Of a stretch of DNA of 64,000 nucleotides, positions 1 to 64,000 are shown one piece after another. Position 1 is the first letter of the stretch. Each line of letters begins with the position of its first letter. The notes beneath the pieces were generated by a model, which saw nothing but the letters and a program-made list of their open reading frames with translations, searched no databases and had not been told where the DNA came from. This DNA comes from an uncultured Flavobacteriaceae bacterium. GTDB taxonomy: Bacteria > Bacteroidota > Bacteroidia > Flavobacteriales > Flavobacteriaceae. Position numbers and translations under genes: made by a program. Location of the stretch: assembly GCA_943787295.1 (NCBI GenBank), contig CALSLW010000002.1:62001-126000 (forward strand). The letters run 5' to 3'.

Positions 1-2346
1 TTTAACAGTTTCCAAACAGGACTATCTAATATTGATATTGCAAAAGTAGAAGTTGTTCGTGGAGCTGCATCAGCACTTTATGGACCTGGGGTAACATCTG
101 GAGTAATTCACTTTATGAGTAAAAGTCCTATTGACTATCCTGGAACTACTGTTGAATTATTAGGAGGGTCGCTAGACACTTATGGTGCGTCTATTCGTCA
201 TGCATTTGCAACAGAAGACAAAAAGTTTGGATATAAAATCAACGCAAGATATGTTGAGGGGAATGATTTTGGACTTGATCTTCAAGAAGATGCTGAACAA
301 ATCGCTACTTTCAGTAGAACAATTTCTCAACCTGATATTACTCCAGAAGGTTATGTGGATGTTACTTCTCCTGGAACTATACTTTTAAACGAATCAGATC
401 TAGATGATGATTTTGATGGAAACCCACTTGCAACAGAATACAGAAACTATTCTGTAAACGCACATTTACAATACCGTCCAAATGATGACACAGAGGCATT
501 TCTTTCTGGAGGTTTAGCCAAAGGAAACGGTCTTTTCTTTAACGATCAAGGAGCTGGTATGACGCAAGGGACTGACTATTGGGCTCAAGCTCGTGTTTCG
601 TCAGGAGGATTCTTTGGAGCGCTTTCTTATAACTATAATGATGGTGGTTTAGAAGAAAACCCTACCTTTTTATACGCATCTGGATTTAGACAAGTTGCAC
701 GTCGATCTGCACTTGAGGCACAGCTGCAATATAACTTTGACGTACCTAGTTTCTTTGATTCTAGCTTTACAATTGGTGGAGATTACAGAGATATTTTCTC
801 TGATTCAGCAAACACATTGTACGGTCGTTATGATGATAATGATGATTATATCATCGCTGGTGCATACCTCCAGGGAACATCTCGTTTTAGCGAGCAACTT
901 GAATTAACCTATGCATTGCGTTATGATGATTTCAACATTTTTGACGAAGGACTTATCGCACCTCGTGTTGCCTTAGTTTATAAAATGAACGAGAAAAATA
1001 CGTTTAGAGCATCTTTTAACAGATCTTCAAGTGGTCCTGTAGCTCTTCAACAGTTCATTGATTTCCCATTAGCAATTTTATCTCCTGGGGTACTTGATGT
1101 ATGGTTAGCTGGTCAAGCAGATCCACACTTATTTGGCGACAGTCCTTACATTGACCTAGCACTAACACCAACTGAAGATACAATGTTGTCACCAGATGCT
1201 ACCGGTTTACCAGCAGCATTTTTATATGGTGCAATCGCTGGGCAGCCTGGAGCAATCGCTGGTCTAGCTGAACTACTTGGACAAACTCTTGGAGCAAATG
1301 GCGCAAACCCATTAACAGGTGCAGGAGCTTTTGGAGCATGGGCACAATCCCCAGGAACAGCTGCAAGTTTATTTCAAGATAACGTGGGAATGTTCTATAA
1401 ATACAACCTATTTACTCAAGAAAGCATGATGAATGCTGATGGTTCAGCCCAGCTGGATGATACTCCTAGATCTAAACCATCATTTACCAACAATATTGAA
1501 ATAGGATATTCAGGATTATTATTTGATAAATTAAAAGTCGGAGTTGACTTTTACACTTATGAAGTCCAAGGATTTACTCAATTTACTGCTGTTGGACCAA
1601 CTGTAGGACTCGTAGATTCTCCTGCTGATTTGGCTGCAGGATTATTGGGTACAGCAGCTGGTATCGACGATATCCCTGCTCAATTTGGAACCATTATTGC
1701 AAATAATTTTGCTTCATCTACCTTCGCTGGTACCTTGGATCCATTGACAAGAGCAGTAACAATAGGTTTCTTAGAACAAGCATTCACTGGTGCTGGAGCT
1801 AGTGCACTTGGAGCTGTCCCTGCTTCAGCTTATGCAGCATTGGGAGCAGTAGAAACAAATAGAGTTCCACAAAACGATGGTGTTGTGCATATCCCTGCTG
1901 GATATCGTCGTTTCCAAGATGCTAAAAGAAGCCACTACGGGATCGACGTAGACCTTGAATATTTTGCAAACGAAAACTACTCTTTCTTTGCGAATGGTTC
2001 TTGGTTAAGTCAAACTGAATGGGCTATTGGTGATGATGATCTACCATTTACATCTTACTTAAACGCTCCGCAAACAAGAGCTAGAGCTGGTGTACGTTTT
2101 TCTGATGATAACTCTAGATGGTCTATCTCTTATCAATATGATGAAGCATTCTATGCGAACGTAGGTCAATTTGCTGGAATGGCTCCAGAGAAGAACTTAA
2201 TCGATGCTAACATTGGTTATACCTTAAGCAACGGAGTACGTTTTGATCTTACAGCATCTAACTTATTTGATAGAAAATATCGTGCATTTGCGAATATGCC
2301 AATTATCGGAAGACGTATAATTGGAAAAATCACCTTTGATCTATAA
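1..2346 (+). CDS. TonB-dependent outer-membrane receptor, 5' end missing
   Basis: The reading frame is open from base 1, so the gene begins upstream of the window; 781 residues are visible. The first codons encode the end of the plug domain (VEVVRGAASALYGPG, a hallmark of TonB-dependent receptors). The rest is a beta-barrel with alternating aromatic and polar strands, ending in GKITFDL. Such receptors import substrates across the outer membrane using TonB energy. Two long Ala/Gly-rich hydrophobic stretches (about 1050-1390 and 1590-1860) sit where extracellular loops are expected and are unusual. The gene ends 20 bases before a dehydrogenase gene on the same strand, so it probably heads the catabolic cluster and imports its substrate. 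The family call is secure; the substrate is unknown. Confidence 0.93.
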   Translation, partial: FNSFQTGLSNIDIAKVEVVRGAASALYGPGVTSGVIHFMSKSPIDYPGTTVELLGGSLDTYGASIRHAFATEDKKFGYKINARYVEGNDFGLDLQEDAEQIATFSRTISQPDITPEGYVDVTSPGTILLNESDLDDDFDGNPLATEYRNYSVNAHLQYRPNDDTEAFLSGGLAKGNGLFFNDQGAGMTQGTDYWAQARVSSGGFFGALSYNYNDGGLEENPTFLYASGFRQVARRSALEAQLQYNFDVPSFFDSSFTIGGDYRDIFSDSANTLYGRYDDNDDYIIAGAYLQGTSRFSEQLELTYALRYDDFNIFDEGLIAPRVALVYKMNEKNTFRASFNRSSSGPVALQQFIDFPLAILSPGVLDVWLAGQADPHLFGDSPYIDLALTPTEDTMLSPDATGLPAAFLYGAIAGQPGAIAGLAELLGQTLGANGANPLTGAGAFGAWAQSPGTAASLFQDNVGMFYKYNLFTQESMMNADGSAQLDDTPRSKPSFTNNIEIGYSGLLFDKLKVGVDFYTYEVQGFTQFTAVGPTVGLVDSPADLAAGLLGTAAGIDDIPAQFGTIIANNFASSTFAGTLDPLTRAVTIGFLEQAFTGAGASALGAVPASAYAALGAVETNRVPQNDGVVHIPAGYRRFQDAKRSHYGIDVDLEYFANENYSFFANGSWLSQTEWAIGDDDLPFTSYLNAPQTRARAGVRFSDDNSRWSISYQYDEAFYANVGQFAGMAPEKNLIDANIGYTLSNGVRFDLTASNLFDRKYRAFANMPIIGRRIIGKITFDL

Positions 2347-2366
2347 TAATTACTGGATCAGCTAGT

Positions 2367-3110
2367 ATGAAAGACAAAATAGCATTCATTACTGGTGCTG
2401 CCAAAGGAATCGGAAGAGCAACAGCCGTTGCTCTTTCGACCTCTGGTTGCCAAGTAATCCTCACTGATATTGATCAAAACGCCCTAGATCAAACCAAGAA
2501 TGAAATTGAAAATGCTGGTGGCAAAGCCACTACTTATTTACTCGATGTATCTAGCCAAGAACAGGTAAACGCCGTTCACCAAAAGGCTTTAAAAGAGCAT
2601 CAACACATTGACTATTTCGTCAATAATGCAGGCATAGGAGGTGTCTTAACTCCCATCCATTTAATGACAGCAGAGAACTGGAATAATGTAATTAATGTTG
2701 ATCTCAACAGCATATTCTACTGCTTACATGCACAAATAAATATCCTCTTACCACAAGGCGGTGGGAACATTGTCAATGTTGCCTCACTCGCTGGTAAAAA
2801 AGGCGTTATGGCTGGATCTCATTATTCGGCGGCAAAACACGGGGTCATCGGGATCACTAAAAGTGCTGCGATAGAATATGGCGCGCATAACATTCGCGTT
2901 AATGCCATTTGTCCCTCTTTTTTAGAAACCGATATTATTCAAGCGGTACCTCAACAAATACTCGATTTTGTAAAACAACATCGTGTTCCACTAAAACGGC
3001 ATGGTAAAGCAGAAGAAGCTGGAGAAACAATCAAGTGGTTACTATCAGATCAATCTTCATTTGTCAACGGTCACGCCTTAGTGATGGATGGCGGTATGAA
3101 CGCTGGATAA
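2367..3110 (+). CDS. Short-chain dehydrogenase/reductase (SDR) 1
   Basis: A 247-residue classical SDR. The Rossmann motif TGAAKGIG lies near residue 9, the NNAG motif near residue 88, the catalytic Ser in SLAGKKG and the catalytic YSAAK near residue 152, and the usual DGG is near the C-terminus. These enzymes oxidise or reduce alcohol/ketone groups with NAD(P)(H), often on CoA thioesters in beta-oxidation-like pathways. The gene follows the TonB receptor by 20 bases and precedes a second SDR by 84 bases. All catalytic residues are present. The substrate cannot be read from sequence. Confidence 0.9.
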   Translation: MKDKIAFITGAAKGIGRATAVALSTSGCQVILTDIDQNALDQTKNEIENAGGKATTYLLDVSSQEQVNAVHQKALKEHQHIDYFVNNAGIGGVLTPIHLMTAENWNNVINVDLNSIFYCLHAQINILLPQGGGNIVNVASLAGKKGVMAGSHYSAAKHGVIGITKSAAIEYGAHNIRVNAICPSFLETDIIQAVPQQILDFVKQHRVPLKRHGKAEEAGETIKWLLSDQSSFVNGHALVMDGGMNAG

Positions 3111-3194
3111 CTCACCCTAAACTTTCTTATTTTTAGTGATTTGCAGCTTCTAAAGCAGTAGACTTTTTCCTCTTTTTTCTTATCTTGAGGTGAT

Positions 3195-4001
3195 ATGTTT
3201 GCACCCTCATTATTTGAAAATAAAACCATCCTTGTTAGTGGTGGAAGAAGCGGAATAGGCTTTGCCATTTCAAAAGCATTTCTCGAACATGGTGCAGAAG
3301 TTTTTATCGCATCGCGGAAAAAAGAGTTGCTCGAAAAAGCCGCAGAAGAGTTGAACCAATTCGGAAAGTGCCATGCAGTCCCTTGTGACATTCGTTCTCC
3401 CGAAGACATCAATGCTTTAGCGACAGCCATTCAAGAAACCACAGGCCGTTTAGATATCCTAATCAATAATGCAGGAGGACAATTCCCTGCCCCTGCGCAT
3501 GTCATGGCAGAAAAAGGTTGGGCAGCGGTCATCAATAACAACCTTAACGGCACCTTTTATATGTGCCAAAAAATAGCGAACAGCTTTTTTATCCCACAAA
3601 ACAGCGGCAACATCATCAATATAACGGCAAATGTCTTGCGGGGTTTCCCTGGGATGGCACATACAGGTGCAGCACGTGCTGGAGTAGAAAATTTAACAAA
3701 GAGTCTGGGACAAGAATGGGCGACCTATGGGATTAGGGTAAATGCAGTCGCTCCCGGCACCATTGACACCACTGGCTTAGACAACTACCCACCTTTTATG
3801 CGAAATTTCTTTCGTAAAACTGAAGGTAAAAACTTGATGAAACGCTTTGGAAAAGCAGAAGATGTAGCAAACGCAGTACTCTTTCTTTCCAGCCCACTGG
3901 CAAGTTATATTAGCGGGGTAACCCTTCCCGTAGATGGTTTAGAACATCTTGCTGGGGATAGAATGGATATGTATAACGCATTAATGAAGATGATGAAATA
4001 A
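3195..4001 (+). CDS. SDR 2, peroxisomal trans-2-enoyl-CoA reductase-like
   Basis: A 268-residue SDR with the cofactor motif GGRSGIG and NNAGGQFPAPA. The usual YxxxK active site is replaced by HTGAARAGVENLTKSL, the pattern I recall from peroxisomal trans-2-enoyl-CoA reductase (PECR) and close to 2,4-dienoyl-CoA reductases. This suggests reduction of a C=C bond in an enoyl-CoA rather than a ketone. A GAGG purine run just upstream (about 3187-3191) may help translation. It sits between SDR 1 and an SMP-30-like gene, 11 bases before the latter, so co-transcription is likely. Enoyl-CoA reductase activity is inferred from motif resemblance. Confidence 0.85.
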   Translation: MFAPSLFENKTILVSGGRSGIGFAISKAFLEHGAEVFIASRKKELLEKAAEELNQFGKCHAVPCDIRSPEDINALATAIQETTGRLDILINNAGGQFPAPAHVMAEKGWAAVINNNLNGTFYMCQKIANSFFIPQNSGNIINITANVLRGFPGMAHTGAARAGVENLTKSLGQEWATYGIRVNAVAPGTIDTTGLDNYPPFMRNFFRKTEGKNLMKRFGKAEDVANAVLFLSSPLASYISGVTLPVDGLEHLAGDRMDMYNALMKMMK

Positions 4002-4012
4002 AATTACTCGAT

Positions 4013-5071
4013 ATGAAACTTTTTAAAACACTTATAGCATTCGTACTAATCACTGGAATGGCGTATCTTGGTTTTTATCCTATCCCTCTTGATCCAATAG
4101 CACGAAAAGCTCCCCCGTTCCCCGGCTTAAAAGGAGTGTATCAACCCAATAATCAATTAGCTAAAACTAATTTAATCTCCCTCCCTTCACTAGGTCCAGA
4201 ATCTATCGTTCGTCATCCTGATGGACACTTTTTTACGGGTTTAGCCAATGGGGACATCGTTCAATTTAATGCAAAAGGAGAAGAACAAAACATTATCGCC
4301 AATACGGGTGGACGCCCATTAGGAATGAAAATCACCCCCAGTGGGGAACTCATCATCGCAGATCAAATCAAAGGGCTGATCAAATTAGACAGCGCTAATA
4401 AAATCAGTATTCTAGTAGATCAATACAAAGGAGAATCCCTAAAATTTATCGATGATCTCGACATTAGTAAAGAAGGCATCGTCTATTTTAGTAATGCCAC
4501 CCAACGCAACCCCGATGTGGTTGAAAATGAAGCCTGGGAACAAAGAGCATCAGGGGCTATTTTTGCCTTTGACCTCAATACAGAGCAATTGCGCTTAATC
4601 AAAGACGACTTGTTTTTTGCGAATGGGGTTGCCCTTAATGCTACCCAAGACTATTTTGTCTTCAGTGAAACCTTTGGCTTTAGCCTTAAAAAATACTGGC
4701 TTAAAGGACCAAAAGCTGGAACGATCGAAATTTTCAATGATCGTTTACCCGGTTTTCCAGACAATGTTACCTTTAACAAAGGCATCTTTTGGGTCGCTAT
4801 CCCCACACAACGGGTTATCAATATTGAACCCTTATTTGAATATCCCTTTATACGATCAATGATTTTACGCCTCCCAGAAGCTGTGCGCAATGCGGTCTTA
4901 CCTCCTCGTTATGCCATGCTTTTAGGCTTTAACGAAGAGGGAAAAGTCATTTATAATCTTCAAGACCCCGGCGGAAAGTATGATTATATCACTAGTGTTT
5001 TACAAATTGAAAATCAATTATACTTGGGGAGTTTAAAAGAGCCCACCTTTGGGATATACTCCCTTGACTAA
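4013..5071 (+). CDS. SMP-30/gluconolactonase/strictosidine synthase-like beta-propeller, membrane-anchored
   Basis: 352 residues. A hydrophobic N-terminal segment (about residues 5-22) is either a membrane anchor or a signal peptide. The rest resembles a six-bladed propeller of the SMP-30/strictosidine synthase-like/APMAP group: FIDDLDISKEGIVYFSNA near residue 145 and FFANGVALNATQDYFVFSE near residue 202 are typical blade motifs carrying likely metal ligands. Family members hydrolyse lactones or related esters. In this cluster a lactonase opening a ring intermediate, probably on the periplasmic side, is plausible but inferred. It is the last gene before a 146-base gap. Confidence 0.82.
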   Translation: MKLFKTLIAFVLITGMAYLGFYPIPLDPIARKAPPFPGLKGVYQPNNQLAKTNLISLPSLGPESIVRHPDGHFFTGLANGDIVQFNAKGEEQNIIANTGGRPLGMKITPSGELIIADQIKGLIKLDSANKISILVDQYKGESLKFIDDLDISKEGIVYFSNATQRNPDVVENEAWEQRASGAIFAFDLNTEQLRLIKDDLFFANGVALNATQDYFVFSETFGFSLKKYWLKGPKAGTIEIFNDRLPGFPDNVTFNKGIFWVAIPTQRVINIEPLFEYPFIRSMILRLPEAVRNAVLPPRYAMLLGFNEEGKVIYNLQDPGGKYDYITSVLQIENQLYLGSLKEPTFGIYSLD

Positions 5072-5111
5072 GGCAAAAATCAATAATAAAATGCCGATGG
5101 AAAACGCATCT

Positions 5112-5123
5112 TATGCATGCATT
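5112..5123. promoter_or_regulatory. Candidate operator palindrome before the SDR 3 operon
   Basis: TATGCATGCATT contains the perfect palindrome ATGCATGCAT and lies in the only sizeable gap (5072-5217) between the two halves of the cluster, about 95 bases before the SDR 3 start. It matches 10 of 12 positions of TATGCAAGCATA, which occurs twice in inverted orientation before the MarR gene at 62825. Whether it binds a regulator is unknown; a 12-base match can arise by chance. Confidence 0.35.
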
Positions 5124-5217
5124 ATTTATCCCTTTTAGACCAGTCAAAAATCAAAAACAAACTTTATATTGTAAAAAATATTAAATCGTAGAATAATTAT
5201 TAAACCAAAAAATATTT

Positions 5218-5961
5218 ATGTTCAATTTAGAAGGACAAGTCGCCATCATTACCGGTGGTGCACAAGGAATTGGAGAAGGTATCTGCCAGGTCTTTTGTAA
5301 GGCTGGAGCGACAGTCGCGTTGTGGGATGTACGTGACTCTGGTGCTGCCACAGCAGAAAAAATTAAAGCCGAAGGTGGAAACATCTTTTTTCAAAAAGTA
5401 GATATTACCGATCGAGCAGGCGTTGACAAAGCCGTTGCAGAAATCATTGAAGGCTACAGTAAAATTGATATTTTAATCAACAACGCTGGGGTTTTACGCG
5501 ATCGCTCTTTTTTAAAAATGACCCAAGAAGAGTGGGATACCGTAATCAACGTTAACCTTAGTTCCCTTTTCACCACAACACAAGCCGTGCTGCCTTACAT
5601 GCGTGAAGCAGGCTATGGACGGGTTATTTCGGCCTCTTCAGTGAATGGTTTTACAGGAGCCTTCGGCCAAACAAACTACTCGGCTACTAAAGCGGGTGTC
5701 GCCGGATTTACTAGAGCATTGGCCAGAGAGGTAGGGCGTTTTGGTATTACAGCAAATGCTGTTGCCCCAGGCTTTATCGAATCAGAAATGACCGCATCTA
5801 TGCCCCCCGAAGTGGTCAAAGCGGGTATCGCCATGATACCAGTTGCCAGAATCGGTACCCCAGAAGATATGGGTCATGCCTATTTATATTTAGCCTCAAA
5901 AGAAGCAGGATTTATTAACGGAACTACCTTACATGCAAACGGTGGTGCCTTCCCAACATAG
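5218..5961 (+). CDS. SDR 3, FabG/acetoacetyl-CoA reductase-like
   Basis: A 247-residue classical SDR with TGGAQGIG at the cofactor site, NNAGVLRD, catalytic Ser in ISASSVNG and YSATK near residue 159. Overall it resembles 3-oxoacyl-ACP/acetoacetyl-CoA reductases (FabG/PhaB type). The likely reaction is reversible 3-ketoacyl / 3-hydroxyacyl thioester conversion with NAD(P)(H). It begins a second tight gene run; the next SDR starts 5 bases after its stop. The active site is complete. A catabolic rather than biosynthetic role is inferred from its neighbours. Confidence 0.9.
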   Translation: MFNLEGQVAIITGGAQGIGEGICQVFCKAGATVALWDVRDSGAATAEKIKAEGGNIFFQKVDITDRAGVDKAVAEIIEGYSKIDILINNAGVLRDRSFLKMTQEEWDTVINVNLSSLFTTTQAVLPYMREAGYGRVISASSVNGFTGAFGQTNYSATKAGVAGFTRALAREVGRFGITANAVAPGFIESEMTASMPPEVVKAGIAMIPVARIGTPEDMGHAYLYLASKEAGFINGTTLHANGGAFPT

Positions 5962-5966
5962 AAAAA

Positions 5967-6737
5967 ATGAGTACACGTAAATTATTTGAATTAGATGGCA
6001 AAGTTGCTATTGTTACTGGCGCCAGTAAAGGAATTGGAAAAGCCATCGCTGAAGCCTTAGCAGAATACGGCGCTAAAGTTGTTGTAAGCAGTCGCGCGCA
6101 AGAAGCCGTAGACGAAGTTGCCAATGAAATTAAAGCCAATGGCCATGAAGCCACCGGGATTGCTTGCCATGTGGGGCGAGAAGATCAACGTAAAGAACTG
6201 GTTGAAAAAACCATCGCCGCTTATGGCGGAGTCGATATCTTAGTGAACAATGCAGCAACTAACCCCGTGTTTGCTCCAGTAGAAACCATTGAGAACGATA
6301 TTTTTGATAAGGTAATGAACGTTAACGTTAAAGCCTGTTTTGATTTGGCGAAGCTTTGCTTCCCATCTATGAAAGAACGCAAAAGCGGAAGTATCATTAA
6401 CATTGCCTCTGTGGAGGGAATGAAACCCAGTAATGGCTTGAGCATTTATAGTGTTAGTAAGTCGGCATTGATTATGTTAACCCAATCCCAAGCCAGTGAA
6501 TGGGGGAAATATGGAATTCGTTCTAATGCAATTTGTCCAGGATTGATCAAAACAAAATTTAGTCAAGCCTTATGGACAAACGATACGTTAATGCAACAAG
6601 TCAACAATCACCTACCGCTTCGTCGTGCAGCAGAAACACATGAGCTCTCTGGGCTAGCCGTATATCTAGCCTCTGAAGCTTCTTCTTATACTACAGGAGC
6701 CGTTTTAAATGCAGATGGAGGTCATATGTTAACCTAA
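5967..6737 (+). CDS. SDR 4
   Basis: A 256-residue classical SDR. TGASKGIG is near residue 17, NNAATNP replaces the usual NNAG (as in DHRS4-like and related enzymes), the catalytic Ser is in INIASVEG and YSVSK is near residue 163. It ends with NADGGHML. It is encoded 5 bases after SDR 3 and 9 bases before the MaoC-like gene, so it is clearly operonic. The role is probably NAD(P)-dependent oxidation of a hydroxyl group on a CoA-bound intermediate; the substrate is unknown. Confidence 0.9.
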   Translation: MSTRKLFELDGKVAIVTGASKGIGKAIAEALAEYGAKVVVSSRAQEAVDEVANEIKANGHEATGIACHVGREDQRKELVEKTIAAYGGVDILVNNAATNPVFAPVETIENDIFDKVMNVNVKACFDLAKLCFPSMKERKSGSIINIASVEGMKPSNGLSIYSVSKSALIMLTQSQASEWGKYGIRSNAICPGLIKTKFSQALWTNDTLMQQVNNHLPLRRAAETHELSGLAVYLASEASSYTTGAVLNADGGHMLT

Positions 6738-6746
6738 AAAAGAGCA

Positions 6747-7235
6747 ATGGAACAAACCACTACCCCCTATGCTACTCAACTCAAGGAGCTTGAAGAGTTA
6801 AAAGATTATGTCGGAAAAGAATTAGGTCTGACCGAATGGATGACCATGGAACAAGAGCGCATCAATAGCTTCGCTGAAGCTACGGAAGATATGCAATGGA
6901 TCCATACCGATCCAAAACGAAGCGCCGCCTTTTCTCCCTATAAGAAAACTGTCGCTCACGGCTTTTTAGTGCTTTCACTAGCCTCTAAAATTTCTTATGA
7001 TGCCTTCTCGATTGAGAATATTGTTATGGGCGTTAACTATGGTTTAGACAAGGTGCGTTTTCCTAACGCAACTAAATCAGATGCAAAACTAAGGGGACGT
7101 GTCTCCTTAATGGCATACGACGCTATTCCAGGCGGTGCCAAATATAAAATGAAAATCGTCTTTGAATTAGAAGGTGAAGAAAAACCCGCTTGTGTCGCCG
7201 AATTTTTAGCCATGGCCTATACTATGCCTGCTTAG
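6747..7235 (+). CDS. MaoC-like (R)-specific enoyl-CoA hydratase/dehydratase
   Basis: 162 residues with a single hot-dog fold. The hydratase-2-like segment ATEDMQWIHTDPKRS near residues 50-64 carries the Asp/His dyad positions, followed by TVAHGFLVLSL. MaoC proteins add water to trans-2-enoyl-CoA or perform the reverse reaction, supplying the hydration step of beta-oxidation; here the 3-hydroxyacyl-CoA product could pass to one of the adjacent SDRs. The start is 9 bases after SDR 4. Length is normal for single-domain MaoC proteins. Confidence 0.88.
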   Translation: MEQTTTPYATQLKELEELKDYVGKELGLTEWMTMEQERINSFAEATEDMQWIHTDPKRSAAFSPYKKTVAHGFLVLSLASKISYDAFSIENIVMGVNYGLDKVRFPNATKSDAKLRGRVSLMAYDAIPGGAKYKMKIVFELEGEEKPACVAEFLAMAYTMPA

Positions 7236-7247
7236 AAAAAAAAGACT

Positions 7248-7355
7248 ATGACAAAAATAACCGAGGGTGCTTTTTACATCTCCTCTATAAAAGGACATAA
7301 CTTAAACGTCTATTTGTTTGGAGAGAAAGTTGTTGAACCTGCAACTAAAATATAA
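7248..7355 (+). pseudogene. Remnant of a 4-hydroxybutyryl-CoA dehydratase/4-HPA 3-hydroxylase-family gene (N-terminus only)
   Basis: A 35-codon frame starting 12 bases after the MaoC stop. Its residues FYISSIKGHNLNVYLFGEKV match the typical N-terminus of AbfD-type dehydratases (YIESLRKLN..VYMFGEK), which are normally about 490 residues. The frame then stops (PATKI, stop), so more than 90% of the gene is gone. The spacing and start are those of a normal operon gene, consistent with internal deletion. The resemblance comes from memory of the family, not a search. Confidence 0.6.
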
Positions 7356-7364
7356 AAACACTAG

Positions 7365-7457
7365 GTCATAGTATTGGTAAGAATTGAAATAAACCACACC
7401 GAAAATATCCTCAATGAATTATGTGATTATTTTAAACGTGTATTTAAAACGAATTAA
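7365..7457 (+). pseudogene. Unidentified C-terminal gene fragment abutting the phosphotransferase gene
   Basis: An open frame with no start codon at its 5' end (it follows an in-frame TAG at 7362) encodes about 30 residues including LVRIEINHTENILNELCDYF and stops with TAA directly before the ATG at 7458. It reads like the helical C-terminus of a protein, possibly a TetR-type regulator, but I cannot assign it. With the remnant just upstream it suggests that a deletion joined the start of one gene to the end of another. Confidence 0.35.
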
Positions 7458-8537
7458 ATGGGAGTAGCATTAGACAAAGCAAAAGCAGTTCGCAAGGGAG
7501 AAAACCTCAACGAAACCGCTTTACAACAATATTTAGTCAAAAACTTAGGACAAGAACAAGGGAAACTAACGGTACAACAATTCCCTTCAGGTTTTTCAAA
7601 CCTGACCTATTTGATACAATTTGCAGGAACAGATTATGTGTTGCGTCGTCCTCCCTTTGGGGCGAATATCAAATCTGGGCATGATATGGGACGGGAATAC
7701 AAAATTCTTTCTGCCCTAAAAGGGAACTATGACAAAGCGCCCAAACCCATTCTTTTTTGCGAAGACTTAAGTATCCTTGAGGCGCCCTTTTATTTAATGG
7801 AACGGGTGCAAGGAACCATTTTAAGGTCCTCTACTCCTCAAGACCAAATGCCTAGTCCAGCACAATTTGAATTCCTTTCAAATAGCTTAGTCGATACCCT
7901 TGTTGAATTACATCAACTGGATTATAAATCGATTGGATTAGGAGATTTAGGGAATCCAGAAGGCTATGTAGAACGCCAAGTAGTAGGCTGGAGTAAACGC
8001 TATCAAAAAGCGAAAACCCATGACAACAAAGAAATGGAAGCAACCGCGCTTTGGCTCAACAACAACATGCCTAAAAAAAGCGGGGCGAGCCTAGTTCACA
8101 ACGATTTTAAGTATGATAATCTAGTTCTAACCCCAGATGAAAACCTGAATGTAAAAGCAGTTTTAGACTGGGAAATGACTACCCTAGGGGATCCTTTGAT
8201 GGATCTAGGTACCACTTTAGGCTATTGGATTCACCACACTGATCCAGATTTTATTGCGCAAAATCAACTCAATCTCACTACCCAAAAAGGGAATCCAACC
8301 CGGGGAGAGATTGTAGAAATGTATGCCAAAAAAAGCGGTCAAGCTGTAGATGACATCGTTTTCTACTTTGTTTTTGGGGTGTTTAAAATTGCTGTTATTG
8401 TACAACAAATATATTACCGCTATAGTCTGGGTCACACACAAGATCCACGCTTTAAGCATTTAGATAAAATTGTCGCCTTGTATGGTTTAGTGGCCCAGCA
8501 AGCGATACAAAAAAAGAAAATTGATCACTTATTTTAA
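7458..8537 (+). CDS. Phosphotransferase-family protein (APH fold, ACAD10/11 N-domain-like)
   Basis: 359 residues with an aminoglycoside phosphotransferase/choline kinase-like fold. The N-lobe has GFSNLTYLIQF and YVLRRPP, the catalytic loop is LVHNDFKYDNL near residue 215 and the metal-binding segment is LDWEMTTLGDPLMDLG. This subfamily is commonly encoded beside acyl-CoA dehydrogenases and is fused to one in animal ACAD10/11, where it is reported to phosphorylate 4-hydroxyacyl-CoA so that the hydroxyl can be eliminated. That role fits here, since two acyl-CoA dehydrogenases follow. An antibiotic-resistance role is unlikely. The ATG immediately follows the stop of an older gene fragment. Confidence 0.88.
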   Translation: MGVALDKAKAVRKGENLNETALQQYLVKNLGQEQGKLTVQQFPSGFSNLTYLIQFAGTDYVLRRPPFGANIKSGHDMGREYKILSALKGNYDKAPKPILFCEDLSILEAPFYLMERVQGTILRSSTPQDQMPSPAQFEFLSNSLVDTLVELHQLDYKSIGLGDLGNPEGYVERQVVGWSKRYQKAKTHDNKEMEATALWLNNNMPKKSGASLVHNDFKYDNLVLTPDENLNVKAVLDWEMTTLGDPLMDLGTTLGYWIHHTDPDFIAQNQLNLTTQKGNPTRGEIVEMYAKKSGQAVDDIVFYFVFGVFKIAVIVQQIYYRYSLGHTQDPRFKHLDKIVALYGLVAQQAIQKKKIDHLF

Positions 8538-8545
8538 TCAAGACA

Positions 8546-9739
8546 ATGGAAACGACGACAAAAAAAGATCTCGAAGATTTTAGACTCGAAACAAGACGAT
8601 GGCTGGAGGAAAACTGTCCGGCGAGCATGCGCAAACCCATCAAAGACTCCAATGATTACTTCTGGGGTGGTCGCAATGCTATTTTTAACAATGAAGACCA
8701 AAAAGTTTGGTTTGAAAAAATGTTAGCAAAAAAGTGGATTGTTCCTTATTGGGACACCCAATATGGTGGAGGGGGCCTCTCTAGAGAAGAGAACAATATT
8801 CTTACCCAAGAAATGACTCGTCTTGGCTGTAGAAAACCCCTCTTTAGTTTTGGAATTTCAATGCTGGGCCCAGCCTTACATAAATTTGCTAACGAGGAAC
8901 AAAAAATGCGCTTCCTCCCAGAGATCACCGCAGGAAAAACTTGGTGGTGTCAAGGCTATAGCGAGCCTAACGCAGGAAGTGATTTAGCCGGCTTGCAAAC
9001 AAAAGCCGAGGATAAAGGTGACCACTATCTGGTCACTGGATCTAAAGTGTGGACCTCTTATGCAGATAAAGCAGATTGGATCTTTTGTTTAGTTAGAACA
9101 GATTTTGACGCTCCAAAACACAACGGAATTAGCTTTCTATTAATCGACATGGCCTCTGAAGGTGTAAGCACAAGACCCATCAAATTGATCAGTGGTAAAT
9201 CTCCCTTTTGCGAGACTTTCTTTGATCATGTGAAGGTACCCAAAGAAAATTTGATCGGGACACTTAATGAAGGATGGAGCATTGCGAAATACCTCCTAAC
9301 CCACGAACGCCAAATGATTGGAGGTGTTGGAGAAACAGATCAACGTCGAGAATTGCATGATATCGCAAAAGATCATCTACCAATGAAAGACGGGAAAATC
9401 ACCGATACAGTTTTGCGCAATGAACTAGCGGTACAGGATATGAACGATAAGATCTTTGAGATGACCATTCAACGCATTATGGATGAAGCCAAAACCGGTG
9501 TAAATGCTGGAGCACTTTCTTCCTTCTTTAAATATTATGGAACTGAACAAAATGTTTCTCGCATGGAATTAATGACCGCCATTACCGGAAGTGAGGGACT
9601 TGTTTGGGAAGGCGAAGATAAAGACGCCATGAACCAGGCAAGATTATTTTGTCGCTCTAAAGGAAATACCATCGAAGGTGGAACCTCTGAGGTTCAACTT
9701 GGGATTATTTCAAAACGTATCTTAAACCTCCCTTCTTAA
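8546..9739 (+). CDS. Acyl-CoA dehydrogenase, putative catalytic subunit of a pair
   Basis: 397 residues. The FAD/substrate signature WWCQGYSEPNAGSDLAGLQ is near residue 130, VTGSKVWTSYA near residue 162, and the C-terminal NTIEGGTSEVQ supplies a Glu near the usual catalytic-base position. It catalyses alpha,beta-dehydrogenation of an acyl-CoA, passing electrons to electron-transfer flavoprotein. The next gene, 9 bases downstream, encodes a second, shorter member that lacks the EGxT element. Such side-by-side unequal pairs are known from steroid side-chain catabolism in actinobacteria as alpha2beta2 enzymes; the same arrangement is inferred here. The start is 8 bases after the phosphotransferase stop. 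Confidence 0.93.
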   Translation: METTTKKDLEDFRLETRRWLEENCPASMRKPIKDSNDYFWGGRNAIFNNEDQKVWFEKMLAKKWIVPYWDTQYGGGGLSREENNILTQEMTRLGCRKPLFSFGISMLGPALHKFANEEQKMRFLPEITAGKTWWCQGYSEPNAGSDLAGLQTKAEDKGDHYLVTGSKVWTSYADKADWIFCLVRTDFDAPKHNGISFLLIDMASEGVSTRPIKLISGKSPFCETFFDHVKVPKENLIGTLNEGWSIAKYLLTHERQMIGGVGETDQRRELHDIAKDHLPMKDGKITDTVLRNELAVQDMNDKIFEMTIQRIMDEAKTGVNAGALSSFFKYYGTEQNVSRMELMTAITGSEGLVWEGEDKDAMNQARLFCRSKGNTIEGGTSEVQLGIISKRILNLPS

Positions 9740-9748
9740 AACAATCCT

Positions 9749-10870
9749 ATGGCACTTATATTAAACGAAGAACAAAAAATGCTCAAGGATTCTGCGAACG
9801 AATTCTTAGCAGCAAACGCACCCGTAGAACAATTTAGAACATTAAGAGATAACAACTATGAAGCCTTTGACGCCGATCTTTGGCCCGCCATAGTAGAAAT
9901 GGGATGGACCGCTTTAACGATTCCAGAAGAATATAACGGCTTAGATTTTGGCTATGTTGGTTTAGGACAAGTCTTAGAAGAAATGGGGCGCAATTTAACT
10001 AAAGCTCCTTTATTATCTTCAATCGCTTTGGGCGGAACCGCCCTAGTTAATTCAACTAATGCAGGCCTAAAATCATCTTGGATTCCAGAAATCATGAATG
10101 GGACAAAACGCTTAGCCTTTGCTACAGATGAAAAGAATTATTTTGATCCTACAGCCATCGAAACTACTGCAGTTACTACGGCAGAAGGATACAGTATTAA
10201 CGGAACCAAAAAAATGGTGATCGATGGAGCTGGTGCAGATGCTTATGTGGTTGTAGCCAAAACAGACGAGGGAGAATCTGCCTTGTTTCTAGTGGATGCA
10301 GCCAATAAAGGAATTACTATTCAAACAGACGTTTTATTAGACGCGGGTACATATGCCAGCTTGAGTTTTGAGCAGGTCAACATCGCCAATGACCAACGTA
10401 TAAGCGAACCAGGAAAAGGAAAAAGTCTTCTCAACTTAGTCAATAATACTGGAGCCATCTGCCTTTCGGCAGAGATGATGGGGATGATCCATGCTGCTTT
10501 TGAACAGACCGTTGCATATTTACAAGAACGCACCCAATTTGGGAAACGCATTGGTAGCTATCAAGCCCTGCAACACAGAGCTGCAAAAATGTTTTGTGAA
10601 ATTGAACTGTGCAAAAGTGTAGTGATTACCGCCTTAAAAGGTTTAGATAAACAAGCAGAAAATTTAGATGAGTTAGCCAGTTTGGCCAAAGCAAAACTAG
10701 GTGAAACCATCAAGGTCGTTTCAAATGAAGCCATGCAAATGCACGGCGGTATTGGCGTTACCGACGATGTCAATATTGGGTTTTACTTTAAACGTGCCCG
10801 CGTCGCACAACGATTATTTGGAGATTACAATTATCACCTCGACCGTTATGCGAGCTTAAAGCAATATTAA
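9749..10870 (+). CDS. Acyl-CoA dehydrogenase, putative partner subunit lacking the catalytic Glu motif
   Basis: 373 residues with the acyl-CoA dehydrogenase fold: the N-terminal helical domain, YSINGTKKMVIDGAGADAYV in the middle beta-domain, ERTQFGKRIGSYQALQH near residue 257, and AMQMHGGIGVTDDVNIG. No EGT-type catalytic glutamate is visible at the C-terminus, and the middle domain lacks the usual TEPxAGSD signature. This fits a non-catalytic partner of the enzyme encoded immediately upstream. It is the last gene of the run and converges with the amidohydrolase gene across an 11-base gap. Confidence 0.9.
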   Translation: MALILNEEQKMLKDSANEFLAANAPVEQFRTLRDNNYEAFDADLWPAIVEMGWTALTIPEEYNGLDFGYVGLGQVLEEMGRNLTKAPLLSSIALGGTALVNSTNAGLKSSWIPEIMNGTKRLAFATDEKNYFDPTAIETTAVTTAEGYSINGTKKMVIDGAGADAYVVVAKTDEGESALFLVDAANKGITIQTDVLLDAGTYASLSFEQVNIANDQRISEPGKGKSLLNLVNNTGAICLSAEMMGMIHAAFEQTVAYLQERTQFGKRIGSYQALQHRAAKMFCEIELCKSVVITALKGLDKQAENLDELASLAKAKLGETIKVVSNEAMQMHGGIGVTDDVNIGFYFKRARVAQRLFGDYNYHLDRYASLKQY

Positions 10871-10878
10871 AACAATAT

Positions 10879-10907
10879 CCCTTAGTTGACTCCCGGTTGG
10901 CTAAGGG
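10879..10907. terminator. Weak candidate hairpin between convergent genes
   Basis: CCCTTAG (10879-10885) and CTAAGGG (10901-10907) can pair as a 7-bp stem with a 15-base loop, just after the acyl-CoA dehydrogenase stop and inside the end of the amidohydrolase gene. The T-tract after it is short, so terminator function is uncertain. Confidence 0.3.
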
Positions 10908-12438
10908 TAAAGTTTTCTTCTTCTTTCACTTGATCAACCATGTTTTTGACCTCTTTTAAGAGTGCTTTTGCATCGTAAACAACACCGTTGCTAATGGTGT
11001 ATTTCACCCCTCCTACTCTAACAACTTTGTTATCACTGGTTAATTTTATTGCGCCGGTTCCATAGAGCACTTTTAGGTTTTCTAGTGGATTTGCATCCAC
11101 TAAAACCATATCAGCTAATTTACCTACTTCTATCGTTCCTATTTGGTCGTCCATTTTAAGTGCCTCTGCACCGTTGAGGGTAGCAGAACGGATCACCTCA
11201 AGTGGATGAAAACCTGCTTCGCGCAATAATTCTAACTCGCGCACATAGGCAAAACCATATAATTGAAAAATAAATCCAGAGTCAGATCCTGTGGTCACTC
11301 TTCCTCCACGGTTTTTATATTCGTTGACAAAGGTCATCCAAAGTGTATAATTCTGTTTCCAAGCAATCTCTTGCTCTGTACCCCAAAAATGCCAGTAAGA
11401 TCCATGGGATATCTTAGACGGCTGATAGAAACGCCAAAGACTGGGTAGGGTGTAATCTTCGTGCCATTCTGCGCGACGTGATCGATGTAAATCTCGACTG
11501 GCTTCATAGATGTTAAAGGTGGGGTCCAAAGTGAAATCAAGGGCTAACAATTCTTCCATCACCCAGTTCCAATGTTCTGAATAAGGTTTAGCAGCTTGTT
11601 GCCATAGTTTCCCCGCTTGTTCAAAGCGATGTTGTTCATTTTGATAGTTGTAATCCAAAGGATAATCTTGAACAGTTTTATCGTCAAATAAAGCTTCTGG
11701 CAAACCATACCAATGCTCCATGCTGGTGAGTCCAGCTCTGGCAGAATGCAATACGTTCCAGCGAGCAACACTTAATTGTGCATGATGACAGGCAGAGCCT
11801 AATCCTAGCTTTTTGTTTTCGTCTAGGGCGGCTTCCATAATTTCGGGCGAAGCCCCAAAAAACTTAATTCCGTCTGAGCCCGCTTTGGCGTTAGCCCTTA
11901 CCCACGATCTCGCTTCTTCAGGAGTATTGATGCCATTTTCGGCACCAGTCCCAAAACCAGTGTATTGAATAATTCGCGGCGCAATAATTTTATTTTGTGC
12001 ACTTTTTTGCTTCAAATCTAAGGTCCAATCTCGACTGCGTCCACTGGGTTCTCTCACCGTGGTAACGCCATGGGCCAGCCACAATTTAAATACATAATCC
12101 CAATCTGCGCCTTGTGATACTCCCCCAATATGGCCGTGCATATCGATAAAGCCAGGGAGTAAATACATGCCCTCGGCATCGATTTCCTTTCCACCTTCTT
12201 TTAATACGGGTCTTCTTTTATCGTTGATTTCAACCCCAGGATAACCCACAGTTTTTACTTGAGTAATCACATTGTTTTCTACCACTACATCAACAGGTCC
12301 CAGCGGTGGTGCACCATTACCATTAATTAGTATTACCCCTCGAATAATCATTTGATCAAATGGACCCTCTGCTAGTTGGGCATGTACCACTATTGTCGAG
12401 AGTAAGAATACTGCAAATAATAAGCGATTGTTTTTCAT
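10882..12438 (-). CDS. Secreted metal-dependent amidohydrolase
   Basis: 518 residues from the chosen start. The frame extends to 12489, but the start at 12438 gives a clear signal peptide (MKNNRLLFAVFLLST, cleavage after VHA), so the protein is exported. The amidohydrolase fold is shown by DMHGHIGG (HxH metal site), a His pair in SACHHAQLS, TSMEHWYG, TTGSDSGF (metal-ligand Asp) and the C-terminal GTIEVGKLADMVLVDANPL beta-sandwich. Family members hydrolyse amide, ester or cyclic imide bonds; many flavobacterial ones are secreted imidazolonepropionase/prolidase-like enzymes of unknown substrate. It is convergent with the catabolic run and probably expressed alone, so a link to that pathway is only possible. 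Confidence 0.88.
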   Translation of the reverse strand: MKNNRLLFAVFLLSTIVVHAQLAEGPFDQMIIRGVILINGNGAPPLGPVDVVVENNVITQVKTVGYPGVEINDKRRPVLKEGGKEIDAEGMYLLPGFIDMHGHIGGVSQGADWDYVFKLWLAHGVTTVREPSGRSRDWTLDLKQKSAQNKIIAPRIIQYTGFGTGAENGINTPEEARSWVRANAKAGSDGIKFFGASPEIMEAALDENKKLGLGSACHHAQLSVARWNVLHSARAGLTSMEHWYGLPEALFDDKTVQDYPLDYNYQNEQHRFEQAGKLWQQAAKPYSEHWNWVMEELLALDFTLDPTFNIYEASRDLHRSRRAEWHEDYTLPSLWRFYQPSKISHGSYWHFWGTEQEIAWKQNYTLWMTFVNEYKNRGGRVTTGSDSGFIFQLYGFAYVRELELLREAGFHPLEVIRSATLNGAEALKMDDQIGTIEVGKLADMVLVDANPLENLKVLYGTGAIKLTSDNKVVRVGGVKYTISNGVVYDAKALLKEVKNMVDQVKEEENFTLSQPGVN

Positions 12439-12567
12439 TTTCTTTTGTTGTGTAGCTAAAACTATAAAAAAATGGTGATACAGAATCACAATAACTTATT
12501 TAACAATTGGTATGGTTTATGTGTATAATTTATTTACTATTTTTATATGTATAAATTGTAAAATTGT

Positions 12568-12903
12568 ATGTTGTGTGAATTTTTTTCTGTAAAGAAATTT
12601 ATTTTGATGGCTTTCTTACTCTGTTTGATGAGCAAAGCTTTCTGTGCACAATATGATTTTGACCAACCTCTTCTAAACAAAGTTTATAGCTCTCCTAATC
12701 AGGTAGATATTGCTAATAATGGAACCTACACATCGCTTTTTACAAAGCTTTCTTTTGAATCTGATCTCAAAAATACTCAGCCGATTCAACTCTCCAAAAA
12801 AAGTTTACAACCGCTCCAAAAAAATACACTATACAAAAGCTTACTTCTTAGACAAGGAGACAATATTTTAAAAACTACAGGAGGAATTAACTCAAGCTCC
12901 TGA
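12568..12903 (+). CDS. Small exported protein of unknown function
   Basis: 111 residues. The N-terminus is hydrophobic (FILMAFLLCLMSKAFC) and ends in a plausible signal-peptidase site, leaving about 83 residues rich in Ser, Gln, Leu and Lys. I recognise no family. It is preceded by a very AT-rich stretch (12490-12567) likely to hold the promoter and ends 20 bases before the giant surface-protein gene, so the two are probably co-transcribed. It could be an accessory factor or a cell-surface partner of that protein. Confidence 0.65.
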   Translation: MLCEFFSVKKFILMAFLLCLMSKAFCAQYDFDQPLLNKVYSSPNQVDIANNGTYTSLFTKLSFESDLKNTQPIQLSKKSLQPLQKNTLYKSLLLRQGDNILKTTGGINSSS

Positions 12904-12923
12904 ATTAATCACCAAGGAACAAC

Positions 12924-15900
12924 ATGTTACGTAATCTTATTTTTTCTGCTTTTTACTTATTCTTTACCCCATTATTATGGGCAAATGAATCTATTGTTTC
13001 TTCATCGAATGAAAGAATATCAGCGAACTCTCTTTTAAATACTTGTACCATATCGATTAGCGACGTTCAAGGATCAATTAGTGGACAAACGGTGAGCTAT
13101 CAAGAAACACTAGAACCTATTGTCATAAGTTTTGTGACAGATTGTAACGAAAATTTGGTTTTAGACTTTGCTCCTGGTCAGCTTCCCTCAGGGATCAACT
13201 ATACTTTTGCCAATAATCAACTTACCATTGAAGGGACAATAGAAGATGAAACCCCGCAAGAATATACCTGGACAGCAGAAGTCAACAACAGCATCCCCGT
13301 AGATGAAACAAATCCAGCAGGGGTGAGTGCCACAACCTCTATCAGTTTAAACGGTTCTATTACAGTAACTCCAACAGTACCAAACGATTTTGAAGGTCCT
13401 GTTATGTCAGAATTTTCCCTTTCACCAAGTCCAATTGATCTATCTAACGGTTCTGTAACAGTAACTGCTTCGATTAGAATAACAGATCAAACAGGAGTCG
13501 CAACCCCTAGTTCAAATTATGGTGGAGCTTACATCACGGGGACCCCCAGTGGAAACATTTATTTCTCTCATTGGGTTAGAGTGAGTGGCGATCAATTTGA
13601 TGGAATTTATGAATGTTTTAAAACCATTGAACCAAATCAAATCCCCGAAGGTGATTACAACCTAAGAGTAGAGTCAATTAACATTAATGACCTCAATGGG
13701 TTTAATGCTATCCCACCTGCTGGTGCTGTAGGTGTTAGTGTGATTAATCCTGCTCAAGGATGCACTTATGCTTCATTAAACGTTATTTATGGGGGTCTCA
13801 ACCAAAATATAACCCAAGGAGAAGCCATAGAATCCATTAGCATACAATTAGATACCGACTGTGTTAATAACAATAATAATACTATTCTCAACTCCTCCTC
13901 AGAAGGTTTACCCCTTGGGGTAACATATAGCTTTGATGGAGCTAACAATATTGTTATTGTGAGTGGTACACCCTCTTCACAAGGAACTTATAGTTATGTG
14001 ATCAAATATTACAATGGTCAAACAATTGATAGTTCGACAGTATCTGCCACAATTGGAGGAACAATCACTGTTATTGCAAATTCTACCACCTCAACTTCAA
14101 CTGCGAATTCTGGAAATATATATTTTGAAAATGGCACTTGTAAATGTCCGAATGCTACTGTGGGAGAAACCTCAGAAATTAATGGTATTACTTATACAGC
14201 AGTAGATGACACTTCTTTACGAAGTGAGATCGCAACAGGAAATGTAAATTTATGTACTTCCTTAGTAACTGATATGAATGTGCTCTTTAATGAAAATAGT
14301 TCATTTAATGAAAATATAAGTTTTTGGGACACATCAAATGTACTTGGTATGCAACTTACTTTTGCTGGTGCGTCCTCGTTCAACCAGGATATCAGTAACT
14401 GGAATACACAAAATGTAGGTGCAATGAATGGAATGTTTGCTGGAGCAACATCTTTCAATCAAAATATTGGAGGATGGGATATTTCAAGCGTAACGGACAT
14501 ATGGGAAATGTTTCTATATGCTTCTTCCTTTAATCAAAATTTAAGTTCTTGGAATACGAGTAACATTGTTAGTATGAGAAGTATGTTTGAAGGCGCATTA
14601 ACATTTAATCAAAACATCTCAAATTGGGATACATCTTCTGTAATAGATATGAGTAGAATGTTTTTTGAAGCCACCAGTTTCAATCAAAATATTGGGGGAT
14701 GGAATTTAATTAATGTGCTATTAATCGACAATATGTTCAATGGAGCTACTGTTTTTAATCAAAATATTGGAGGGTGGAATACATCGAATGTATTTGGTAT
14801 GTCAGGAGTTTTCGATTCTGCTGAGAGTTTTAATCAAGACATTAGCAATTGGAACACTTCTTCCGTCAAAAATATGGAAAGCATGTTTTATGGGGCATAT
14901 TCATTCAACAAGGATATTGGAAATTGGGATACAAGTCAAGTAAATGACATGAATAATATGTTTAGGGATGCATCTGTATTTAATCAAGATCTCTCCAACT
15001 GGTGCGTAGAAATAATTACTAATGAACCTGAAAACTTTGCAACTAATGCTGCATTAACTCAAGAGAATCAACCGGTATGGGGAGCAGCTTGCGGAGGAAA
15101 TAACAATACAGCAGATCAGGATGGAGATGGTGTTGAGGATAGTGTCGATCTGTGTCCATACACGCCACAAGGTCAAAGTGTTAATGCCGCAGGTTGTCCA
15201 ATAAACAATGTTAGCTGCGATTTCACTATAGTTGCTAACCCCTTTGATCAATCGCTAGAATTCTGTCCCGGGAAAGCGATTCCTCCTTTTGAATTTATAG
15301 TAGAGTCCAATTGTAGCTCTTCTTCTCTTTCTATTGACGTAACTGGCTTACCCAATGGAATTGACTATATTATTAAATCAATAGATGCTATTACCACCTT
15401 AACTTTTCAAGGAACGCCGACAACCCTAGGTAATGAAATAGCTAATATTAATATCTCAACGAGTAACTTCTCTTCTTCTGTGGGAGGACTAATTATTATT
15501 GATGAAAATTGTGGCGAGGGAGGGTCTGGAACTGGAACAGATACTACAAACGGGCAATACGATTCAGACTTTGACGGTGTGCCAGACCAATTTGACGATT
15601 GTCCTTACACGCCAATAGGTCAAGTAGTAAACCCCTTAGGTTGTCCTATTGAGCAAATCAATTGTTCTTTATCAATTGAAGGCAACATCAGAAAAGACAT
15701 TTGTCTTGACCAAGAAATCGAACCTATTCGCTTAGCATTATCGACCAGCTGTACGAGTACTTTCATTGATGCAAATATTATCGGACTACCTCCAGGACTG
15801 AGTTATTCGATGGAAAAAACTGAAGATGGGAATGAATTCATCATAGATGGTAAAGCATTTATCCCAGGGGATTATCAAGTAACAGTATTCTTTTATGATG

Positions 15901-18900
15901 TAGATAATTATGTTGAGCAAACAATCAATGGGCGAATTCGTGTACAAACAGATTGTAGTGCTACGGGAACTGGAACACAAAATGATCGTGACAAAGATGG
16001 TATCATTGACGAAAATGATCTTTGTCCTAACACTCAAGAAGGAGCAAGTGTAGATGAAAATGGTTGTGCCATTAGCGATGGAGATTGTACCATTGAAATT
16101 AATGAACCTGCCAATTTAGGAGACGAAATTGAATTGTGTATTAATACAGCTATGGATCGACTGGTCTTTACCATTGACACTAGTTGTAATAACTCTCGTA
16201 TTGAAGTATTAGTAGAAGGATTACCGCCAGGTATTGACTACTACTTTTATTTGACTCCTTATGAAAAAGAATTTGTATTGTATGGGGTGCCGTATATACC
16301 TGGCACCTTTGAAGTAAATGTTATTATAACAGATACTAAAAACAATGTACAACAAGCCGTGGGTGGGACAATTGTTATAAAAAATGATTGTGAACAAGAC
16401 CCATCAACAACTGGTACAACAACCTTTGAAGACCAAGACAATGACGGTGTAAAAGACGATCAAGATGAATGTCCTAATACCGCTCCTGGTACTGCCGTAG
16501 ATCCTAAAGGATGTAGTGCAAAGCAGCAGGCAGATAACTTCTTAGGGGATGATGATAATGATGGAGTATTGAATTTTATCGATGCTTGTCCAGATACCGC
16601 AGCTGGGGTAATAGTTGATCCTAGAGGATGCTCACAGGAGCAAGGTGGTGTTTCTGACTATATACTCGATACAGATGCAGATGGAATAATTGACCTTATT
16701 GATCTTTGTCCAGATACTGCAGAAGGTGATACTGTGAATGAATTTGGTTGTTCTCAAGCACAATTGGCTGAAATTACTGATTTTGATCAAGACGGAGTAG
16801 ATAATGAATTTGATCAGTGTCCCTTTACTCCACCAGGACAGCAAGTAAACGAAAACGGCTGTTCAGCCATTGATAAAGATTATGATCTAGACGGCGTTCC
16901 TGATTCAGTTGACGCCTGTCCTAACACACCTGCAGGGGAATATGTAGATGAATATGGTTGTGCCATTGTAGAAAATGATAGTGATTTTGATGGAATCGTG
17001 AATGAGCTCGACCAATGTCCTTATTCTCCGCCCGGGATTGCTGTAAATGAGCTAGGTTGTAGCGAAGTTGAACAGCAAGCTAAAAATGATAACGCAGACG
17101 ATGATGGTGACGGAATCATCAACCTCATTGATATCTGTCCAGACACACCAGAAGGAACCATTGTAAATGAAGTAGGCTGTACCCCAGAGGAAAGTTCTGT
17201 TCAAGAATCTACAGATAATGATCTCGATGGTATTTTAAACGATAATGATATTTGTCCAGGCACAGAACTAGGAGTTGCCGTAAATGAATTTGGTTGTCCC
17301 CTTTACGAACTCGATAGTGATTTTGATAAGGTAAACGATAACGAAGATTTATGTCCAAATACACCTGTTGGGGAACCCGTTAATCAATTTGGTTGTTCTA
17401 TCGCACAGGTAGAAGCAGATGTTGATATGGATGGAGTCCCAAATGAAAAGGATTATTGTGCTGATACCCTTCCCTACTTCGAAGTCAACATCAATGGATG
17501 TTCAGAAGTTCAAATCGCCATAGATAACGATTTTGATGGAGTTCCGAATGAATATGACCAATGTTCAGACACTCTACCTTTAACAATAGTAGATGAAAAT
17601 GGATGTTCCGAAGACCAAAGAGACAACGATCAGGATGGTGTTATTAACGCTTTAGACCGTTGTCCTGATACTCCATCTAACCAGAAAGTAGACCCATATG
17701 GCTGCGCTGAAATTGAAGTAGATGGAGATGATGATCAAGATGGTGTAAATAATAGTATAGATCAATGTCCTGGTACATCAGCTGGCTTAGCAGTTGATGA
17801 CAAAGGATGTCCTTACAAAGCGCCAATAATCCTAGAACAAACCTTTGAACAAAAGGAAAATAGTAGAGATATTGAAACCGAAGAAATTAGAACTTTCTTA
17901 GGAAAAGTACTCTACAGAGATCCTAACGCTAGCGATGGATCCACCTCCAATATTGACCTTTCAATCGTTGCAGATGGAAATGCTGAACTATTCGAATTAG
18001 CTGGGGATTCCATTTTCTTAGTTGGAAGAACAGATTTTGAAGAAAATCCAACCCCTAGCTTCACTGTAGTAGCAACAAACAATTTGAACCAAAGTACAGA
18101 AAAAGAAATAGTCCTTAAGGTATTAGATATTCCTAACACTCAAAAGGTCGCTAATTTTGAAGTAGCTGTATTCAATGTCGAAAACGAATCAACAGGTGCC
18201 AAAGTTAATTATACCCGCTATTTAAATCCTAACTTTAATAAAGGCGTTGGAAAGTGGAAAATAAAAAAGAAAATCGTCGGAGGTAACGATGCACATCTTT
18301 TTAATATAGAAAGCGCTGATATTGGTGAAGATAAGGGCAATGTTCAAAGATCAACATCTGGTGATTATTTAGTCTTTATCAATGAACCTGATTATGAGAA
18401 TCCCCAAGACCACAACCGTGATAACATTTATGAGGTTGATGTTGTAAATATTAATACAAATGATGGGGAAGCCGCACAACCTGTTGTTGTGCAACAAACT
18501 AATATAATGGTTCCTGAAAATGATCCCACAGCAGTCCAAATTCAAACAATTCCAGCTAATGCCACAGATGACACCGATGGCGATGGAATTTATGATATTG
18601 TGGATAACAGTCCCTTTGTGTCTAATCCTAATCAACAAGACAGTGACGGGGATGGTGTAGGTGATGTTACAGATGACGAAGATCACGATGGTGTTTGGAA
18701 TCCAAATGACATTTGTAACGACACCCCACTAAACACAAAAGTAAACATCGAGGGTTGTCCAATTTTCTACCTACCTACAAATAATTTCAGTATTTCTACT
18801 ACAGAAAAATGTATAGGAAACAGTGGAATAATAATTACTTCAGCCGACACCTCTTATCAATACAATGTCAATATTTCTGGTCCTATAGAACAAAGTCTCA

Positions 18901-19487
18901 CCTTTAGTTCTGAAAATCTTTCCTTGAATGAATTATCGCAAGGCACCTATAATATTTGCATTACCGTTGATGGTATAGAGGCCTCTGAATTTGAACGTTG
19001 TTATAGTGTTACTCTTCAAGAACCAGATGCGTTAAGCGTTTACGGAAAATTAGGCTCTTCTGGTAAAAGTGTTCACTATGAACTTGAGGGTGGAGATGTT
19101 TACACTATTATTCATAATGGAGAAAGTTTCCAAACAAATAAAAGCAGTGTTGACATAACATTAGAGGAAGGAATAAACCACATTCGAATTACCACAGGAA
19201 TTGAATGTCAAGGGGTCTTTGAAAAGAATTATTTCAATTCGGCTAAAGTATACTACACGCCTAATCCTTTTGAAAATGATCTCTCTGTTTACGTTGGAGG
19301 AAATGACACTAGTATAACCTTAGAACTTTATACTACTCAAGGAAGATTAATCAAATCAAGTGAACATCAATTAAGTGGATCACAAAGGGTGATTAATCTT
19401 CGTACATCTGATCTAAAACCAGGTGGATACATTTTAAAAAGTTGTGGGAAAACCACAATTCAATCAGAATTAATTATTAAACGGTAA
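12924..19487 (+). CDS. Giant T9SS-exported surface protein: Ig-like, DUF285 and thrombospondin type 3 repeats
   Basis: 2187 residues. A signal peptide (about 1-20) is followed by Ig-like units that share GLPxGIxY. At about residues 461-693 there are ten DUF285/BspA-like repeats of exactly 25 residues (core FNQNIGGWDTSSV.. MF). From residue 730 onward come 16 thrombospondin type 3 units (DxDxDGVxDxxDxCPxTP..GC); the first four are separated by three further Ig-like domains and the rest run nearly in tandem. A cadherin-like region follows, then another aspartate-rich block ending in a 17th unit near 18560-18770. The C-terminal 80 residues (YYTPNPF, GRLIKSS, LKPGGYILK, ELIIKR) form a type A T9SS sorting domain. 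TSP3 units bind calcium, so the protein is probably a long, calcium-stiffened surface adhesin. The adhesin role is inferred. Confidence 0.93.
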   Translation: MLRNLIFSAFYLFFTPLLWANESIVSSSNERISANSLLNTCTISISDVQGSISGQTVSYQETLEPIVISFVTDCNENLVLDFAPGQLPSGINYTFANNQLTIEGTIEDETPQEYTWTAEVNNSIPVDETNPAGVSATTSISLNGSITVTPTVPNDFEGPVMSEFSLSPSPIDLSNGSVTVTASIRITDQTGVATPSSNYGGAYITGTPSGNIYFSHWVRVSGDQFDGIYECFKTIEPNQIPEGDYNLRVESININDLNGFNAIPPAGAVGVSVINPAQGCTYASLNVIYGGLNQNITQGEAIESISIQLDTDCVNNNNNTILNSSSEGLPLGVTYSFDGANNIVIVSGTPSSQGTYSYVIKYYNGQTIDSSTVSATIGGTITVIANSTTSTSTANSGNIYFENGTCKCPNATVGETSEINGITYTAVDDTSLRSEIATGNVNLCTSLVTDMNVLFNENSSFNENISFWDTSNVLGMQLTFAGASSFNQDISNWNTQNVGAMNGMFAGATSFNQNIGGWDISSVTDIWEMFLYASSFNQNLSSWNTSNIVSMRSMFEGALTFNQNISNWDTSSVIDMSRMFFEATSFNQNIGGWNLINVLLIDNMFNGATVFNQNIGGWNTSNVFGMSGVFDSAESFNQDISNWNTSSVKNMESMFYGAYSFNKDIGNWDTSQVNDMNNMFRDASVFNQDLSNWCVEIITNEPENFATNAALTQENQPVWGAACGGNNNTADQDGDGVEDSVDLCPYTPQGQSVNAAGCPINNVSCDFTIVANPFDQSLEFCPGKAIPPFEFIVESNCSSSSLSIDVTGLPNGIDYIIKSIDAITTLTFQGTPTTLGNEIANINISTSNFSSSVGGLIIIDENCGEGGSGTGTDTTNGQYDSDFDGVPDQFDDCPYTPIGQVVNPLGCPIEQINCSLSIEGNIRKDICLDQEIEPIRLALSTSCTSTFIDANIIGLPPGLSYSMEKTEDGNEFIIDGKAFIPGDYQVTVFFYDVDNYVEQTINGRIRVQTDCSATGTGTQNDRDKDGIIDENDLCPNTQEGASVDENGCAISDGDCTIEINEPANLGDEIELCINTAMDRLVFTIDTSCNNSRIEVLVEGLPPGIDYYFYLTPYEKEFVLYGVPYIPGTFEVNVIITDTKNNVQQAVGGTIVIKNDCEQDPSTTGTTTFEDQDNDGVKDDQDECPNTAPGTAVDPKGCSAKQQADNFLGDDDNDGVLNFIDACPDTAAGVIVDPRGCSQEQGGVSDYILDTDADGIIDLIDLCPDTAEGDTVNEFGCSQAQLAEITDFDQDGVDNEFDQCPFTPPGQQVNENGCSAIDKDYDLDGVPDSVDACPNTPAGEYVDEYGCAIVENDSDFDGIVNELDQCPYSPPGIAVNELGCSEVEQQAKNDNADDDGDGIINLIDICPDTPEGTIVNEVGCTPEESSVQESTDNDLDGILNDNDICPGTELGVAVNEFGCPLYELDSDFDKVNDNEDLCPNTPVGEPVNQFGCSIAQVEADVDMDGVPNEKDYCADTLPYFEVNINGCSEVQIAIDNDFDGVPNEYDQCSDTLPLTIVDENGCSEDQRDNDQDGVINALDRCPDTPSNQKVDPYGCAEIEVDGDDDQDGVNNSIDQCPGTSAGLAVDDKGCPYKAPIILEQTFEQKENSRDIETEEIRTFLGKVLYRDPNASDGSTSNIDLSIVADGNAELFELAGDSIFLVGRTDFEENPTPSFTVVATNNLNQSTEKEIVLKVLDIPNTQKVANFEVAVFNVENESTGAKVNYTRYLNPNFNKGVGKWKIKKKIVGGNDAHLFNIESADIGEDKGNVQRSTSGDYLVFINEPDYENPQDHNRDNIYEVDVVNINTNDGEAAQPVVVQQTNIMVPENDPTAVQIQTIPANATDDTDGDGIYDIVDNSPFVSNPNQQDSDGDGVGDVTDDEDHDGVWNPNDICNDTPLNTKVNIEGCPIFYLPTNNFSISTTEKCIGNSGIIITSADTSYQYNVNISGPIEQSLTFSSENLSLNELSQGTYNICITVDGIEASEFERCYSVTLQEPDALSVYGKLGSSGKSVHYELEGGDVYTIIHNGESFQTNKSSVDITLEEGINHIRITTGIECQGVFEKNYFNSAKVYYTPNPFENDLSVYVGGNDTSITLELYTTQGRLIKSSEHQLSGSQRVINLRTSDLKPGGYILKSCGKTTIQSELIIKR
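14304..15005 (+). repeat. Ten 75-bp coding repeats (DUF285)
   Basis: Within the giant surface-protein gene, ten units beginning with codons for FN[QEK][ND] recur with an exact period of 75 bases: first Phe codon 14304, tenth 14979. Each encodes 25 residues with conserved Phe-Asn, Trp, and Met-Phe positions. The units differ in DNA sequence, so this is an old protein repeat rather than a recent DNA amplification. Confidence 0.9.
15111..17820 (+). repeat. Thrombospondin type 3 repeat region (16 units)
   Basis: Sixteen units with the pattern DxDxDG..D..D.C(P)..T....V...GC are encoded here, each about 31-45 residues including linkers. Units 1-4 are interleaved with about 100-residue Ig-like domains; units 4-16 are close together. 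Unit 12 has Lys where the others have Gly (DSDFDKVND), and units 13 and 14 have CAD/CSD instead of CP. A further unit lies near 18560-18770. Confidence 0.88.
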
Positions 19488-19490
19488 TAA

Positions 19491-20189
19491 ATGAAAAAAA
19501 CAATTGTATTACTGACCATAACTTTTATAACCCTAACCGCTTGTTCAAAAGAAAGTGGAGGGAACGAACCGCCACAACCCACAGTTGCAGTCTTATCTTT
19601 TCCAGCAAATAATGAACCTTGCCTCGAGACCAATTCGGTAAATGACACACAAAGTTCGATCACATTTAGATGGAATGCTGGACAAAACGTGACTTCATAT
19701 GACCTAACGGTAGTTAATTTAGCGAATAATACGAACAACACTTACAACGCAACTTCTAACGAAAAAAACGTGACCCTTGAACATGACGAACCCTATTCAT
19801 GGAAAATAATCTCTAATGGACAAAGCGGAAGTCAACCTGCCGAAAGTGATACTTGGAAATTCTATCTAGCTGGCCCTGCACAAGTCAACTATGCACCTTT
19901 TCCAGCTGAATTAACCAGTCCTATTTCTGGCTCTACCACCACACCATCAGAAGGGTTAATTTCAATCCAATGGAATTGTGTAGATGTTGATAATGATTTA
20001 GTCACCTTTGAGGTTTATCTCGATACAACTGATGCTAGTACACTTGTACAATCGGTCGATTTTGCATCAAACACCACCTCCATAGACGTTGCAGTAGAAA
20101 ATAATTCAATCTATTACTGGAAAGTAATTGCCGTTGATGCTAATGGAAATAACAGTAATTCTGGTGTCTATAGCTTTAGAACAAACTAA
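19491..20189 (+). CDS. Lipoprotein with two fibronectin III-like domains
   Basis: 232 residues. A lipobox (LTAC, Cys at residue 18) follows a short hydrophobic signal, so it is a predicted lipoprotein. The mature part has two beta-sandwich, FN3-like segments, each with a YYWKV/YSWKI-type strand and a W in ITFRWNAG / ISIQWNC. It starts 3 bases after the stop of the giant surface-protein gene (two adjacent TAA triplets, then ATG), so translation is probably coupled and the two may work together at the surface. No catalytic motif is visible. Its stop overlaps the convergent sulP stop by 4 bases. Confidence 0.82.
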   Translation: MKKTIVLLTITFITLTACSKESGGNEPPQPTVAVLSFPANNEPCLETNSVNDTQSSITFRWNAGQNVTSYDLTVVNLANNTNNTYNATSNEKNVTLEHDEPYSWKIISNGQSGSQPAESDTWKFYLAGPAQVNYAPFPAELTSPISGSTTTPSEGLISIQWNCVDVDNDLVTFEVYLDTTDASTLVQSVDFASNTTSIDVAVENNSIYYWKVIAVDANGNNSNSGVYSFRTN

Positions 20190-21424
20190 ACGCTTTTCGA
20201 TTTTAAAAAGTATTCGCCTAAGACAGCGATTATCAATCCTGTGACTATCCCTTCTACAAATCCAACACTCAATGTAGTAATGGCTGTAGTAAGTAGATAG
20301 ACAAATTGTTTTTTATCTTTTGACCAAAACTCAATGATAAGCGGGAAATCAAACAAGAAGTATACAGAATAAACAATGATCGCTGCAATCACAGCCTGAG
20401 GAAGATAGTATACTATTGGCGTTAAAAACAAGAGTGTAAATATTAAAATAAGCGCTGCCACCAGCCCCGCTAATTGTGTTTTCGCTCCAGATTTAATCAC
20501 TAGAATAGAGCGATTAAAACTCCCCGCAGGAACAAGTGAGCCAAAAAACGCACTCACGATTTTAGTTAACCCCAAAGCAACTAAATCCTGATTAGGCTTC
20601 CAGGGTTTCGCTTGACGATCTGCTACATTTTTCGCCATCACAAAGCTCCCAATACTGGTTACAAATGCGATCCCAAAAGCAGAGGGTAAATACAGCCAAA
20701 TATCTTGACTAAATTCAGGTAGAATCAAAGAAGGTAAACCTTGCGGCACTTCACCGATCAAACTAATCCCCAGCGCTTCAAAGTCAAACACAAAGGCAGC
20801 AATCCCTGTCATTACCAGTAAAACAATGGCCGTGGGAAATTGCTGACGAACTTTTGCCAAAATAAATAACAGCAATAAGGATCCTATAAATAGACCCGTT
20901 GACATTAAATTGAAGTCGCCTTTACTCAACCATAATTGATACAAGCGTTCGGCATAACTGGATTTCAAAGAAAGTGTCACCCCAAAGGCAGACGGCAACT
21001 GTGAAATAATGATCACGACAGCCGCAGCTTGTACAAAACCAGAAATAACGCTCTTAGGAAGATAACTCACAAAACGCCCCAATTTAAACACTCCACATAA
21101 AACCTGTATTAAACCAATGAGTAATCCCAGATTGACCACCGCAACAACAAAAGCAGTTGTAAAAGGTTCTTCATAAGGAGAGAGGGATTCAAAAACAAAA
21201 ATGGATATCACAGAAACTGGACCCACATTTAGATAATTAGACGTACCCGTGAAAGCATAAACCAATAATGGTATAAAAGATCCATATAAACCATAAATGG
21301 GAGGCAATCCTGCCAAAAGCGCAAAAGCCATGGCTTGCGGGATTGTAATCACCCCCAAAGTAATACCCGCAATGATGTCATCATGATAACGATAATCTTC
21401 TGGGGGATTAAAAAATTTCATCAA
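20186..21424 (-). CDS. SulP-family anion transporter without STAS domain
   Basis: 412 residues, almost entirely membrane-spanning. The N-terminal signature AGITLGVITIPQAMAFALLAGLPPIYGLYGSFIP is typical of SulP transporters (sulfate, bicarbonate or other anions, usually with Na+ or H+). Usual family members are about 500-600 residues with a C-terminal cytosolic STAS domain; this one ends right after the last membrane segment (GLIIAVLGEYFLKSKSV), so STAS is absent. The substrate cannot be told. The gene is divergent from trxB across a 190-base gap. Confidence 0.9.
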   Translation of the reverse strand: MMKFFNPPEDYRYHDDIIAGITLGVITIPQAMAFALLAGLPPIYGLYGSFIPLLVYAFTGTSNYLNVGPVSVISIFVFESLSPYEEPFTTAFVVAVVNLGLLIGLIQVLCGVFKLGRFVSYLPKSVISGFVQAAAVVIIISQLPSAFGVTLSLKSSYAERLYQLWLSKGDFNLMSTGLFIGSLLLLFILAKVRQQFPTAIVLLVMTGIAAFVFDFEALGISLIGEVPQGLPSLILPEFSQDIWLYLPSAFGIAFVTSIGSFVMAKNVADRQAKPWKPNQDLVALGLTKIVSAFFGSLVPAGSFNRSILVIKSGAKTQLAGLVAALILIFTLLFLTPIVYYLPQAVIAAIIVYSVYFLFDFPLIIEFWSKDKKQFVYLLTTAITTLSVGFVEGIVTGLIIAVLGEYFLKSKSV

Positions 21425-21501
21425 GCTTTTTTATTTGCTCGTCAAGGTACAATTGTCTGCAGCAATATTGTCTTTGATTTTTAAAAAATAAGACACTACG
21501 A

Positions 21502-21518
21502 TATCAATAATATTGATA
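21502..21518. promoter_or_regulatory. 8-bp inverted repeat in the sulP/trxB divergent region
   Basis: TATCAATA and TATTGATA flank a single A, giving a perfect palindrome about 97 bases before trxB and 78 before sulP. Its place between divergent promoters suits a regulator-binding site; no family is assigned. AT-rich palindromes of this size also occur by chance. Confidence 0.35.
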
Positions 21519-21580
21519 CAACAGTTGATAAAAGATATTGAAATCACCTCGAATGGATAGCTAAAAAGAAAGGACTTTTG

Positions 21581-21588
21581 TAGTTTTG
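21581..21588 (+). promoter_or_regulatory. Bacteroidota -7 box for trxB
   Basis: TAGTTTTG matches TAnnTTTG and lies 26 bases before the trxB ATG. No clear TTTG -33 element is seen at the expected spacing. Confidence 0.55.
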
Positions 21589-21614
21589 ATTTTTAACAAT
21601 TTAACCAAACAATT

Positions 21615-22556
21615 ATGGAACGAATTAAATGCCTAATCATTGGTAGTGGACCTGCGGGATATACAGCAGCGATATATGCAGCAAGAGCAGATCTCAAACC
21701 CGTGGTCTATACTGGAATGGAACCTGGTGGGCAATTGACCACTACAACAGAGGTAGACAACTTCCCAGGATATCCTAAAGGGGTAGACGGTCCTTCCATG
21801 ATGGTCGAATTACAACAACAAGCAGAGCGCTTTGGGACAGAAGTCCGTATAGGACACGTGACTGAGGTAAACCTGAGCAAAGAAGAAGGAGGCATTCACA
21901 CTGTAGTTGTCGATAGCACAACAACCATAGAAGCAGAAACCATTATTATTTCTACAGGCGCTAGCGCCAAATATTTAGGTATCCCTAGTGAACAACGTTT
22001 ACGTGGCGGGGGAGTTTCGGCCTGTGCCGTTTGCGATGGTTTCTTTTACAAAGGACAAGAAGTCGCTATTGTAGGGGCTGGAGATACTGCTGCAGAAGAA
22101 GCTACCTACCTCGCTAATATTTGTACTAAAGTAACCATGCTGGTACGCCGTGATGAAATGCGCGCCTCTAAAGCCATGCAACACCGTGTCAATAATACAG
22201 AAAATATTGAGGTATTATACAATACCGAAGTAGACGAAGTATTAGGTGAACAAGTAGTCGAAGGACTTAGAATGGTCAATAATACCACCCAAGAAAAAAC
22301 CGAAATCCCTATTACAGGTTTGTTTATCGCCATTGGTCACAAGCCTAACACAGATATCTTTAAAGGACATCTCGATATGGACGATGCGGGATACTTGATT
22401 ACTAAAGGGAAATCAACTAAAACAAACCTTCCAGGCGTATTTGCCTCTGGAGATGTACAAGATAAAGAGTACAGACAAGCCGTTACTGCGGCTGGAACAG
22501 GCTGTATGGCTGCACTTGACGCAGAGCGTTACTTAGGTGCTTTAGGAGCGCACTAA
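21615..22556 (+). CDS. trxB: Thioredoxin-disulfide reductase
   Basis: 313 residues, normal for low-molecular-weight bacterial TrxB. The FAD-binding GSGPAGYTAAIYAARA is at the N-terminus, the redox-active CAVCDG is near residue 136, the NADPH-binding GAGDTAAEEA near residue 154, and the C-terminal FAD motif VFASGDVQDKEYRQA near residue 278. It reduces thioredoxin with NADPH in the cytoplasm. It is monocistronic: divergent from sulP and tail-to-tail with hisS, sharing a 4-base stop overlap. Confidence 0.97.
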   Translation: MERIKCLIIGSGPAGYTAAIYAARADLKPVVYTGMEPGGQLTTTTEVDNFPGYPKGVDGPSMMVELQQQAERFGTEVRIGHVTEVNLSKEEGGIHTVVVDSTTTIEAETIIISTGASAKYLGIPSEQRLRGGGVSACAVCDGFFYKGQEVAIVGAGDTAAEEATYLANICTKVTMLVRRDEMRASKAMQHRVNNTENIEVLYNTEVDEVLGEQVVEGLRMVNNTTQEKTEIPITGLFIAIGHKPNTDIFKGHLDMDDAGYLITKGKSTKTNLPGVFASGDVQDKEYRQAVTAAGTGCMAALDAERYLGALGAH

Positions 22557-23929
22557 GCCAGCTTCTCCAATATTTTTTTTGATAAAATTGAAAGTGGTTG
22601 AACTTCTTGTTCGCCACTTTCCATGTTTTTAAGCACGGCTTCTTCGCGACTCAATTCTTCTTCCCCTAGCAAGACCACCCATGGGATCTGCTTTTGGTTC
22701 GCATAAGAAAGTTGCTTCTTCATTTTTACTGCATCTGGATAGTATTCTGTCCGTATGCCACTGTCTCTTAAAGCTGCAATCAATTGATTCGCTTTTAATG
22801 CAGCGGCTTCGCCAAAATTCATGAACAAGACCTGAGTTTGATTTTGCACTGAAGCTGGGAATAATCCTAGTTCTTCTAAGACCAAATAAATACGATCAAA
22901 ACCAAAGGAAATCCCTACTCCACTCATATTTTTCATTCCAAAACCGGCCGTAAGATCGTCATAACGTCCTCCCCCACCAATAGAACCCATCTTTACCCCC
23001 TTTGGCGCAGCTACCTCAAAAATACAGCCTGTGTAATAATTTAATCCACGGGCAAGGGTTACATCAATCGCAAGCTCGATTCCTTTTAACCCAATTTGGT
23101 CCAACTGATCGACGACAAAACGAAGTTCTTCGACCCCAGCTAATCCTATTTGTGAGCTGGATAAAAATGAAGCTAATTGCTCTAAGCGTTCAAAAGCGGT
23201 TCCACTTAATTCCATCAAGGGTTGGATTTTTTCTATCGCAGCGGCAGAAAAGCCTTTTTCTGTCAATTCTTTTACCACCCCATCAAAACCGATCTTGTCA
23301 AGTTTATCTAAAGCGACCGTAAAATCGATTAATTGATCTGCAGCCCCAATGATTTCTGCAATTCCGGCGAGCACCTTTCGGTTATTCATTTTAAGGGTTG
23401 CCCCTTGAAGGCCTAGTTTTGTAAAGGCAGTGTCATATAATTGACACAGTTCAATTTCTTGCCATAGGGAAGTACTCCCCACCACATCTGCATCACATTG
23501 ATAAAACTCTTGAAATCTCCCGTGTTGTGGACGATCTGCACGCCATACGGGTTGTATTTGATAGCGTTTAAATGGAAAGACTAAGTCGTTTTGGTGTTGT
23601 ACCACAAAACGGGCAAAAGGCACCGTTAAATCATAGCGCAATGCTTTCTCTGACAAAGAACCTGAAAAGGCGCCTAAGCGATTTTCTTCTAATGCCTTTA
23701 AATCTGCTTTCTTTAATTTCTCTCCGTTTGACAAGATTTTAAAGATCAAGCGATCTCCTTCTTCCCCGTACTTGCCTAATAAAGTTTGCGATTTTTCAAA
23801 AGAAGGAGTCTCAATGGGTTGAAATCCAGCTGCTTCAAATGTTTGCTGCAAAACGTTTTTAAGGTAGTTGCGTTGGGCAACTTCTCTTGAAGAAAAATCA
23901 CGGGTTCCTTTAGGTAAAGAGGGTTTCAT
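22553..23929 (-). CDS. hisS: Histidyl-tRNA synthetase
   Basis: 458 residues. Class II synthetase motifs are present: motif 2 with FYQCDADVVG, the histidine-specific LDKLDKIG and ARGLNYYTG, and motif 3 with GISFGFDRIYLVLEE. A C-terminal anticodon-binding domain follows (QTQVLFMNFG to ISILSKK region). It charges tRNA-His. It lies 48 bases downstream of the DUF6495 gene on the same strand and may be transcribed with it. Confidence 0.97.
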   Translation of the reverse strand: MKPSLPKGTRDFSSREVAQRNYLKNVLQQTFEAAGFQPIETPSFEKSQTLLGKYGEEGDRLIFKILSNGEKLKKADLKALEENRLGAFSGSLSEKALRYDLTVPFARFVVQHQNDLVFPFKRYQIQPVWRADRPQHGRFQEFYQCDADVVGSTSLWQEIELCQLYDTAFTKLGLQGATLKMNNRKVLAGIAEIIGAADQLIDFTVALDKLDKIGFDGVVKELTEKGFSAAAIEKIQPLMELSGTAFERLEQLASFLSSSQIGLAGVEELRFVVDQLDQIGLKGIELAIDVTLARGLNYYTGCIFEVAAPKGVKMGSIGGGGRYDDLTAGFGMKNMSGVGISFGFDRIYLVLEELGLFPASVQNQTQVLFMNFGEAAALKANQLIAALRDSGIRTEYYPDAVKMKKQLSYANQKQIPWVVLLGEEELSREEAVLKNMESGEQEVQPLSILSKKILEKLA

Positions 23930-23977
23930 AGTTATAAGCTAAAGTAGTGAATACAAATATTCAAATTTTTGAAGGGC

Positions 23978-24448
23978 TTATGCAAGAAATTCAAGGATAC
24001 TTTTAAATCGCTTGTCGCTACTAATTTGAGCTCCTTTGATAATCATACCATACAACTCTTCTTTGCGGTCGTGATCATAATCTTTTGAAGAACGATAAAA
24101 AGTAACCGATTCGTCGTGAATATGGTGCAATAACCACTGCCATCCTTCTGGGGTAGTGATGTCTTGTTCTACATTGGTAATCTTAACTGCGATCAAATTC
24201 ATGGTCTTCTCAAGACATTCAAAAATAAAAAAGTGGTTAGGGCTAAGATGCTCTAAATAGAGGTCTTTCGACAAAACATCTCCCCAGACTAAATCAGAGA
24301 ATTGATCTAAGTGTAAATCTACTGTTTGTGGGTCATTCGCTTTGATTTCTTCCCATTGCTTTCGATCAATCGATAAGGCAGCGAGATACTTAGCGAATTC
24401 TTGATGTAGTTCTTCTAACTGTTCTTTGCTTAGACGGTGATATTCCAT
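23978..24448 (-). CDS. DUF6495-like conserved protein
   Basis: 156 residues from the chosen start (MEYHRLSKEQLEELH). A longer frame reaching 24463 would start inside the ribosomal-protein terminator hairpin, so the later ATG is preferred. It is acidic, without signal peptide or membrane segment. I recall the family as DUF6495, widespread in Flavobacteriia and often near hisS. No catalytic motif or function can be named. It sits between the rpsF-rpsR-rplI operon and hisS. Confidence 0.8.
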   Translation of the reverse strand: MEYHRLSKEQLEELHQEFAKYLAALSIDRKQWEEIKANDPQTVDLHLDQFSDLVWGDVLSKDLYLEHLSPNHFFIFECLEKTMNLIAVKITNVEQDITTPEGWQWLLHHIHDESVTFYRSSKDYDHDRKEELYGMIIKGAQISSDKRFKSILEFLA

Positions 24449-24477
24449 ATAAAAAAACCCCACTAATGTGGGGTTGT
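24449..24477 (-). terminator. Rho-independent terminator of the rpsF-rpsR-rplI operon
   Basis: An 8-bp stem (AACCCCAC, loop TAAT, GTGGGGTT; 24456-24475) is followed in the minus direction by a run of T. It lies 20 bases beyond the rplI stop. Confidence 0.85.
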
Positions 24478-24495
24478 ATTATGTTCAAATTTGAA

Positions 24496-24948
24496 TTAAG
24501 CCTTTTCAGGAATAATTTCAAATGGTACTTCAACAACAACTTCTCTGTGAAGGCGAACCGTTGCTTCATAAGCGCCTAAACGCTTGATGGTACGACCTGG
24601 TAAGCTAATAAACTTCTTGTCGATTTCTTGTCCTGCTTTTCCAAAGGTATCTGCAACATCTTGCGCTCCAATAGAGCCAAATAGTTTATCGCCAGAACCT
24701 ACTTTTGAAGTAATTTTAATCTCTAAAGCTAATAAAGCTTTTCCTAGCTTGTTCGCGTCATCAATTAATTTTTGCTCTTTAAAAGCGCGTTGTTTTAGGT
24801 TTTCAGCTAAAACTTTTCTAGCAGAGCTGGTCGCTAATACTGCTTTCCCTTGAGGGATTAAAAAGTTTCTTCCGTATCCGTTTTTTACTGTAACGATGTC
24901 ATCCTTAAATCCAAGGTTTTGTACATCTTCTCTTAGTATGAGTTCCAT
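24496..24948 (-). CDS. rplI: 50S ribosomal protein L9
   Basis: 150 residues. The N-terminal domain begins MELILREDVQNLGFKDDIV and carries the L9 signature GYGRNFLIPQGKA; a long connecting helix and a C-terminal domain ending VEVPFEIIPEKA follow. It is the last gene of the S6-S18-L9 operon, 13 bases after rpsR, and is followed by a strong terminator. Confidence 0.98.
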   Translation of the reverse strand: MELILREDVQNLGFKDDIVTVKNGYGRNFLIPQGKAVLATSSARKVLAENLKQRAFKEQKLIDDANKLGKALLALEIKITSKVGSGDKLFGSIGAQDVADTFGKAGQEIDKKFISLPGRTIKRLGAYEATVRLHREVVVEVPFEIIPEKA

Positions 24949-24961
24949 GATCTAAATTGGA

Positions 24962-25258
24962 TTATTTTAATAAATCGCCTACATAAGGCATTAATGCTAA
25001 ATGACGTGCGCGTTTTACAGCAACAGACACTTTACGTTGGTATTTCAAAGAAGTACCCGTCAAACGACGTGGTAATAGTTTCCCTTGTTCGTTTACTAAA
25101 CCGATTAAGAAGTTTGCGTCTTTATAGTCCACATACTTAATACCTGAACGCTTAAAACGACAGTATTTTTTCTTATTATTGGTTTCAATATTTAATGGAG
25201 TTAAATAACGGATTTCTCCTTCTTTTCTCCCTTTAGATTGTTCTTCAATTTTAGACAT
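24962..25258 (-). CDS. rpsR: 30S ribosomal protein S18
   Basis: 98 residues, with a roughly 25-residue N-terminal extension typical of Bacteroidota S18. The core contains [31 protein letters not shown] and the basic end [11 protein letters not shown]. It binds the 30S platform together with S6. It lies between rpsF (5-base gap) and rplI. The 5' region of Bacteroidota S18 has been linked to anti-Shine-Dalgarno occlusion with S21, which fits the weak SD sites in this window. Confidence 0.98.
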
Positions 25259-25263
25259 GTCGA

Positions 25264-25608
25264 TTAGGCTTTAGCGGTTTCTTTTAATTTCTTTACGCGT
25301 TTCTCTGCCCAAGCAATTGCATGCTTGTCGAGTTTCACGGTGAGGTAACGCATCACACGCTCATCACGTCTAAATTCAACCTCTAATGGATTGATCGCTG
25401 CACCGTCAACGGTGAACTCAAATAATTGGTAAAATCCACTTTTCTTGTTTTGGATTGGGTAAGCTAGTTTTTTAAGCCCCCAGTCTTCTTGGTTAACAAA
25501 TTTACCTCCTTTGTCTGTGATGACAGCGGCAAATTTCTTAACTGCTTCCTTTATCTGATCTTCAGATAAAACGGGATTCAAAATGAAAACAGTTTCGTAA
25601 TGATTCAT
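25264..25608 (-). CDS. rpsF: 30S ribosomal protein S6
   Basis: 114 residues: [42 protein letters not shown] and [19 protein letters not shown] are standard S6 segments. It is the first gene of the S6-S18-L9 operon, behind a well-formed promoter (25632-25663). Confidence 0.98.
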
Positions 25609-25631
25609 AAAAATTGATTTATTTAAGGCTG

Positions 25632-25663
25632 CAAAAATAAAGCAATTCCCTTCTTAGACCAAA
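25632..25663 (-). promoter_or_regulatory. Bacteroidota -33/-7 promoter of rpsF-rpsR-rplI
   Basis: On the minus strand TTTG (25660-25663) and TATTTTTG (25632-25639) are separated by 20 bases, the best match in the window to the Bacteroidota consensus. The box ends 23 bases before the rpsF ATG. Confidence 0.8.
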
Positions 25664-25705
25664 TATTACTTGCTTTTTATTCTTTTATCTCCTCGTTTTT
25701 TTTTG

Positions 25706-25713
25706 TAATTTTG
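25706..25713 (+). promoter_or_regulatory. Bacteroidota -7 box for the LytTR gene
   Basis: TAATTTTG lies 15 bases before the ATG at 25729. It overlaps the alternative TTG start at 25711, which argues against that start. Confidence 0.55.
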
Positions 25714-25728
25714 AATAAATACCCAAAT

Positions 25729-26427
25729 ATGTCCCTCAATTTCCTCTATATTGATGAAAACCTATCCTCGCAAGAGAGTATTTTAAAAAGTCTTAGAAGT
25801 TTTTTTGAGATTGAAAATATCCAATCTTTTAACAGCCTTAAAAAGGCCAATAAATACCTCAAAGAAAATACAGTAGATGTCATCATAATTGATCCTAATT
25901 TCACCAAAGAAGTTGGCTTTAGTTTTGTAGAGAAAAGACTCAATGAACATTTTTTTATCATCCACTCTGCTCGTACAAAAGATGCTGTTAGAGGATATGA
26001 GCTAGGCGTATTTGACTTCTTACCTAAACCCATAGTTAAGGATCGCTTTCACAGCTGTTTAAAACGATTAAAGAATCAAGATTACATCAAGGAAAAACAA
26101 CGCTCTATCCTTCCACAGCCCTATGTTGAAGTGCGCTGTGATTTTATGAAAGAACGCATCTTATACGATGATATTTCTCATGTTGAAGCCATGGGAGACT
26201 ATGTCAAAATTGTAACCGAGAAACGCAAATATGTGGTGTTGATGTCCATGAAAAAAATGGAAGACCTACTCCCAGAAGAACTCTTCTTTCGCACCCATAA
26301 ATCTTTTATCGTCAACAGTAAAAAAATTGAAAATTTCAACGCAAAAGAGATTGCTTTGAAAAAAGTCAAAATCCCCTTAAGTCGATTTAAAAAACAAGCC
26401 TTTATTTCTTTTATGCAAGCGGTTTAA
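25729..26427 (+). CDS. LytTR-family response regulator
   Basis: 232 residues from ATG 25729. Residues 1 to about 115 form a receiver domain: the acidic N-terminal cluster is reduced to IDEN, the phosphoacceptor Asp lies in DVIIIDPNF, a Ser in IIHSA occupies the switch position and the conserved Lys is in LPKPI. Residues about 135-230 form a LytTR DNA-binding domain (VEAMGDYVKIV, FFRTHKSFIVN). Such regulators control transcription. No histidine kinase is adjacent, so the gene is an orphan here. The stop overlaps that of priA by 4 bases. Confidence 0.9.
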   Translation: MSLNFLYIDENLSSQESILKSLRSFFEIENIQSFNSLKKANKYLKENTVDVIIIDPNFTKEVGFSFVEKRLNEHFFIIHSARTKDAVRGYELGVFDFLPKPIVKDRFHSCLKRLKNQDYIKEKQRSILPQPYVEVRCDFMKERILYDDISHVEAMGDYVKIVTEKRKYVVLMSMKKMEDLLPEELFFRTHKSFIVNSKKIENFNAKEIALKKVKIPLSRFKKQAFISFMQAV

Positions 26428-28865
26428 GCGGGATCTATATCGACATTGACCTTTACAGCTCTAAATTGACCTACCGCTTCAAGACTCTTTAATGCGCGAG
26501 ACACATTTTCTTTGATTTGTTTACGCTGAGTATTATCGGGGTATTTGATCATTAATTGTTTAATGAATTGATTGCGCACTCTAGCTACTGCTGGGTCAAC
26601 TGGCCCTAGTACTGGAGAAGGCAAATACTGATTTAAAACATCTGCTAACCACTGTGACGCTTGATCTACTTTGTGAAAATCTCTCGCCTTAAGTGATATT
26701 CGTATTAAACGATAAAAAGGTGGATAGTCAAAAGTTTTTCGTTCGCTAATTTGCTGGGCATACAAGGCTTCATAGTTGTTTTGAATCACTTGTTGTAAAA
26801 CGGGATGTTCTGGCGAAAAAGATTGCAATAATACCCTTCCGCGGGTTTTTGACCTTCCTGCCCTTCCAGCAACCTGCGTCAACAATTGAAAGGCGCGCTC
26901 ATGAGCGCGAAAGTCTGGAAAGAATAATAAAGGGTCGGTGTTGATTACTCCTACCAAGCCTACATTTTTAAAATCTAAGCCTTTGGTAACCATTTGTGTT
27001 CCCACTAGTATTTTGACTTCCCCAGAAGTAAAACGATCAATAATTCCTTCAAAGGCTCTTTTTCCACGGGTAGAATCCCAGTCCATGCGTTCCACTCCAG
27101 CCGTTGGAAAATATTGTTGCACCTGCTCTTCTATTTGCTGGGTTCCTGTTCCTTTTACGTCGAGATTAGGACTAGAACACACCACACATTGCACAGGTTT
27201 TGCAATATGGTACCCGCAATAATGACAGCGCAATTGCTGGTTGTATTGATGGTAGGTTAAAGAGACATCACAATTGGTGCATTGCGGAATATGCCCGCAA
27301 CTGTGACATTCAAGTAAAGGCGCATAGCCTCTTCTGTTTTGAAAAAGAATGATTTGTTTGCCTTCGGCCAAAGATTGTTCGATCGCCTCGAACAAAGTAG
27401 GCGAAAACAAACCTTGCATACTTTTGCGCTTATGCGCTTCTTTTAAATCTACTGTTTCTATCAGTGGCAATTGGGCTTCGCCAAAGCGCTCAAGCAATTG
27501 CACATAGCCGTACTTCTTTCGCTCCACATTAAAACGCGATTCAATCGACGGAGTGGCAGAACCCAACAACAACTTACAACCTTGTTGATGTGCCAAAACA
27601 ATCGCGGCATCTCTCGCTTGATACCTGGGGGCGGGGTCAAATTGCTTAAAAGAAGTTTCGTGCTCCTCATCAACAATAATAAGACCCAAATCCTTAAAGG
27701 GCATAAATAACGCTGAACGCGCTCCTAAAACAATCCTTGCCTTGTCGGTATGATGCAGTATGTTTTTCCACACCTCAACCCTTTCATGGATCGAATATTT
27801 TGAATGGAAAACGGTCACCTGTTCCCCAAAACGCTCTTGCAAACGCTGCACCATTTGGGCTGTTAAAGAAATTTCAGGAAGTAGAAATAAGACCTGCTTT
27901 TTCTGGGCTAATTGTTCCTCAATCAAAGAGAAATATACTTCGGTTTTACCAGAAGAAGTGACTCCTTCTAACAACACAACCTCTTTCTCTTTCCAACTTT
28001 GCTTAAGCTGAGACAACGCCTTTTCTTGGGCGGGAGACAAAGTAGGGCGAGTAATCGATTTCGCATCGCGCAAAATAGGGCGATCTTCTTGCACAAACCG
28101 CTCCTCTATAATTTCTTTTTCTAGGAGTGTTTTCGCTAAAGTGCTCTCTACTCCTAAACGTTTTTTTAAAGGCGCCCATTTAACCCATTCTTCTTGTTCT
28201 TGAAGTAGTCCCAATAAAAAACTGCTTTGTTTTGGCGCGCGTTTAAGTTGATCAAAAACAGCCGCTAAAGCTTGATTTCCTTGATACTTTGGTGCAATGC
28301 GAAGATAGCGATGGTATTTAGGGGTATACTTTTCTTTTAAGGATTGAATCGTTTCTACATAACCCTTTTCGACTAAGTTTTGAATCAAGGGTAAAACAGA
28401 CTTCCGCTGAACAATGGCTTGAATATCTTCAATCAATAAGTCTCTTTTGGCTAAGCCTTCTAAAACCAAAAAAGCATCATCTGAAACACTGTCCCAATCG
28501 ATTTCAACCTCAGCGACTTTTGCCACAATGGTTTCACTGGCCAATAAAAAAGCACTGGGTAAAGCAGTGCGTAAAATACTGCCCATAGAGCAGCGATAAT
28601 AATCACTCATCCATTCCCAAAACTTGATTTGATCTGGGGTAACAATAGGATGTTCATCCAGAATCACTTCGATGGGTTTTGGTTCATAAGTCTGCGGAGC
28701 GACTTGATGTTTCTTGTAGACTAAGCCAGTGTAAAGCTTATTTTTTCCAAAAGGCACCCCTACTCTATAACCCGGTGAAAGAAAGTTAAACTCGGCTTCT
28801 TCTACCACATAGGTAAATGCTTTGGGCAATGGTAATGGTAATAAGACATCGACAAAATAGTGCAT
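26424..28865 (-). CDS. priA: Primosomal replication protein N' (helicase)
   Basis: 813 residues. An N-terminal 3'-DNA-binding domain (YFVDVLLPLPLPKAFTYVV) is followed by a superfamily 2 helicase core with Walker A GVTSSGKTEVY and VDEEHETSFKQ. A zinc-binding insertion with paired cysteines (CHSCG, CTNC, CHYCG, CVVC) and helicase motifs GTQMVTKGLDF and QVAGRAGR follow. It restarts stalled replication forks. It lies 8 bases downstream of the YihY/BrkB-like gene on the same strand. Confidence 0.97.
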   Translation of the reverse strand: MHYFVDVLLPLPLPKAFTYVVEEAEFNFLSPGYRVGVPFGKNKLYTGLVYKKHQVAPQTYEPKPIEVILDEHPIVTPDQIKFWEWMSDYYRCSMGSILRTALPSAFLLASETIVAKVAEVEIDWDSVSDDAFLVLEGLAKRDLLIEDIQAIVQRKSVLPLIQNLVEKGYVETIQSLKEKYTPKYHRYLRIAPKYQGNQALAAVFDQLKRAPKQSSFLLGLLQEQEEWVKWAPLKKRLGVESTLAKTLLEKEIIEERFVQEDRPILRDAKSITRPTLSPAQEKALSQLKQSWKEKEVVLLEGVTSSGKTEVYFSLIEEQLAQKKQVLFLLPEISLTAQMVQRLQERFGEQVTVFHSKYSIHERVEVWKNILHHTDKARIVLGARSALFMPFKDLGLIIVDEEHETSFKQFDPAPRYQARDAAIVLAHQQGCKLLLGSATPSIESRFNVERKKYGYVQLLERFGEAQLPLIETVDLKEAHKRKSMQGLFSPTLFEAIEQSLAEGKQIILFQNRRGYAPLLECHSCGHIPQCTNCDVSLTYHQYNQQLRCHYCGYHIAKPVQCVVCSSPNLDVKGTGTQQIEEQVQQYFPTAGVERMDWDSTRGKRAFEGIIDRFTSGEVKILVGTQMVTKGLDFKNVGLVGVINTDPLLFFPDFRAHERAFQLLTQVAGRAGRSKTRGRVLLQSFSPEHPVLQQVIQNNYEALYAQQISERKTFDYPPFYRLIRISLKARDFHKVDQASQWLADVLNQYLPSPVLGPVDPAVARVRNQFIKQLMIKYPDNTQRKQIKENVSRALKSLEAVGQFRAVKVNVDIDPA

Positions 28866-28873
28866 TCAACAAG

Positions 28874-29779
28874 CTATTTATTTTCTTGTTTTAAACGACT
28901 AATGGTGGCATTGAGTTCAAAGCCTAAAAGCAATACGATTGAATTGATCCAACTGTATAACATAAAAATCAACAAAGCGCCTATTGAGCCATACAACTGG
29001 TTGTAATTTGAAAATTGATCCACATAAATCCCAAACAAATAGGTGCTACAGATAAACAGCAATAAGGTCATCAAAGCTCCAGGAGAGAAAAAGTGGGTGA
29101 GTTTTCCTTCGATGGTGCCAAAATAATACAAAATCGAAATAGTGAAATAGGTCAGGATAATAAAGAAAATGTTTTGCCCAAACAGCACCCAATCAATGGC
29201 CTCTGGCAATACATTTTGCATGGCTAGTTTAAAATAAATAAAAGAGATCACCGCAATCAACAGTAAGAATGCTAGAAGCACACTTACCCCTAAAGCAAAC
29301 AAATACTGCTTAAAAATATTGCGCAACTCTTTGACGTGATAAGACACCTCAAAACTGGTGAAAATGGAATTGACTCCGTTAGCCGATAAGACAATCGATA
29401 AAATAAAAACCGAAGATAGTAACCCCCCACGAGGCTTACTTTGAATGTCTTGAAAGATATCGCTAAAAAAGCCGTGGGTATCTGCCGGCAAGAGGGTTTC
29501 GATAAAATCCAATAAAACCACATCAAAATTCTCTATCGAAAAAACGGTTGGGATAAAAGGGATTAAATTCAGCACAAAAAGTAAAAAGGGAAATAAAGCC
29601 ATAAAGAAGCTAAAGGAAATTGACCCCGCTCGCGCCGTTAACGCCCCTTTAATGATTCCCACTATATACATTTCTAACAACTCATACATTGAAAATCCTT
29701 TTAAGCCAGGAATACGCAACAAGCGCAAAAATGCGATGATTTGTTTAATGCCGGGAAAAGATGTCCATTGATTACTCAC
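28874..29779 (-). CDS. YihY/virulence factor BrkB family membrane protein
   Basis: 301 residues with about six hydrophobic segments. The first (ARAGSISFSFFMALFPFLLFVLNLIPF) is the characteristic YihY motif, and LYGSIGALLIFMLYSWINSIVLLLGFELNA is the conserved C-terminal region. The family (once misnamed ribonuclease BN) is an inner-membrane protein of unsettled function. It starts a two-gene unit with priA. Confidence 0.9.
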   Translation of the reverse strand: MSNQWTSFPGIKQIIAFLRLLRIPGLKGFSMYELLEMYIVGIIKGALTARAGSISFSFFMALFPFLLFVLNLIPFIPTVFSIENFDVVLLDFIETLLPADTHGFFSDIFQDIQSKPRGGLLSSVFILSIVLSANGVNSIFTSFEVSYHVKELRNIFKQYLFALGVSVLLAFLLLIAVISFIYFKLAMQNVLPEAIDWVLFGQNIFFIILTYFTISILYYFGTIEGKLTHFFSPGALMTLLLFICSTYLFGIYVDQFSNYNQLYGSIGALLIFMLYSWINSIVLLLGFELNATISRLKQENK

Positions 29780-29794
29780 CTAAAATTGTTTCTT

Positions 29795-29802
29795 CAAAAT
29801 TA
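29795..29802 (-). promoter_or_regulatory. Bacteroidota -7 box for the yihY-like/priA unit
   Basis: On the minus strand TAATTTTG ends 15 bases before the ATG of the YihY-like gene. No -33 element is clear. Confidence 0.5.
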
Positions 29803-29836
29803 ATGCATTTCACACGGATATACCTCTTTCCCTTTG

Positions 29837-29844
29837 TATTTTTG
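29837..29844 (+). promoter_or_regulatory. Bacteroidota -7 box for rlmH, leaderless spacing
   Basis: TATTTTTG ends exactly 5 bases before the rlmH ATG. With transcription starting a few bases after such a box, the mRNA would begin at or next to the start codon. Confidence 0.6.
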
Positions 29845-29849
29845 CTCTC

Positions 29850-30323
29850 ATGGAATGTGTACTGCTTTGCGTAGGAAAAACCGATCAGGCGGAATTAAAG
29901 CAATTGATCGAACTGTATCAAAATCGACTAAAACACTATACTAAGTTTTCTTTAGTCGTTATTGACGATATCAAAAACAGTAAAAATCTAAGCGAGAAAC
30001 AACAAAAAGAAGCCGAAGGAAGAGCCTTAGAAAAACAATTTAAAGCCGGAGACCGAATAATATTATTAGATGAAAACGGAAAAAGCTTTAGCTCTGTTGC
30101 ATTTTCAGACTGGATCAACAAGCAACAAATCTCTGGGGTAAAACGCTTGGTCTTTATTATTGGGGGACCTTATGGTTTCTCGGCAGATATTTATGCCCGT
30201 GCCCAACAGAAAATCAGTTTATCCAGCATGACCTTTTCACACCAAATGGTACGTTTATTTTTTGTTGAACAACTCTATCGCGCCCATAGCATTTTAAAAA
30301 ACGAACCTTATCATCACCGCTAA
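29850..30323 (+). CDS. rlmH: 23S rRNA (pseudouridine1915-N3)-methyltransferase
   Basis: 157 residues, the typical length. The SPOUT-family knot is marked by the SAM-binding segment FIIGGPYGFSADIY and the C-terminal SSMTFSHQMVRLFFVEQLYRA. It methylates a pseudouridine in helix 69 of 23S rRNA. The stop codon overlaps the start of the next gene by one base (TAATG), so translation is coupled. Confidence 0.97.
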   Translation: MECVLLCVGKTDQAELKQLIELYQNRLKHYTKFSLVVIDDIKNSKNLSEKQQKEAEGRALEKQFKAGDRIILLDENGKSFSSVAFSDWINKQQISGVKRLVFIIGGPYGFSADIYARAQQKISLSSMTFSHQMVRLFFVEQLYRAHSILKNEPYHHR

Positions 30324-30904
30324 TGAAATTAGTTTTTGCCACCCACAACAATAACAAACTCGAAGAAGTAAAACAATTGCTTCCAGCCCATATTGAACTC
30401 CTAAGTTTGACCGATATTGGCTGCACCGAAGAGATCAAAGAAACAGGAAGCACCCTGGAGGAAAACGCCTACATCAAAGCGCGTTATGTCAAAACCCACT
30501 ATAGCTTGAACTGCTTTGCCGATGATTCTGGTCTTGAGATCGATGCTTTAGATGGAGCCCCCGGAGTCATTTCGGCCCGCTATGCCGGGCCTCAAAAAGA
30601 TAATGAAGCTAATATTCAAAAAGTCTGGGGAAATCTTAAAAATCATACTGACAAAAGTGCGCAGTTTCGCACTGTGATCGCCGTTTGTATCGATGAGACA
30701 GAATGGGATTGTGAAGGTGTGGTGCGAGGTGCATTAATCGACGAAAAACGAGGGGAAGGTGGCTTTGGTTATGATCCGATTTTTATACCGCAAGGCTATG
30801 CGCAAACCTTTGCACAATTAGGGAGTGATGTGAAAAATAAAATCAGCCATCGTGCAAAAGCTACTCAACTGTTTTTAAGTCGATTGAAAGAAATTATCGA
30901 TTAA
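30323..30904 (+). CDS. rdgB: Non-canonical purine NTP pyrophosphatase (RdgB/HAM1 family)
   Basis: 193 residues. It starts with FATHNNNKLEEVKQLL and has TGSTLEENAYIKA, FADDSGLEIDALDGAPGVISARYAG and GGFGYDPIFIP, all hallmark motifs. It hydrolyses dITP, XTP and similar damaged nucleotides to monophosphates and so cleans the nucleotide pool. It is translationally coupled to rlmH. Confidence 0.96.
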   Translation: MKLVFATHNNNKLEEVKQLLPAHIELLSLTDIGCTEEIKETGSTLEENAYIKARYVKTHYSLNCFADDSGLEIDALDGAPGVISARYAGPQKDNEANIQKVWGNLKNHTDKSAQFRTVIAVCIDETEWDCEGVVRGALIDEKRGEGGFGYDPIFIPQGYAQTFAQLGSDVKNKISHRAKATQLFLSRLKEIID

Positions 30905-30948
30905 CGGGATTAAAGAGCATAAAGACTATTTTATCCATTAAACTACCG

Positions 30949-30956
30949 TACCTTTG
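30949..30956 (+). promoter_or_regulatory. Bacteroidota -7 box for the DEAD-box helicase gene, leaderless spacing
   Basis: TACCTTTG ends exactly 5 bases before the ATG at 30962, the same spacing as at rlmH and at 32810. Confidence 0.6.
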
Positions 30957-30961
30957 CGGCA

Positions 30962-32749
30962 ATGAATACATTCCAAGAATTAGGGCTTAGTGAAGAAATT
31001 TTACAAGCCATTGACGACATGGGGTTTGAAACCCCTTCTGCTGTCCAAGCCAAAACCATTCCCTTATTGCTCGAAAAAGAAACGGACGTTGTTTCTTTAG
31101 CACAAACAGGAACTGGTAAAACAGCAGCTTTTGGCTTCCCAATGCTTCAGAAAATTGATGCAAAAAGCAAAATCACCCAGGGTTTAATCTTATCCCCTAC
31201 CCGTGAGTTGTGTTTGCAGATTACCCAAGAATTAAAAAATTATTCCAAATACATCAAAGGCATTAATGTTGTCGCCATCTATGGTGGTGCGAGCATTACA
31301 GATCAAGCTAAAAATGTAAAGAAAGGTGCACAGATCCTTGTGGCCACTCCAGGGCGTATGCAAGATATGATTCGCCGTAGAATGGTAGATCTTTCTAGAG
31401 TAGAATACTGTGTGTTAGATGAAGCAGATGAGATGCTCAACATGGGCTTCTTTGAAGACATCACGGCTATTCTTTCTAATACGCCAGACGATAAAAGTAC
31501 TTGGCTCTTTTCGGCAACCATGCCAAAAGAAGTGGCGACCATCGCTAAAAAGTTCATGTACCAACCCGAAGAAATTACAGTAGGGACTAAAAATGCAGGA
31601 ACAAAAAATGTCAAGCACGAATACTATCAAGTATCTGGACGTGATCGTTACCCGGCCTTAAAACGCCTTGCCGATGCACACCCTGATATCTTTTCTGTCG
31701 TTTTTTGTCGCACCAAGCGCGATACCCAACGCGTAGCAGAAAAACTAATTGAGGACGGATACAATGCCGGTGCCTTACACGGAGATTTAAGTCAGAACCA
31801 AAGAGATATGGTGATGAAGTCTTTCCGCAACAAACAAATTCAAATGCTGGTTGCAACAGATGTTGCTGCACGTGGGATTGATGTAGATAACATCACTCAC
31901 GTTATCAATTATCAATTACCCGACGAAATTGAAACCTATACCCACCGTTCTGGTCGAACCGGGCGTGCGGGAAATAAAGGGGTTTCAATGATTATTGTAA
32001 CTTCTAGTGAATCGCGTAAAATTAGAACGATTGAAAAAATCATTCAATCGAAAATCGAGTCGAAAAAGATTCCTACAGGAATTGAAATTTGCGAAACGCA
32101 ATTATATCATTTAGCCCAAAAAATTCACCAAACGCAAATCAACGAAGAAATCACTCCTTATCTTCCTAAGGTAGAAGAGGTGTTAAATGATTTGAGTAAA
32201 GAAGAATTGATTCAACGTTTAGTTTCTGTTGAGTTTGCTCGTTTTCACGATTATTACAAAAACGCCAAAGACCTCAACACCAGTGGTGGAAATCGAGGAG
32301 AAGGTGGTCGTGATAAAGTCAAACACAACAAAAAAGACAGCACCCGATTCTTTATTAATGTAGGAGCGAGAGATGATTACAACTGGATGCATTTAAAAGA
32401 CTTTTTAAAGTCTACCTTATCGCTAGATCAAGATGATATTTTCCATGTTGATGTAATGGACAGCTTCTCTTTCTTTAACACCCCAAATAGCCAAAAGGAC
32501 AAAGTACTAGAAACCTTTACCGAGTTTCAACTAGACGGTCGTTACATCAATGTAGAGGTATCTGAAAAAGCTCCACGTGGTGGAGGTGGCGGTCGTGGTA
32601 GACGCAAAAACTTTGGCGGTGGCGGTGGCCAACGTTCTGATCGCAAAAAGTTTAACAACAACGACGGCGGTTTTGATAGAGGTAAGAAAAAGAGAAGAGA
32701 TAGCGGCGGCGGGAAACCCTCTGGCTTTGGCAGAAGAAGTAGGCGTTAA
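30962..32749 (+). CDS. DEAD-box ATP-dependent RNA helicase (DeaD/CsdA-like)
   Basis: 595 residues. Helicase motifs are complete: Q motif region at the N-terminus, AQTGTGKT (Walker A), PTREL, DEAD near residue 156, SAT, ARGIDV and HRSGRTGRAG. Residues about 460-540 form a DbpA-type RNA-binding domain, and the last 55 residues are a Gly/Arg/Lys-rich tail (GGGGGRGRR and similar). DeaD-like helicases remodel RNA in ribosome assembly and cold response. The gene appears to stand alone. Confidence 0.95.
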   Translation: MNTFQELGLSEEILQAIDDMGFETPSAVQAKTIPLLLEKETDVVSLAQTGTGKTAAFGFPMLQKIDAKSKITQGLILSPTRELCLQITQELKNYSKYIKGINVVAIYGGASITDQAKNVKKGAQILVATPGRMQDMIRRRMVDLSRVEYCVLDEADEMLNMGFFEDITAILSNTPDDKSTWLFSATMPKEVATIAKKFMYQPEEITVGTKNAGTKNVKHEYYQVSGRDRYPALKRLADAHPDIFSVVFCRTKRDTQRVAEKLIEDGYNAGALHGDLSQNQRDMVMKSFRNKQIQMLVATDVAARGIDVDNITHVINYQLPDEIETYTHRSGRTGRAGNKGVSMIIVTSSESRKIRTIEKIIQSKIESKKIPTGIEICETQLYHLAQKIHQTQINEEITPYLPKVEEVLNDLSKEELIQRLVSVEFARFHDYYKNAKDLNTSGGNRGEGGRDKVKHNKKDSTRFFINVGARDDYNWMHLKDFLKSTLSLDQDDIFHVDVMDSFSFFNTPNSQKDKVLETFTEFQLDGRYINVEVSEKAPRGGGGGRGRRKNFGGGGGQRSDRKKFNNNDGGFDRGKKKRRDSGGGKPSGFGRRSRR

Positions 32750-32796
32750 AAAAATGTTTATGTCTTTTGTTTAAGGGAGACTCAACTTTTTCTTGT

Positions 32797-32804
32797 TACT
32801 TTTG
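32797..32804 (+). promoter_or_regulatory. Bacteroidota -7 box for the gene at 32810, leaderless spacing
   Basis: TACTTTTG ends exactly 5 bases before ATG 32810. Confidence 0.6.
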
Positions 32805-32809
32805 TCTTT

Positions 32810-33580
32810 ATGCGGTATAGATTACATCTAACTCTTCTTTTATTGTGCAGCTTGTCTCTTGTCTTTGCGCAAGAAACACCTAGTCGTCTTTTAAAAGGAA
32901 AGGTGAAAAACGATATTACTGACCAGTTTATGGCCAGTGTACACGTTTTAAACCTAAGCTCTGTTCAAGGCGCGATCACGAATAATGAAGGAGTCTTTGA
33001 AATTGAAGTCAAAGCGCAAGACACCCTTTACTTTTCTTATTTGGGGTTTAAACCCCTCAAGGTACCTGTGAGTAATGACATGATCAAATTTGGGCTTCCC
33101 ATCTTTCGATTAACACAATTGTCTTTTGCACTAGAAGAAGTCGTTGTACGCCCGTATCAATTAACTGGGTACTTAGACATTGATGTGAGTAAAGTCCCCC
33201 TAAATCCAGCGGGGCGTTACAACATCCCTGGGTTACCACAATCGGGTTATGAAGCCGGGAACCGCAATCGATCTTCGATTTCTAAGGCGATAGGTTCTCT
33301 ATTTAATCCAGCAGACTTTCTCTACAATCTCTTTGGGAAAAACCCAAAACAAATGCGGAAGCTGAAAAAGATGAGAGAGGATGATGCCATTAAAAACTTA
33401 TTGGGTACAAAATTTGACCGAGAAATATTAGTTCAACTTCTAGGGATTGAACGGGTTAATCTTGAAGAAATTTTGCGCAATTGCAACTACTCGAATACAT
33501 TTATCAAAGAGGCGAATGATCTTCAAATCCTTGAAGCCATTAGTGGCTGCTATGAAGAATACAAGATTCTACAATTATAG
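32810..33580 (+). CDS. Exported protein with carboxypeptidase-regulatory-like (CarboxypepD_reg) domain
   Basis: 256 residues. A signal peptide (LTLLLLCSLSLVFA, cleaved before QETPS) is followed by a CarboxypepD_reg-like beta-sandwich (LLKGKVKNDITDQFMASVHVLN to FGLPIFRLTQLSFALEEVVV). This is the same domain that caps many TonB receptors, but no plug or barrel follows. The rest is helical and uncharacterised. It is probably envelope-associated. It precedes a conserved gene and purB with a 2-base gap. Confidence 0.8.
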   Translation: MRYRLHLTLLLLCSLSLVFAQETPSRLLKGKVKNDITDQFMASVHVLNLSSVQGAITNNEGVFEIEVKAQDTLYFSYLGFKPLKVPVSNDMIKFGLPIFRLTQLSFALEEVVVRPYQLTGYLDIDVSKVPLNPAGRYNIPGLPQSGYEAGNRNRSSISKAIGSLFNPADFLYNLFGKNPKQMRKLKKMREDDAIKNLLGTKFDREILVQLLGIERVNLEEILRNCNYSNTFIKEANDLQILEAISGCYEEYKILQL

Positions 33581-33582
33581 TC

Positions 33583-34110
33583 ATGAGCCCTCTAGAGGAT
33601 TTATTACTACAATTCTATGCTTCTGTTGCCGATCGTGAAAAAGGAGTAGCTTTTATCGATCAAAATCCAACCTACTTTCAAGAACTTTTTGCTTTAGCTT
33701 GTGCTCCAGATCAACAACGCACAAATATTGTTGCGGCATGGGTTTTAGAAAAATACACCCTTGAAAAACTAGCTTTACTAAGCCATCTATTTCCAGAATT
33801 TTTAACCGGCGTTGCGCAGCAAAAACACGAGAGTAAACGCCGCCCTATGATCAAATTGCTTTATCATTATTGCAAGGATAAAAAAAGGCGAGAAAGCATT
33901 GATCATACCCAGCGAGATCAAATTGTGACTTTGTGTTTTGATTATATGTTGGAAGCAGAAAAAGCTGCGGCGCTAGCTTTTAGCATGAAAACCTTACATT
34001 TTTTCAGGAATCACGAAGATTGGATAGAAGGAGAATTGCTAGCGTATATAGAACAACGCTTACCGAATAGCAGTACAGGATTTCAATCTGTTGTTCGCCA
34101 AATTTCTTAA
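33583..34110 (+). CDS. Conserved helical protein of unknown function upstream of purB
   Basis: 175 residues, mostly alpha-helical, possibly HEAT-like (LFALACAPDQQRTNIVAAWVLEKY and AAALAFSMKTLHFFR look like paired helices). No signal peptide, membrane segment or catalytic motif is seen. Similar proteins occur next to purB in flavobacteria as far as I recall. It is not itself an adenylosuccinate lyase. It starts 2 bases after the preceding stop. Confidence 0.72.
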   Translation: MSPLEDLLLQFYASVADREKGVAFIDQNPTYFQELFALACAPDQQRTNIVAAWVLEKYTLEKLALLSHLFPEFLTGVAQQKHESKRRPMIKLLYHYCKDKKRRESIDHTQRDQIVTLCFDYMLEAEKAAALAFSMKTLHFFRNHEDWIEGELLAYIEQRLPNSSTGFQSVVRQIS

Positions 34111-34139
34111 AATTGATTCCTGGATTCCCATAGAAGCCC

Positions 34140-34147
34140 TATCTTTG
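34140..34147 (+). promoter_or_regulatory. Bacteroidota -7 box for purB
   Basis: TATCTTTG lies 17 bases before the purB ATG. A possible ATTG -33 element at 34112-34115 is 24 bases upstream, slightly long. Confidence 0.5.
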
Positions 34148-34164
34148 TTGCTTTAATTTTCACT

Positions 34165-35508
34165 ATGAAACTCAACGCTTTAAACGCAATTTCTCCCATT
34201 GACGGTCGCTACCGAAGTAAGACAAAATCACTTGCTTCATATTTTTCTGAAGAAGCCTTGATTCAATACCGTGTTAGGGTTGAGATCGAGTATTTTATTG
34301 CCCTGTGTGAACTACCCATACCACAGTTAGCTGATTTTAAAGCTTCCTTATTTGAGGACTTACGCAGTATCTATCAACACTTTACTGAAGAAGATGCTAA
34401 AGACGTAAAAGAGATTGAAAAAACGACTAATCACGATGTGAAAGCCGTTGAGTATTTCATCAAAAAAGAATTTGATCGTCTTGAAATTCACGACTATAAA
34501 GAGTTTATCCACTTTGGTTTAACCTCACAAGACATTAACAATACTGCTATACCGTTATCGATTAAAGATGCGGTAACTAACGTTTACTTGCCTCAACTAG
34601 ACGAACTTATCGAGCAGTTAAAAACACTTGAAGAAGAGTATAAAGAAGTTCCACTTTTAGCACGTACTCACGGACAGCCAGCCTCGCCTACCCGATTAGG
34701 AAAAGAGTTTGCTGTTTTTGTCAAGCGTTTAGAAGCACAACGCGCTTCTTTACTCGATGTACCAAATGCCGCAAAGTTTGGTGGAGCTACTGGTAACTTT
34801 AACGCTCATGTTGTGGCCTATCCTAAACAGGATTGGAAAAGCTTTGGAACTGATTTTGTAGAAAATTGTTTGGGCTTACACCACTCCTTCCCTACTACTC
34901 AAATTGAACATTACGATCATTTTGCCGCTTTATGCGATGCCATGAAACGCATCAATACCATTTTAATCGATTTAGATCGTGACATTTGGACGTATATTTC
35001 TATGGACTATTTCAAGCAAAAAATCAAAGAAGGAGAAGTGGGCTCTTCGGCTATGCCTCATAAGGTCAATCCTATTGATTTTGAAAACTCTGAAGGAAAC
35101 TTAGGAATTGCCAATGCCCTATTAGCGTATCTAGCAGAAAAGTTACCTATTTCTAGACTGCAACGAGATCTAACTGACAGTACGGTATTGCGCAACATAG
35201 GAATTCCTTTTGGACACTCATTAATAGGTTTCCAGTCTACCCTAAAAGGACTTGGAAAACTCTTATTAAATGAAGATAAGATCAAAGCCGATCTAGAGAA
35301 TAACTGGGCGGTAGTGGCAGAAGCGATTCAAACAATCTTGCGCAGAGAAGGCTATCCTAATCCTTATGAAGCTTTAAAAGAATTGACCCGCACCAATAAT
35401 GTAATCAATCAAGAAGCCATTCATCGATTTGTCGATCAATTAGAAATAGACAGTAAGATCAAAGCAGAATTAAAAACAATTTCTCCCTTTAATTATACGG
35501 GGCTTTAA
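34165..35508 (+). CDS. purB: Adenylosuccinate lyase
   Basis: 447 residues. It begins LNALNAISPIDGRYRSKTKSL and has KEIEKTTNHDVKAVEYF, FGLTSQDINNTA, LARTHGQPASPT and the fumarase-superfamily signature GSSAMPHKVNPIDFENSEGN. It acts twice in purine synthesis, cleaving SAICAR and adenylosuccinate to release fumarate. purL, another purine gene, lies at 57243 but is not linked. The stop overlaps the convergent DUF4252 gene by 4 bases. Confidence 0.97.
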   Translation: MKLNALNAISPIDGRYRSKTKSLASYFSEEALIQYRVRVEIEYFIALCELPIPQLADFKASLFEDLRSIYQHFTEEDAKDVKEIEKTTNHDVKAVEYFIKKEFDRLEIHDYKEFIHFGLTSQDINNTAIPLSIKDAVTNVYLPQLDELIEQLKTLEEEYKEVPLLARTHGQPASPTRLGKEFAVFVKRLEAQRASLLDVPNAAKFGGATGNFNAHVVAYPKQDWKSFGTDFVENCLGLHHSFPTTQIEHYDHFAALCDAMKRINTILIDLDRDIWTYISMDYFKQKIKEGEVGSSAMPHKVNPIDFENSEGNLGIANALLAYLAEKLPISRLQRDLTDSTVLRNIGIPFGHSLIGFQSTLKGLGKLLLNEDKIKADLENNWAVVAEAIQTILRREGYPNPYEALKELTRTNNVINQEAIHRFVDQLEIDSKIKAELKTISPFNYTGL

Positions 35509-36065
35509 TTGGCTAAAGCATCTAAATATTCTCCCCCAGGGATATCGATTAGCTTAGTCAGTGTTCCCACTTGATTCAGGTCAATATTTCCTTTGATTTC
35601 GAGTAAGACAAAATCAAGCCGAGTTTGACTTTCTAATTGAATATCCTCTCGTTGATCAATGTAGCCTTGTAAGCCTTTGACATACATCACTAAACGATCA
35701 ACGGTGCTTTCTTTTGTGCCATAGACGGCACCAAAGCGAACATTTACCCCTTTTTCTGTAATGTTTAAAACAGATTCTAAAGAAGAAGTGTTTAATTCAT
35801 TTTGAAACCAGTTTTCCATGGCTGTAGCGACTTCTGTTTCTTTTGTACTCATGACCCTAAAACGTTTCAAGCTTTGGATCATCTCAATAAAAGCTTGAGA
35901 TTCGGGGTCGTCTGTACTAATTTTAAACTTACCCAATAATTGAAACATTTGAGGGCTAACATTGAGGTTAGTAACACCTGGATTTCCACCATACTGTTCA
36001 AAAACATTTTGAGCAGAGATTTGGGAGATAAATAGCAATAATAAAATTGTAAGGGCTTTTTTCAT
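35505..36065 (-). CDS. DUF4252 domain protein, exported
   Basis: 186 residues from the chosen start at 36065, which gives a good signal peptide (KKALTILLLLFISQISA). The longer frame to 36149 has no such N-terminus. The mature region (VTNLNVSPQMFQLLGKF, LESVLNITEKGVNVRFGAVYG, LVMYVKGLQGYIDQ) resembles DUF4252, a Bacteroidota-restricted family often encoded beside sigma/anti-sigma pairs; no such pair is seen here. Function unknown. It is divergent from the S41 peptidase gene. Confidence 0.82.
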   Translation of the reverse strand: MKKALTILLLLFISQISAQNVFEQYGGNPGVTNLNVSPQMFQLLGKFKISTDDPESQAFIEMIQSLKRFRVMSTKETEVATAMENWFQNELNTSSLESVLNITEKGVNVRFGAVYGTKESTVDRLVMYVKGLQGYIDQREDIQLESQTRLDFVLLEIKGNIDLNQVGTLTKLIDIPGGEYLDALAN

Positions 36066-36159
36066 TTTGGAATAATCTTTGCATAAAGATATAACAAACT
36101 TGAAAGCATAGCCCAGATACAAAAATATCTTGTTAATTTGCATTAACATTATTTAAAAT

Positions 36160-37707
36160 ATGAAAAAAATACTTTTTGTTCTCCTAATTTTAGGATTGAG
36201 TTTTACGAGTTGTTCAGAACCAGATAGTGACGATAATCAAATTAATGTAGTTGTTGATACTACACCAACTGTTAATCCTACACCAACTGTTGATAATTCA
36301 GAGATTAATGACTATATCTGGAAAGGTTTAAATCAGTGGTACTACTGGCAAGAGCAAGTAGATAATTTAGCGGATACCTTTGATGATAACCAAAGTGACT
36401 ATACCACCTACTTACAATCCTATTCTGATCCAGAAAATTTCTTTAATAGTCTTAATCATTCAGATGATCGTTTTAGCTGGATCGATCCAGACTATGAAAA
36501 TCTTGAAGATCAACTCTCTGGAATTTCTGCTTCTAACGGAATGATGTTTACGCTCTATCGCCGTTGTTCTGGTTGTGAGACATTGATCGGTGCAGTAACT
36601 TATGTATTACCCAATTCTGACGCGGCAACAAAAGGTGTTCTTCGCGGAGATTTATTTAACGTAGTCAATGGACAAGAACTCAATCTTGATAATTATATTT
36701 CTTTACTCTATGGACAAGATATGAGCTATATAATTGATTTAGTTAATTATGATGCAGCAGCAGATCTTGTTACCCCTAGAAATATTAGCATCGACTTAGT
36801 CAAAGAAGAAGACTTCCAAGAAAATCCCATTCATAAAAACTTAGTGCTAGATCACAATGGAACTAGAGTAGGTTATTTAATGTACAATAAGTTTGTTGGA
36901 GAGGTAGACAGTAATGATGATGGAGTTAATGAATATGATTTCGACCAAGCTCTTATTGACGCTTTTGCCAATTTTAGATCCGAAAATATCAGCGAACTAG
37001 TGATTGATCTAAGATATAATGGAGGGGGTTCTGTCCGCACTTGCACCTATTTAGCGAGTTTAATTACGGGTCAATTCACTGGCGAAATTTTTGCACAGCA
37101 ACAGTGGAATAGTAAGCTAATGGCTTATTTTGAAAGTCGCAATACCAATGCTGATCCAGATGATGATTTTGATTTAAACGACTATTTTGTCGATACAACT
37201 CATACTGGAGTTTCAATTCAAGGTTTAAGTTTAAGCCGCGTTTATATATTAACCAGTGGCCGCAGCGCATCTGCAAGCGAATTATTGATCAATGGCTTAA
37301 GCCCACATATTGATGTTGTCCAAATTGGAACAGCCACCTATGGGAAAAATGTTGGTTCAATTACCATTTATGATTATATAGATAATACAGGAAATGAACG
37401 CAATCCTAACCACACCTATGCCATGCAGCCTATTGTGCTTAAAATTGCTAACAGTGATAACTTTGCCGACTATACTGATGGTCTTGAACCAGATGTAGAA
37501 CTAAGAGAAAGTGCTTCTAGTTATGGAGTTTTAGGAGATGTCAACGAGCCTTTATTCGCCGCAGCATTGAACTATATGTCAGGAGGTAGCGCTAAACGCA
37601 GTTATGATCCTACGCCTTTTGAAATGATCAAAAACCCTATGGTGGAAAGCCAACAACAAATGCATGTTGACCTTCCAAAAGGATTTAGATTTTCATTTGA
37701 AGACTAA
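36160..37707 (+). CDS. S41-family C-terminal processing peptidase, lipoprotein
   Basis: 515 residues. The lipobox ends FTSC (Cys 18). A helical N-terminal domain (YIWKGLNQWYYWQEQVDNL) is followed by a degenerate PDZ segment near residue 165 and the S41 catalytic core: LVIDLRYNGGGSVRTC, the nucleophile Ser in LTSGRSASASELLINGL and the general-base Lys in TYGKNVGS. It is predicted to cleave proteins at the envelope. Many Bacteroidota have several such lipoprotein peptidases. The N-terminal repeat TPTVNPTPTVD is probably a flexible linker from the membrane. Confidence 0.92.
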   Translation: MKKILFVLLILGLSFTSCSEPDSDDNQINVVVDTTPTVNPTPTVDNSEINDYIWKGLNQWYYWQEQVDNLADTFDDNQSDYTTYLQSYSDPENFFNSLNHSDDRFSWIDPDYENLEDQLSGISASNGMMFTLYRRCSGCETLIGAVTYVLPNSDAATKGVLRGDLFNVVNGQELNLDNYISLLYGQDMSYIIDLVNYDAAADLVTPRNISIDLVKEEDFQENPIHKNLVLDHNGTRVGYLMYNKFVGEVDSNDDGVNEYDFDQALIDAFANFRSENISELVIDLRYNGGGSVRTCTYLASLITGQFTGEIFAQQQWNSKLMAYFESRNTNADPDDDFDLNDYFVDTTHTGVSIQGLSLSRVYILTSGRSASASELLINGLSPHIDVVQIGTATYGKNVGSITIYDYIDNTGNERNPNHTYAMQPIVLKIANSDNFADYTDGLEPDVELRESASSYGVLGDVNEPLFAAALNYMSGGSAKRSYDPTPFEMIKNPMVESQQQMHVDLPKGFRFSFED

Positions 37708-39545
37708 AGCTGATAGGATAATCCGAATCTGAAGTTACGACCTCTAGTAGTAAAATTCGTGATTTCGATATAGTCGGTATCGAGAATATTACTCAACCAT
37801 ATAGAAGCGGTAAGCTTGTCATTATGGAAGGTTTTCGCATAGCGTAAATCAATTAAACCATAGGCGTCTAAGCTACTTAAATCAACCGCTTGACGTTTTC
37901 CTCGGTATGCGTAATATAATCCAAGATTAGATTCATCCTTAAAGGCATAATTTAAACTACTATCGACAGCGTGTTTTGGTAAGCGAATAAGCGCATCATT
38001 TTTAAGTTCTGTAAAAGTGTAATTCAAATTGAAGTCTAATTCTTCAAATAAACGGTTCGTATAACTTAACTCAACCCCCTGATATTTTATATCTGAAGGA
38101 GCATTCGCATAAGCATAGGTTGAAAAATCGTAAACGATCTTAGGATCTTCTGTACGCTGAAATAAGGCCAAAGTAGCACGTCCATCCTCTTTCACCCATG
38201 TAAGGCCTAATTCTAAAGAAGCACTCTCTTCTGGCATTAAGTCAGCATTTCCAGAATAGGTATCATATAACTGAAACAAACTGGGCGCAATAAAAGCGGT
38301 ATTATAACTCCCATAAAGTTTAAACTGTTGCTCGATCAAACTAAAAGAATAAGATGGGTTAACACTATAAGTAAAATGCTCTCCATAGGTCTTGTGATCG
38401 TTACGCCTTACACCTGCATTGAAATTTAAACCAGAAGTCGATACATAAACCACATTCGCAAATAAATCATTCTGCTCTAATACAGGTCGATCTTCATAGC
38501 TAGCTTGTTGTTTTAAATACCCTTGTACACTATACCACTGATCAGATAATTTTAAGCGATTAACAATTTCAAAAGTGCGATTGTAGGCCGTGTATTGTGC
38601 AGGGTAATTATCATAATATTCCCGGTCGGTGTTTTGCATCCCTGCATCTAAACTTACCTCTCCTAGACCATAAGTATATTTCGCATTCACCGCAATGTTT
38701 TCAAAAGTACTGATGGCGTTAAAATCGGCATCTTCTACTGGGAACACATTGTCATAGTCATTCTCAATTTTCGCTTTACTCGCTTGCACATACCACGAAA
38801 ATTGGCTGTGTTTACCACCTAATTGAGCATTGATATTATAACGTTCAAAAGGATCTTTTTCTGTCCCACTTTCTACTGCACTCATCCCACTGGTTTTTAA
38901 ACCAGCATAGCCTACTTTAAAGAAAATATCTTTTGCTTTTAAAGCGTATTGAATATGGTTAGAGAGATAATTGAATTGATTTAACGATTCGTTTTGTGCT
39001 TGTTCTGTCCCAGCATTTAAATTAACATTAAGTTGATTCTTTGTCACCTTATGGGTTGAAATATTGACCACAGCAGCAGCAGCTGAGCTTCCGTATAAAG
39101 TACTTGCTCCTCCTTTTAAAATCTCTATTGAACTGATTTGATTCAAACTCAAAAAATTTAAATCAAAATCGTTCCCTATACGTGAAGGATCTGCCACCCT
39201 TACGCCATCCACAAGAATAAGCACTTGGTTATTCGAACTTCCACGTACCGCTAATCGAAGGTTTTGGCCAGTAATTAAACGATTTCCCACCACTTCTATC
39301 CCAGCTTGGGTAGAAAGTAGTTCAGACAAACTACGGCCGTTAAATTGTTTGATTTGTTTTTCATCAATACGCAAAACTGGTTTCCCGGATTGTGATCTTT
39401 TTAGAGGAATTCTGGCGTCTAATAAGACGACTTCATCTAGGTAATTTGTCTTTTTAACAAGACTGTCATTTTTTTGTTCTTCTTGTGCTAAGGCAGTAAA
39501 AACAACGCATAGCAAAGTAAGAACAGTTAATCGAACTGTTTTCAT
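37704..39545 (-). CDS. btuB: TonB-dependent vitamin B12 receptor (BtuB-like)
   Basis: 613 residues. A signal peptide (LTVLTLLCVVFTALA) is followed by a plug domain (VVGNRLITGQNLRLAVRG, VLILVDGVRV, SSIEILKGGASTLYGSSAAAAVVNI) and a beta-barrel ending GRNFRFGLSYQL with a terminal strand typical of BamA substrates. The size matches BtuB. The cobalamin riboswitch directly upstream on the same strand makes corrinoid uptake the likely role; the riboswitch would repress it when B12 is plentiful. It ends with a 4-base overlap with the S41 gene. Confidence 0.92.
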   Translation of the reverse strand: MKTVRLTVLTLLCVVFTALAQEEQKNDSLVKKTNYLDEVVLLDARIPLKRSQSGKPVLRIDEKQIKQFNGRSLSELLSTQAGIEVVGNRLITGQNLRLAVRGSSNNQVLILVDGVRVADPSRIGNDFDLNFLSLNQISSIEILKGGASTLYGSSAAAAVVNISTHKVTKNQLNVNLNAGTEQAQNESLNQFNYLSNHIQYALKAKDIFFKVGYAGLKTSGMSAVESGTEKDPFERYNINAQLGGKHSQFSWYVQASKAKIENDYDNVFPVEDADFNAISTFENIAVNAKYTYGLGEVSLDAGMQNTDREYYDNYPAQYTAYNRTFEIVNRLKLSDQWYSVQGYLKQQASYEDRPVLEQNDLFANVVYVSTSGLNFNAGVRRNDHKTYGEHFTYSVNPSYSFSLIEQQFKLYGSYNTAFIAPSLFQLYDTYSGNADLMPEESASLELGLTWVKEDGRATLALFQRTEDPKIVYDFSTYAYANAPSDIKYQGVELSYTNRLFEELDFNLNYTFTELKNDALIRLPKHAVDSSLNYAFKDESNLGLYYAYRGKRQAVDLSSLDAYGLIDLRYAKTFHNDKLTASIWLSNILDTDYIEITNFTTRGRNFRFGLSYQL

Positions 39546-39611
39546 TTTAAAATATTATGGGATACAACATCCTTAGCCATACCACTTCTTTATCCCCGAA
39601 GAATAGTATCA

Positions 39612-39793
39612 CTATGAACGGGCAGGTCTCCTGGCTTGCGTTTTTTTAGCAACCTTCCCGATAAAAAAAATCAGTGGTGTAAGAGGCTAAAAAACATCTA
39701 ATACTTAGACTAAGCTTACAGTTGCGGGTACAGCATTGGTTTTTCACCAATTTCCCTTTTCGACTTGCATAACAAGTACCTGTTCACAGGATA
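39612..39793 (-). promoter_or_regulatory. Cobalamin (B12) riboswitch
   Basis: On the minus strand the conserved segments appear in order: GGTGAAAAACC (39740-39750 region), GCTGTACCCGCAACTGTAAG (39715-39734) and the 3' element GCCAGGAGACCTGCC (39621-39635). These form the core of the AdoCbl riboswitch class. It sits about 66 bases before the btuB-like start and behind a -7 box at 39800-39807. High cobalamin should lower receptor expression; whether by termination or by blocking translation is not evident. Confidence 0.93.
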
Positions 39794-39799
39794 AAGTTA

Positions 39800-39807
39800 C
39801 AAAAATA
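39800..39807 (-). promoter_or_regulatory. Bacteroidota -7 box for the riboswitch/btuB transcript
   Basis: On the minus strand TATTTTTG, placed 7-14 bases before the 5' end of the riboswitch and 8 bases after the stop of the DUF6580 gene, so btuB has its own promoter. Confidence 0.6.
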
Positions 39808-39815
39808 TGGAGGAA

Positions 39816-40307
39816 CTATGCGGTTTTGAGATAAGTGTTTTTAATCGCAGAAAAGCTATAAAATAAAACAGCAGTATAGACTAAATCTCCAGCGATGGTA
39901 TTCACAAAGAAAGGAATAGCTAAAGCAAAACACGCTATTAAACCTTCTAAAGTTGGGGGATAATGCAACAACCAAACGCCAAAATTAGAAACAACAAAAA
40001 AGAGCAATGAAGAACCTAATACTGTGGGGATCGAGATCTTTTTTTGGCGCATGCCTATCCAAGAAATCATTCCAAAAGCAGCATAAACGAATAAGTTAAT
40101 CCAACTTAACCCAAGGATTAAATCTGTGACAAACAAACAAAATAGAGGCACCAAAATGGCGATTAACTTCTTGTTTAATTTTGCCGCAGCAAACAGTGCA
40201 ATTCCTGTAATGGGAGCAAAGTTGGGTGGGTGAGGTAATAATCGTGTGGCTACCGCCAAAACAATCATACTAAGGATTAAGGTGTACTCTTTCTTCATCG
40301 CTTTCAT
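39816..40307 (-). CDS. DUF6580-type membrane protein, candidate ECF transporter S component
   Basis: 163 residues with about five hydrophobic segments. LPHPPNFAPITGIALFAAAKL is the conserved N-terminal motif of this family, which resembles substrate-binding (S) components of ECF vitamin transporters. Its position directly upstream of a B12 riboswitch and receptor suggests inner-membrane corrinoid transport, but it lies upstream of the riboswitch rather than under it. ATPase and T-component genes are not in the window. A start at the second Met (MKKEYTL) is also possible. The family is clear, the function inferred. Confidence 0.75.
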   Translation of the reverse strand: MKAMKKEYTLILSMIVLAVATRLLPHPPNFAPITGIALFAAAKLNKKLIAILVPLFCLFVTDLILGLSWINLFVYAAFGMISWIGMRQKKISIPTVLGSSLLFFVVSNFGVWLLHYPPTLEGLIACFALAIPFFVNTIAGDLVYTAVLFYSFSAIKNTYLKTA

Positions 40308-40346
40308 TCATCAATTCTTTCTATAAAAGTAGCTAATTTTTGTTTA

Positions 40347-43199
40347 TTACTTTGTTAAATACATTTTTCTACGCGAATACAGGTTGTAGAACTCGTCGTC
40401 TTTCAATGAATCAACAAACAAGATACTCTCTCCAGTACTCTTCATCTCAGGACCTAATTGTTTATTCACATTAGGGAACTTATTGAAAGAGAACACTGGT
40501 TGTTTGATGGCATAACCTTCTAAATGTGGGTTAAAGTCAAAGTCAGTCACTTTGTTTTCTCCTAACATCACTTTAGTTGCGTAATTCACATAAGGCTCTT
40601 TATAGGCTTTTGCAATAAAAGGGACTGTTCTAGAAGCACGCGGATTCGCTTCGATAATAAATACTTTATCGTCTTTTACCGCAAACTGAATATTAATCAA
40701 GCCTACCGTATTTAGTGCTTTCGCAATTTTATAGGTATGATCTTTAATCTGCTGTAAAACGTATTCCCCTAAGTTGAACACTGGTAAAGTTGCATTTGAA
40801 TCCCCAGAGTGAATACCACAAGGTTCAATATGCTCCATTATTCCAATAATATAAACATTTTCACCGTCGCAAATAGCATCTGCTTCTGCTTCAATCGCAC
40901 CATCTAAGTAGTGATCTAACAACAATTTATTATTAGGAATCTTACGCAATAAGTCTACGACATGTTGCTCTAACTCTTCTTTATTGATAACAATTTTCAT
41001 CCCCTGACCTCCTAGTACATAAGACGGTCGAACTAGGATAGGGAAATCTAATTCATCTGCTAACGCAAGTGCTTCATCGGCATTTTCAGCTACGCCAAAT
41101 TCTGGATAAGGAATATCATTGTCTTTCAATAGGGTAGAAAAACTTCCTCTATCTTCTGCTAAGTCTAAAGACTGATAACTTGTTCCTATGATCTTAATCC
41201 CATAACGATCGAGCTTTTCTGCTAGTTTAAGGGCTGTTTGCCCTCCTAGTTGTACAATCACTCCTTCTGGCTTTTCATGACGAATGATGTCATAGATATG
41301 CTCCCAAAATACAGGTTCAAAATAAAGCTTATCAGCAGTGTCAAAATCTGTTGAAACAGTTTCGGGATTACAGTTAATCATAATGGTTTCATAACCACAC
41401 TCTGCTGCCGCTAATACCCCGTGAACGCAACAATAATCAAATTCTATTCCTTGACCGATACGGTTAGGTCCAGAACCTAGAACGATGATCTTCTTCTTAT
41501 CGGTAACAACACTTTCGTTATCACTAAAGGGAGCAGCATCGCCTATTTTCATTTGTGCTTCAAAAGTAGAATAATAGTACGGCGTCTTTGCGGCAAATTC
41601 TGCCGCACAGGTATCTACTAACTTATAGACCCGTTGTATCCCCATTTCTTCGCGCAAGTTGTAGACTTGACTTTCTAAACAGTCGAGCATATGGGCGATT
41701 TGACGATCGGCAAAACCTTTTTGCTTCGCTTCTAATAGCAAGGCTTTCTCTAAACTTTCAATACTGTAATTAGAAATTTCTTTTTCTAATAGATATAACT
41801 CTTCAAACTGTCGTAAGAACCACAAGTCAATTTTTGTGATTTCGTGAATACGACTCAATGGAATACCTAGCTGTATCGCATCATAAAGTACAAACACGCG
41901 ATCCCAACTTGCATGGGTTAATTTACTGATAATGGTATCATAGTCAGAATACCCTTTCCCGTCTGCTCCTAGCCCATTACGCTTAATCTCAAGCGATTGG
42001 GTGGCTTTGTGTAAGGCCTCTTGGAAAGAACGACCAATTCCCATTACTTCTCCTACAGATTTCATTTGAAGACCTAATACGCGGTCTGCCCCTTCGAACT
42101 TGTCAAAGTTCCATCGTGGGATCTTAACAATAACATAGTCTACAGATGGCTCAAATAAAGCCGAAGTAGACTGGGTGATTTGATTGTCTAATTCATCAAG
42201 GGAATACCCTATGGCTAACTTTGCAGCAATTTTTGCAATAGGGTAACCAGAGGCTTTGGAGGCTAAAGCCGAAGAACGCGAAACACGAGGGTTAATCTCA
42301 ATCGAGATAATCTCTTCTTGCTCATCTGGACTAACCGCAAACTGCACGTTACATCCCCCTGCAAAATCTCCGATACTTCTCATCATTTTGATGGCAAGAT
42401 CACGCATGCGCTGATAAGTCGCATCTGATAAAGTCATCGCAGGAGCTACTGTAATAGAATCCCCTGTGTGGATTCCCATAGGATCCATATTTTCTATCGT
42501 ACAAATAATAACAACATTGTCATTTTTGTCACGTAATAATTCTAACTCATATTCTTTCCAGCCTAAAAGTGCCTTATCGATTAACACCTCGTGAATAGGC
42601 GATGCCTCTAATCCACGGGTTAACAATTCGTCAAAATCTTCAGCTTTATGCACAAAAGAAGCTCCCGTTCCCCCTAAGGTAAACGAAGGACGAATCACTA
42701 AAGGAAAACCAAATTTTTGCGCGATCTCTTTCCCTTTTAAGAAAGAAGTTGCCGTCTGTGCTGGTGCTACTGGAATTTCTAGTTTTTGCATCAACTCTTT
42801 AAACTGTTGACGATCTTCTGTAATATTAATCGCATCGATATCCACCCCGATTATTTCCACATTGTGATCTTCCCAAACACCTTTCTCATCTGCCTCAATA
42901 CACAGGTTTAAAGCGGTCTGTCCTCCCATAGTAGGTAATACAGCATCAATATCTTTGTGATCATTAAGAATCTCTATGAGTGATTTAGTCGTCAATGGCT
43001 TCAAATAGACATGATCTGCCATAGAGGGATCTGTCATAATGGTTGCTGGATTAGAATTAATCAGTACCGTTTCGATTCCATCTTCTCGAAGTGAGCGTAA
43101 TGCTTGACTTCCTGAATAGTCAAATTCACATGCTTGTCCAATAATGATTGGCCCAGATCCGATGATGAGGATTTTGTTTAGATTTTCTTTTTTCGGCAT
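40347..43199 (-). CDS. carB: Carbamoyl-phosphate synthase large subunit lacking the MGS-like allosteric domain
   Basis: 950 residues. Both ATP-grasp halves are present: the first starts KILIIGSGPIIIGQACEFDYSG, the second KIIVLGSGPNRIGQGIEFDYCC, each with GGQTALNL/GGQTALKL and the Mg-binding IEINPR/IEANPR. It makes carbamoyl phosphate for pyrimidine and arginine synthesis. E. coli CarB has 1073 residues; this one ends soon after GPEMKSTGES, where the C-terminal UMP/ornithine-binding domain would begin, so that domain is absent. No carA is in the window. It lies 84 bases downstream of rpmH. Confidence 0.96.
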   Translation of the reverse strand: MPKKENLNKILIIGSGPIIIGQACEFDYSGSQALRSLREDGIETVLINSNPATIMTDPSMADHVYLKPLTTKSLIEILNDHKDIDAVLPTMGGQTALNLCIEADEKGVWEDHNVEIIGVDIDAINITEDRQQFKELMQKLEIPVAPAQTATSFLKGKEIAQKFGFPLVIRPSFTLGGTGASFVHKAEDFDELLTRGLEASPIHEVLIDKALLGWKEYELELLRDKNDNVVIICTIENMDPMGIHTGDSITVAPAMTLSDATYQRMRDLAIKMMRSIGDFAGGCNVQFAVSPDEQEEIISIEINPRVSRSSALASKASGYPIAKIAAKLAIGYSLDELDNQITQSTSALFEPSVDYVIVKIPRWNFDKFEGADRVLGLQMKSVGEVMGIGRSFQEALHKATQSLEIKRNGLGADGKGYSDYDTIISKLTHASWDRVFVLYDAIQLGIPLSRIHEITKIDLWFLRQFEELYLLEKEISNYSIESLEKALLLEAKQKGFADRQIAHMLDCLESQVYNLREEMGIQRVYKLVDTCAAEFAAKTPYYYSTFEAQMKIGDAAPFSDNESVVTDKKKIIVLGSGPNRIGQGIEFDYCCVHGVLAAAECGYETIMINCNPETVSTDFDTADKLYFEPVFWEHIYDIIRHEKPEGVIVQLGGQTALKLAEKLDRYGIKIIGTSYQSLDLAEDRGSFSTLLKDNDIPYPEFGVAENADEALALADELDFPILVRPSYVLGGQGMKIVINKEELEQHVVDLLRKIPNNKLLLDHYLDGAIEAEADAICDGENVYIIGIMEHIEPCGIHSGDSNATLPVFNLGEYVLQQIKDHTYKIAKALNTVGLINIQFAVKDDKVFIIEANPRASRTVPFIAKAYKEPYVNYATKVMLGENKVTDFDFNPHLEGYAIKQPVFSFNKFPNVNKQLGPEMKSTGESILFVDSLKDDEFYNLYSRRKMYLTK

Positions 43200-43227
43200 A
43201 ATTTAGTTGAGTATCTAAAATAAATAT

Positions 43228-43261
43228 AAAAAAAAAGTGCTACTTAAAAATAAGTAACACT
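43228..43261 (-). terminator. Rho-independent terminator after rpmH
   Basis: A stem of ten pairs with one C-A mismatch (arms 43236-43246 and 43251-43261, loop of four A) is followed in the minus direction by nine T. It lies between rpmH and carB; partial read-through could feed carB, which has no clear -7 box of its own. Confidence 0.75.
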
Positions 43262-43283
43262 CTAATATGATGATTATCAAACA

Positions 43284-43442
43284 TTATCTCTTGTGTCTTG
43301 GTTCAGACGAAACAGAAACTTTCTTTCTACCTTTAGCTCTTCTACTAGCTAAAACCTTACGCCCGTTAGCAGATGCCATGCGCTCTCTGAAACCATGTTT
43401 GTTTCTTCTTTTTCTCTTCGAGGGTTGAAATGTTCTTTTCAT
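43284..43442 (-). CDS. rpmH: 50S ribosomal protein L34
   Basis: A 52-residue, highly basic protein: [20 protein letters not shown] is the L34 signature and [18 protein letters not shown] follows. It has a -33/-7 promoter upstream and a terminator downstream, so it is a complete single gene. A short C-terminal extension (SSEPRHKR) is typical of Bacteroidota L34. Confidence 0.96.
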
Positions 43443-43490
43443 AATTTCTTATAATGAATAAAGCGAATTAAGTGCTTTTTTTATCGAGGG

Positions 43491-43520
43491 CAAATATACA
43501 ACATCTTTTATTTTAGACAA
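43491..43520 (-). promoter_or_regulatory. Bacteroidota promoter of rpmH
   Basis: On the minus strand TTG (43518-43520) and TATATTTG (43491-43498) are 19 bases apart. The box ends 48 bases before the rpmH ATG. Confidence 0.65.
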
Positions 43521-43577
43521 GCCTAAAGTAAAAATTAGTTACGATTGTTTTTATTACTTTAGCAGCAAAAATAAAGC

Positions 43578-44093
43578 ATGTTTCCCAAGGTCATAAAACT
43601 TATATTCGCAGCAGCAACGTTTGCTTATGCAATTTATCAATTTATCGAGGATCAAATCGGTAATGGTATTTTTTTAATTTTAATCACAGGGATGTTCATT
43701 CTTCTTTACTTTAAGAATGAGATCATCTTCCTTGCCTTTTTGCGCTTGCGCAAACAAGATTTTGAGGGAACACTCAAATGGCTTAGTCGTATTCCTAATC
43801 CTACTGCCAATCTAGTGACAAAACAACAAGGTTATTACCACTACCTTCACGGCGTTATTGAATCTCAAACCAATCTCACTAAAGCAGAGAAATCGTTTAG
43901 AAAAGCTTTATCCTTTGGCTTATCGATGAGTGCAGACGAAGCCATGGCGAAATTAAGTCTTGCTGGGATCTTAATGCAAAAAAGAAGAAAGCGCGAAGCG
44001 ACCACTTTATTAAACGAAGCAAAAAAAGCAGATACGCACAATGTCTTGGGGCAACAAATCAAGATGATGCAACAACAAATGAAGAAGATCTAA
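43578..44093 (+). CDS. Membrane protein with TPR-like C-terminus, unknown function
   Basis: 171 residues. Two hydrophobic segments near residues 5-20 and 28-45 (NGIFLILITGMFILLYF) form a hairpin anchor. The remainder is helical with tetratricopeptide-like spacing (KAEKSFRKALSFGLSMSADEAMAKLSLAGIL, EATTLLNEAKKA). TPR regions usually bind other proteins. I recognise no specific family. The stop overlaps that of the lytic transglycosylase by 4 bases. Confidence 0.72.
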   Translation: MFPKVIKLIFAAATFAYAIYQFIEDQIGNGIFLILITGMFILLYFKNEIIFLAFLRLRKQDFEGTLKWLSRIPNPTANLVTKQQGYYHYLHGVIESQTNLTKAEKSFRKALSFGLSMSADEAMAKLSLAGILMQKRRKREATTLLNEAKKADTHNVLGQQIKMMQQQMKKI

Positions 44094-45004
44094 GGGCCTA
44101 CCGCTTCCGGTAAGGCAATATGATACAATTTTCTGGATTTATTATTCAGGTGATTTTGCAATAACCATGGGTTGTAGATTTTCATGGTTTTATAGTTGAC
44201 TCCCAGTTGTTTTGAAAAGCGCGCAATATTTGTAATGGCTGTATCCACCTTTACCGTTGTATAGGTCAATGGAGAGTATTTCTGGGCTTCTTTAATGTAA
44301 AAACCATAGCGCTCTGGTGCTTCAATAATTTCTTTAACCGCTAGAATTCTAAACACATAACGCTTTGTTTCTGTCCCTAGCAGTAAATCGTAATAAGTTT
44401 CTGATTGCTGCTTTTCAAGGAGTCTTTTTATCCCAGACATTCCCCTGTTATAGGAAGCCGCCGCTAATGTCCAAGAACCAAACTTTTCTTTGGCCTTTAT
44501 CAAATATTTGCAGGCCACTCTAGTGGCCAAATCGATATTGTATCGTTCATCTACATTAGAGTTCACTTCTAAACCATACTCACGACCAGTGGTGCGCATA
44601 ATTTGCCAAAACCCCTTTGCTCCTTCTGAAGATGTCACATTCTCTAAACCACTTTCAATCAAAGCCAGGTATTTAAAATCCTCTGGCACCCCCTCATCGG
44701 CAAGAATTTTTTCAATTTGCGGAAAGTACTTATGAGCTCTTTTAAGCATTAAGATGGTATTGGACTGCCAGTAGGTATTCACTAAAAGCTCTTTATCCAT
44801 TCGCTCTATTAAATCTGACTCATTCAATTGTATGGTCTCGCCAGCAAATTCAATTTCAGTGGGAATGTTTAAGGCTTGAACCTTATACGAACCTGGTTCG
44901 TTATAATCTATAAAAGCAGAAGTAGATCGCTTGTTGTAAGCCAAAGAGGCAATAACAATAAGAAGCACTGTAAAAAAGGAATACTTAAAGCTGATGTGGC
45001 GCAT
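44090..45004 (-). CDS. Lytic transglycosylase (SLT/MltD-like)
   Basis: 304 residues. An N-terminal hydrophobic segment (FTVLLIVIASLAY) is an anchor or signal. The SLT domain has catalytic Glu in ALIESGLENV, followed by SEGAKGFWQIMRTTGREYGL, DLATRVACKYL and AAASYNRGMSGI, the classic four-motif order. It cleaves the glycan strands of peptidoglycan to give 1,6-anhydro ends. The C-terminal region (FSKQLGVNYKTMKIYNPWL) looks like a partial LysM-type element. It follows an alpha/beta hydrolase gene by 8 bases. Confidence 0.9.
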   Translation of the reverse strand: MRHISFKYSFFTVLLIVIASLAYNKRSTSAFIDYNEPGSYKVQALNIPTEIEFAGETIQLNESDLIERMDKELLVNTYWQSNTILMLKRAHKYFPQIEKILADEGVPEDFKYLALIESGLENVTSSEGAKGFWQIMRTTGREYGLEVNSNVDERYNIDLATRVACKYLIKAKEKFGSWTLAAASYNRGMSGIKRLLEKQQSETYYDLLLGTETKRYVFRILAVKEIIEAPERYGFYIKEAQKYSPLTYTTVKVDTAITNIARFSKQLGVNYKTMKIYNPWLLQNHLNNKSRKLYHIALPEAVGP

Positions 45005-45012
45005 AGGGCAAA

Positions 45013-45684
45013 CTAATTTTCTATAATATTAGGCAAATTTTTATTGAACCATGCATGGTGCGTAAGGATCATGGCGTGTGTAGCATTCTTAATGGTATAA
45101 AAACGCTCACTAGTATCAATGTTTTTAATGGGGAAAACAACGTCCTTGTCCCCGTGAATATGAATCACATCAGGATCTGGATCAGTTTGAGACCAATGAA
45201 CAATTTGATCGATAGACCAGTCGAGATAAGCAGGATCTCTTTCTGAAAGATATTTTTGATAAGCTTTCATCTTTGGCCGTATAGAGGGCCCAAAAACATA
45301 TAAGGCTAAACTCTCTAAGTTCTTGATCCACTGAGTGGGTAATAGTTTATGGGCTCCAGTTGTTTTAGCTAATTTCATTGAAATAGTCAATTCTGCATTA
45401 GACTTAACACTAGAAACAACAATAAGTTTTAGAACATCAATATGTTTTGCCATTTCCTGAACCAATATACCCCCAAATGAAACCCCTAATAAAACAGGAG
45501 TTTTGTGCTCGATTCTTTCACACATTCTCAAGGCATAATCCGATAAATCTTCCTTCTCATTAGGTGGTATCCACGAGAGCTTAATCAATTCATATTGCTC
45601 TGGAAGTTGAATATATTCAAAAATCCTAGGACTTGCCGCCATACCTGGCATAAGATAGAGTGGGATTTTATTGAGTAAGGACAC
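45013..45684 (-). CDS. Alpha/beta-hydrolase
   Basis: 223 residues. The nucleophile elbow is GVSFGG near residue 67, an acid lies in HIHGDKDVVFPI and the catalytic His is in ATHAMILTHH. N-terminal LYLMPGMAASPRIFEY supplies the oxyanion-hole region. The substrate is unknown. It probably forms a two-gene unit with the lytic transglycosylase, although a functional link is not evident. Confidence 0.85.
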   Translation of the reverse strand: MSLLNKIPLYLMPGMAASPRIFEYIQLPEQYELIKLSWIPPNEKEDLSDYALRMCERIEHKTPVLLGVSFGGILVQEMAKHIDVLKLIVVSSVKSNAELTISMKLAKTTGAHKLLPTQWIKNLESLALYVFGPSIRPKMKAYQKYLSERDPAYLDWSIDQIVHWSQTDPDPDVIHIHGDKDVVFPIKNIDTSERFYTIKNATHAMILTHHAWFNKNLPNIIEN

Positions 45685-45726
45685 GTATAAGGTTAATTAA
45701 ATGTTAAGAACTATGTGAAATTTTCG

Positions 45727-45734
45727 TATATTTG
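45727..45734 (+). promoter_or_regulatory. Bacteroidota -7 box before the GNAT gene
   Basis: TATATTTG lies 87 bases before the ATG at 45822, implying a leader of about 80 bases. Lower confidence because of the distance. Confidence 0.4.
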
Positions 45735-45821
45735 TGAACTGATTTTTATCAAATCAACAACAATTTAACAAAAATATGTTGATCTAATCAACTACCAAAA
45801 TAATCATCAAAATACATATTC

Positions 45822-46115
45822 ATGGGCGAACTTGTACTCGAAAACAACGATTTTTTAAGACAATTTGAAGTAATGGTGGGCGACACCATGGCTCGTATTG
45901 AATATGCTGAACAAGAAAGAAAGATTTTTTTAACGAAGTTAATCGTTCCTGAAAACATCGCAAGCAGCGAGTTTAAAGATGCTTTCATTAAATTAGTTCT
46001 TGATCATGTAGCAGATCGCAACTTAAAAGTTGTCCCGACTAGCCCAGACATCGCTGGTTTTTTAAGAAAAAATAAGCGCTACAAAGATCTTCTTCCTGTA
46101 GGGATTAAGCTTTAA
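45822..46115 (+). CDS. Small GNAT-like N-acetyltransferase (YjdJ-type)
   Basis: 97 residues. The layout MARIEYAEQERKIFLTKLIVPE ... AFIKLVLDHVADRNLKVVPTSPDIAGFLRKNKRY matches the short Acetyltransf_CG (YjdJ/GTLF3-like) family, a reduced GNAT fold that binds acetyl-CoA. The substrate is unknown. The 3' end overlaps the convergent mtaB gene by 11 bases. Confidence 0.82.
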   Translation: MGELVLENNDFLRQFEVMVGDTMARIEYAEQERKIFLTKLIVPENIASSEFKDAFIKLVLDHVADRNLKVVPTSPDIAGFLRKNKRYKDLLPVGIKL

Positions 46116-47451
46116 GTCTTACAAAACCCTCTTCATCTATTTTTTCAAGTGTTACCGTGGCTAGCGTATTTACTAGCGAAGGATTCCATATTGCTCTTAC
46201 TTTAACATAGTTAGTGGTAAAACCATGGATATAGCCTTTTTTGTTGTCTCCTTCCCAGAGCACTTGCTGCGTTGTCCCTAATTGTGATTGATAAAACGCA
46301 TGGCGCTTCTTGACCGATAAACCTCTTAACATTTTAGAACGCTTATTTCTAATCGCTTGAGGAACTTCTCCTTCAAAATCAACCGCCTCTGTATTAGGTC
46401 GTTCAGAATAAGTAAACACATGTAAGTAGGCGATGTCTAATTCGCTCAAAAAGCGATAAGTGGTCAAGAATTCCTCTTCGGTTTCCCTTGGGAAACCTAC
46501 AATAACATCTACCCCAATACAAGCCTGCGGCATAACTGCTTTAATCTGAGTGACGCGATCAACATATAATTTGGATAGATAGCGTCTTCTCATTTTTTTC
46601 AAAACGACATCGCTTCCACTTTGCAAAGGCACATGAAAGTGGGGAACAAAACGATTGCTCGACCCAACAAAATCAATGATTTCGTTTTTTAATAAATTGG
46701 GTTCTATAGAAGAAATACGAATTCGCTCAATACCATCAACTTTATCAAGTGCTTGCACCAGGTCTAAAAAGGTGTCGTCGTGCTTTTTTAACCCAAACTC
46801 TCCCTTTCCAAAATCCCCAATATTCACTCCAGTTAACACAATCTCTTTGATGTCTTGAGCGGCAATTTCTTCCGCTCTTTCAACAACATTTTCAACGGTA
46901 TCGCTTCGGGAAATCCCTCTAGCTAATGGAATGGTGCAGTAGGAACATTTGTAGTCACAGCCATCCTGCACTTTTAAAAAGGCACGGGTTCTGTCCCCAG
47001 TTGAAAAACTACTTTGATAGGTGTTGACATCAGCGATTTCACAAGAATGAATTTCTGAAGTATCTCTTTTTGTCAGATCACCAAGGTACTGCGTCAAATT
47101 AAATTTTTCTGACGCCCCTAAAACCAAGTCTACTCCGTTCACTTCTGCGAGCGCTTCAGGCTGCAATTGCGCATAACAACCTATCGCAGCGACGAAAGCT
47201 TCCTCATTTTGGCGAAGTACTTTCGCTACTAAAGCCTTAAAACGCTTATCTGCATTTTCTGTCACAGAGCAGGTGTTGATGACATAGACATCTGCCGCTT
47301 CATCAAAGGAAACCCGATCGTAATGCAAACTGGAAAAATCTTTGGCAATTTCTGCTGTTTCAGAAAAATTCAACTTACACCCCAGGGTGTGAAAGGCTAG
47401 CCGGATTTTATCGGTAGCTACTGCGGTATTTTGTGGAGTGACAAGGCTCAA
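46105..47451 (-). CDS. mtaB: tRNA t6A37 methylthiotransferase (MtaB-type)
   Basis: A radical-SAM methylthiotransferase. The N-terminal UPF0004 domain has FHTLGCKLNFSE, VINTCSV and AAIGCYAQ (three Cys for one iron-sulfur cluster). The radical-SAM core has CDYKCSYCTIP, and a TRAM-like C-terminal segment ends the protein. It converts t6A37 to ms2t6A37 in tRNA. The frame extends to an ATG at 47490, but that codon lies in a TATCTTTG -7 box, so a start downstream is likelier; the TTG at 47451 is my tentative choice (448 residues). The exact start is uncertain. Confidence 0.92.
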   Translation of the reverse strand: MSLVTPQNTAVATDKIRLAFHTLGCKLNFSETAEIAKDFSSLHYDRVSFDEAADVYVINTCSVTENADKRFKALVAKVLRQNEEAFVAAIGCYAQLQPEALAEVNGVDLVLGASEKFNLTQYLGDLTKRDTSEIHSCEIADVNTYQSSFSTGDRTRAFLKVQDGCDYKCSYCTIPLARGISRSDTVENVVERAEEIAAQDIKEIVLTGVNIGDFGKGEFGLKKHDDTFLDLVQALDKVDGIERIRISSIEPNLLKNEIIDFVGSSNRFVPHFHVPLQSGSDVVLKKMRRRYLSKLYVDRVTQIKAVMPQACIGVDVIVGFPRETEEEFLTTYRFLSELDIAYLHVFTYSERPNTEAVDFEGEVPQAIRNKRSKMLRGLSVKKRHAFYQSQLGTTQQVLWEGDNKKGYIHGFTTNYVKVRAIWNPSLVNTLATVTLEKIDEEGFVRLKA

Positions 47452-47479
47452 GACTGATGTAAATAGCTTAATTTTGAGA

Positions 47480-47487
47480 CAAAGATA
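47480..47487 (-). promoter_or_regulatory. Bacteroidota -7 box for mtaB
   Basis: On the minus strand TATCTTTG; the first possible ATG of the mtaB frame (47490) overlaps its 5' side, so that ATG cannot be in the mRNA if this box is used. Confidence 0.5.
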
Positions 47488-47492
47488 CAATT

Positions 47493-49112
47493 TTGAAACG
47501 CAATCTTTTTCCCTTTTCTATTTCCCTTTTTCTAGGTACACTCTTTCTATCGCTTGTTGTAAGTTGTGGGGAGGATAAGTTAGTAGATTCTAGTGCTGTT
47601 TTTAGGTATAATGAGTTTAGAAACATCACATCATTAGATCCTGCTTTTGCGCGTAATCCTCAAAACATTTGGCCCATTCAACAATTGTTTAATGGATTGG
47701 TTCAACTGGATAATGATTTAAATGTAGTGCCAGAAATTGCTGCGCAATGGGCAATAGACTCCCTAGGGACCACCTATACTTTTTACCTAAAGAAAGATGT
47801 TTTTTTTCATGAGAGTATTCAATTTGGTTCAAAAAAAACGAGGACAGTCACCGCCGAGGATTTTGTGTACAGCTTTAACCGCTTAACAGACCCTGCTGTT
47901 GGCTCTCCAGGAGGCTGGGTATTACAACAGGTTGAAAGTTATCAAGCCATCGATCAACACACTTTTCAAATTAAACTAAAGCAAACCTTTCCCGCTTTTT
48001 TGAGTTTGTTGAGTATGCGCTATTGCGCAGTTGTTCCTAAAGAGGTAGTCGAAGACCCCCAACACGCATTTAGAAAAAATCCCATAGGGACAGGACCGTT
48101 TAAATTCAAAGCTTGGGAAGAAGATATCAAACTCGTTTTAAGGAAAAACAATCATTACTTTGAACAGGATAATCAAGGAAACCCACTCCCCTATTTAGAG
48201 GCGATTGCAATTAGTTTTTTACCTGATATTCAAAGTGAATTCATGCTTTTTTCTCAAGGGAAATTTGATTTTCTCAACTCTCTTGACCCTTCTTATAAAG
48301 ATGAGTTATTAACTCCAAAAGGAACATTACAAATCGCTTATCAAGACAAAGTCAATTTACAAAAAGGACCCTATCTCAACACAGAATACATTGGTTTGTA
48401 TTTAGACAGCAATAATCCTGCGCTTTTATCAACAGAGCTAAGAAAAGCCATCAATATAGGATTTGACCGTGAGAAGATGATTCGCTATTTGCGCAACACT
48501 ATTGGGTTTCCAGCTTTAGGAGGATTTATACCAAAGGGGCTCGCTGGAAAAACAACACAAACATTTAACCAATATCAACCTCAACAAGCAAGGGCATTAG
48601 TGAAAAAGTTCACCGAAGAGAACAAAACCGCCCCCACAATTCGACTAGCAACAGACATTAACTACTTGGATATTTGTGAATATCTGCAGCGAGAATTACA
48701 AAAAATAGGGATTAAAATCGTGATTGATTTAATGCCGACTGCTACTCTAAGGCAAGCCAAATCTTCTGGCAAACTAGAGGCTTTTAGAGCAAGTTGGATC
48801 GCTGACTATCCAGATGCTGAGAATTATCTTTCTTTATTTTATTCGGCGAATTTTTCTCCTGGCGGGCCAAATTACACTCATTTTAAACAAGCAGAGTTTG
48901 ACGCACTTTACAAAAAAGCTTTATTGCAATCTTCTTTAAATGAGCGTATTGCCTTGTACAGAGAGATGGATGAGATGATTATGCAGTACTATCCCGTTGT
49001 ACCCTTGTATTATGATCAAGCAGTTCGATTTGTTCAAAAAAATGTTCAAGGTTTTGAAATGAACCCTTTAAACCTACTTTACCTAAAAAGGGTCTATAAA
49101 ACTGCACCTTAG
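47493..49112 (+). CDS. Oligopeptide/dipeptide ABC transporter substrate-binding lipoprotein
   Basis: 539 residues of the SBP_bac_5 family. The start appears to be TTG at 47493, giving a signal peptide with lipobox VVSC (Cys 25). Family features include FRYNEFRNITSLDPAFA, FEYSF-like DFVYSFNRLTDP, GTGPFKFKAWEED and the C-terminal YPVVPLYYDQAVRFV. These proteins bind peptides or other small ligands. No permease or ATPase genes adjoin it, so it is an orphan here. Its start is only 3 bases from the alternative mtaB ATG on the other strand. Confidence 0.9.
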   Translation: MKRNLFPFSISLFLGTLFLSLVVSCGEDKLVDSSAVFRYNEFRNITSLDPAFARNPQNIWPIQQLFNGLVQLDNDLNVVPEIAAQWAIDSLGTTYTFYLKKDVFFHESIQFGSKKTRTVTAEDFVYSFNRLTDPAVGSPGGWVLQQVESYQAIDQHTFQIKLKQTFPAFLSLLSMRYCAVVPKEVVEDPQHAFRKNPIGTGPFKFKAWEEDIKLVLRKNNHYFEQDNQGNPLPYLEAIAISFLPDIQSEFMLFSQGKFDFLNSLDPSYKDELLTPKGTLQIAYQDKVNLQKGPYLNTEYIGLYLDSNNPALLSTELRKAINIGFDREKMIRYLRNTIGFPALGGFIPKGLAGKTTQTFNQYQPQQARALVKKFTEENKTAPTIRLATDINYLDICEYLQRELQKIGIKIVIDLMPTATLRQAKSSGKLEAFRASWIADYPDAENYLSLFYSANFSPGGPNYTHFKQAEFDALYKKALLQSSLNERIALYREMDEMIMQYYPVVPLYYDQAVRFVQKNVQGFEMNPLNLLYLKRVYKTAP

Positions 49113-50284
49113 TCTTTGCGCCATTTGGCCGTAAGGTCATAAATATTTTCCAAGATATCACGGTCAATTTGCGTTAAAGCAATCTTCCTGCGTTGCATCA
49201 TTGCTGCATTACTTTCCATGGCTTTTTCAAAGGCATAGGTTTTTAATCCTTGTGCTCCTCCATAACTAAAACTGGGTAAGAAAGTTCGTGGAAAGCCTGT
49301 TCCAAATAAATTTGCACAGACCCCAACCACTGTTGCGGTATTAAAAATAGAGTGAATACTGCAACGAGAATAGTCTCCCATGAGTAGTCCACAAAACTGA
49401 AGATCTGTTTTAGCAAAATTTTCTGTCTGATAGTTCCAAACCCGTAGTTTACCGTAATTATTTTTAAGGTTCGAGGCATCTGATGCGGCGCCAATATTAC
49501 ACCACTCACCGATAACAGCGTTCCCTAAAAAACCATCGTGTCCTTTGTTTGAATAACCTAAAATAAGAACATTATTAAGCTCACCAGCGGCTTTTGTATA
49601 TGGACCTAAGGTCGTTCCACTATAAATTTTAGCGCCCATTTTAACCACAGCCTGCTCGCATAATGCGATACTACCTCGCAGCATACTCCCTTCCATCACC
49701 TCTGCATTTTTCCCAATATAAATGGGACCCTCTGCGGCATTTAAGATGGCACATTCAACTTTTGCCCCTTCTTCTAAGAAAATATTTTCTGGAGCAATCA
49801 ATTGATTACTAGAAGAGATGGGAGCACTTTTTCTTCCTTTAGTAAGGCGCTTAAAGTCTAATGCTAAAACCGCTGCGTTGTTTAAAAATAAATCGGCTGC
49901 TGTTTTTATATGTATCAAGGAAGATTCAACTTCGATACAATTAATTGAACTATTCACTTCTGGCGGAAGAGCACTTTCTGTCAAACAGGCGAGAATATTT
50001 CCATCGACCGTTAAAGCATCGTTCAAGGTCAAGGTCTTCACTTTATCTGCTAACGCTTGGGTAGGAATATAAGCTGGATTGATAAAAAGATTTTCTTTAG
50101 CCGTTTCTGTGGGAAACTTTGGTTGCAAATAGTCTTGGGTATAGTGCCCGCATTTTACTCCTAAGAAGGCCTCCCATTTATCTTGCAATTGATCAATCCC
50201 TATACGCAAGTGTGCGACTGGACGAATAAAAGTAAAAGGCAATAATTGGTCGCGTTCAGGACCATCAAAAAGAAGAATGTTCAT
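49109..50284 (-). CDS. Putative sugar nucleotidyltransferase with left-handed beta-helix (GlmU-like)
   Basis: 391 residues. The N-terminal domain (NILLFDGPERDQLLPFTFIRPVAHLRIGI) resembles the NTP_transf_4 family; it lacks the classical GxGxRM nucleotide loop of GlmU/RmlA. The C-terminal half is a hexapeptide-repeat helix (VMEGSMLRGSIALCEQAVVKMGAKIYSGT and GNAVIGEWCNIGAA) typical of acyl/acetyltransferases. It probably acts on sugar phosphates for cell-envelope precursors; the exact reaction is uncertain. The gene stands between rpmE2 and a 4-base convergent overlap. Confidence 0.85.
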   Translation of the reverse strand: MNILLFDGPERDQLLPFTFIRPVAHLRIGIDQLQDKWEAFLGVKCGHYTQDYLQPKFPTETAKENLFINPAYIPTQALADKVKTLTLNDALTVDGNILACLTESALPPEVNSSINCIEVESSLIHIKTAADLFLNNAAVLALDFKRLTKGRKSAPISSSNQLIAPENIFLEEGAKVECAILNAAEGPIYIGKNAEVMEGSMLRGSIALCEQAVVKMGAKIYSGTTLGPYTKAAGELNNVLILGYSNKGHDGFLGNAVIGEWCNIGAASDASNLKNNYGKLRVWNYQTENFAKTDLQFCGLLMGDYSRCSIHSIFNTATVVGVCANLFGTGFPRTFLPSFSYGGAQGLKTYAFEKAMESNAAMMQRRKIALTQIDRDILENIYDLTAKWRKD

Positions 50285-50351
50285 GGATAATCAATTACAT
50301 AAATATCTATCCCTAAAATTAGGCATAAATTCTCGAAGCAAAACAAGGACA

Positions 50352-50384
50352 AAAAAAAACTGCCCTAAAAAGGACAGTTTTTTC
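50352..50384 (-). terminator. Rho-independent terminator after rpmE2
   Basis: An extended stem (ACTG/CAGT core plus flanking A:T pairs, one C-A mismatch, inner CCT/AGG) with an A-rich loop is followed by a T run in the minus direction. The flanking A and T tracts would also allow some function on the plus strand. Confidence 0.75.
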
Positions 50385-50403
50385 AATTATGGTTAAGTTC
50401 AAT

Positions 50404-50655
50404 TTATTTTTTGAACTTGGCGTATTTGTTCTTGAATTTGTCAATTCTACCAGCGGTGTCGACCAATTTCGATTTCCCAGTATAGAAAGGGTGTGAAGTG
50501 CGAGAAATTTCTAATTTCACTAAAGGATATTCACTGCCTTCGATTTCGATGGTCTCTTTCGCATTAACTGTTGACTTCGTTAGGAACACATCTTCATTTG
50601 ACATGTCTTTGAATGCTACTAGTCTGTAATTATCTGGATGAATATCTGCTTTCAT
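50404..50655 (-). CDS. rpmE2: 50S ribosomal protein L31, type B
   Basis: 83 residues: [57 protein letters not shown] are the type B L31 hallmarks. The zinc-binding cysteines of the type A form are absent, as expected. It is a single gene with its own -7 box and terminator. Confidence 0.97.
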
Positions 50656-50680
50656 ATTTATATTGTTTTAAAAACGTGTG

Positions 50681-50688
50681 CAAATGTA
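50681..50688 (-). promoter_or_regulatory. Bacteroidota -7 box for rpmE2
   Basis: On the minus strand TACATTTG lies 25 bases before the rpmE2 ATG. Confidence 0.5.
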
Positions 50689-50747
50689 AAGGAATTTTCT
50701 AAATTTATAAAATTGAAACCAATTAAAAACTCAAATTTTTACTTATT

Positions 50748-51272
50748 ATGGAAAACAACTCATCTACATTAAAGTCACACATCCTTCAATACGGCCTCTT
50801 ATTGGGAGGAATTTCAGTCGTTTTTGCCCTGATGCTCTTCTTTTTAGACATGCATTACACCCAAGAATCAGCTGTGAATTGGATCAACTGGGCCATTACT
50901 ATTACAGTGATTGTTCTAGGAATATATAGCTATAAAAAGACAAATGATGGTTTCTTAACCCTTAGCGAAGCATTAAAGCTAGGATTGGGGATTTCAGTTA
51001 TTAGCGCATTGATTGCGATTGTTTACACTTATGTTTTAATTACATTTTTAGACCCAGACACCATTGAGAAAACCATTGAGGTAACCCAAAATAAAATGCT
51101 CGATCAAAACCCAGAAATGTCTCAAGAACAAATTGATGCAGCGAAAGAAATGCAACTGAAATTTTCTTCTATTGGAGTGATCAGTACAATGATTTTGATA
51201 TTTAGTCTTTTTTTGGGTTTTGTTGTTTCCCTTATTAGCGGATTAATCCTTAAACGCAATCGCCCAGAATAG
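50748..51272 (+). CDS. DUF4199 membrane protein
   Basis: 174 residues with four hydrophobic segments (about 13-30, 42-58, 78-100 and 142-165). The pattern LSEALKLGLGISVISALIAIVYTYVL and the loop LDQNPEMSQEQIDAAKEM match DUF4199, a Bacteroidota inner-membrane family of unknown function often next to a GT2 glycosyltransferase, as here (36-base gap). Confidence 0.86.
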   Translation: MENNSSTLKSHILQYGLLLGGISVVFALMLFFLDMHYTQESAVNWINWAITITVIVLGIYSYKKTNDGFLTLSEALKLGLGISVISALIAIVYTYVLITFLDPDTIEKTIEVTQNKMLDQNPEMSQEQIDAAKEMQLKFSSIGVISTMILIFSLFLGFVVSLISGLILKRNRPE

Positions 51273-51276
51273 GGGG

Positions 51277-51292
51277 TAATTTTGTAAGTTTG
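51277..51292 (+). promoter_or_regulatory. Two adjacent Bacteroidota -7 boxes before the GT2 gene
   Basis: TAATTTTG (51277-51284) is followed directly by TAAGTTTG (51285-51292); the second ends 16 bases before ATG 51309. One or both may serve as promoter. Confidence 0.5.
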
Positions 51293-51308
51293 TAAGCGCA
51301 TTGCGACT

Positions 51309-52268
51309 ATGGACTTAACAATCATCATTCCTTTATTAAACGAGGCAGAATCCCTGCCCGAACTGCATCGCTGGATAGAGAAAGTATTCACTACTGAAAA
51401 CCTATCCTATGAGATCCTTTTTATCGATGATGGGAGTACCGATGATTCTTGGCAAGTGATTAGCCATCTATGCCAAACTAGCACTGCTACAAAAGGCATC
51501 CGCTTTTCGCGAAACTTTGGGAAGTCACAAGCCTTGCATGCTGGTTTTGCTGCCGCAAAAGGAGAGGTAGTTTTCACCATGGATGCAGATCTACAAGATT
51601 CTCCAGACGAGCTCCCAGCCATGTACCATCGCCTAAAAGAGGAAAATTTAGACATTCTCTCTGGATGGAAAAAGAAGCGATATGACTCGATTCTTTTTAA
51701 AAATATCCCTTCAAAACTTTTTAATTGGGCCGCTAGAAGAAGTTCAGGGATTTATCTCCACGACTTTAATTGTGGCTTAAAAGCCTATCGAAAAGAAGTC
51801 GTCAAGAACATTGAAGTCTATGGTGAAATGCATCGCTACATTCCTGTAATCGCAGCGCATGAAGGTTTTACAGCCATCAAAGAGCAGGTCGTTCAACACC
51901 AAGCTAGAAAATACGGGGAGACAAAATTTGGTTTAAGCCGTTTTATCAATGGATTTCTAGATTTAATCACTTTAAGCTTCTTGCATAAATTTGGGAAACG
52001 GCCCATGCATTTCTTTGGACTATGGGGAACTATCATGTTCTTGATAGGATTTGTTTTTGCAGGCTATTTAGGTATCGATAAATTATACTTAAATACTGAT
52101 GGTCGCTTAATTGCAGAGCGCCCAGCATTTTATATCGCATTAACTACCATGATTTTAGGGAGTCAATTTTTTGTTGCTGGATTTTTAGGAGAAATCCTAG
52201 TCGGTCAACAAGCAAATACCAAACGTTATACCATTGTTGAACACACAGAAGAGAAACATGACAATTGA
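51309..52268 (+). CDS. Family 2 glycosyltransferase (DPM1/GtrB-like)
   Basis: 319 residues. The GT-A domain has IIIPLLNEAESLPEL, LFIDDGSTDDSW, FSRNFGKSQALHAGF and the metal-binding TMDADLQDSPDELP, all typical of polyprenyl-phosphate sugar transferases. Two C-terminal membrane segments (HFFGLWGTIMFLIGFVFAGYL and FYIALTTMILGSQFFVAGFL) anchor it. It probably loads a sugar onto undecaprenyl phosphate for envelope glycans. It overlaps the next gene by 11 bases. Confidence 0.92.
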   Translation: MDLTIIIPLLNEAESLPELHRWIEKVFTTENLSYEILFIDDGSTDDSWQVISHLCQTSTATKGIRFSRNFGKSQALHAGFAAAKGEVVFTMDADLQDSPDELPAMYHRLKEENLDILSGWKKKRYDSILFKNIPSKLFNWAARRSSGIYLHDFNCGLKAYRKEVVKNIEVYGEMHRYIPVIAAHEGFTAIKEQVVQHQARKYGETKFGLSRFINGFLDLITLSFLHKFGKRPMHFFGLWGTIMFLIGFVFAGYLGIDKLYLNTDGRLIAERPAFYIALTTMILGSQFFVAGFLGEILVGQQANTKRYTIVEHTEEKHDN

Positions 52269-53949
52269 GCAAAGCATCAGTCAATGGACAAAAACACCAT
52301 TTGACCAGGAAACCATCGCAGAAGTTGAGACTTTGAAACAAAACCCCACAGCCTTAGAAGACGCCTTTTACAAAGAAATCGAATTTGGTACTGGAGGAAT
52401 GCGCGGCGTCATGGGTGCAGGTACAAATAGAATTAACCAATACACCTTAGGAAAAGCGAGTCAGGGATTAGCCGATTACCTCAACAGTAAAAAAGAAGAC
52501 AGCACCCCAAAGGTTGTCATCGCCTATGACTGTCGTCATAACAGTGAAACTTTTGCCAAAGCAGTCGCGCGGGTTTTTTCTGCCAACAATATCCAAGCTT
52601 TTGTCTTTAGTAGCCTTCGTCCTACTCCGCTATTATCTTTTGCGGTACGCTATCTAAAAGCAGACGCAGGCATTGTTTTAACCGCCTCTCACAATCCACC
52701 AGAATACAACGGTTACAAAGTTTACAATAAATATGGTGGCCAAATTGTTCCTCCTGAAGACACTGCTATAATGGAATTGATCCAAGCAGTCAATTATACC
52801 GACATCAAATGGGAGCAAAAAGAAGAATTGATTCAATTGATCGACAAAGAAATCGACCAAGCCTATACCACTACTATTGTTAACGATAGCTATCTTACTG
52901 CTGCAGAGCGAAAAGAAACATCGGTTATTTTCACTCCCTTGCACGGTACCTCTATTGTTAGTCTCCCTCCTGCTTTAGAACAAGCTGGTTATAGAAAGGT
53001 ACATATAATTGAAGAGCAAAAAGACCCCAACGGAGATTTCCCCACGGTTATTTCTCCTAATCCAGAAGAATCAGAAGCTTTTACCCTTGCGCTCAAACAA
53101 GCCGAATCCATCGATGCAGACATTATTCTAGGAACAGATCCAGATGCAGACAGAATAGGGATTGGTGTAAAAGACCTCAACGGTAAATGGACATTACTCA
53201 ACGGGAATCAACTCATGGTAGTGCTGACACGTTTTGTACTAGAGCAACAAACTTCAATGGAGAACAGCTTTATTGCTTCAACGGTGGTTTCTACCCCCTT
53301 GATGGAAAAAATGGCTCAAGCCTTTGGATTGGAGTGTAAATTAGGCTTAACGGGCTTTAAGTGGATTGGGAAAATGATTCAAGATACCCCCAATAAAAAC
53401 TTTTTATGTGGTGGTGAAGAAAGTTATGGCTTCCTAGTAGGAGATAAAGTAAGGGATAAAGATGCGATTAGTGCGGCCTTGCTAGCTTGTGATTTACAAT
53501 CCCATTTAAAAGGAAAAGGTAGTTCTGTTTACGCCTACCTTTTAGACACCTATCAACGTTTTGGTTGTTATCAAGAAAGCTTACAGTCGATCACAAAAAA
53601 GGGGAAACAAGGCGCAGAAGAAATTGCTCAGTTGATGCGTAAAATGCGTCAAGACAGTCCCAAAACTATTGCGAATAAAGCAGTAGTCAAGCTGGATGAC
53701 TTTCTATTAGGCCATACAAAACACGCCGATGGAAGCGCTTCTAAACTCGATTTCCCAAAGGCAAATGTCCTTAAGTTCCATTTAAGCGATGGGAGCACAG
53801 TAGCTGTTCGACCTAGTGGAACAGAACCCAAAATCAAATTCTATATCAGTGTTAATGGAACACTTAAAAAAATTGAAGACTACCCTAATATGCAAGCAAT
53901 TTTAAACAAAACTTGCGAAGAATTAATGAGTGCCATTATAAGCTTATGA
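52258..53949 (+). CDS. Phosphoglucomutase/phosphomannomutase (phospho-sugar mutase)
   Basis: 563 residues from ATG 52258; a TTG at 52234 is a less likely start. The alpha-D-phosphohexomutase motifs are GGMRGVMGAG, the phosphoserine loop TASHNPPEYNGYK near residue 143, the metal-binding GTDPDADRIG near residue 293, the sugar-binding GGEESYGF near residue 390 and the phosphate-binding RPSGTEPKIKFY near residue 522. It interconverts hexose 1- and 6-phosphates. It overlaps the GT2 gene by 11 bases and the ABC exporter start by 4 (ATGA), so the genes form an operon. Confidence 0.95.
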   Translation: MTIEQSISQWTKTPFDQETIAEVETLKQNPTALEDAFYKEIEFGTGGMRGVMGAGTNRINQYTLGKASQGLADYLNSKKEDSTPKVVIAYDCRHNSETFAKAVARVFSANNIQAFVFSSLRPTPLLSFAVRYLKADAGIVLTASHNPPEYNGYKVYNKYGGQIVPPEDTAIMELIQAVNYTDIKWEQKEELIQLIDKEIDQAYTTTIVNDSYLTAAERKETSVIFTPLHGTSIVSLPPALEQAGYRKVHIIEEQKDPNGDFPTVISPNPEESEAFTLALKQAESIDADIILGTDPDADRIGIGVKDLNGKWTLLNGNQLMVVLTRFVLEQQTSMENSFIASTVVSTPLMEKMAQAFGLECKLGLTGFKWIGKMIQDTPNKNFLCGGEESYGFLVGDKVRDKDAISAALLACDLQSHLKGKGSSVYAYLLDTYQRFGCYQESLQSITKKGKQGAEEIAQLMRKMRQDSPKTIANKAVVKLDDFLLGHTKHADGSASKLDFPKANVLKFHLSDGSTVAVRPSGTEPKIKFYISVNGTLKKIEDYPNMQAILNKTCEELMSAIISL

Positions 53950-55766
53950 CCTATTTCCAGAAAATATTTCGTTATGCTCGTCCTTTTAAACTTTATATCG
54001 GACTCAATATTTTCTTTAATATTTTCTATGCGCTCTTTAGCGCCATCTCTTTTGTCGCGATGATCCCCATGCTCAATGTGCTTTTTGGGCAAACCCCAAA
54101 AGTAGACGAGCAACCCACTTATAACGGACTTAGCTCTTTAAAAAGTTATGTAACCGACAGCATGAACTATAACGTTTCTCAAGCAGTGGAAGACAACCCT
54201 TTACATGCTTTGATGCTTTCAATCGGATTAATCTTAGTCTTGTTTTTTCTCAAAAACCTCTTTAATTATTTAGCGCTTTTCTTTATTACTTTTTTGCGTA
54301 ATGGGATTTTACAGCATTTACGCAATGACATTTTTAGAAAAATAATCGAACTCCCCGTTGCCTTTTACAGCGAAAAGAAAAAAGGAGACACCATCGCAAG
54401 AATCACTGCAGACGTACTAGAAATACAGCATTCATTTCTCTCCATCCTCGAGGTTTTAATTCGTGAACCCCTTACCATAGTTTTTACCCTAGCTATGATG
54501 TTTTCCATTAATACTAAGCTTAGTTTCTTTGTCCTCTTATTTATTCCCCTCTCAGGTTTGATCATTTCTAGAATTGGAAAATCTCTAAAACAAAATTCCG
54601 ATAAGGTACAACAAGAACAAGGGAACTTTCTCTCAATTGTAGAAGAAACCCTGGGAGGACTTCCTATTGTAAAAGCTTTTTTTGCTGAAGAGCGCTTTTA
54701 CAACAAATTTGCCGCATCAACCCAACGCTTTTTTAAATTTAATACCGCATTGATTAACCGTAAAAACCTCGCCTCTCCCATGAGTGAGTTTTTAGGTATC
54801 GGAGTGATTGGGGGATTACTGTGGTATGGCGGGAAAATGGTTTTGATAGATCAAACCCTTTCGGGGACTACCTTTTTGTCTTTTATGCTTTTGGCCTACA
54901 ACATTCTTACTCCGGCTAAAGCAATTAGTAAAGCGTCCTATACCATAAAAAAAGGGGATGCTGCCGCAGAAAGGGTTTTAGAACTTTTAGAAACAGAAAA
55001 CAGTATCAAAGAAGCAACTTCGCCTCAAAAGATTGAAACCTTTAAAAAAGGGATTAGTTTCGAAAATATCCAGTTTTCTTATGATGACGCTGAACTTTTA
55101 AAAGACTTTAACTTATCGATTAAGAAAGGAGAAATGGTCGCCTTAGTAGGTGAATCTGGGAGTGGTAAAACCACTTTGGCTAACTTATTAAACCGCTTTT
55201 ACGATGTCGATCAAGGGCAGATTAACATCGATGGCGTTGATATCAAAAACATAAGCAAAGAAAACCTTCGACAACTCGTAGGGATTGTCACCCAAGAAGC
55301 CATTCTATTCAACGACACTGTAGCAAACAACCTCTGTTTAGGAAAACCAGACGCGACTGAAGAAGAAATGATTCAGGCGGCAAAAATTGCTAATGCACAT
55401 GATTTTATCACTTCCCTTCCCAAAGGCTATCAAACCAATATTGGGGACCGTGGTGGGAAATTATCTGGCGGGCAAAAGCAGCGTTTATCCATTGCAAGAG
55501 CCATCTTAAAAAACCCCGCCATTTTAGTTTTAGACGAAGCTACCTCTGCGCTAGATTCTGCTTCAGAAAAACTGGTCCAAGAAGCTTTAGAAAAACTAAT
55601 GCAAGACCGCACCTCTCTAGTCATCGCACACCGTTTATCGACCATACAGAAAGCCAATAAAATCATCGTAATGGACAAGGGTAAGATCATTGAACAAGGC
55701 AGTCACAAAAGTTTAATGGATCAAAACGGGGCATACACTTCGCTGGTTAACCTTCAGCGCCTTTAA
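53946..55766 (+). CDS. ABC exporter, fused permease and ATPase (MsbA-like)
   Basis: 606 residues from ATG 53946; the frame opens at 53913 but only via a TTG inside the previous gene. Six membrane segments occupy the first half. The ATPase domain has Walker A GESGSGKTT, Q-loop GIVTQEAILF, signature LSGGQKQRLSIARAI, Walker B ILVLDEATSALD and His-loop IAHRLSTI. It is probably a homodimeric lipid or lipid-linked exporter of the MsbA type. It is translationally coupled (ATGA) to the phosphohexomutase gene, suggesting an envelope lipid/glycan role. Confidence 0.94.
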   Translation: MTYFQKIFRYARPFKLYIGLNIFFNIFYALFSAISFVAMIPMLNVLFGQTPKVDEQPTYNGLSSLKSYVTDSMNYNVSQAVEDNPLHALMLSIGLILVLFFLKNLFNYLALFFITFLRNGILQHLRNDIFRKIIELPVAFYSEKKKGDTIARITADVLEIQHSFLSILEVLIREPLTIVFTLAMMFSINTKLSFFVLLFIPLSGLIISRIGKSLKQNSDKVQQEQGNFLSIVEETLGGLPIVKAFFAEERFYNKFAASTQRFFKFNTALINRKNLASPMSEFLGIGVIGGLLWYGGKMVLIDQTLSGTTFLSFMLLAYNILTPAKAISKASYTIKKGDAAAERVLELLETENSIKEATSPQKIETFKKGISFENIQFSYDDAELLKDFNLSIKKGEMVALVGESGSGKTTLANLLNRFYDVDQGQINIDGVDIKNISKENLRQLVGIVTQEAILFNDTVANNLCLGKPDATEEEMIQAAKIANAHDFITSLPKGYQTNIGDRGGKLSGGQKQRLSIARAILKNPAILVLDEATSALDSASEKLVQEALEKLMQDRTSLVIAHRLSTIQKANKIIVMDKGKIIEQGSHKSLMDQNGAYTSLVNLQRL

Positions 55767-55769
55767 AAA

Positions 55770-56972
55770 ATGAAAAAAATATTCCCTAATCAAGCAGAAG
55801 CCATTGCAAATGTGCTATTTGATATTCTTGAAGAAAAAAAACGCGCTTCCCGTGTTTTAGAACGCTGTGTTGAAGATCGCCCTAAATGGGGAGCCAGAGA
55901 CCGCAACCTATTGTATAACGCCTGCTTTGAAATCATCCGCTGGAAAAGAAAGTACAATGTTATTGCAGGGCTGGAAGAAAACGAATTTTCGCCCTGGTCG
56001 TGGATCAAAACTTGGTGTCTTTTAAATGACTATACCGTTCCGGACTGGAAAGAAATGGATTGTCCCCCCTTTAAAACTAAGGAAGAACTCCTCGCTATTG
56101 AATTCCCTTCAGAAGCGATTGCACAGTCTTATCCCGACTGGCTTTTTGAGTTAGGAAAAAATAAATTAGGGGAGCTATGGATAAAAGAAACTTTAGCGAG
56201 TAATCAGCAAGCAGGTATCTCACTTAGGGTTAATCGTCTTTTGGCTTCGCCAAAAAAAATAGCACAAGCCCTAAAAGAAAATCATCAAATAGAAACTGTC
56301 ACAAAAGAGTACTACCCCGATGCGCTCTTTTTACCCAAAGGGAGAAAGCTCTATAAAAATCAGCTTTTTAAACAAGGAAAATTTGAAATCCAAGATGCAA
56401 ATTCTCAAACTATTGCACCTTTCTGTCAGGTTGTACCAGGCATGAAAGTCATTGATTTATGTGCAGGGGCAGGAGGCAAAACCCTTCACCTTGCCGCATT
56501 AATGCGCAATAAGGGAGAAATCAAAGCTTTTGATATTGAGGACAATAAACTAAGAGAGTTAGAAAAACGAATAAAACGTGCCAAAGTTAGAATTGTTCAA
56601 AGCCGTTCCTTACCCCCATCAAGCAGTATGGATCAACTTAGTCAATGGGCAGACCGTGTTTTAATCGATGCCCCTTGTAGCAGTTTAGGCACCTTAAAAC
56701 GAAATCCTGAAATTAAATGGAATTTAACCCAAGAGCAACTCGAACTCTTACAACAAACTCAACGAGATCTACTACTAAAAGGAGCTAAAATGGTTCACCC
56801 CGGTGGTGCGTTGATTTATGCTACTTGTTCTTTACTCCCTTCTGAAAATCAAGAACAAACCACATGGTTTTTAGAACAAAACCCTATCTTTCAAATAGAT
56901 CAAGAAGTAATCCACCGTGCAAGTGATAGCGCTTTTGATGGATTCTATATGGTCAGGTTAATTAAAAAATAA
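55770..56972 (+). CDS. RsmB/NOP-family RNA (cytosine-C5) methyltransferase
   Basis: 400 residues. An N-terminal NusB-like helical region precedes the methyltransferase core: SAM motif IDLCAGAGGKTLHLAALM near residue 230, the DAPCSSLGTLKRNPEIKW motif IV near residue 300 and the catalytic Cys in YATCSLLPSENQEQ near residue 350. It methylates cytosine C5 in rRNA or tRNA; which one is not clear. It starts 3 bases after the ABC exporter and ends its operon. Confidence 0.93.
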   Translation: MKKIFPNQAEAIANVLFDILEEKKRASRVLERCVEDRPKWGARDRNLLYNACFEIIRWKRKYNVIAGLEENEFSPWSWIKTWCLLNDYTVPDWKEMDCPPFKTKEELLAIEFPSEAIAQSYPDWLFELGKNKLGELWIKETLASNQQAGISLRVNRLLASPKKIAQALKENHQIETVTKEYYPDALFLPKGRKLYKNQLFKQGKFEIQDANSQTIAPFCQVVPGMKVIDLCAGAGGKTLHLAALMRNKGEIKAFDIEDNKLRELEKRIKRAKVRIVQSRSLPPSSSMDQLSQWADRVLIDAPCSSLGTLKRNPEIKWNLTQEQLELLQQTQRDLLLKGAKMVHPGGALIYATCSLLPSENQEQTTWFLEQNPIFQIDQEVIHRASDSAFDGFYMVRLIKK

Positions 56973-57216
56973 CAACAAATGAAATCGCTCTACACCCTAT
57001 TCTTTTGAGCTCTAATTAACTTTTTATTCTTCAATCCTACCCAGTAGTAAAAACCCATCAATCAAGTTTTTAATGAAGCTATTTTTCATCCAGTAAAAAC
57101 ACTAAAAGAAGAATATATACTACACTCTTTCGTTAAGATTTATTTGCTGTGAATAACTCTCAACAACTTAGCGTATTTCAATGCCCTAGGTAGGCAAAAT
57201 TTTTAAAGAAAAGGCG

Positions 57217-57224
57217 TACTTTTG
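57217..57224 (+). promoter_or_regulatory. Bacteroidota -7 box for purL
   Basis: TACTTTTG ends 18 bases before ATG 57243 and overlaps the TTG at 57222, ruling that codon out as the start. The preceding gap (56973-57216) holds an 8-codon frame (56980-57006) and AT-rich sequence but nothing else recognisable. Confidence 0.55.
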
Positions 57225-57242
57225 TGCTTTAAACCGCACGCT

Positions 57243-60200
57243 ATGCTACTGTTTTTTGGCGAACCCACACAAAAGGTTTTCGTTGTTGAATGTTCCTCTA
57301 CAATTTCTGAAGAAAATACAATAAAATTGCAATGGCTTTTTGGCGAAGCCCCAGTCATCGACAGTACGTCTGTTTCAGGAAACTTTATAGGACCTCGAGC
57401 TACCATGATTACCCCATGGAGCACTAATGCTGTTGAGATCACACAAAATATGGGAATTGAGGATATTCTTCGCATTGAAGAATATTTTGCTAAAGCAGTA
57501 GTCGATGTTATTGACCCCATGTTAGTGGTTGAATTTGATGGACTAGATCAAGAACTTTTCAAAGTGGATATTGCCCCAGAAAAAGTAGTTCAGATTAAAG
57601 ATATTGCTGCCTACAATCAACAAGAAGGTCTTGCCTTAAACAGCGAAGAAATTGACTACCTCAACGATTTAGCAAAATCATTGGGTCGCTCCCTAACGGA
57701 CTCAGAGGTTTTTGGGTTTTCTCAAGTAAATTCAGAACATTGTCGTCATAAAATCTTTAATGGAGAATTTATCATTGACGGAGAAACAAAGGAAAGTAGC
57801 TTGTTTCAACTCATTAAAAAGACTTCTAAAGAGAACCCTAATACGATCGTTTCTGCCTACAAAGACAATGTCGCATTTATCGAAGGTCCTCGTATTGAAC
57901 AGTTTGCTCCTACTGCTGCAAATCAACCCAGCAGCTTTAAAAAAGAGCAAATCGACAGCGTTATTTCCCTAAAAGCAGAAACACATAACTTCCCCACCAC
58001 TGTAGAGCCATTTAACGGTGCAGCCACAGGATCTGGAGGAGAAATCAGAGATCGATTAGCCGGTGGGCAGGGTTCTTTACCTCTAGCAGGAACAGCGGTA
58101 TATATGACACCTTATTCTCGTGTTCAAAAAGAACGTAAAAAGAGTGAGTTTGCCGAACGCAAATGGTTGTATCAAACTCCTATGGATATTTTAATCAAAG
58201 CGTCTAACGGTGCTTCTGACTTTGGGAACAAATTTGGGCAACCCCTAATTAGTGGTTCTGTACTAACTTTTGAACATCAAGAAAACGAGCAACGCCTGGG
58301 TTATGACAAAGTCATCATGATGGCTGGAGGAATCGGTTTTGGAAAAAAAGAACAAGCGCAAAAAGGGCTACCTAAAAAAGGAGATAAAATCATTATCTTG
58401 GGAGGAGACAATTACCGCATAGGGATGGGAGGAGCTGCAGTTTCTTCGGCAGACACAGGTGCCTTTGGCAGCGCCATAGAACTCAATGCAGTTCAACGTT
58501 CAAATCCCGAAATGCAAAAACGTGTGGCAAACGCCATTCGAGCATTAGTAGAAAGTAGCAATAACCCTATTGTTTCTATCCACGATCACGGGGCAGGTGG
58601 CCATTTAAATTGCCTTTCTGAGTTAGTAGAAGATACCGGTGGTTCAATTCAAATTGATGCACTTCCACTTGGGGACCCCACCCTTTCGGCAAAAGAAATT
58701 GTAGGAAATGAATCTCAAGAAAGAATGGGCTTAATCCTTTCTCCAAAAGATGCAGCACAGCTAGAAAAAATTGCACAAAGAGAACGTGCGCCATTTTATA
58801 TTGTAGGAGAGGTGACAGAAGACCAACACTTCTCATTTCATTCAGAAAAAAACAACGAAACACCGATTGATCTCGATCTTTCTGCCCTCTTTGGTAGTTC
58901 CCCTAAAACCATCATGGAAGACACTACTATCGCACAAGCATTTAGTCCGATAGTTTATAAGCAGAAAGAAATTAAGCATTATATCGAACAAGTGCTGCAG
59001 TTAGAAGCGGTAGCCAGTAAAGACTGGTTGACGAATAAAGTAGACCGCTGTGTTACTGGACGTGTTGCTCAACAACAATGTGTGGGAGAACTACAATTAC
59101 CGCTAAGTAATTGCGGAGTGATGGCCTTAGATTACACCGGGCAAAAAGGAATCGCAACCTCTATAGGACATGCTCCTGTAAGCGCCTTAATCGACCCTAA
59201 AAAAGGGAGTAATACCGCCATAGCAGAAGCCTTGACAAATATTGTTTTTGCTCCCCTTGAAAAAGGACTGGAAAGCATTTCCCTTTCTGCGAACTGGATG
59301 TGGCCCTGTAATAATCCCGGAGAAGACGCACGTTTGTATGACGCTGTGGAAGAATGTTCAGACTTTGCCATCGCTTTAGGGATTAACATCCCTACTGGGA
59401 AGGATTCCCTTTCGATGAAACAAAAATATCCTGATGGTGATGTACTTGCTCCAGGGACAGTAATCATCTCTGCAGCAGGACAATGCGATGATGTAAAGAA
59501 TATCATCACGCCAGTGGCTACCCCAGATGGTGGTGAGTTATTTTACCTAGACTTTGCTCAAGATGAATTCCACTTAGGAGGATCTTCTTTTGCACAAACT
59601 TTAGATAAAATCGGGAATGAAACCCCTAGCGTGCAAGATGCTGCCTATTTCAAAACAGCATTCAACACCTTACAAGAATTCATTAAAAACGGAAGCATTA
59701 CCGCAGGCCACGACATTGGTTCTGGAGGTTTAATCACCACCCTTTTAGAAATGTGTTTCCCTTCAACTGCCGTAGGAATGGAGATTGATTTTACTGCTTT
59801 AGCAGAAAAAGATTTGATCAAAATTCTATTCTCAGAAAAAGTGGGAGTTGTTTTACAATCAAAAGAAGATTTAGTTGCTGGCTTCGCCAAAGCGGGGATA
59901 GATATTACCCCAATAGGAAAAGTAAACAACCGCAGCGAATTAGCGATTGGAAAGCTTCAATTATCCCTTCCTGTGATGCGTCAACACTGGATGGCCACCT
60001 CAACTAAACTAGAAGCACAACAAACTGCAGCCAGATTAGCAGCAGTTAGAGGAGATAACATTGTCAAGCAGCCATTAAAATTTAGCTTCCCCACTTCTTT
60101 TACTGGAGAAAAACCTGCGCAAAAGAAACAAACAATTAAAGCAGCCGTTATTCGTGAAAAAGGAAGTAATTCTGAGCGGGAAATGGCCTATATGATGGAC

Positions 60201-60884
60201 TTAAGCGGCTTTGAAGTACGCGATGTACACATGACCGACTTGATCGGAGGACGAGAAACCCTAGAAGACATTCAACTACTTGTTGCTGTAGGAGGGTTCT
60301 CTAATTCAGATGTATTAGGCTCTGCCAAAGGATGGGCAGGGGCATTTAAATACAACCCAAAAGCTAAAGCTGCCATTGAAAACTTCTTCCAACGAGAAGA
60401 CACCCTATCACTAGGGGTTTGTAATGGTTGTCAATTATTTGTAGAGTTAGGATTGCTTACCCCAGAACACAAACAATTGCCTAAAATGTTGCACAATGAC
60501 TCTGGTAAATTTGAATGTATTTTCACTGCTGTAACAATTCAGGCGAGTAAAGCAGTGATGCTTCAAGGCCTTGAAGGAAGCACACTAGGGATTTGGGCAG
60601 CACACGGTGAAGGTAAATTCTCTTTCCCTGAAGCAGAAAAAGCCTACCAAATTCCAGCAAAATACTTGTATGCAGACTACCCTTCTAATCCTAACGGATC
60701 TGACTTTAATGCCGCAATGTTAGCTAGTGAAGATGGGCGCCACCTTGTGATGATGCCTCACCTTGAACGTTCAACTTTTCCGTGGAACTGGGGCCACTAC
60801 CCTGCAGATAGAAACGATCAAGTTAGCCCATGGACAATGGTCTTTGAAAACGCTTTTAATTGGTTCGCAAAAAAAAGTAAATAA
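57243..60884 (+). CDS. purL: Phosphoribosylformylglycinamidine synthase (single-chain, large form)
   Basis: 1213 residues from ATG 57243. It is the fused form: an N-terminal PurS-like part, the linker with FGFSQVNSEHCRHKIFNGEF, a double PurM-like synthetase core (AETHNFPTTVEPFNGAATGSGGEIRD, SIHDHGAGGH) and a C-terminal class I glutaminase with nucleophile Cys in GVCNGCQLF and the PHLERSTFPWNWG end. It converts FGAR to FGAM with ATP and glutamine in purine synthesis. It is a single gene. Confidence 0.97.
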   Translation: MLLFFGEPTQKVFVVECSSTISEENTIKLQWLFGEAPVIDSTSVSGNFIGPRATMITPWSTNAVEITQNMGIEDILRIEEYFAKAVVDVIDPMLVVEFDGLDQELFKVDIAPEKVVQIKDIAAYNQQEGLALNSEEIDYLNDLAKSLGRSLTDSEVFGFSQVNSEHCRHKIFNGEFIIDGETKESSLFQLIKKTSKENPNTIVSAYKDNVAFIEGPRIEQFAPTAANQPSSFKKEQIDSVISLKAETHNFPTTVEPFNGAATGSGGEIRDRLAGGQGSLPLAGTAVYMTPYSRVQKERKKSEFAERKWLYQTPMDILIKASNGASDFGNKFGQPLISGSVLTFEHQENEQRLGYDKVIMMAGGIGFGKKEQAQKGLPKKGDKIIILGGDNYRIGMGGAAVSSADTGAFGSAIELNAVQRSNPEMQKRVANAIRALVESSNNPIVSIHDHGAGGHLNCLSELVEDTGGSIQIDALPLGDPTLSAKEIVGNESQERMGLILSPKDAAQLEKIAQRERAPFYIVGEVTEDQHFSFHSEKNNETPIDLDLSALFGSSPKTIMEDTTIAQAFSPIVYKQKEIKHYIEQVLQLEAVASKDWLTNKVDRCVTGRVAQQQCVGELQLPLSNCGVMALDYTGQKGIATSIGHAPVSALIDPKKGSNTAIAEALTNIVFAPLEKGLESISLSANWMWPCNNPGEDARLYDAVEECSDFAIALGINIPTGKDSLSMKQKYPDGDVLAPGTVIISAAGQCDDVKNIITPVATPDGGELFYLDFAQDEFHLGGSSFAQTLDKIGNETPSVQDAAYFKTAFNTLQEFIKNGSITAGHDIGSGGLITTLLEMCFPSTAVGMEIDFTALAEKDLIKILFSEKVGVVLQSKEDLVAGFAKAGIDITPIGKVNNRSELAIGKLQLSLPVMRQHWMATSTKLEAQQTAARLAAVRGDNIVKQPLKFSFPTSFTGEKPAQKKQTIKAAVIREKGSNSEREMAYMMDLSGFEVRDVHMTDLIGGRETLEDIQLLVAVGGFSNSDVLGSAKGWAGAFKYNPKAKAAIENFFQREDTLSLGVCNGCQLFVELGLLTPEHKQLPKMLHNDSGKFECIFTAVTIQASKAVMLQGLEGSTLGIWAAHGEGKFSFPEAEKAYQIPAKYLYADYPSNPNGSDFNAAMLASEDGRHLVMMPHLERSTFPWNWGHYPADRNDQVSPWTMVFENAFNWFAKKSK

Positions 60885-60937
60885 GTTCTATAGTTTTCAT
60901 TATCTTGAGCTTTCTCAAAATAAAATGAAAGCAAACA

Positions 60938-62698
60938 ATGAAACCAACTAGACTATTTGATTTTCTCGCGCAACAGCTCGAGCAACCACTTGATAAGTGT
61001 CTAAACACAAAATACAACGGAAAATGGGAAGCAACTTCTACCCAAGAATTCTACGATAAAGTTCAACAAGCTTCAAGAAAGCTTCTACAAATGGGGGTTA
61101 AACACGGAGATAAAGTTGCCCTTATTTCTACCAACAACAGAACAGAATGGTGTATCATGGATCAGGCCGTTCTTCAATTAGGCGCGACGACCGTACCGAT
61201 CTATCCTACCATTACAGGACCAGAATATGAATACGTACTCACCCACTCTGAAAGTCGTTTTTGTTTTATTTCTGATGCAGAAATCTTTGAAAAACTCAAT
61301 ATAGTAGCTAAAAATACCATGCTCGAAGGCATTTATTCTTTTGAGGAGGTAAAAGGATGTGATTCTTGGACGATGCTTTTTGAAAACGATGATCCTAGTC
61401 TTCAAGATAAGGTAGAAGAAGCTAAAGCGGCAGTTAAGCCAGAAGACTTAGCGACTATCATCTACACTTCTGGAACCACTGGTCTTCCTAAAGGAGTGAT
61501 GTTAAGTCACAACAATGTTGTTTCAAACGTCTTATCAGCTACGCAAAAGCTTCCACTGACAAAAGACAAGAATGTAGCCTTAAGTTTTTTACCTGTGTGC
61601 CACATTTTCGAGCGTGTGATCCTTTATATCTATTATCACAATTCGATTGAGATTCACTTTGCAGAATCGATTGAAAAAATCTCAGAAAACATCAATGAGG
61701 TGCACCCTTACTTTATGACTGCAGTACCGCGCTTATTAGAGAAGGTATATGATAAAATTTATGCCCGTGGAGCAGAGTTAACAGGCATCAAACAAAAACT
61801 CTTTTATTGGGCAGTTGAGCTAGGGCTAAAATATGAGCCTTATGGTCAAAACGGTTTTATTTATGAAATGAAACTCGCCATTGCCCGTAAACTAATCTTC
61901 TCAAAATGGAAAGAAGCCTTAGGGGGGAACCTTGAACTAATCAGTTCTGGAAGTGCTGCCTTACAACCGCGTTTAGCACGTGTGTTTTCTGCCGCAGGCA
62001 TGACTATCGCAGAAGGATATGGAATGACAGAATCTTCTCCTGTAATTACCGTTTCAGAAGAAGCCAATAGAGGAAATAAATTTGGTGCGGTAGGTCGCGC
62101 CATCGATGGAGTCGAAATTAAAATTGCTAAGGACGGAGAAATCCTTTGTAAAGGACCTAATGTAATGCAAGGATACTATAAAGATCCAGAAAAAACAGCT
62201 GAAACAATTGTCGATGGATACCTGCATACTGGAGATATCGGAGAGATTGACGCAGATGGGTTCTTAAAAATCACAGATCGCAAAAAGGAACTCTTTAAGA
62301 CATCTGGTGGAAAGTACATTGCACCACAGTTGATAGAGAATCAAATGAAACAATCCCTCTTTATCGAGCAAATCATGGTTATTGGAGAAGGACAAAAAAT
62401 GCCCGCTGCATTAATCCAACCTGCTTTTGAATATATTGAAACATGGGCACAAGAAAACAATGTTCCCATTGGAGACAATATGGAAAGTATCTGTCAAAAC
62501 GAAACTTTGATTGAAGCTATTCAAACAGACATCACAACCCACAATCAAAACTTTGGGAAATGGGAACAAATCAAGAAATTTGAATTAACCCCAGACGTTT
62601 GGAGTATTGACGATGGTCACCTTACCCCTACAATGAAAGTAAAACGCAAAGTAGTCAAGGAAAAATACAAAGCCTTAAGCGATAAAATTTACGCTTAA
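60938..62698 (+). CDS. Long-chain acyl-CoA synthetase (AMP-forming)
   Basis: 586 residues of the ANL superfamily. The P-loop TIIYTSGTTGLPKGVMLSH is near residue 168, AEGYGMTESSPVI near residue 357, the hinge/adenylate motif YLHTGDIGEIDADGFLKITDRKKELFKTSGGKYI near residue 428 and the final catalytic Lys region VKRKVVKEKY. Features such as FLPVCHIFERV are typical of eukaryote-like FadD15-type long-chain ligases. It activates fatty acids to acyl-CoA. A terminator follows, then a MarR regulator and an acyl-CoA dehydrogenase. Confidence 0.93.
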   Translation: MKPTRLFDFLAQQLEQPLDKCLNTKYNGKWEATSTQEFYDKVQQASRKLLQMGVKHGDKVALISTNNRTEWCIMDQAVLQLGATTVPIYPTITGPEYEYVLTHSESRFCFISDAEIFEKLNIVAKNTMLEGIYSFEEVKGCDSWTMLFENDDPSLQDKVEEAKAAVKPEDLATIIYTSGTTGLPKGVMLSHNNVVSNVLSATQKLPLTKDKNVALSFLPVCHIFERVILYIYYHNSIEIHFAESIEKISENINEVHPYFMTAVPRLLEKVYDKIYARGAELTGIKQKLFYWAVELGLKYEPYGQNGFIYEMKLAIARKLIFSKWKEALGGNLELISSGSAALQPRLARVFSAAGMTIAEGYGMTESSPVITVSEEANRGNKFGAVGRAIDGVEIKIAKDGEILCKGPNVMQGYYKDPEKTAETIVDGYLHTGDIGEIDADGFLKITDRKKELFKTSGGKYIAPQLIENQMKQSLFIEQIMVIGEGQKMPAALIQPAFEYIETWAQENNVPIGDNMESICQNETLIEAIQTDITTHNQNFGKWEQIKKFELTPDVWSIDDGHLTPTMKVKRKVVKEKYKALSDKIYA

Positions 62699-62708
62699 AC
62701 AACACTTG

Positions 62709-62736
62709 AAACCCCTCAAAAAAGAGGGGTTTTTTT
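62709..62736 (+). terminator. Rho-independent terminator after the acyl-CoA synthetase gene
   Basis: An 8-bp stem (AACCCCTC, six-A loop, GAGGGGTT) followed by a run of T, 11 bases beyond the stop. It separates the synthetase transcript from that of the MarR gene. Confidence 0.88.
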
Positions 62737-62748
62737 AAACTTATATAC

Positions 62749-62788
62749 TATGCAAGCATAATTATGCAGGGATAATTATGCTTGCATA
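62749..62788. promoter_or_regulatory. Large inverted repeat, probable MarR operator pair
   Basis: Two perfect 17-base arms (62749-62765 and 62772-62788; left arm TATGCAAGCATAATTAT) flank GCAGGG. The outer 12 bases of each arm, TATGCAAGCATA, are themselves a near-palindrome, so the element holds two copies of a MarR-like site about 28 bases apart. It lies just upstream of the -7 box of the MarR gene, where binding would block transcription. Confidence 0.75.
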
Positions 62789-62799
62789 CTATTTTTAAT

Positions 62800-62807
62800 T
62801 ATATTTG
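62800..62807 (+). promoter_or_regulatory. Bacteroidota -7 box for the MarR gene
   Basis: TATATTTG, 17 bases before ATG 62825 and 11 bases after the inverted repeat. Confidence 0.6.
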
Positions 62808-62824
62808 AATTCAATAAAAAAAGC

Positions 62825-63259
62825 ATGAAACAGAAAACCATTGAATACGCACTGCGTTCTACCTGGCAACTCATTACAACGATGTATAATGAAAAAGCCA
62901 TGAAGTACGATGCGACCATGACAATGGCTTTTACCCTTTTAAGCATAGACGCAGAAGGAACACCCTCTACAGCTTTAGGCCCTAAAATGGGAATGGAAAG
63001 TACAAGTCTTTCGCGTCTTTTGAACACCATGGAAGAACGAGGATATATTGAAAGAAAGCCCAATCCTGAAGATGGCCGTGGGGTTTTAATCTTTTTAACG
63101 CAACATGGAAAAGAAAAGAGAGCATTTGCAAAAAATACTGTATTGGAATTTAATAATGGACTCTTAGAGAGTATTGACTCACAAAAAATGGAACATTTTT
63201 TTGAGGTAATAGAAGCAATCAAAACGCAAGTAGAAAAAAAACAACTGATTGAATATTAA
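62825..63259 (+). CDS. MarR-family transcriptional regulator
   Basis: 144 residues with a winged helix: helix-turn-helix STALGPKMGMESTSLSRLLNTMEERGYIERKPNPEDGRGVLIFLT (residues about 58-102) is the MarR core, flanked by dimerisation helices. It is encoded between an acyl-CoA synthetase and an acyl-CoA dehydrogenase gene, so it probably senses an acyl-CoA or fatty acid and controls beta-oxidation; this is inferred from position. The inverted repeat upstream suggests autoregulation. The next gene starts 15 bases downstream. Confidence 0.92.
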   Translation: MKQKTIEYALRSTWQLITTMYNEKAMKYDATMTMAFTLLSIDAEGTPSTALGPKMGMESTSLSRLLNTMEERGYIERKPNPEDGRGVLIFLTQHGKEKRAFAKNTVLEFNNGLLESIDSQKMEHFFEVIEAIKTQVEKKQLIEY

Positions 63260-63274
63260 CGGTAAATATTAATT

Positions 63275-64000
63275 ATGGAAGCAACAAAAGCTAACGAATC
63301 AATTAAAGGTGCAGCCTTTATTGTAAATGAGACTGCAGCGCAGGACGTCTTTACTCCAGAAGATTTCAGCGAAGAGCAAGTAATGATGAAAGAATCGGTG
63401 CAAGAATTTGTAAACCGTGAAATCATTCCACACAGGGAACGCTTTGAAAACAAAGACTATGCTTTTACACATGAAACCATGCAAAAAGCAGGTGAGCTAG
63501 GCTTTTTAGGAGTTGCAGTTCCAGAAGAATACAATGGATTAGGGATGCCTTTTACCTCAACAATGTTAGTCTGTGACTACATTTCAGGGGCTAATGGATC
63601 TTTTTCTACCGCCTTTGGTGCTCATACAGGTATTGGAACGATGCCCATCACATTATATGGTAATGAAGCGCAAAAACAAAAATATGTTTCTAAACTCGCT
63701 ACGGGAGAATGGTTTGGTGCCTACTGTTTAACAGAACCAGGTGCAGGATCAGATGCTAACTCTGGAAAGACGAAAGCAGTCTTATCTGAAGATGGAAGCC
63801 ATTACTTGATCACGGGTCAAAAGATGTGGATCTCTAATGCTGGATTTGCAGATGTATTTATTGTTTTCGCACGTATCGAAGATGACAAAAACATTACTGG
63901 ATTTATCGTTGAAGTGGATCTAGAAAACGGGATCACACTGGGTGACGAAGAAAACAAACTAGGGATCAAAGCATCTTCTACAAGACAAGTTTTCTTTAAT
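63275..64000 (+). CDS. Acyl-CoA dehydrogenase, 3' end beyond the window
   Basis: 242 codons from ATG 63275 run in frame to the last base. The visible part has the N-terminal helical domain (EEQVMMKESVQEFVNREI), LGFLGVAVPEEYNGLGMPF and the signature AYCLTEPGAGSDANSGKT near residue 150, followed by LITGQKMWISNAGFADVFIVFA. It resembles long/very-long-chain acyl-CoA dehydrogenases. An N-terminal extension of about 30 residues precedes the fold. It lies 15 bases after the MarR gene and is likely co-transcribed with it in a fatty-acid oxidation operon that continues beyond the window. Confidence 0.93.
   Translation, partial: MEATKANESIKGAAFIVNETAAQDVFTPEDFSEEQVMMKESVQEFVNREIIPHRERFENKDYAFTHETMQKAGELGFLGVAVPEEYNGLGMPFTSTMLVCDYISGANGSFSTAFGAHTGIGTMPITLYGNEAQKQKYVSKLATGEWFGAYCLTEPGAGSDANSGKTKAVLSEDGSHYLITGQKMWISNAGFADVFIVFARIEDDKNITGFIVEVDLENGITLGDEENKLGIKASSTRQVFFN

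Follow-up and report, generated by a model that had tools for sequence, protein, structure and literature searches.

A conserved flavobacterial gene cluster that probably degrades a hydrophobic carboxylic acid or lactone via 4-hydroxyacyl-CoA

The locus at the beginning of the analysed DNA (the window, 64,000 nucleotides from an uncultured Flavobacteriaceae bacterium) is probably an operon for the catabolism of a hydrophobic compound, either a carboxylic acid or a lactone, that is degraded via a 4-hydroxyacyl-CoA, a reading to which we assign a probability of about 0.6. It draws on gene content, homology and synteny, on the remnant of a 4-hydroxybutyryl-CoA dehydratase-type gene and on the complementary distribution of operon-borne and distant copies of an LvaC-type acyl-CoA dehydrogenase (ACAD).

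Gene content and extent of the locus

In agreement with the preliminary description, ORF and Pfam/NCBIfam profile matches place ten genes on the + strand of positions 1-10870: a TonB-dependent receptor (TBDR), four SDRs, a strictosidine-synthase-like (SSL) β-propeller, a MaoC protein, an APH phosphotransferase and two unequal ACADs (Table 1). The intergenic gaps measure 5-20 bp at six of the nine junctions and 84, 146 and 222 bp at the others; the 222-bp gap (7236-7457) is the site of both ends of the deleted dehydratase-type gene. The set had been described as headed by the receptor. The receptor is present, and its full gene (975 aa, L008 11419-14346) starts 582 bp before the window, but the locus begins further upstream with an AMP-binding acyl-CoA ligase (L008 9536-11221), preceded by a divergent thiolase (L008 7924-9144). 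The separate fatty-acid-type locus noted at 60938-64000 exists as well: an ORF resembling a ligase is accompanied by one of 144 aa and by the beginning of a 604-aa ACAD frame.

Table 1. Features of the locus, in window positions
Feature	Positions	Strand	Basis and remarks
TonB-dependent receptor (TBDR)	1-2346	+	PF00593; 5' end cut by window edge
SDR1, classical SDR, dehydrogenase	2367-3110	+	TGxxxGxG, NNAG, YxxxK
SDR2, enoyl/2,4-dienoyl-CoA reductase branch	3195-4001	+	PDB matches; YxxxK absent from usual place
SSL, strictosidine-synthase-like/lactonase-fold β-propeller; candidate lactonase or esterase	4013-5071	+	PF03088, PF20067, PF08450
SDR3, FabG/acetoacetyl-CoA-reductase-like, probable 3-hydroxyacyl-CoA dehydrogenase	5218-5961	+	NCBIfam scores
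SDR4, candidate 4-oxo/4-hydroxyacyl-CoA dehydrogenase (LvaD-like role)	5967-6737	+	Synteny; PDB best DHRS4
MaoC-type enoyl-CoA hydratase	6747-7235	+	PF01575
Remnant of 4-hydroxybutyryl-CoA dehydratase-type gene	7248-7445	+	tblastn, blastn
APH-family phosphotransferase, LvaA/ACAD11-kinase-like; candidate 4-hydroxyacyl-CoA kinase	7458-8537	+	PF01636; structure matches
ACADa, predicted alpha subunit (PimC/FadE26/Tcur3483-like), helix-G-type Glu E254, without HCMR	8546-9739	+	PDB/NCBIfam matches
ACADb, predicted beta subunit (PimD/FadE27/Tcur3481-like), without that Glu	9749-10870	+	PDB/NCBIfam matches
Amidohydrolase-family protein of a convergent gene; synteny kept in congeners	10882-12489	-	PF01979/PF07969

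Conservation among relatives

Ten congener loci keep the order TBDR-SDR1-SDR2-SSL-SDR3-SDR4, and the CoA-dependent catabolic set is conserved as a unit; a lack of such conservation had been named in the preliminary description as grounds for rejecting it. The ten-gene arrangement is not due to chance, because congeners keep this gene order and because protein identities are high while silent sites are near saturation (the ratios are rough and cover part of the genes). Individual members vary: the operon of G099 lacks APH, and those of G199, G203 and G206 lack ACADa and ACADb after APH; therefore, neither APH nor the ACAD pair is indispensable. In five congeners, MaoC is fused to a crotonase (ECH) domain (437-438 aa; 406 aa in the cut L101), and MaoC is therefore kept there. 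In the stretches fetched from other genera no SSL was found; two of them, L036 and L037, end before that place. The Robiginitomaculum loci L132 and L135 show the order SDR4-APH-ACADa-ACADb-LvaC-SDR2-SDR3, with MaoC between SDR2 and SDR3 in L132.

Predicted enzymes of beta-oxidation and possible ring opening

ACADa and ACADb are predicted to form an α2β2-type pair. The two adjacent genes match partner chains of the same solved heterotetramers, 6wy8 and 4x28: the best PDB matches of ACADa are 6wy9 and 6wy8_B, followed by 4x28_A, and ACADb matches 6wy8_A and 4x28_D, with higher scores for 3nf4 and 4l1f. ACADa contains a HER stretch that aligns to the HER of Tcur3483, with E254 invariant in all 11 ACADa proteins, and ACADb of the window reads NTGA at the place of this catalytic-type Glu. 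In α2β2 ACADs the catalytic Glu is confined to the alpha subunit, its role being described in the accessible part of PMC11153573. The best curated models for the two proteins are the pimeloyl-CoA dehydrogenase subunits (PimC, PimD), with scores below the cut-off.

The four SDRs had been taken as a sign of ring chemistry. This is not borne out, because SDR2 and SDR3 have beta-oxidation relatives and SDR4 is tied to the LvaC-type ACAD and APH, which it accompanies in 19 of 20 family loci. SDR2 falls into the enoyl/dienoyl-CoA reductase branch, with the peroxisomal trans-2-enoyl-CoA reductase 1yxm as best PDB match, followed by 6lln, 3imf, 4fc6 and 1w6u. The FabG-like SDR3 reaches 272 bits with its best NCBIfam model, under the cut-off of 296, and passes the FabG subfamily model NF009466 (236 vs 222), while SDR4 passes the broad NCBIfam 'glucose 1-dehydrogenase' subfamily model (265 vs 215). 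SDR1 and SDR2 passed no NCBIfam cut-off among the best 25 models.

SSL is a candidate lactonase or esterase. Its structure model is a six-bladed propeller (pLDDT 85.7) with an N-terminal helix (residues 2-21) that looks like a membrane anchor. Fold comparison shows a fold common to propeller lactonases, with TGW6 and strictosidine synthase as the nearest folds rather than a lactonase. The residues E63, D148, N204 and D250 are invariant in 11 of 11 SSL proteins; relative to the metal-site tetrad of DFPase, which we take to be E, N, N and D, one Asn is replaced by Asp, in a comparison of residue identities.

A Baeyer-Villiger monooxygenase (BVMO)-type gene lies directly before the ligase in all six congeners that possess it, and the six proteins contain FxGxxxHxxxW and GGxWxxxxYPGxxxD, motifs of type I Baeyer-Villiger monooxygenases. 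No BVMO-type gene was found in the genome that contains the window, which is 89% complete. A remnant of the BVMO gene in the thiolase-ligase interval was ruled out (best tblastn E 0.31), and the FMO at C1:380658 was rejected as a BVMO, its motif ending in F, not W. The α/β hydrolase of the congeners is not at the corresponding place in this locus either, and a ring-opening step may therefore not exist here.

The missing BVMO-type gene would suit a ring-free breakdown of fatty acids that are hydroxylated or unsaturated (oxylipins, 4-hydroxyalkenoates or γ-lactones of linear chains), an alternative that we regard as possible, at well under even odds. The complete-looking beta-oxidation set with SDR2, and the presence of a predicted 4-hydroxyacyl-CoA kinase and an ACAD11-type partner, also fit such a diet. 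It leaves unexplained, however, why six congeners carry a BVMO-type gene before the ligase, and it does not account for the alpha/beta ACAD pair, of which ACADa had no counterpart in any of the 394 other genomes sampled from the phylum (at most four candidates scored per genome among the matches listed).

The candidate kinase, its proposed partner and the dehydratase slot

APH is a candidate 4-hydroxyacyl-CoA kinase. It scores 306 bits with the structure 9o56 and 172 bits with the ACAD11 kinase (8v3v), and in the alignment with the latter the catalytic D220/N225 and the CoA-site R86/R176 are kept, the APH stretch reading HNDFKYDN. The roles of these residues in the ACAD11 kinase are given in the accessible part of PMC12440821. 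The earlier assignment as an ACAD10/11-type phosphotransferase is confirmed by this alignment over catalytic and CoA-site residues.

All 20 family loci fetched around APH contain an ACAD with RLGPGRIHHCMR, the HCMR motif specific to LvaC and ACAD10/11. No LvaC-type ACAD was found in window 1-10870; HCMR is present in neither ACADa nor ACADb, and both were ruled out as the LvaC partner, since it is a third ACAD that carries HCMR in the 20 loci. An LvaC-type paralogue is encoded elsewhere in the genome (C1:504492-505742), on a separate contig from the operon APH; it carries RLGPGRIHHCMR and scores 447 bits with ACAD11. As the partner of the operon APH it would have to work in trans, and it may belong to a different pathway.

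Across 19 genomes of the genus, including the present one, the LvaC-type copy is distant in ten, in the operon in six, in both places in none and in neither in three. Of these last three, G200 has fragments of an operon copy (in two pieces that overlap and leave residues 140-203 without a match), the contig of G212 ends in APH, and G201 lacks APH. A Fisher test on operon versus distant copy gave p 0.00025; here G200 was assigned to the operon group, G201 was excluded and kinship was ignored. When the two labels are placed on the genus tree, three changes are needed, two of which are forced by starred branches (bootstrap 3-4); the labels are clustered, with 8 and 7 of 500 shuffles giving equally low values. 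The LvaC trees omit the distant copies of G204, G205, G203, G210, G215 and G213, and one tree also omits G000, G208 and the G210 second copy (other strand). All 11 distant copies retain HCMR and the DGPDE stretch, those of the same six genomes (G204, G205, G203, G210, G215, G213) reading RVHHCMR, not RIHHCMR. Five of the 11 distant-copy matches run through one stop; in G208 it is most likely upstream of the real start, because its own 406-aa frame begins at query Met12.

The dehydratase in the slot between MaoC and APH is a separate pointer to a 4-hydroxyacyl-CoA intermediate. The remnant retains both gene ends but has lost about 1.3 kb between them, with the junction near 7341; its tblastn matches cover dehydratase residues 1-31 and 475-500, and the two parts are 74% and 77% identical by blastn to the intact gene of the congener G208. 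It is the sole match to the dehydratase in the genome. Four congeners hold an intact 4-hydroxybutyryl-CoA dehydratase gene in this slot, with 81-82% identity to the gene of L034. The intact L034 protein scores 762 bits with 6vjr and 558 bits with 1u8v, and its alignments (of the L034 gene, not of the remnant) keep the CxxxC and H...C stretches, which we take to be the ligands of 4-hydroxybutyryl-CoA dehydratase.

With no LvaC-type gene beside APH, a dead dehydratase gene and an operon without APH in G099, APH could be a passenger: LvaC-type ACAD and dehydratase would have been lost, and the operon would run plain beta-oxidation of a branched acid. We consider this improbable, as APH is 94% identical to that of G208 with a dN/dS of 0.033 and is present in 18 of the 19 genus genomes (in G099 outside the operon). 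Moreover, 17 of these 18 show an operon or distant LvaC-type copy, and the sequence of the 18th, G212, ends in APH.

Substrate class and proposed pathway

The preliminary description had offered lactone-forming and steroid-like compounds as substrates. Lactone-forming chemistry is supported because APH-, LvaC- and 4-hydroxybutyryl-CoA-dehydratase-type enzymes have 4-hydroxyacyl-CoAs as substrates, SSL shares the lactonase fold, and six congeners add a BVMO-type gene. A steroid-like substrate is disfavoured. Canonical aerobic steroid degradation uses a P450 for the side chain and a KshA-type Rieske oxygenase; the genome has no P450 match (PF00067) and one Rieske match (PF00355), which scores 25 bits against a cut-off of 20.3 and lies in a 183-aa ORF; as the genome is 89% complete, this absence is no proof. 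Nothing on Flavobacteria with steroid degradation was found in the open-licence literature. Steroid or sterol side-chain degradation by an ACAD pair of the FadE26-27/Tcur3483-3481 type, with SDRs as hydroxysteroid dehydrogenases, would agree with the match to both partners of the two heterotetramers, but it is the least probable alternative, as no CYP125- or KshA-like oxygenase was seen, the pimeloyl-CoA dehydrogenase models fit the pair best and SDR2 and SDR3 have their relatives in beta-oxidation.

For degradation via 4-hydroxyacyl-CoA, we infer the reactions, their order and the substrate class as follows. The TonB receptor would import the compound, the SSL propeller would open a lactone (or ester), and the upstream ligase would form the CoA thioester. 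Beta-oxidation could then proceed through the alpha/beta ACAD, the MaoC hydratase, SDR3 and the divergent thiolase, with SDR2 reducing enoyl- or dienoyl-CoA, until it stalls at the 4-hydroxy stage. There, APH would phosphorylate the 4-hydroxyl, and the LvaC/ACAD11-type enzyme would eliminate the phosphate in trans to yield 2-enoyl-CoA, while SDR4 may link 4-oxo and 4-hydroxy forms. Some congeners could use the 4-hydroxybutyryl-CoA dehydratase of the slot between MaoC and APH, the gene of which is deleted here.

A wider version of this scheme is tentative, and we think it doubtful. It holds that the locus represents a so far undescribed modular pathway of flavobacteria, probably from Proteobacteria, that acts on a cyclic ketone, terpenoid or lactone. 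A BVMO-type enzyme would form a lactone, the propeller would open it, and one round of beta-oxidation with the alpha/beta ACAD would convert 6-hydroxyacyl-CoA to 4-hydroxyacyl-CoA. For removal of the last hydroxyl, one operon slot would offer two unrelated chemistries (kinase plus ACAD11-type lyase, or dehydratase), the lyase being repeatedly swapped for its distant paralogue. A step from 6-hydroxyhexanoate to 4-hydroxybutyryl-CoA is part of cyclic-compound breakdown. This step was not found in the accessible part of PMC12193338.

If the reading via 4-hydroxyacyl-CoA is true, the LvaA/ACAD10-11 kind of 4-hydroxy-acid catabolism extends into Bacteroidota, and small-genome flavobacteria gain access to lactones or cyclic compounds. 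The ACAD partners that never occur in both places and the decayed dehydratase serve as natural experiments: they link three enzyme families with a single intermediate and so open the substrate class to direct testing.

Comparison with known systems

Cyclohexanone-type catabolism proceeds by a Baeyer-Villiger monooxygenase, a lactonase and beta-oxidation. The congener operons resemble it in their BVMO-type gene, hydrolase and SSL, unlike the present genome, in which the BVMO-type gene was not found. With the α2β2 ACADs ChsE4-ChsE5 (4x28), Tcur3483-Tcur3481 (6wy8) and PimC-PimD, the window pair shares two adjacent unequal subunits and a catalytic-type Glu in alpha only; it differs from PimC-PimD by scores under the curated cut-offs and from the steroid-type ACADs by a genome without detected steroid oxygenases. 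The 4-hydroxybutyryl-CoA dehydratase/vinylacetyl-CoA isomerase (1u8v, 6vjr) has intact homologues in the slot of four congeners and L034, whereas the window gene is broken by its internal deletion.

The term 'undescribed', used in the preliminary description, holds in part. The LvaA/LvaC/ACAD10-11 chemistry has already been published (PMC12440821, PMC11342911 and PMC6692424, each in its accessible part), but no paper on the whole gene combination was found in the open-licence literature, which is weak evidence of novelty. Homologues of lvaABCD are held by Alpha-, Beta- and Gammaproteobacteria, according to the accessible part of PMC6692424. Like the lva operon of Pseudomonas for levulinate and 4-hydroxyvalerate (LvaA, LvaC, LvaD, LvaE), the locus combines an APH-type kinase, an adjacent SDR of about 255 aa and an acyl-CoA ligase, together with an LvaC-type ACAD with HCMR that is found in the operon of relatives and in trans here. 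Unlike it, the window adds a TonB receptor, the SSL propeller, the alpha/beta ACAD pair, MaoC and three further SDRs; LvaC lies outside the operon, and the host belongs to Bacteroidota and not to the proteobacteria. Mammalian ACAD10 and ACAD11, which serve 4-hydroxy acid catabolism, have a kinase domain homologous to APH (172 bits) and an ACAD domain homologous to the LvaC-type protein of C1 (447 bits), but here the two are separate polypeptides, encoded on different contigs and set in a bacterial operon context.

Gene content and conservation of the operon

ORF reading of the window bore out the ten genes on one strand, positions included, that the preliminary description had reported. According to Pfam and NCBIfam matches, they encode in order a TonB-dependent receptor (TBDR), SDR1, SDR2, a strictosidine-synthase-like propeller (SSL, the 'putative lactonase'; PF03088/PF20067/PF08450), SDR3, SDR4, MaoC, an LvaA/ACAD11-kinase-like phosphotransferase (APH) and the alpha and beta acyl-CoA dehydrogenases ACADa and ACADb. 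The window corresponds to C2:62001-126000, and the surrounding genome is 2.2 Mb in size, 89% complete and split into four contigs. The receptor had been thought to head the locus, but upstream sequence revealed a same-strand acyl-CoA ligase 5' of it, and the ligase therefore heads the set; a thiolase is divergent to the ligase. The receptor is 84% identical to that of G209, versus 53-58% to those of nine other congeners (same-genus genomes), and the neighbouring genes lack this split, which points to receptor exchange. The convergent amidohydrolase is kept at 80-92% identity at the operon end in congeners, even where ACADa/b are lost. It is followed by a repetitive surface-type protein, and by eye similar proteins start at the same place in the congener loci L095 and L099.

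Coordinates of features (window numbering unless a contig, C, or fetched locus, L, is named)
Feature	Position	Remark
TonB-dependent receptor	1-2346 (L008 11419-14346)	975 aa, full length once upstream DNA is read
MaoC	6747-7235	single-domain
Join of dehydratase remnant ends	7341	within 222-bp gap
Amidohydrolase	10882-12489	convergent
Surface-type protein	12924-19487	2187 aa, repetitive
Distant LvaC-type protein (matched stretch)	C1:504510-505577	HCMR motif
Protein with two ACAD units	L031 13857-16253	798 aa, inside another genus's operon

APH was present in 22 of 199 family genomes, its own included (E <= 1e-30). Flanks were fetched from 20 of the 21 others, including congener G099 and leaving out G178. 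An ACAD bearing RLGPGRIHHCMR lies with APH in all 20 loci; SDR4, an LvaC-type dehydrogenase (ACAD10/11 type with HCMR motif, the putative lyase partner of APH) and APH occur together in 19, and ACADa and ACADb additionally in six, ordered SDR4-MaoC-ECH-LvaC-(dehydratase in L034)-APH-ACADa-ACADb, with ECH a crotonase. Of the 19 genomes of the genus, counting the window's own, 18 have APH and 13 have ACADa; G099 has APH outside its operon and lacks it inside, and ACADa/b are absent 3' of APH in G199, G203 and G206. The order TBDR-SDR1-SDR2-SSL-SDR3-SDR4 is kept in ten congener loci (L094, L095, L097-L100, L102, L103, L107, L108). The G203 contig begins in SDR1 and continues to SDR3, with SDR2 and SSL absent, and the remaining congener contigs end too early to judge this order. 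MaoC is single-domain here and in ten congener loci, fused to a crotonase in five (L101-L104, L108; 437-438 aa where complete) and adjacent to a separate crotonase gene in six other-genus loci.

ACADa was not found in 394 other genomes of the phylum (0/394, E <= 1e-90). A contig-database scan, biased by its pattern search, listed matches at no fewer than 80 loci, nearly all titled Proteobacteria, with ACADa at 50-62% identity; among these listed matches, APH and an HCMR-type ACAD were both present on the fetched stretch at 19 of the 80 ACADa loci. Two Robiginitomaculum loci (L132, L135) show the order SDR4-APH-ACADa-ACADb-LvaC-SDR2-SDR3, and MaoC was seen in L132. Transfer from Proteobacteria would be the simplest inference.

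Two proposed routes for 4-hydroxyacyl-CoA

In the cited passages on ACAD10/11 and LvaA/LvaC, 4-hydroxyacyl-CoA is phosphorylated and the phosphate then eliminated, and the ACAD part depends on the HCMR motif and on R626, an Asp acting as the base (PMC12440821; PMC11342911). The motif is absent from both window ACADs. The best own-genome match to the LvaC-type protein of L034 lies on contig C1, is 45% identical to it, contains HCMR and scores 447 bits to ACAD11. With this protein as query, a distant copy was found in 10 of the 19 genus genomes at 72-100% identity (G210 holds a second at 66%), and HCMR (RIHHCMR or RVHHCMR) and DGPDE are retained in 11/11 distant copies. Six genomes have the operon copy alone (45-47% to the C1 protein), none has both, and three have neither: G200 shows operon-copy fragments, the G212 contig ends inside APH, and G201 is without APH. 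Operon and distant copies do not co-occur in any of these genomes (Fisher's test p 0.00025, kinship uncorrected), form separate clades in trees including 5 of the 11 distant copies, and need three changes to switch on a tree of SDR3, SDR4, APH and the amidohydrolase. We read this as repeated exchange of the operon lyase and its distant paralogue. Second LvaC-APH loci in congeners (G210 C10, L109; G099 C6, L042), one with SDR4 and SDR1, may show the source of that paralogue.

The slot between MaoC and APH holds LvaC and a protein of the 4-hydroxybutyryl-CoA dehydratase type in G214, G209 and G211, the latter alone in G208, and only 8-39 bp in congeners with neither. The slot protein of L034 is homologous to 4-hydroxybutyryl-CoA dehydratase/vinylacetyl-CoA isomerase, scoring 762 bits against 6vjr and 558 against 1u8v; the genes of the congeners share 81-82% identity with it. 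The window's gap retains dehydratase residues 1-31 and 475-500. The two ends of the gene align at 74% and 77% with the undamaged version in G208, which is the nearest of the relatives seen (94-95% identity in APH and ACADa). This alignment indicates that about 1.3 kb has been lost from inside the window's gene, and no further copy was found in its genome; the apparent deletion may instead be an assembly error.

Possible lactone chemistry and proposed pathway

The SSL model is a six-bladed propeller (pLDDT 85.7) that best matches TGW6 and strictosidine synthase, followed by RPA3624 lactonase, DFPase, gluconolactonase, Drp35 and PON1. It differs from strictosidine synthase in retaining N204 and D250 (printed alignment), and E63, D148, N204 and D250 are invariant in 11/11 sequences. 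Directly 5' of the ligase, on the same strand, 6 of the 19 genomes (G213, G099, G214, G212, G208, G211) encode a flavin monooxygenase that is at least 61% identical to that of G213 and has the motifs FxGxxxHxxxW and GGTWRDNxYPGCACD; in G208 and G212 the pair lies on a contig separate from the remaining operon. Its best curated model, pentalenolactone D synthase, scores 174, far below the cut-off of 1100. All that G205 has is a 29% relative, encoded on a different contig and likewise fitting both motifs. In the window's genome neither a gene of this Baeyer-Villiger type (BVMO) nor a remnant was found. Its ligase-receptor gap is 197 bp; in six congeners this interval contains an ORF of 231-340 aa, and the two tested are alpha/beta hydrolases.

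A six-ring ketone can be converted to an epsilon-lactone, a 6-hydroxy acid and, after one round of beta-oxidation, 4-hydroxyacyl-CoA. Such a scheme would account for the BVMO, SSL, ligase, ACADa/b, hydratase, SDR3 and thiolase, and APH with LvaC, or the dehydratase, would then act on 4-hydroxyacyl-CoA. With no BVMO-type gene found and the dehydratase gene disrupted, the window's genome may enter the scheme at a preformed lactone or at a linear 4-hydroxy acid. The main rival is a linear oxylipin or lactone route. The catabolic reading proposed earlier holds in part, now centred on 4-hydroxyacyl-CoA, and its steroid version is disfavoured.

Comparison with known systems

SDR2 is closest to peroxisomal trans-2-enoyl-CoA reductase and dienoyl-CoA reductases, and SDR3 to FabG. 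SDR4 has DHRS4 as nearest solved structure and passes the threshold for a subfamily named 'glucose 1-dehydrogenase'; its gene company marks it as a putative LvaD-like member, as in the cited part of the P. citronellolis gene order (LvaA homologue, phosphatase, LvaC homologue, 255-aa SDR; PMC6692424). Matches of ACADa/b include the paired chains of steroid heterotetramers and, below cut-off, pimeloyl-CoA dehydrogenase subunits. The catalytic-type Glu is present in ACADa only, not in ACADb, and the alpha subunits likewise hold it in the cited section on ChsE4-ChsE5 (PMC11153573).
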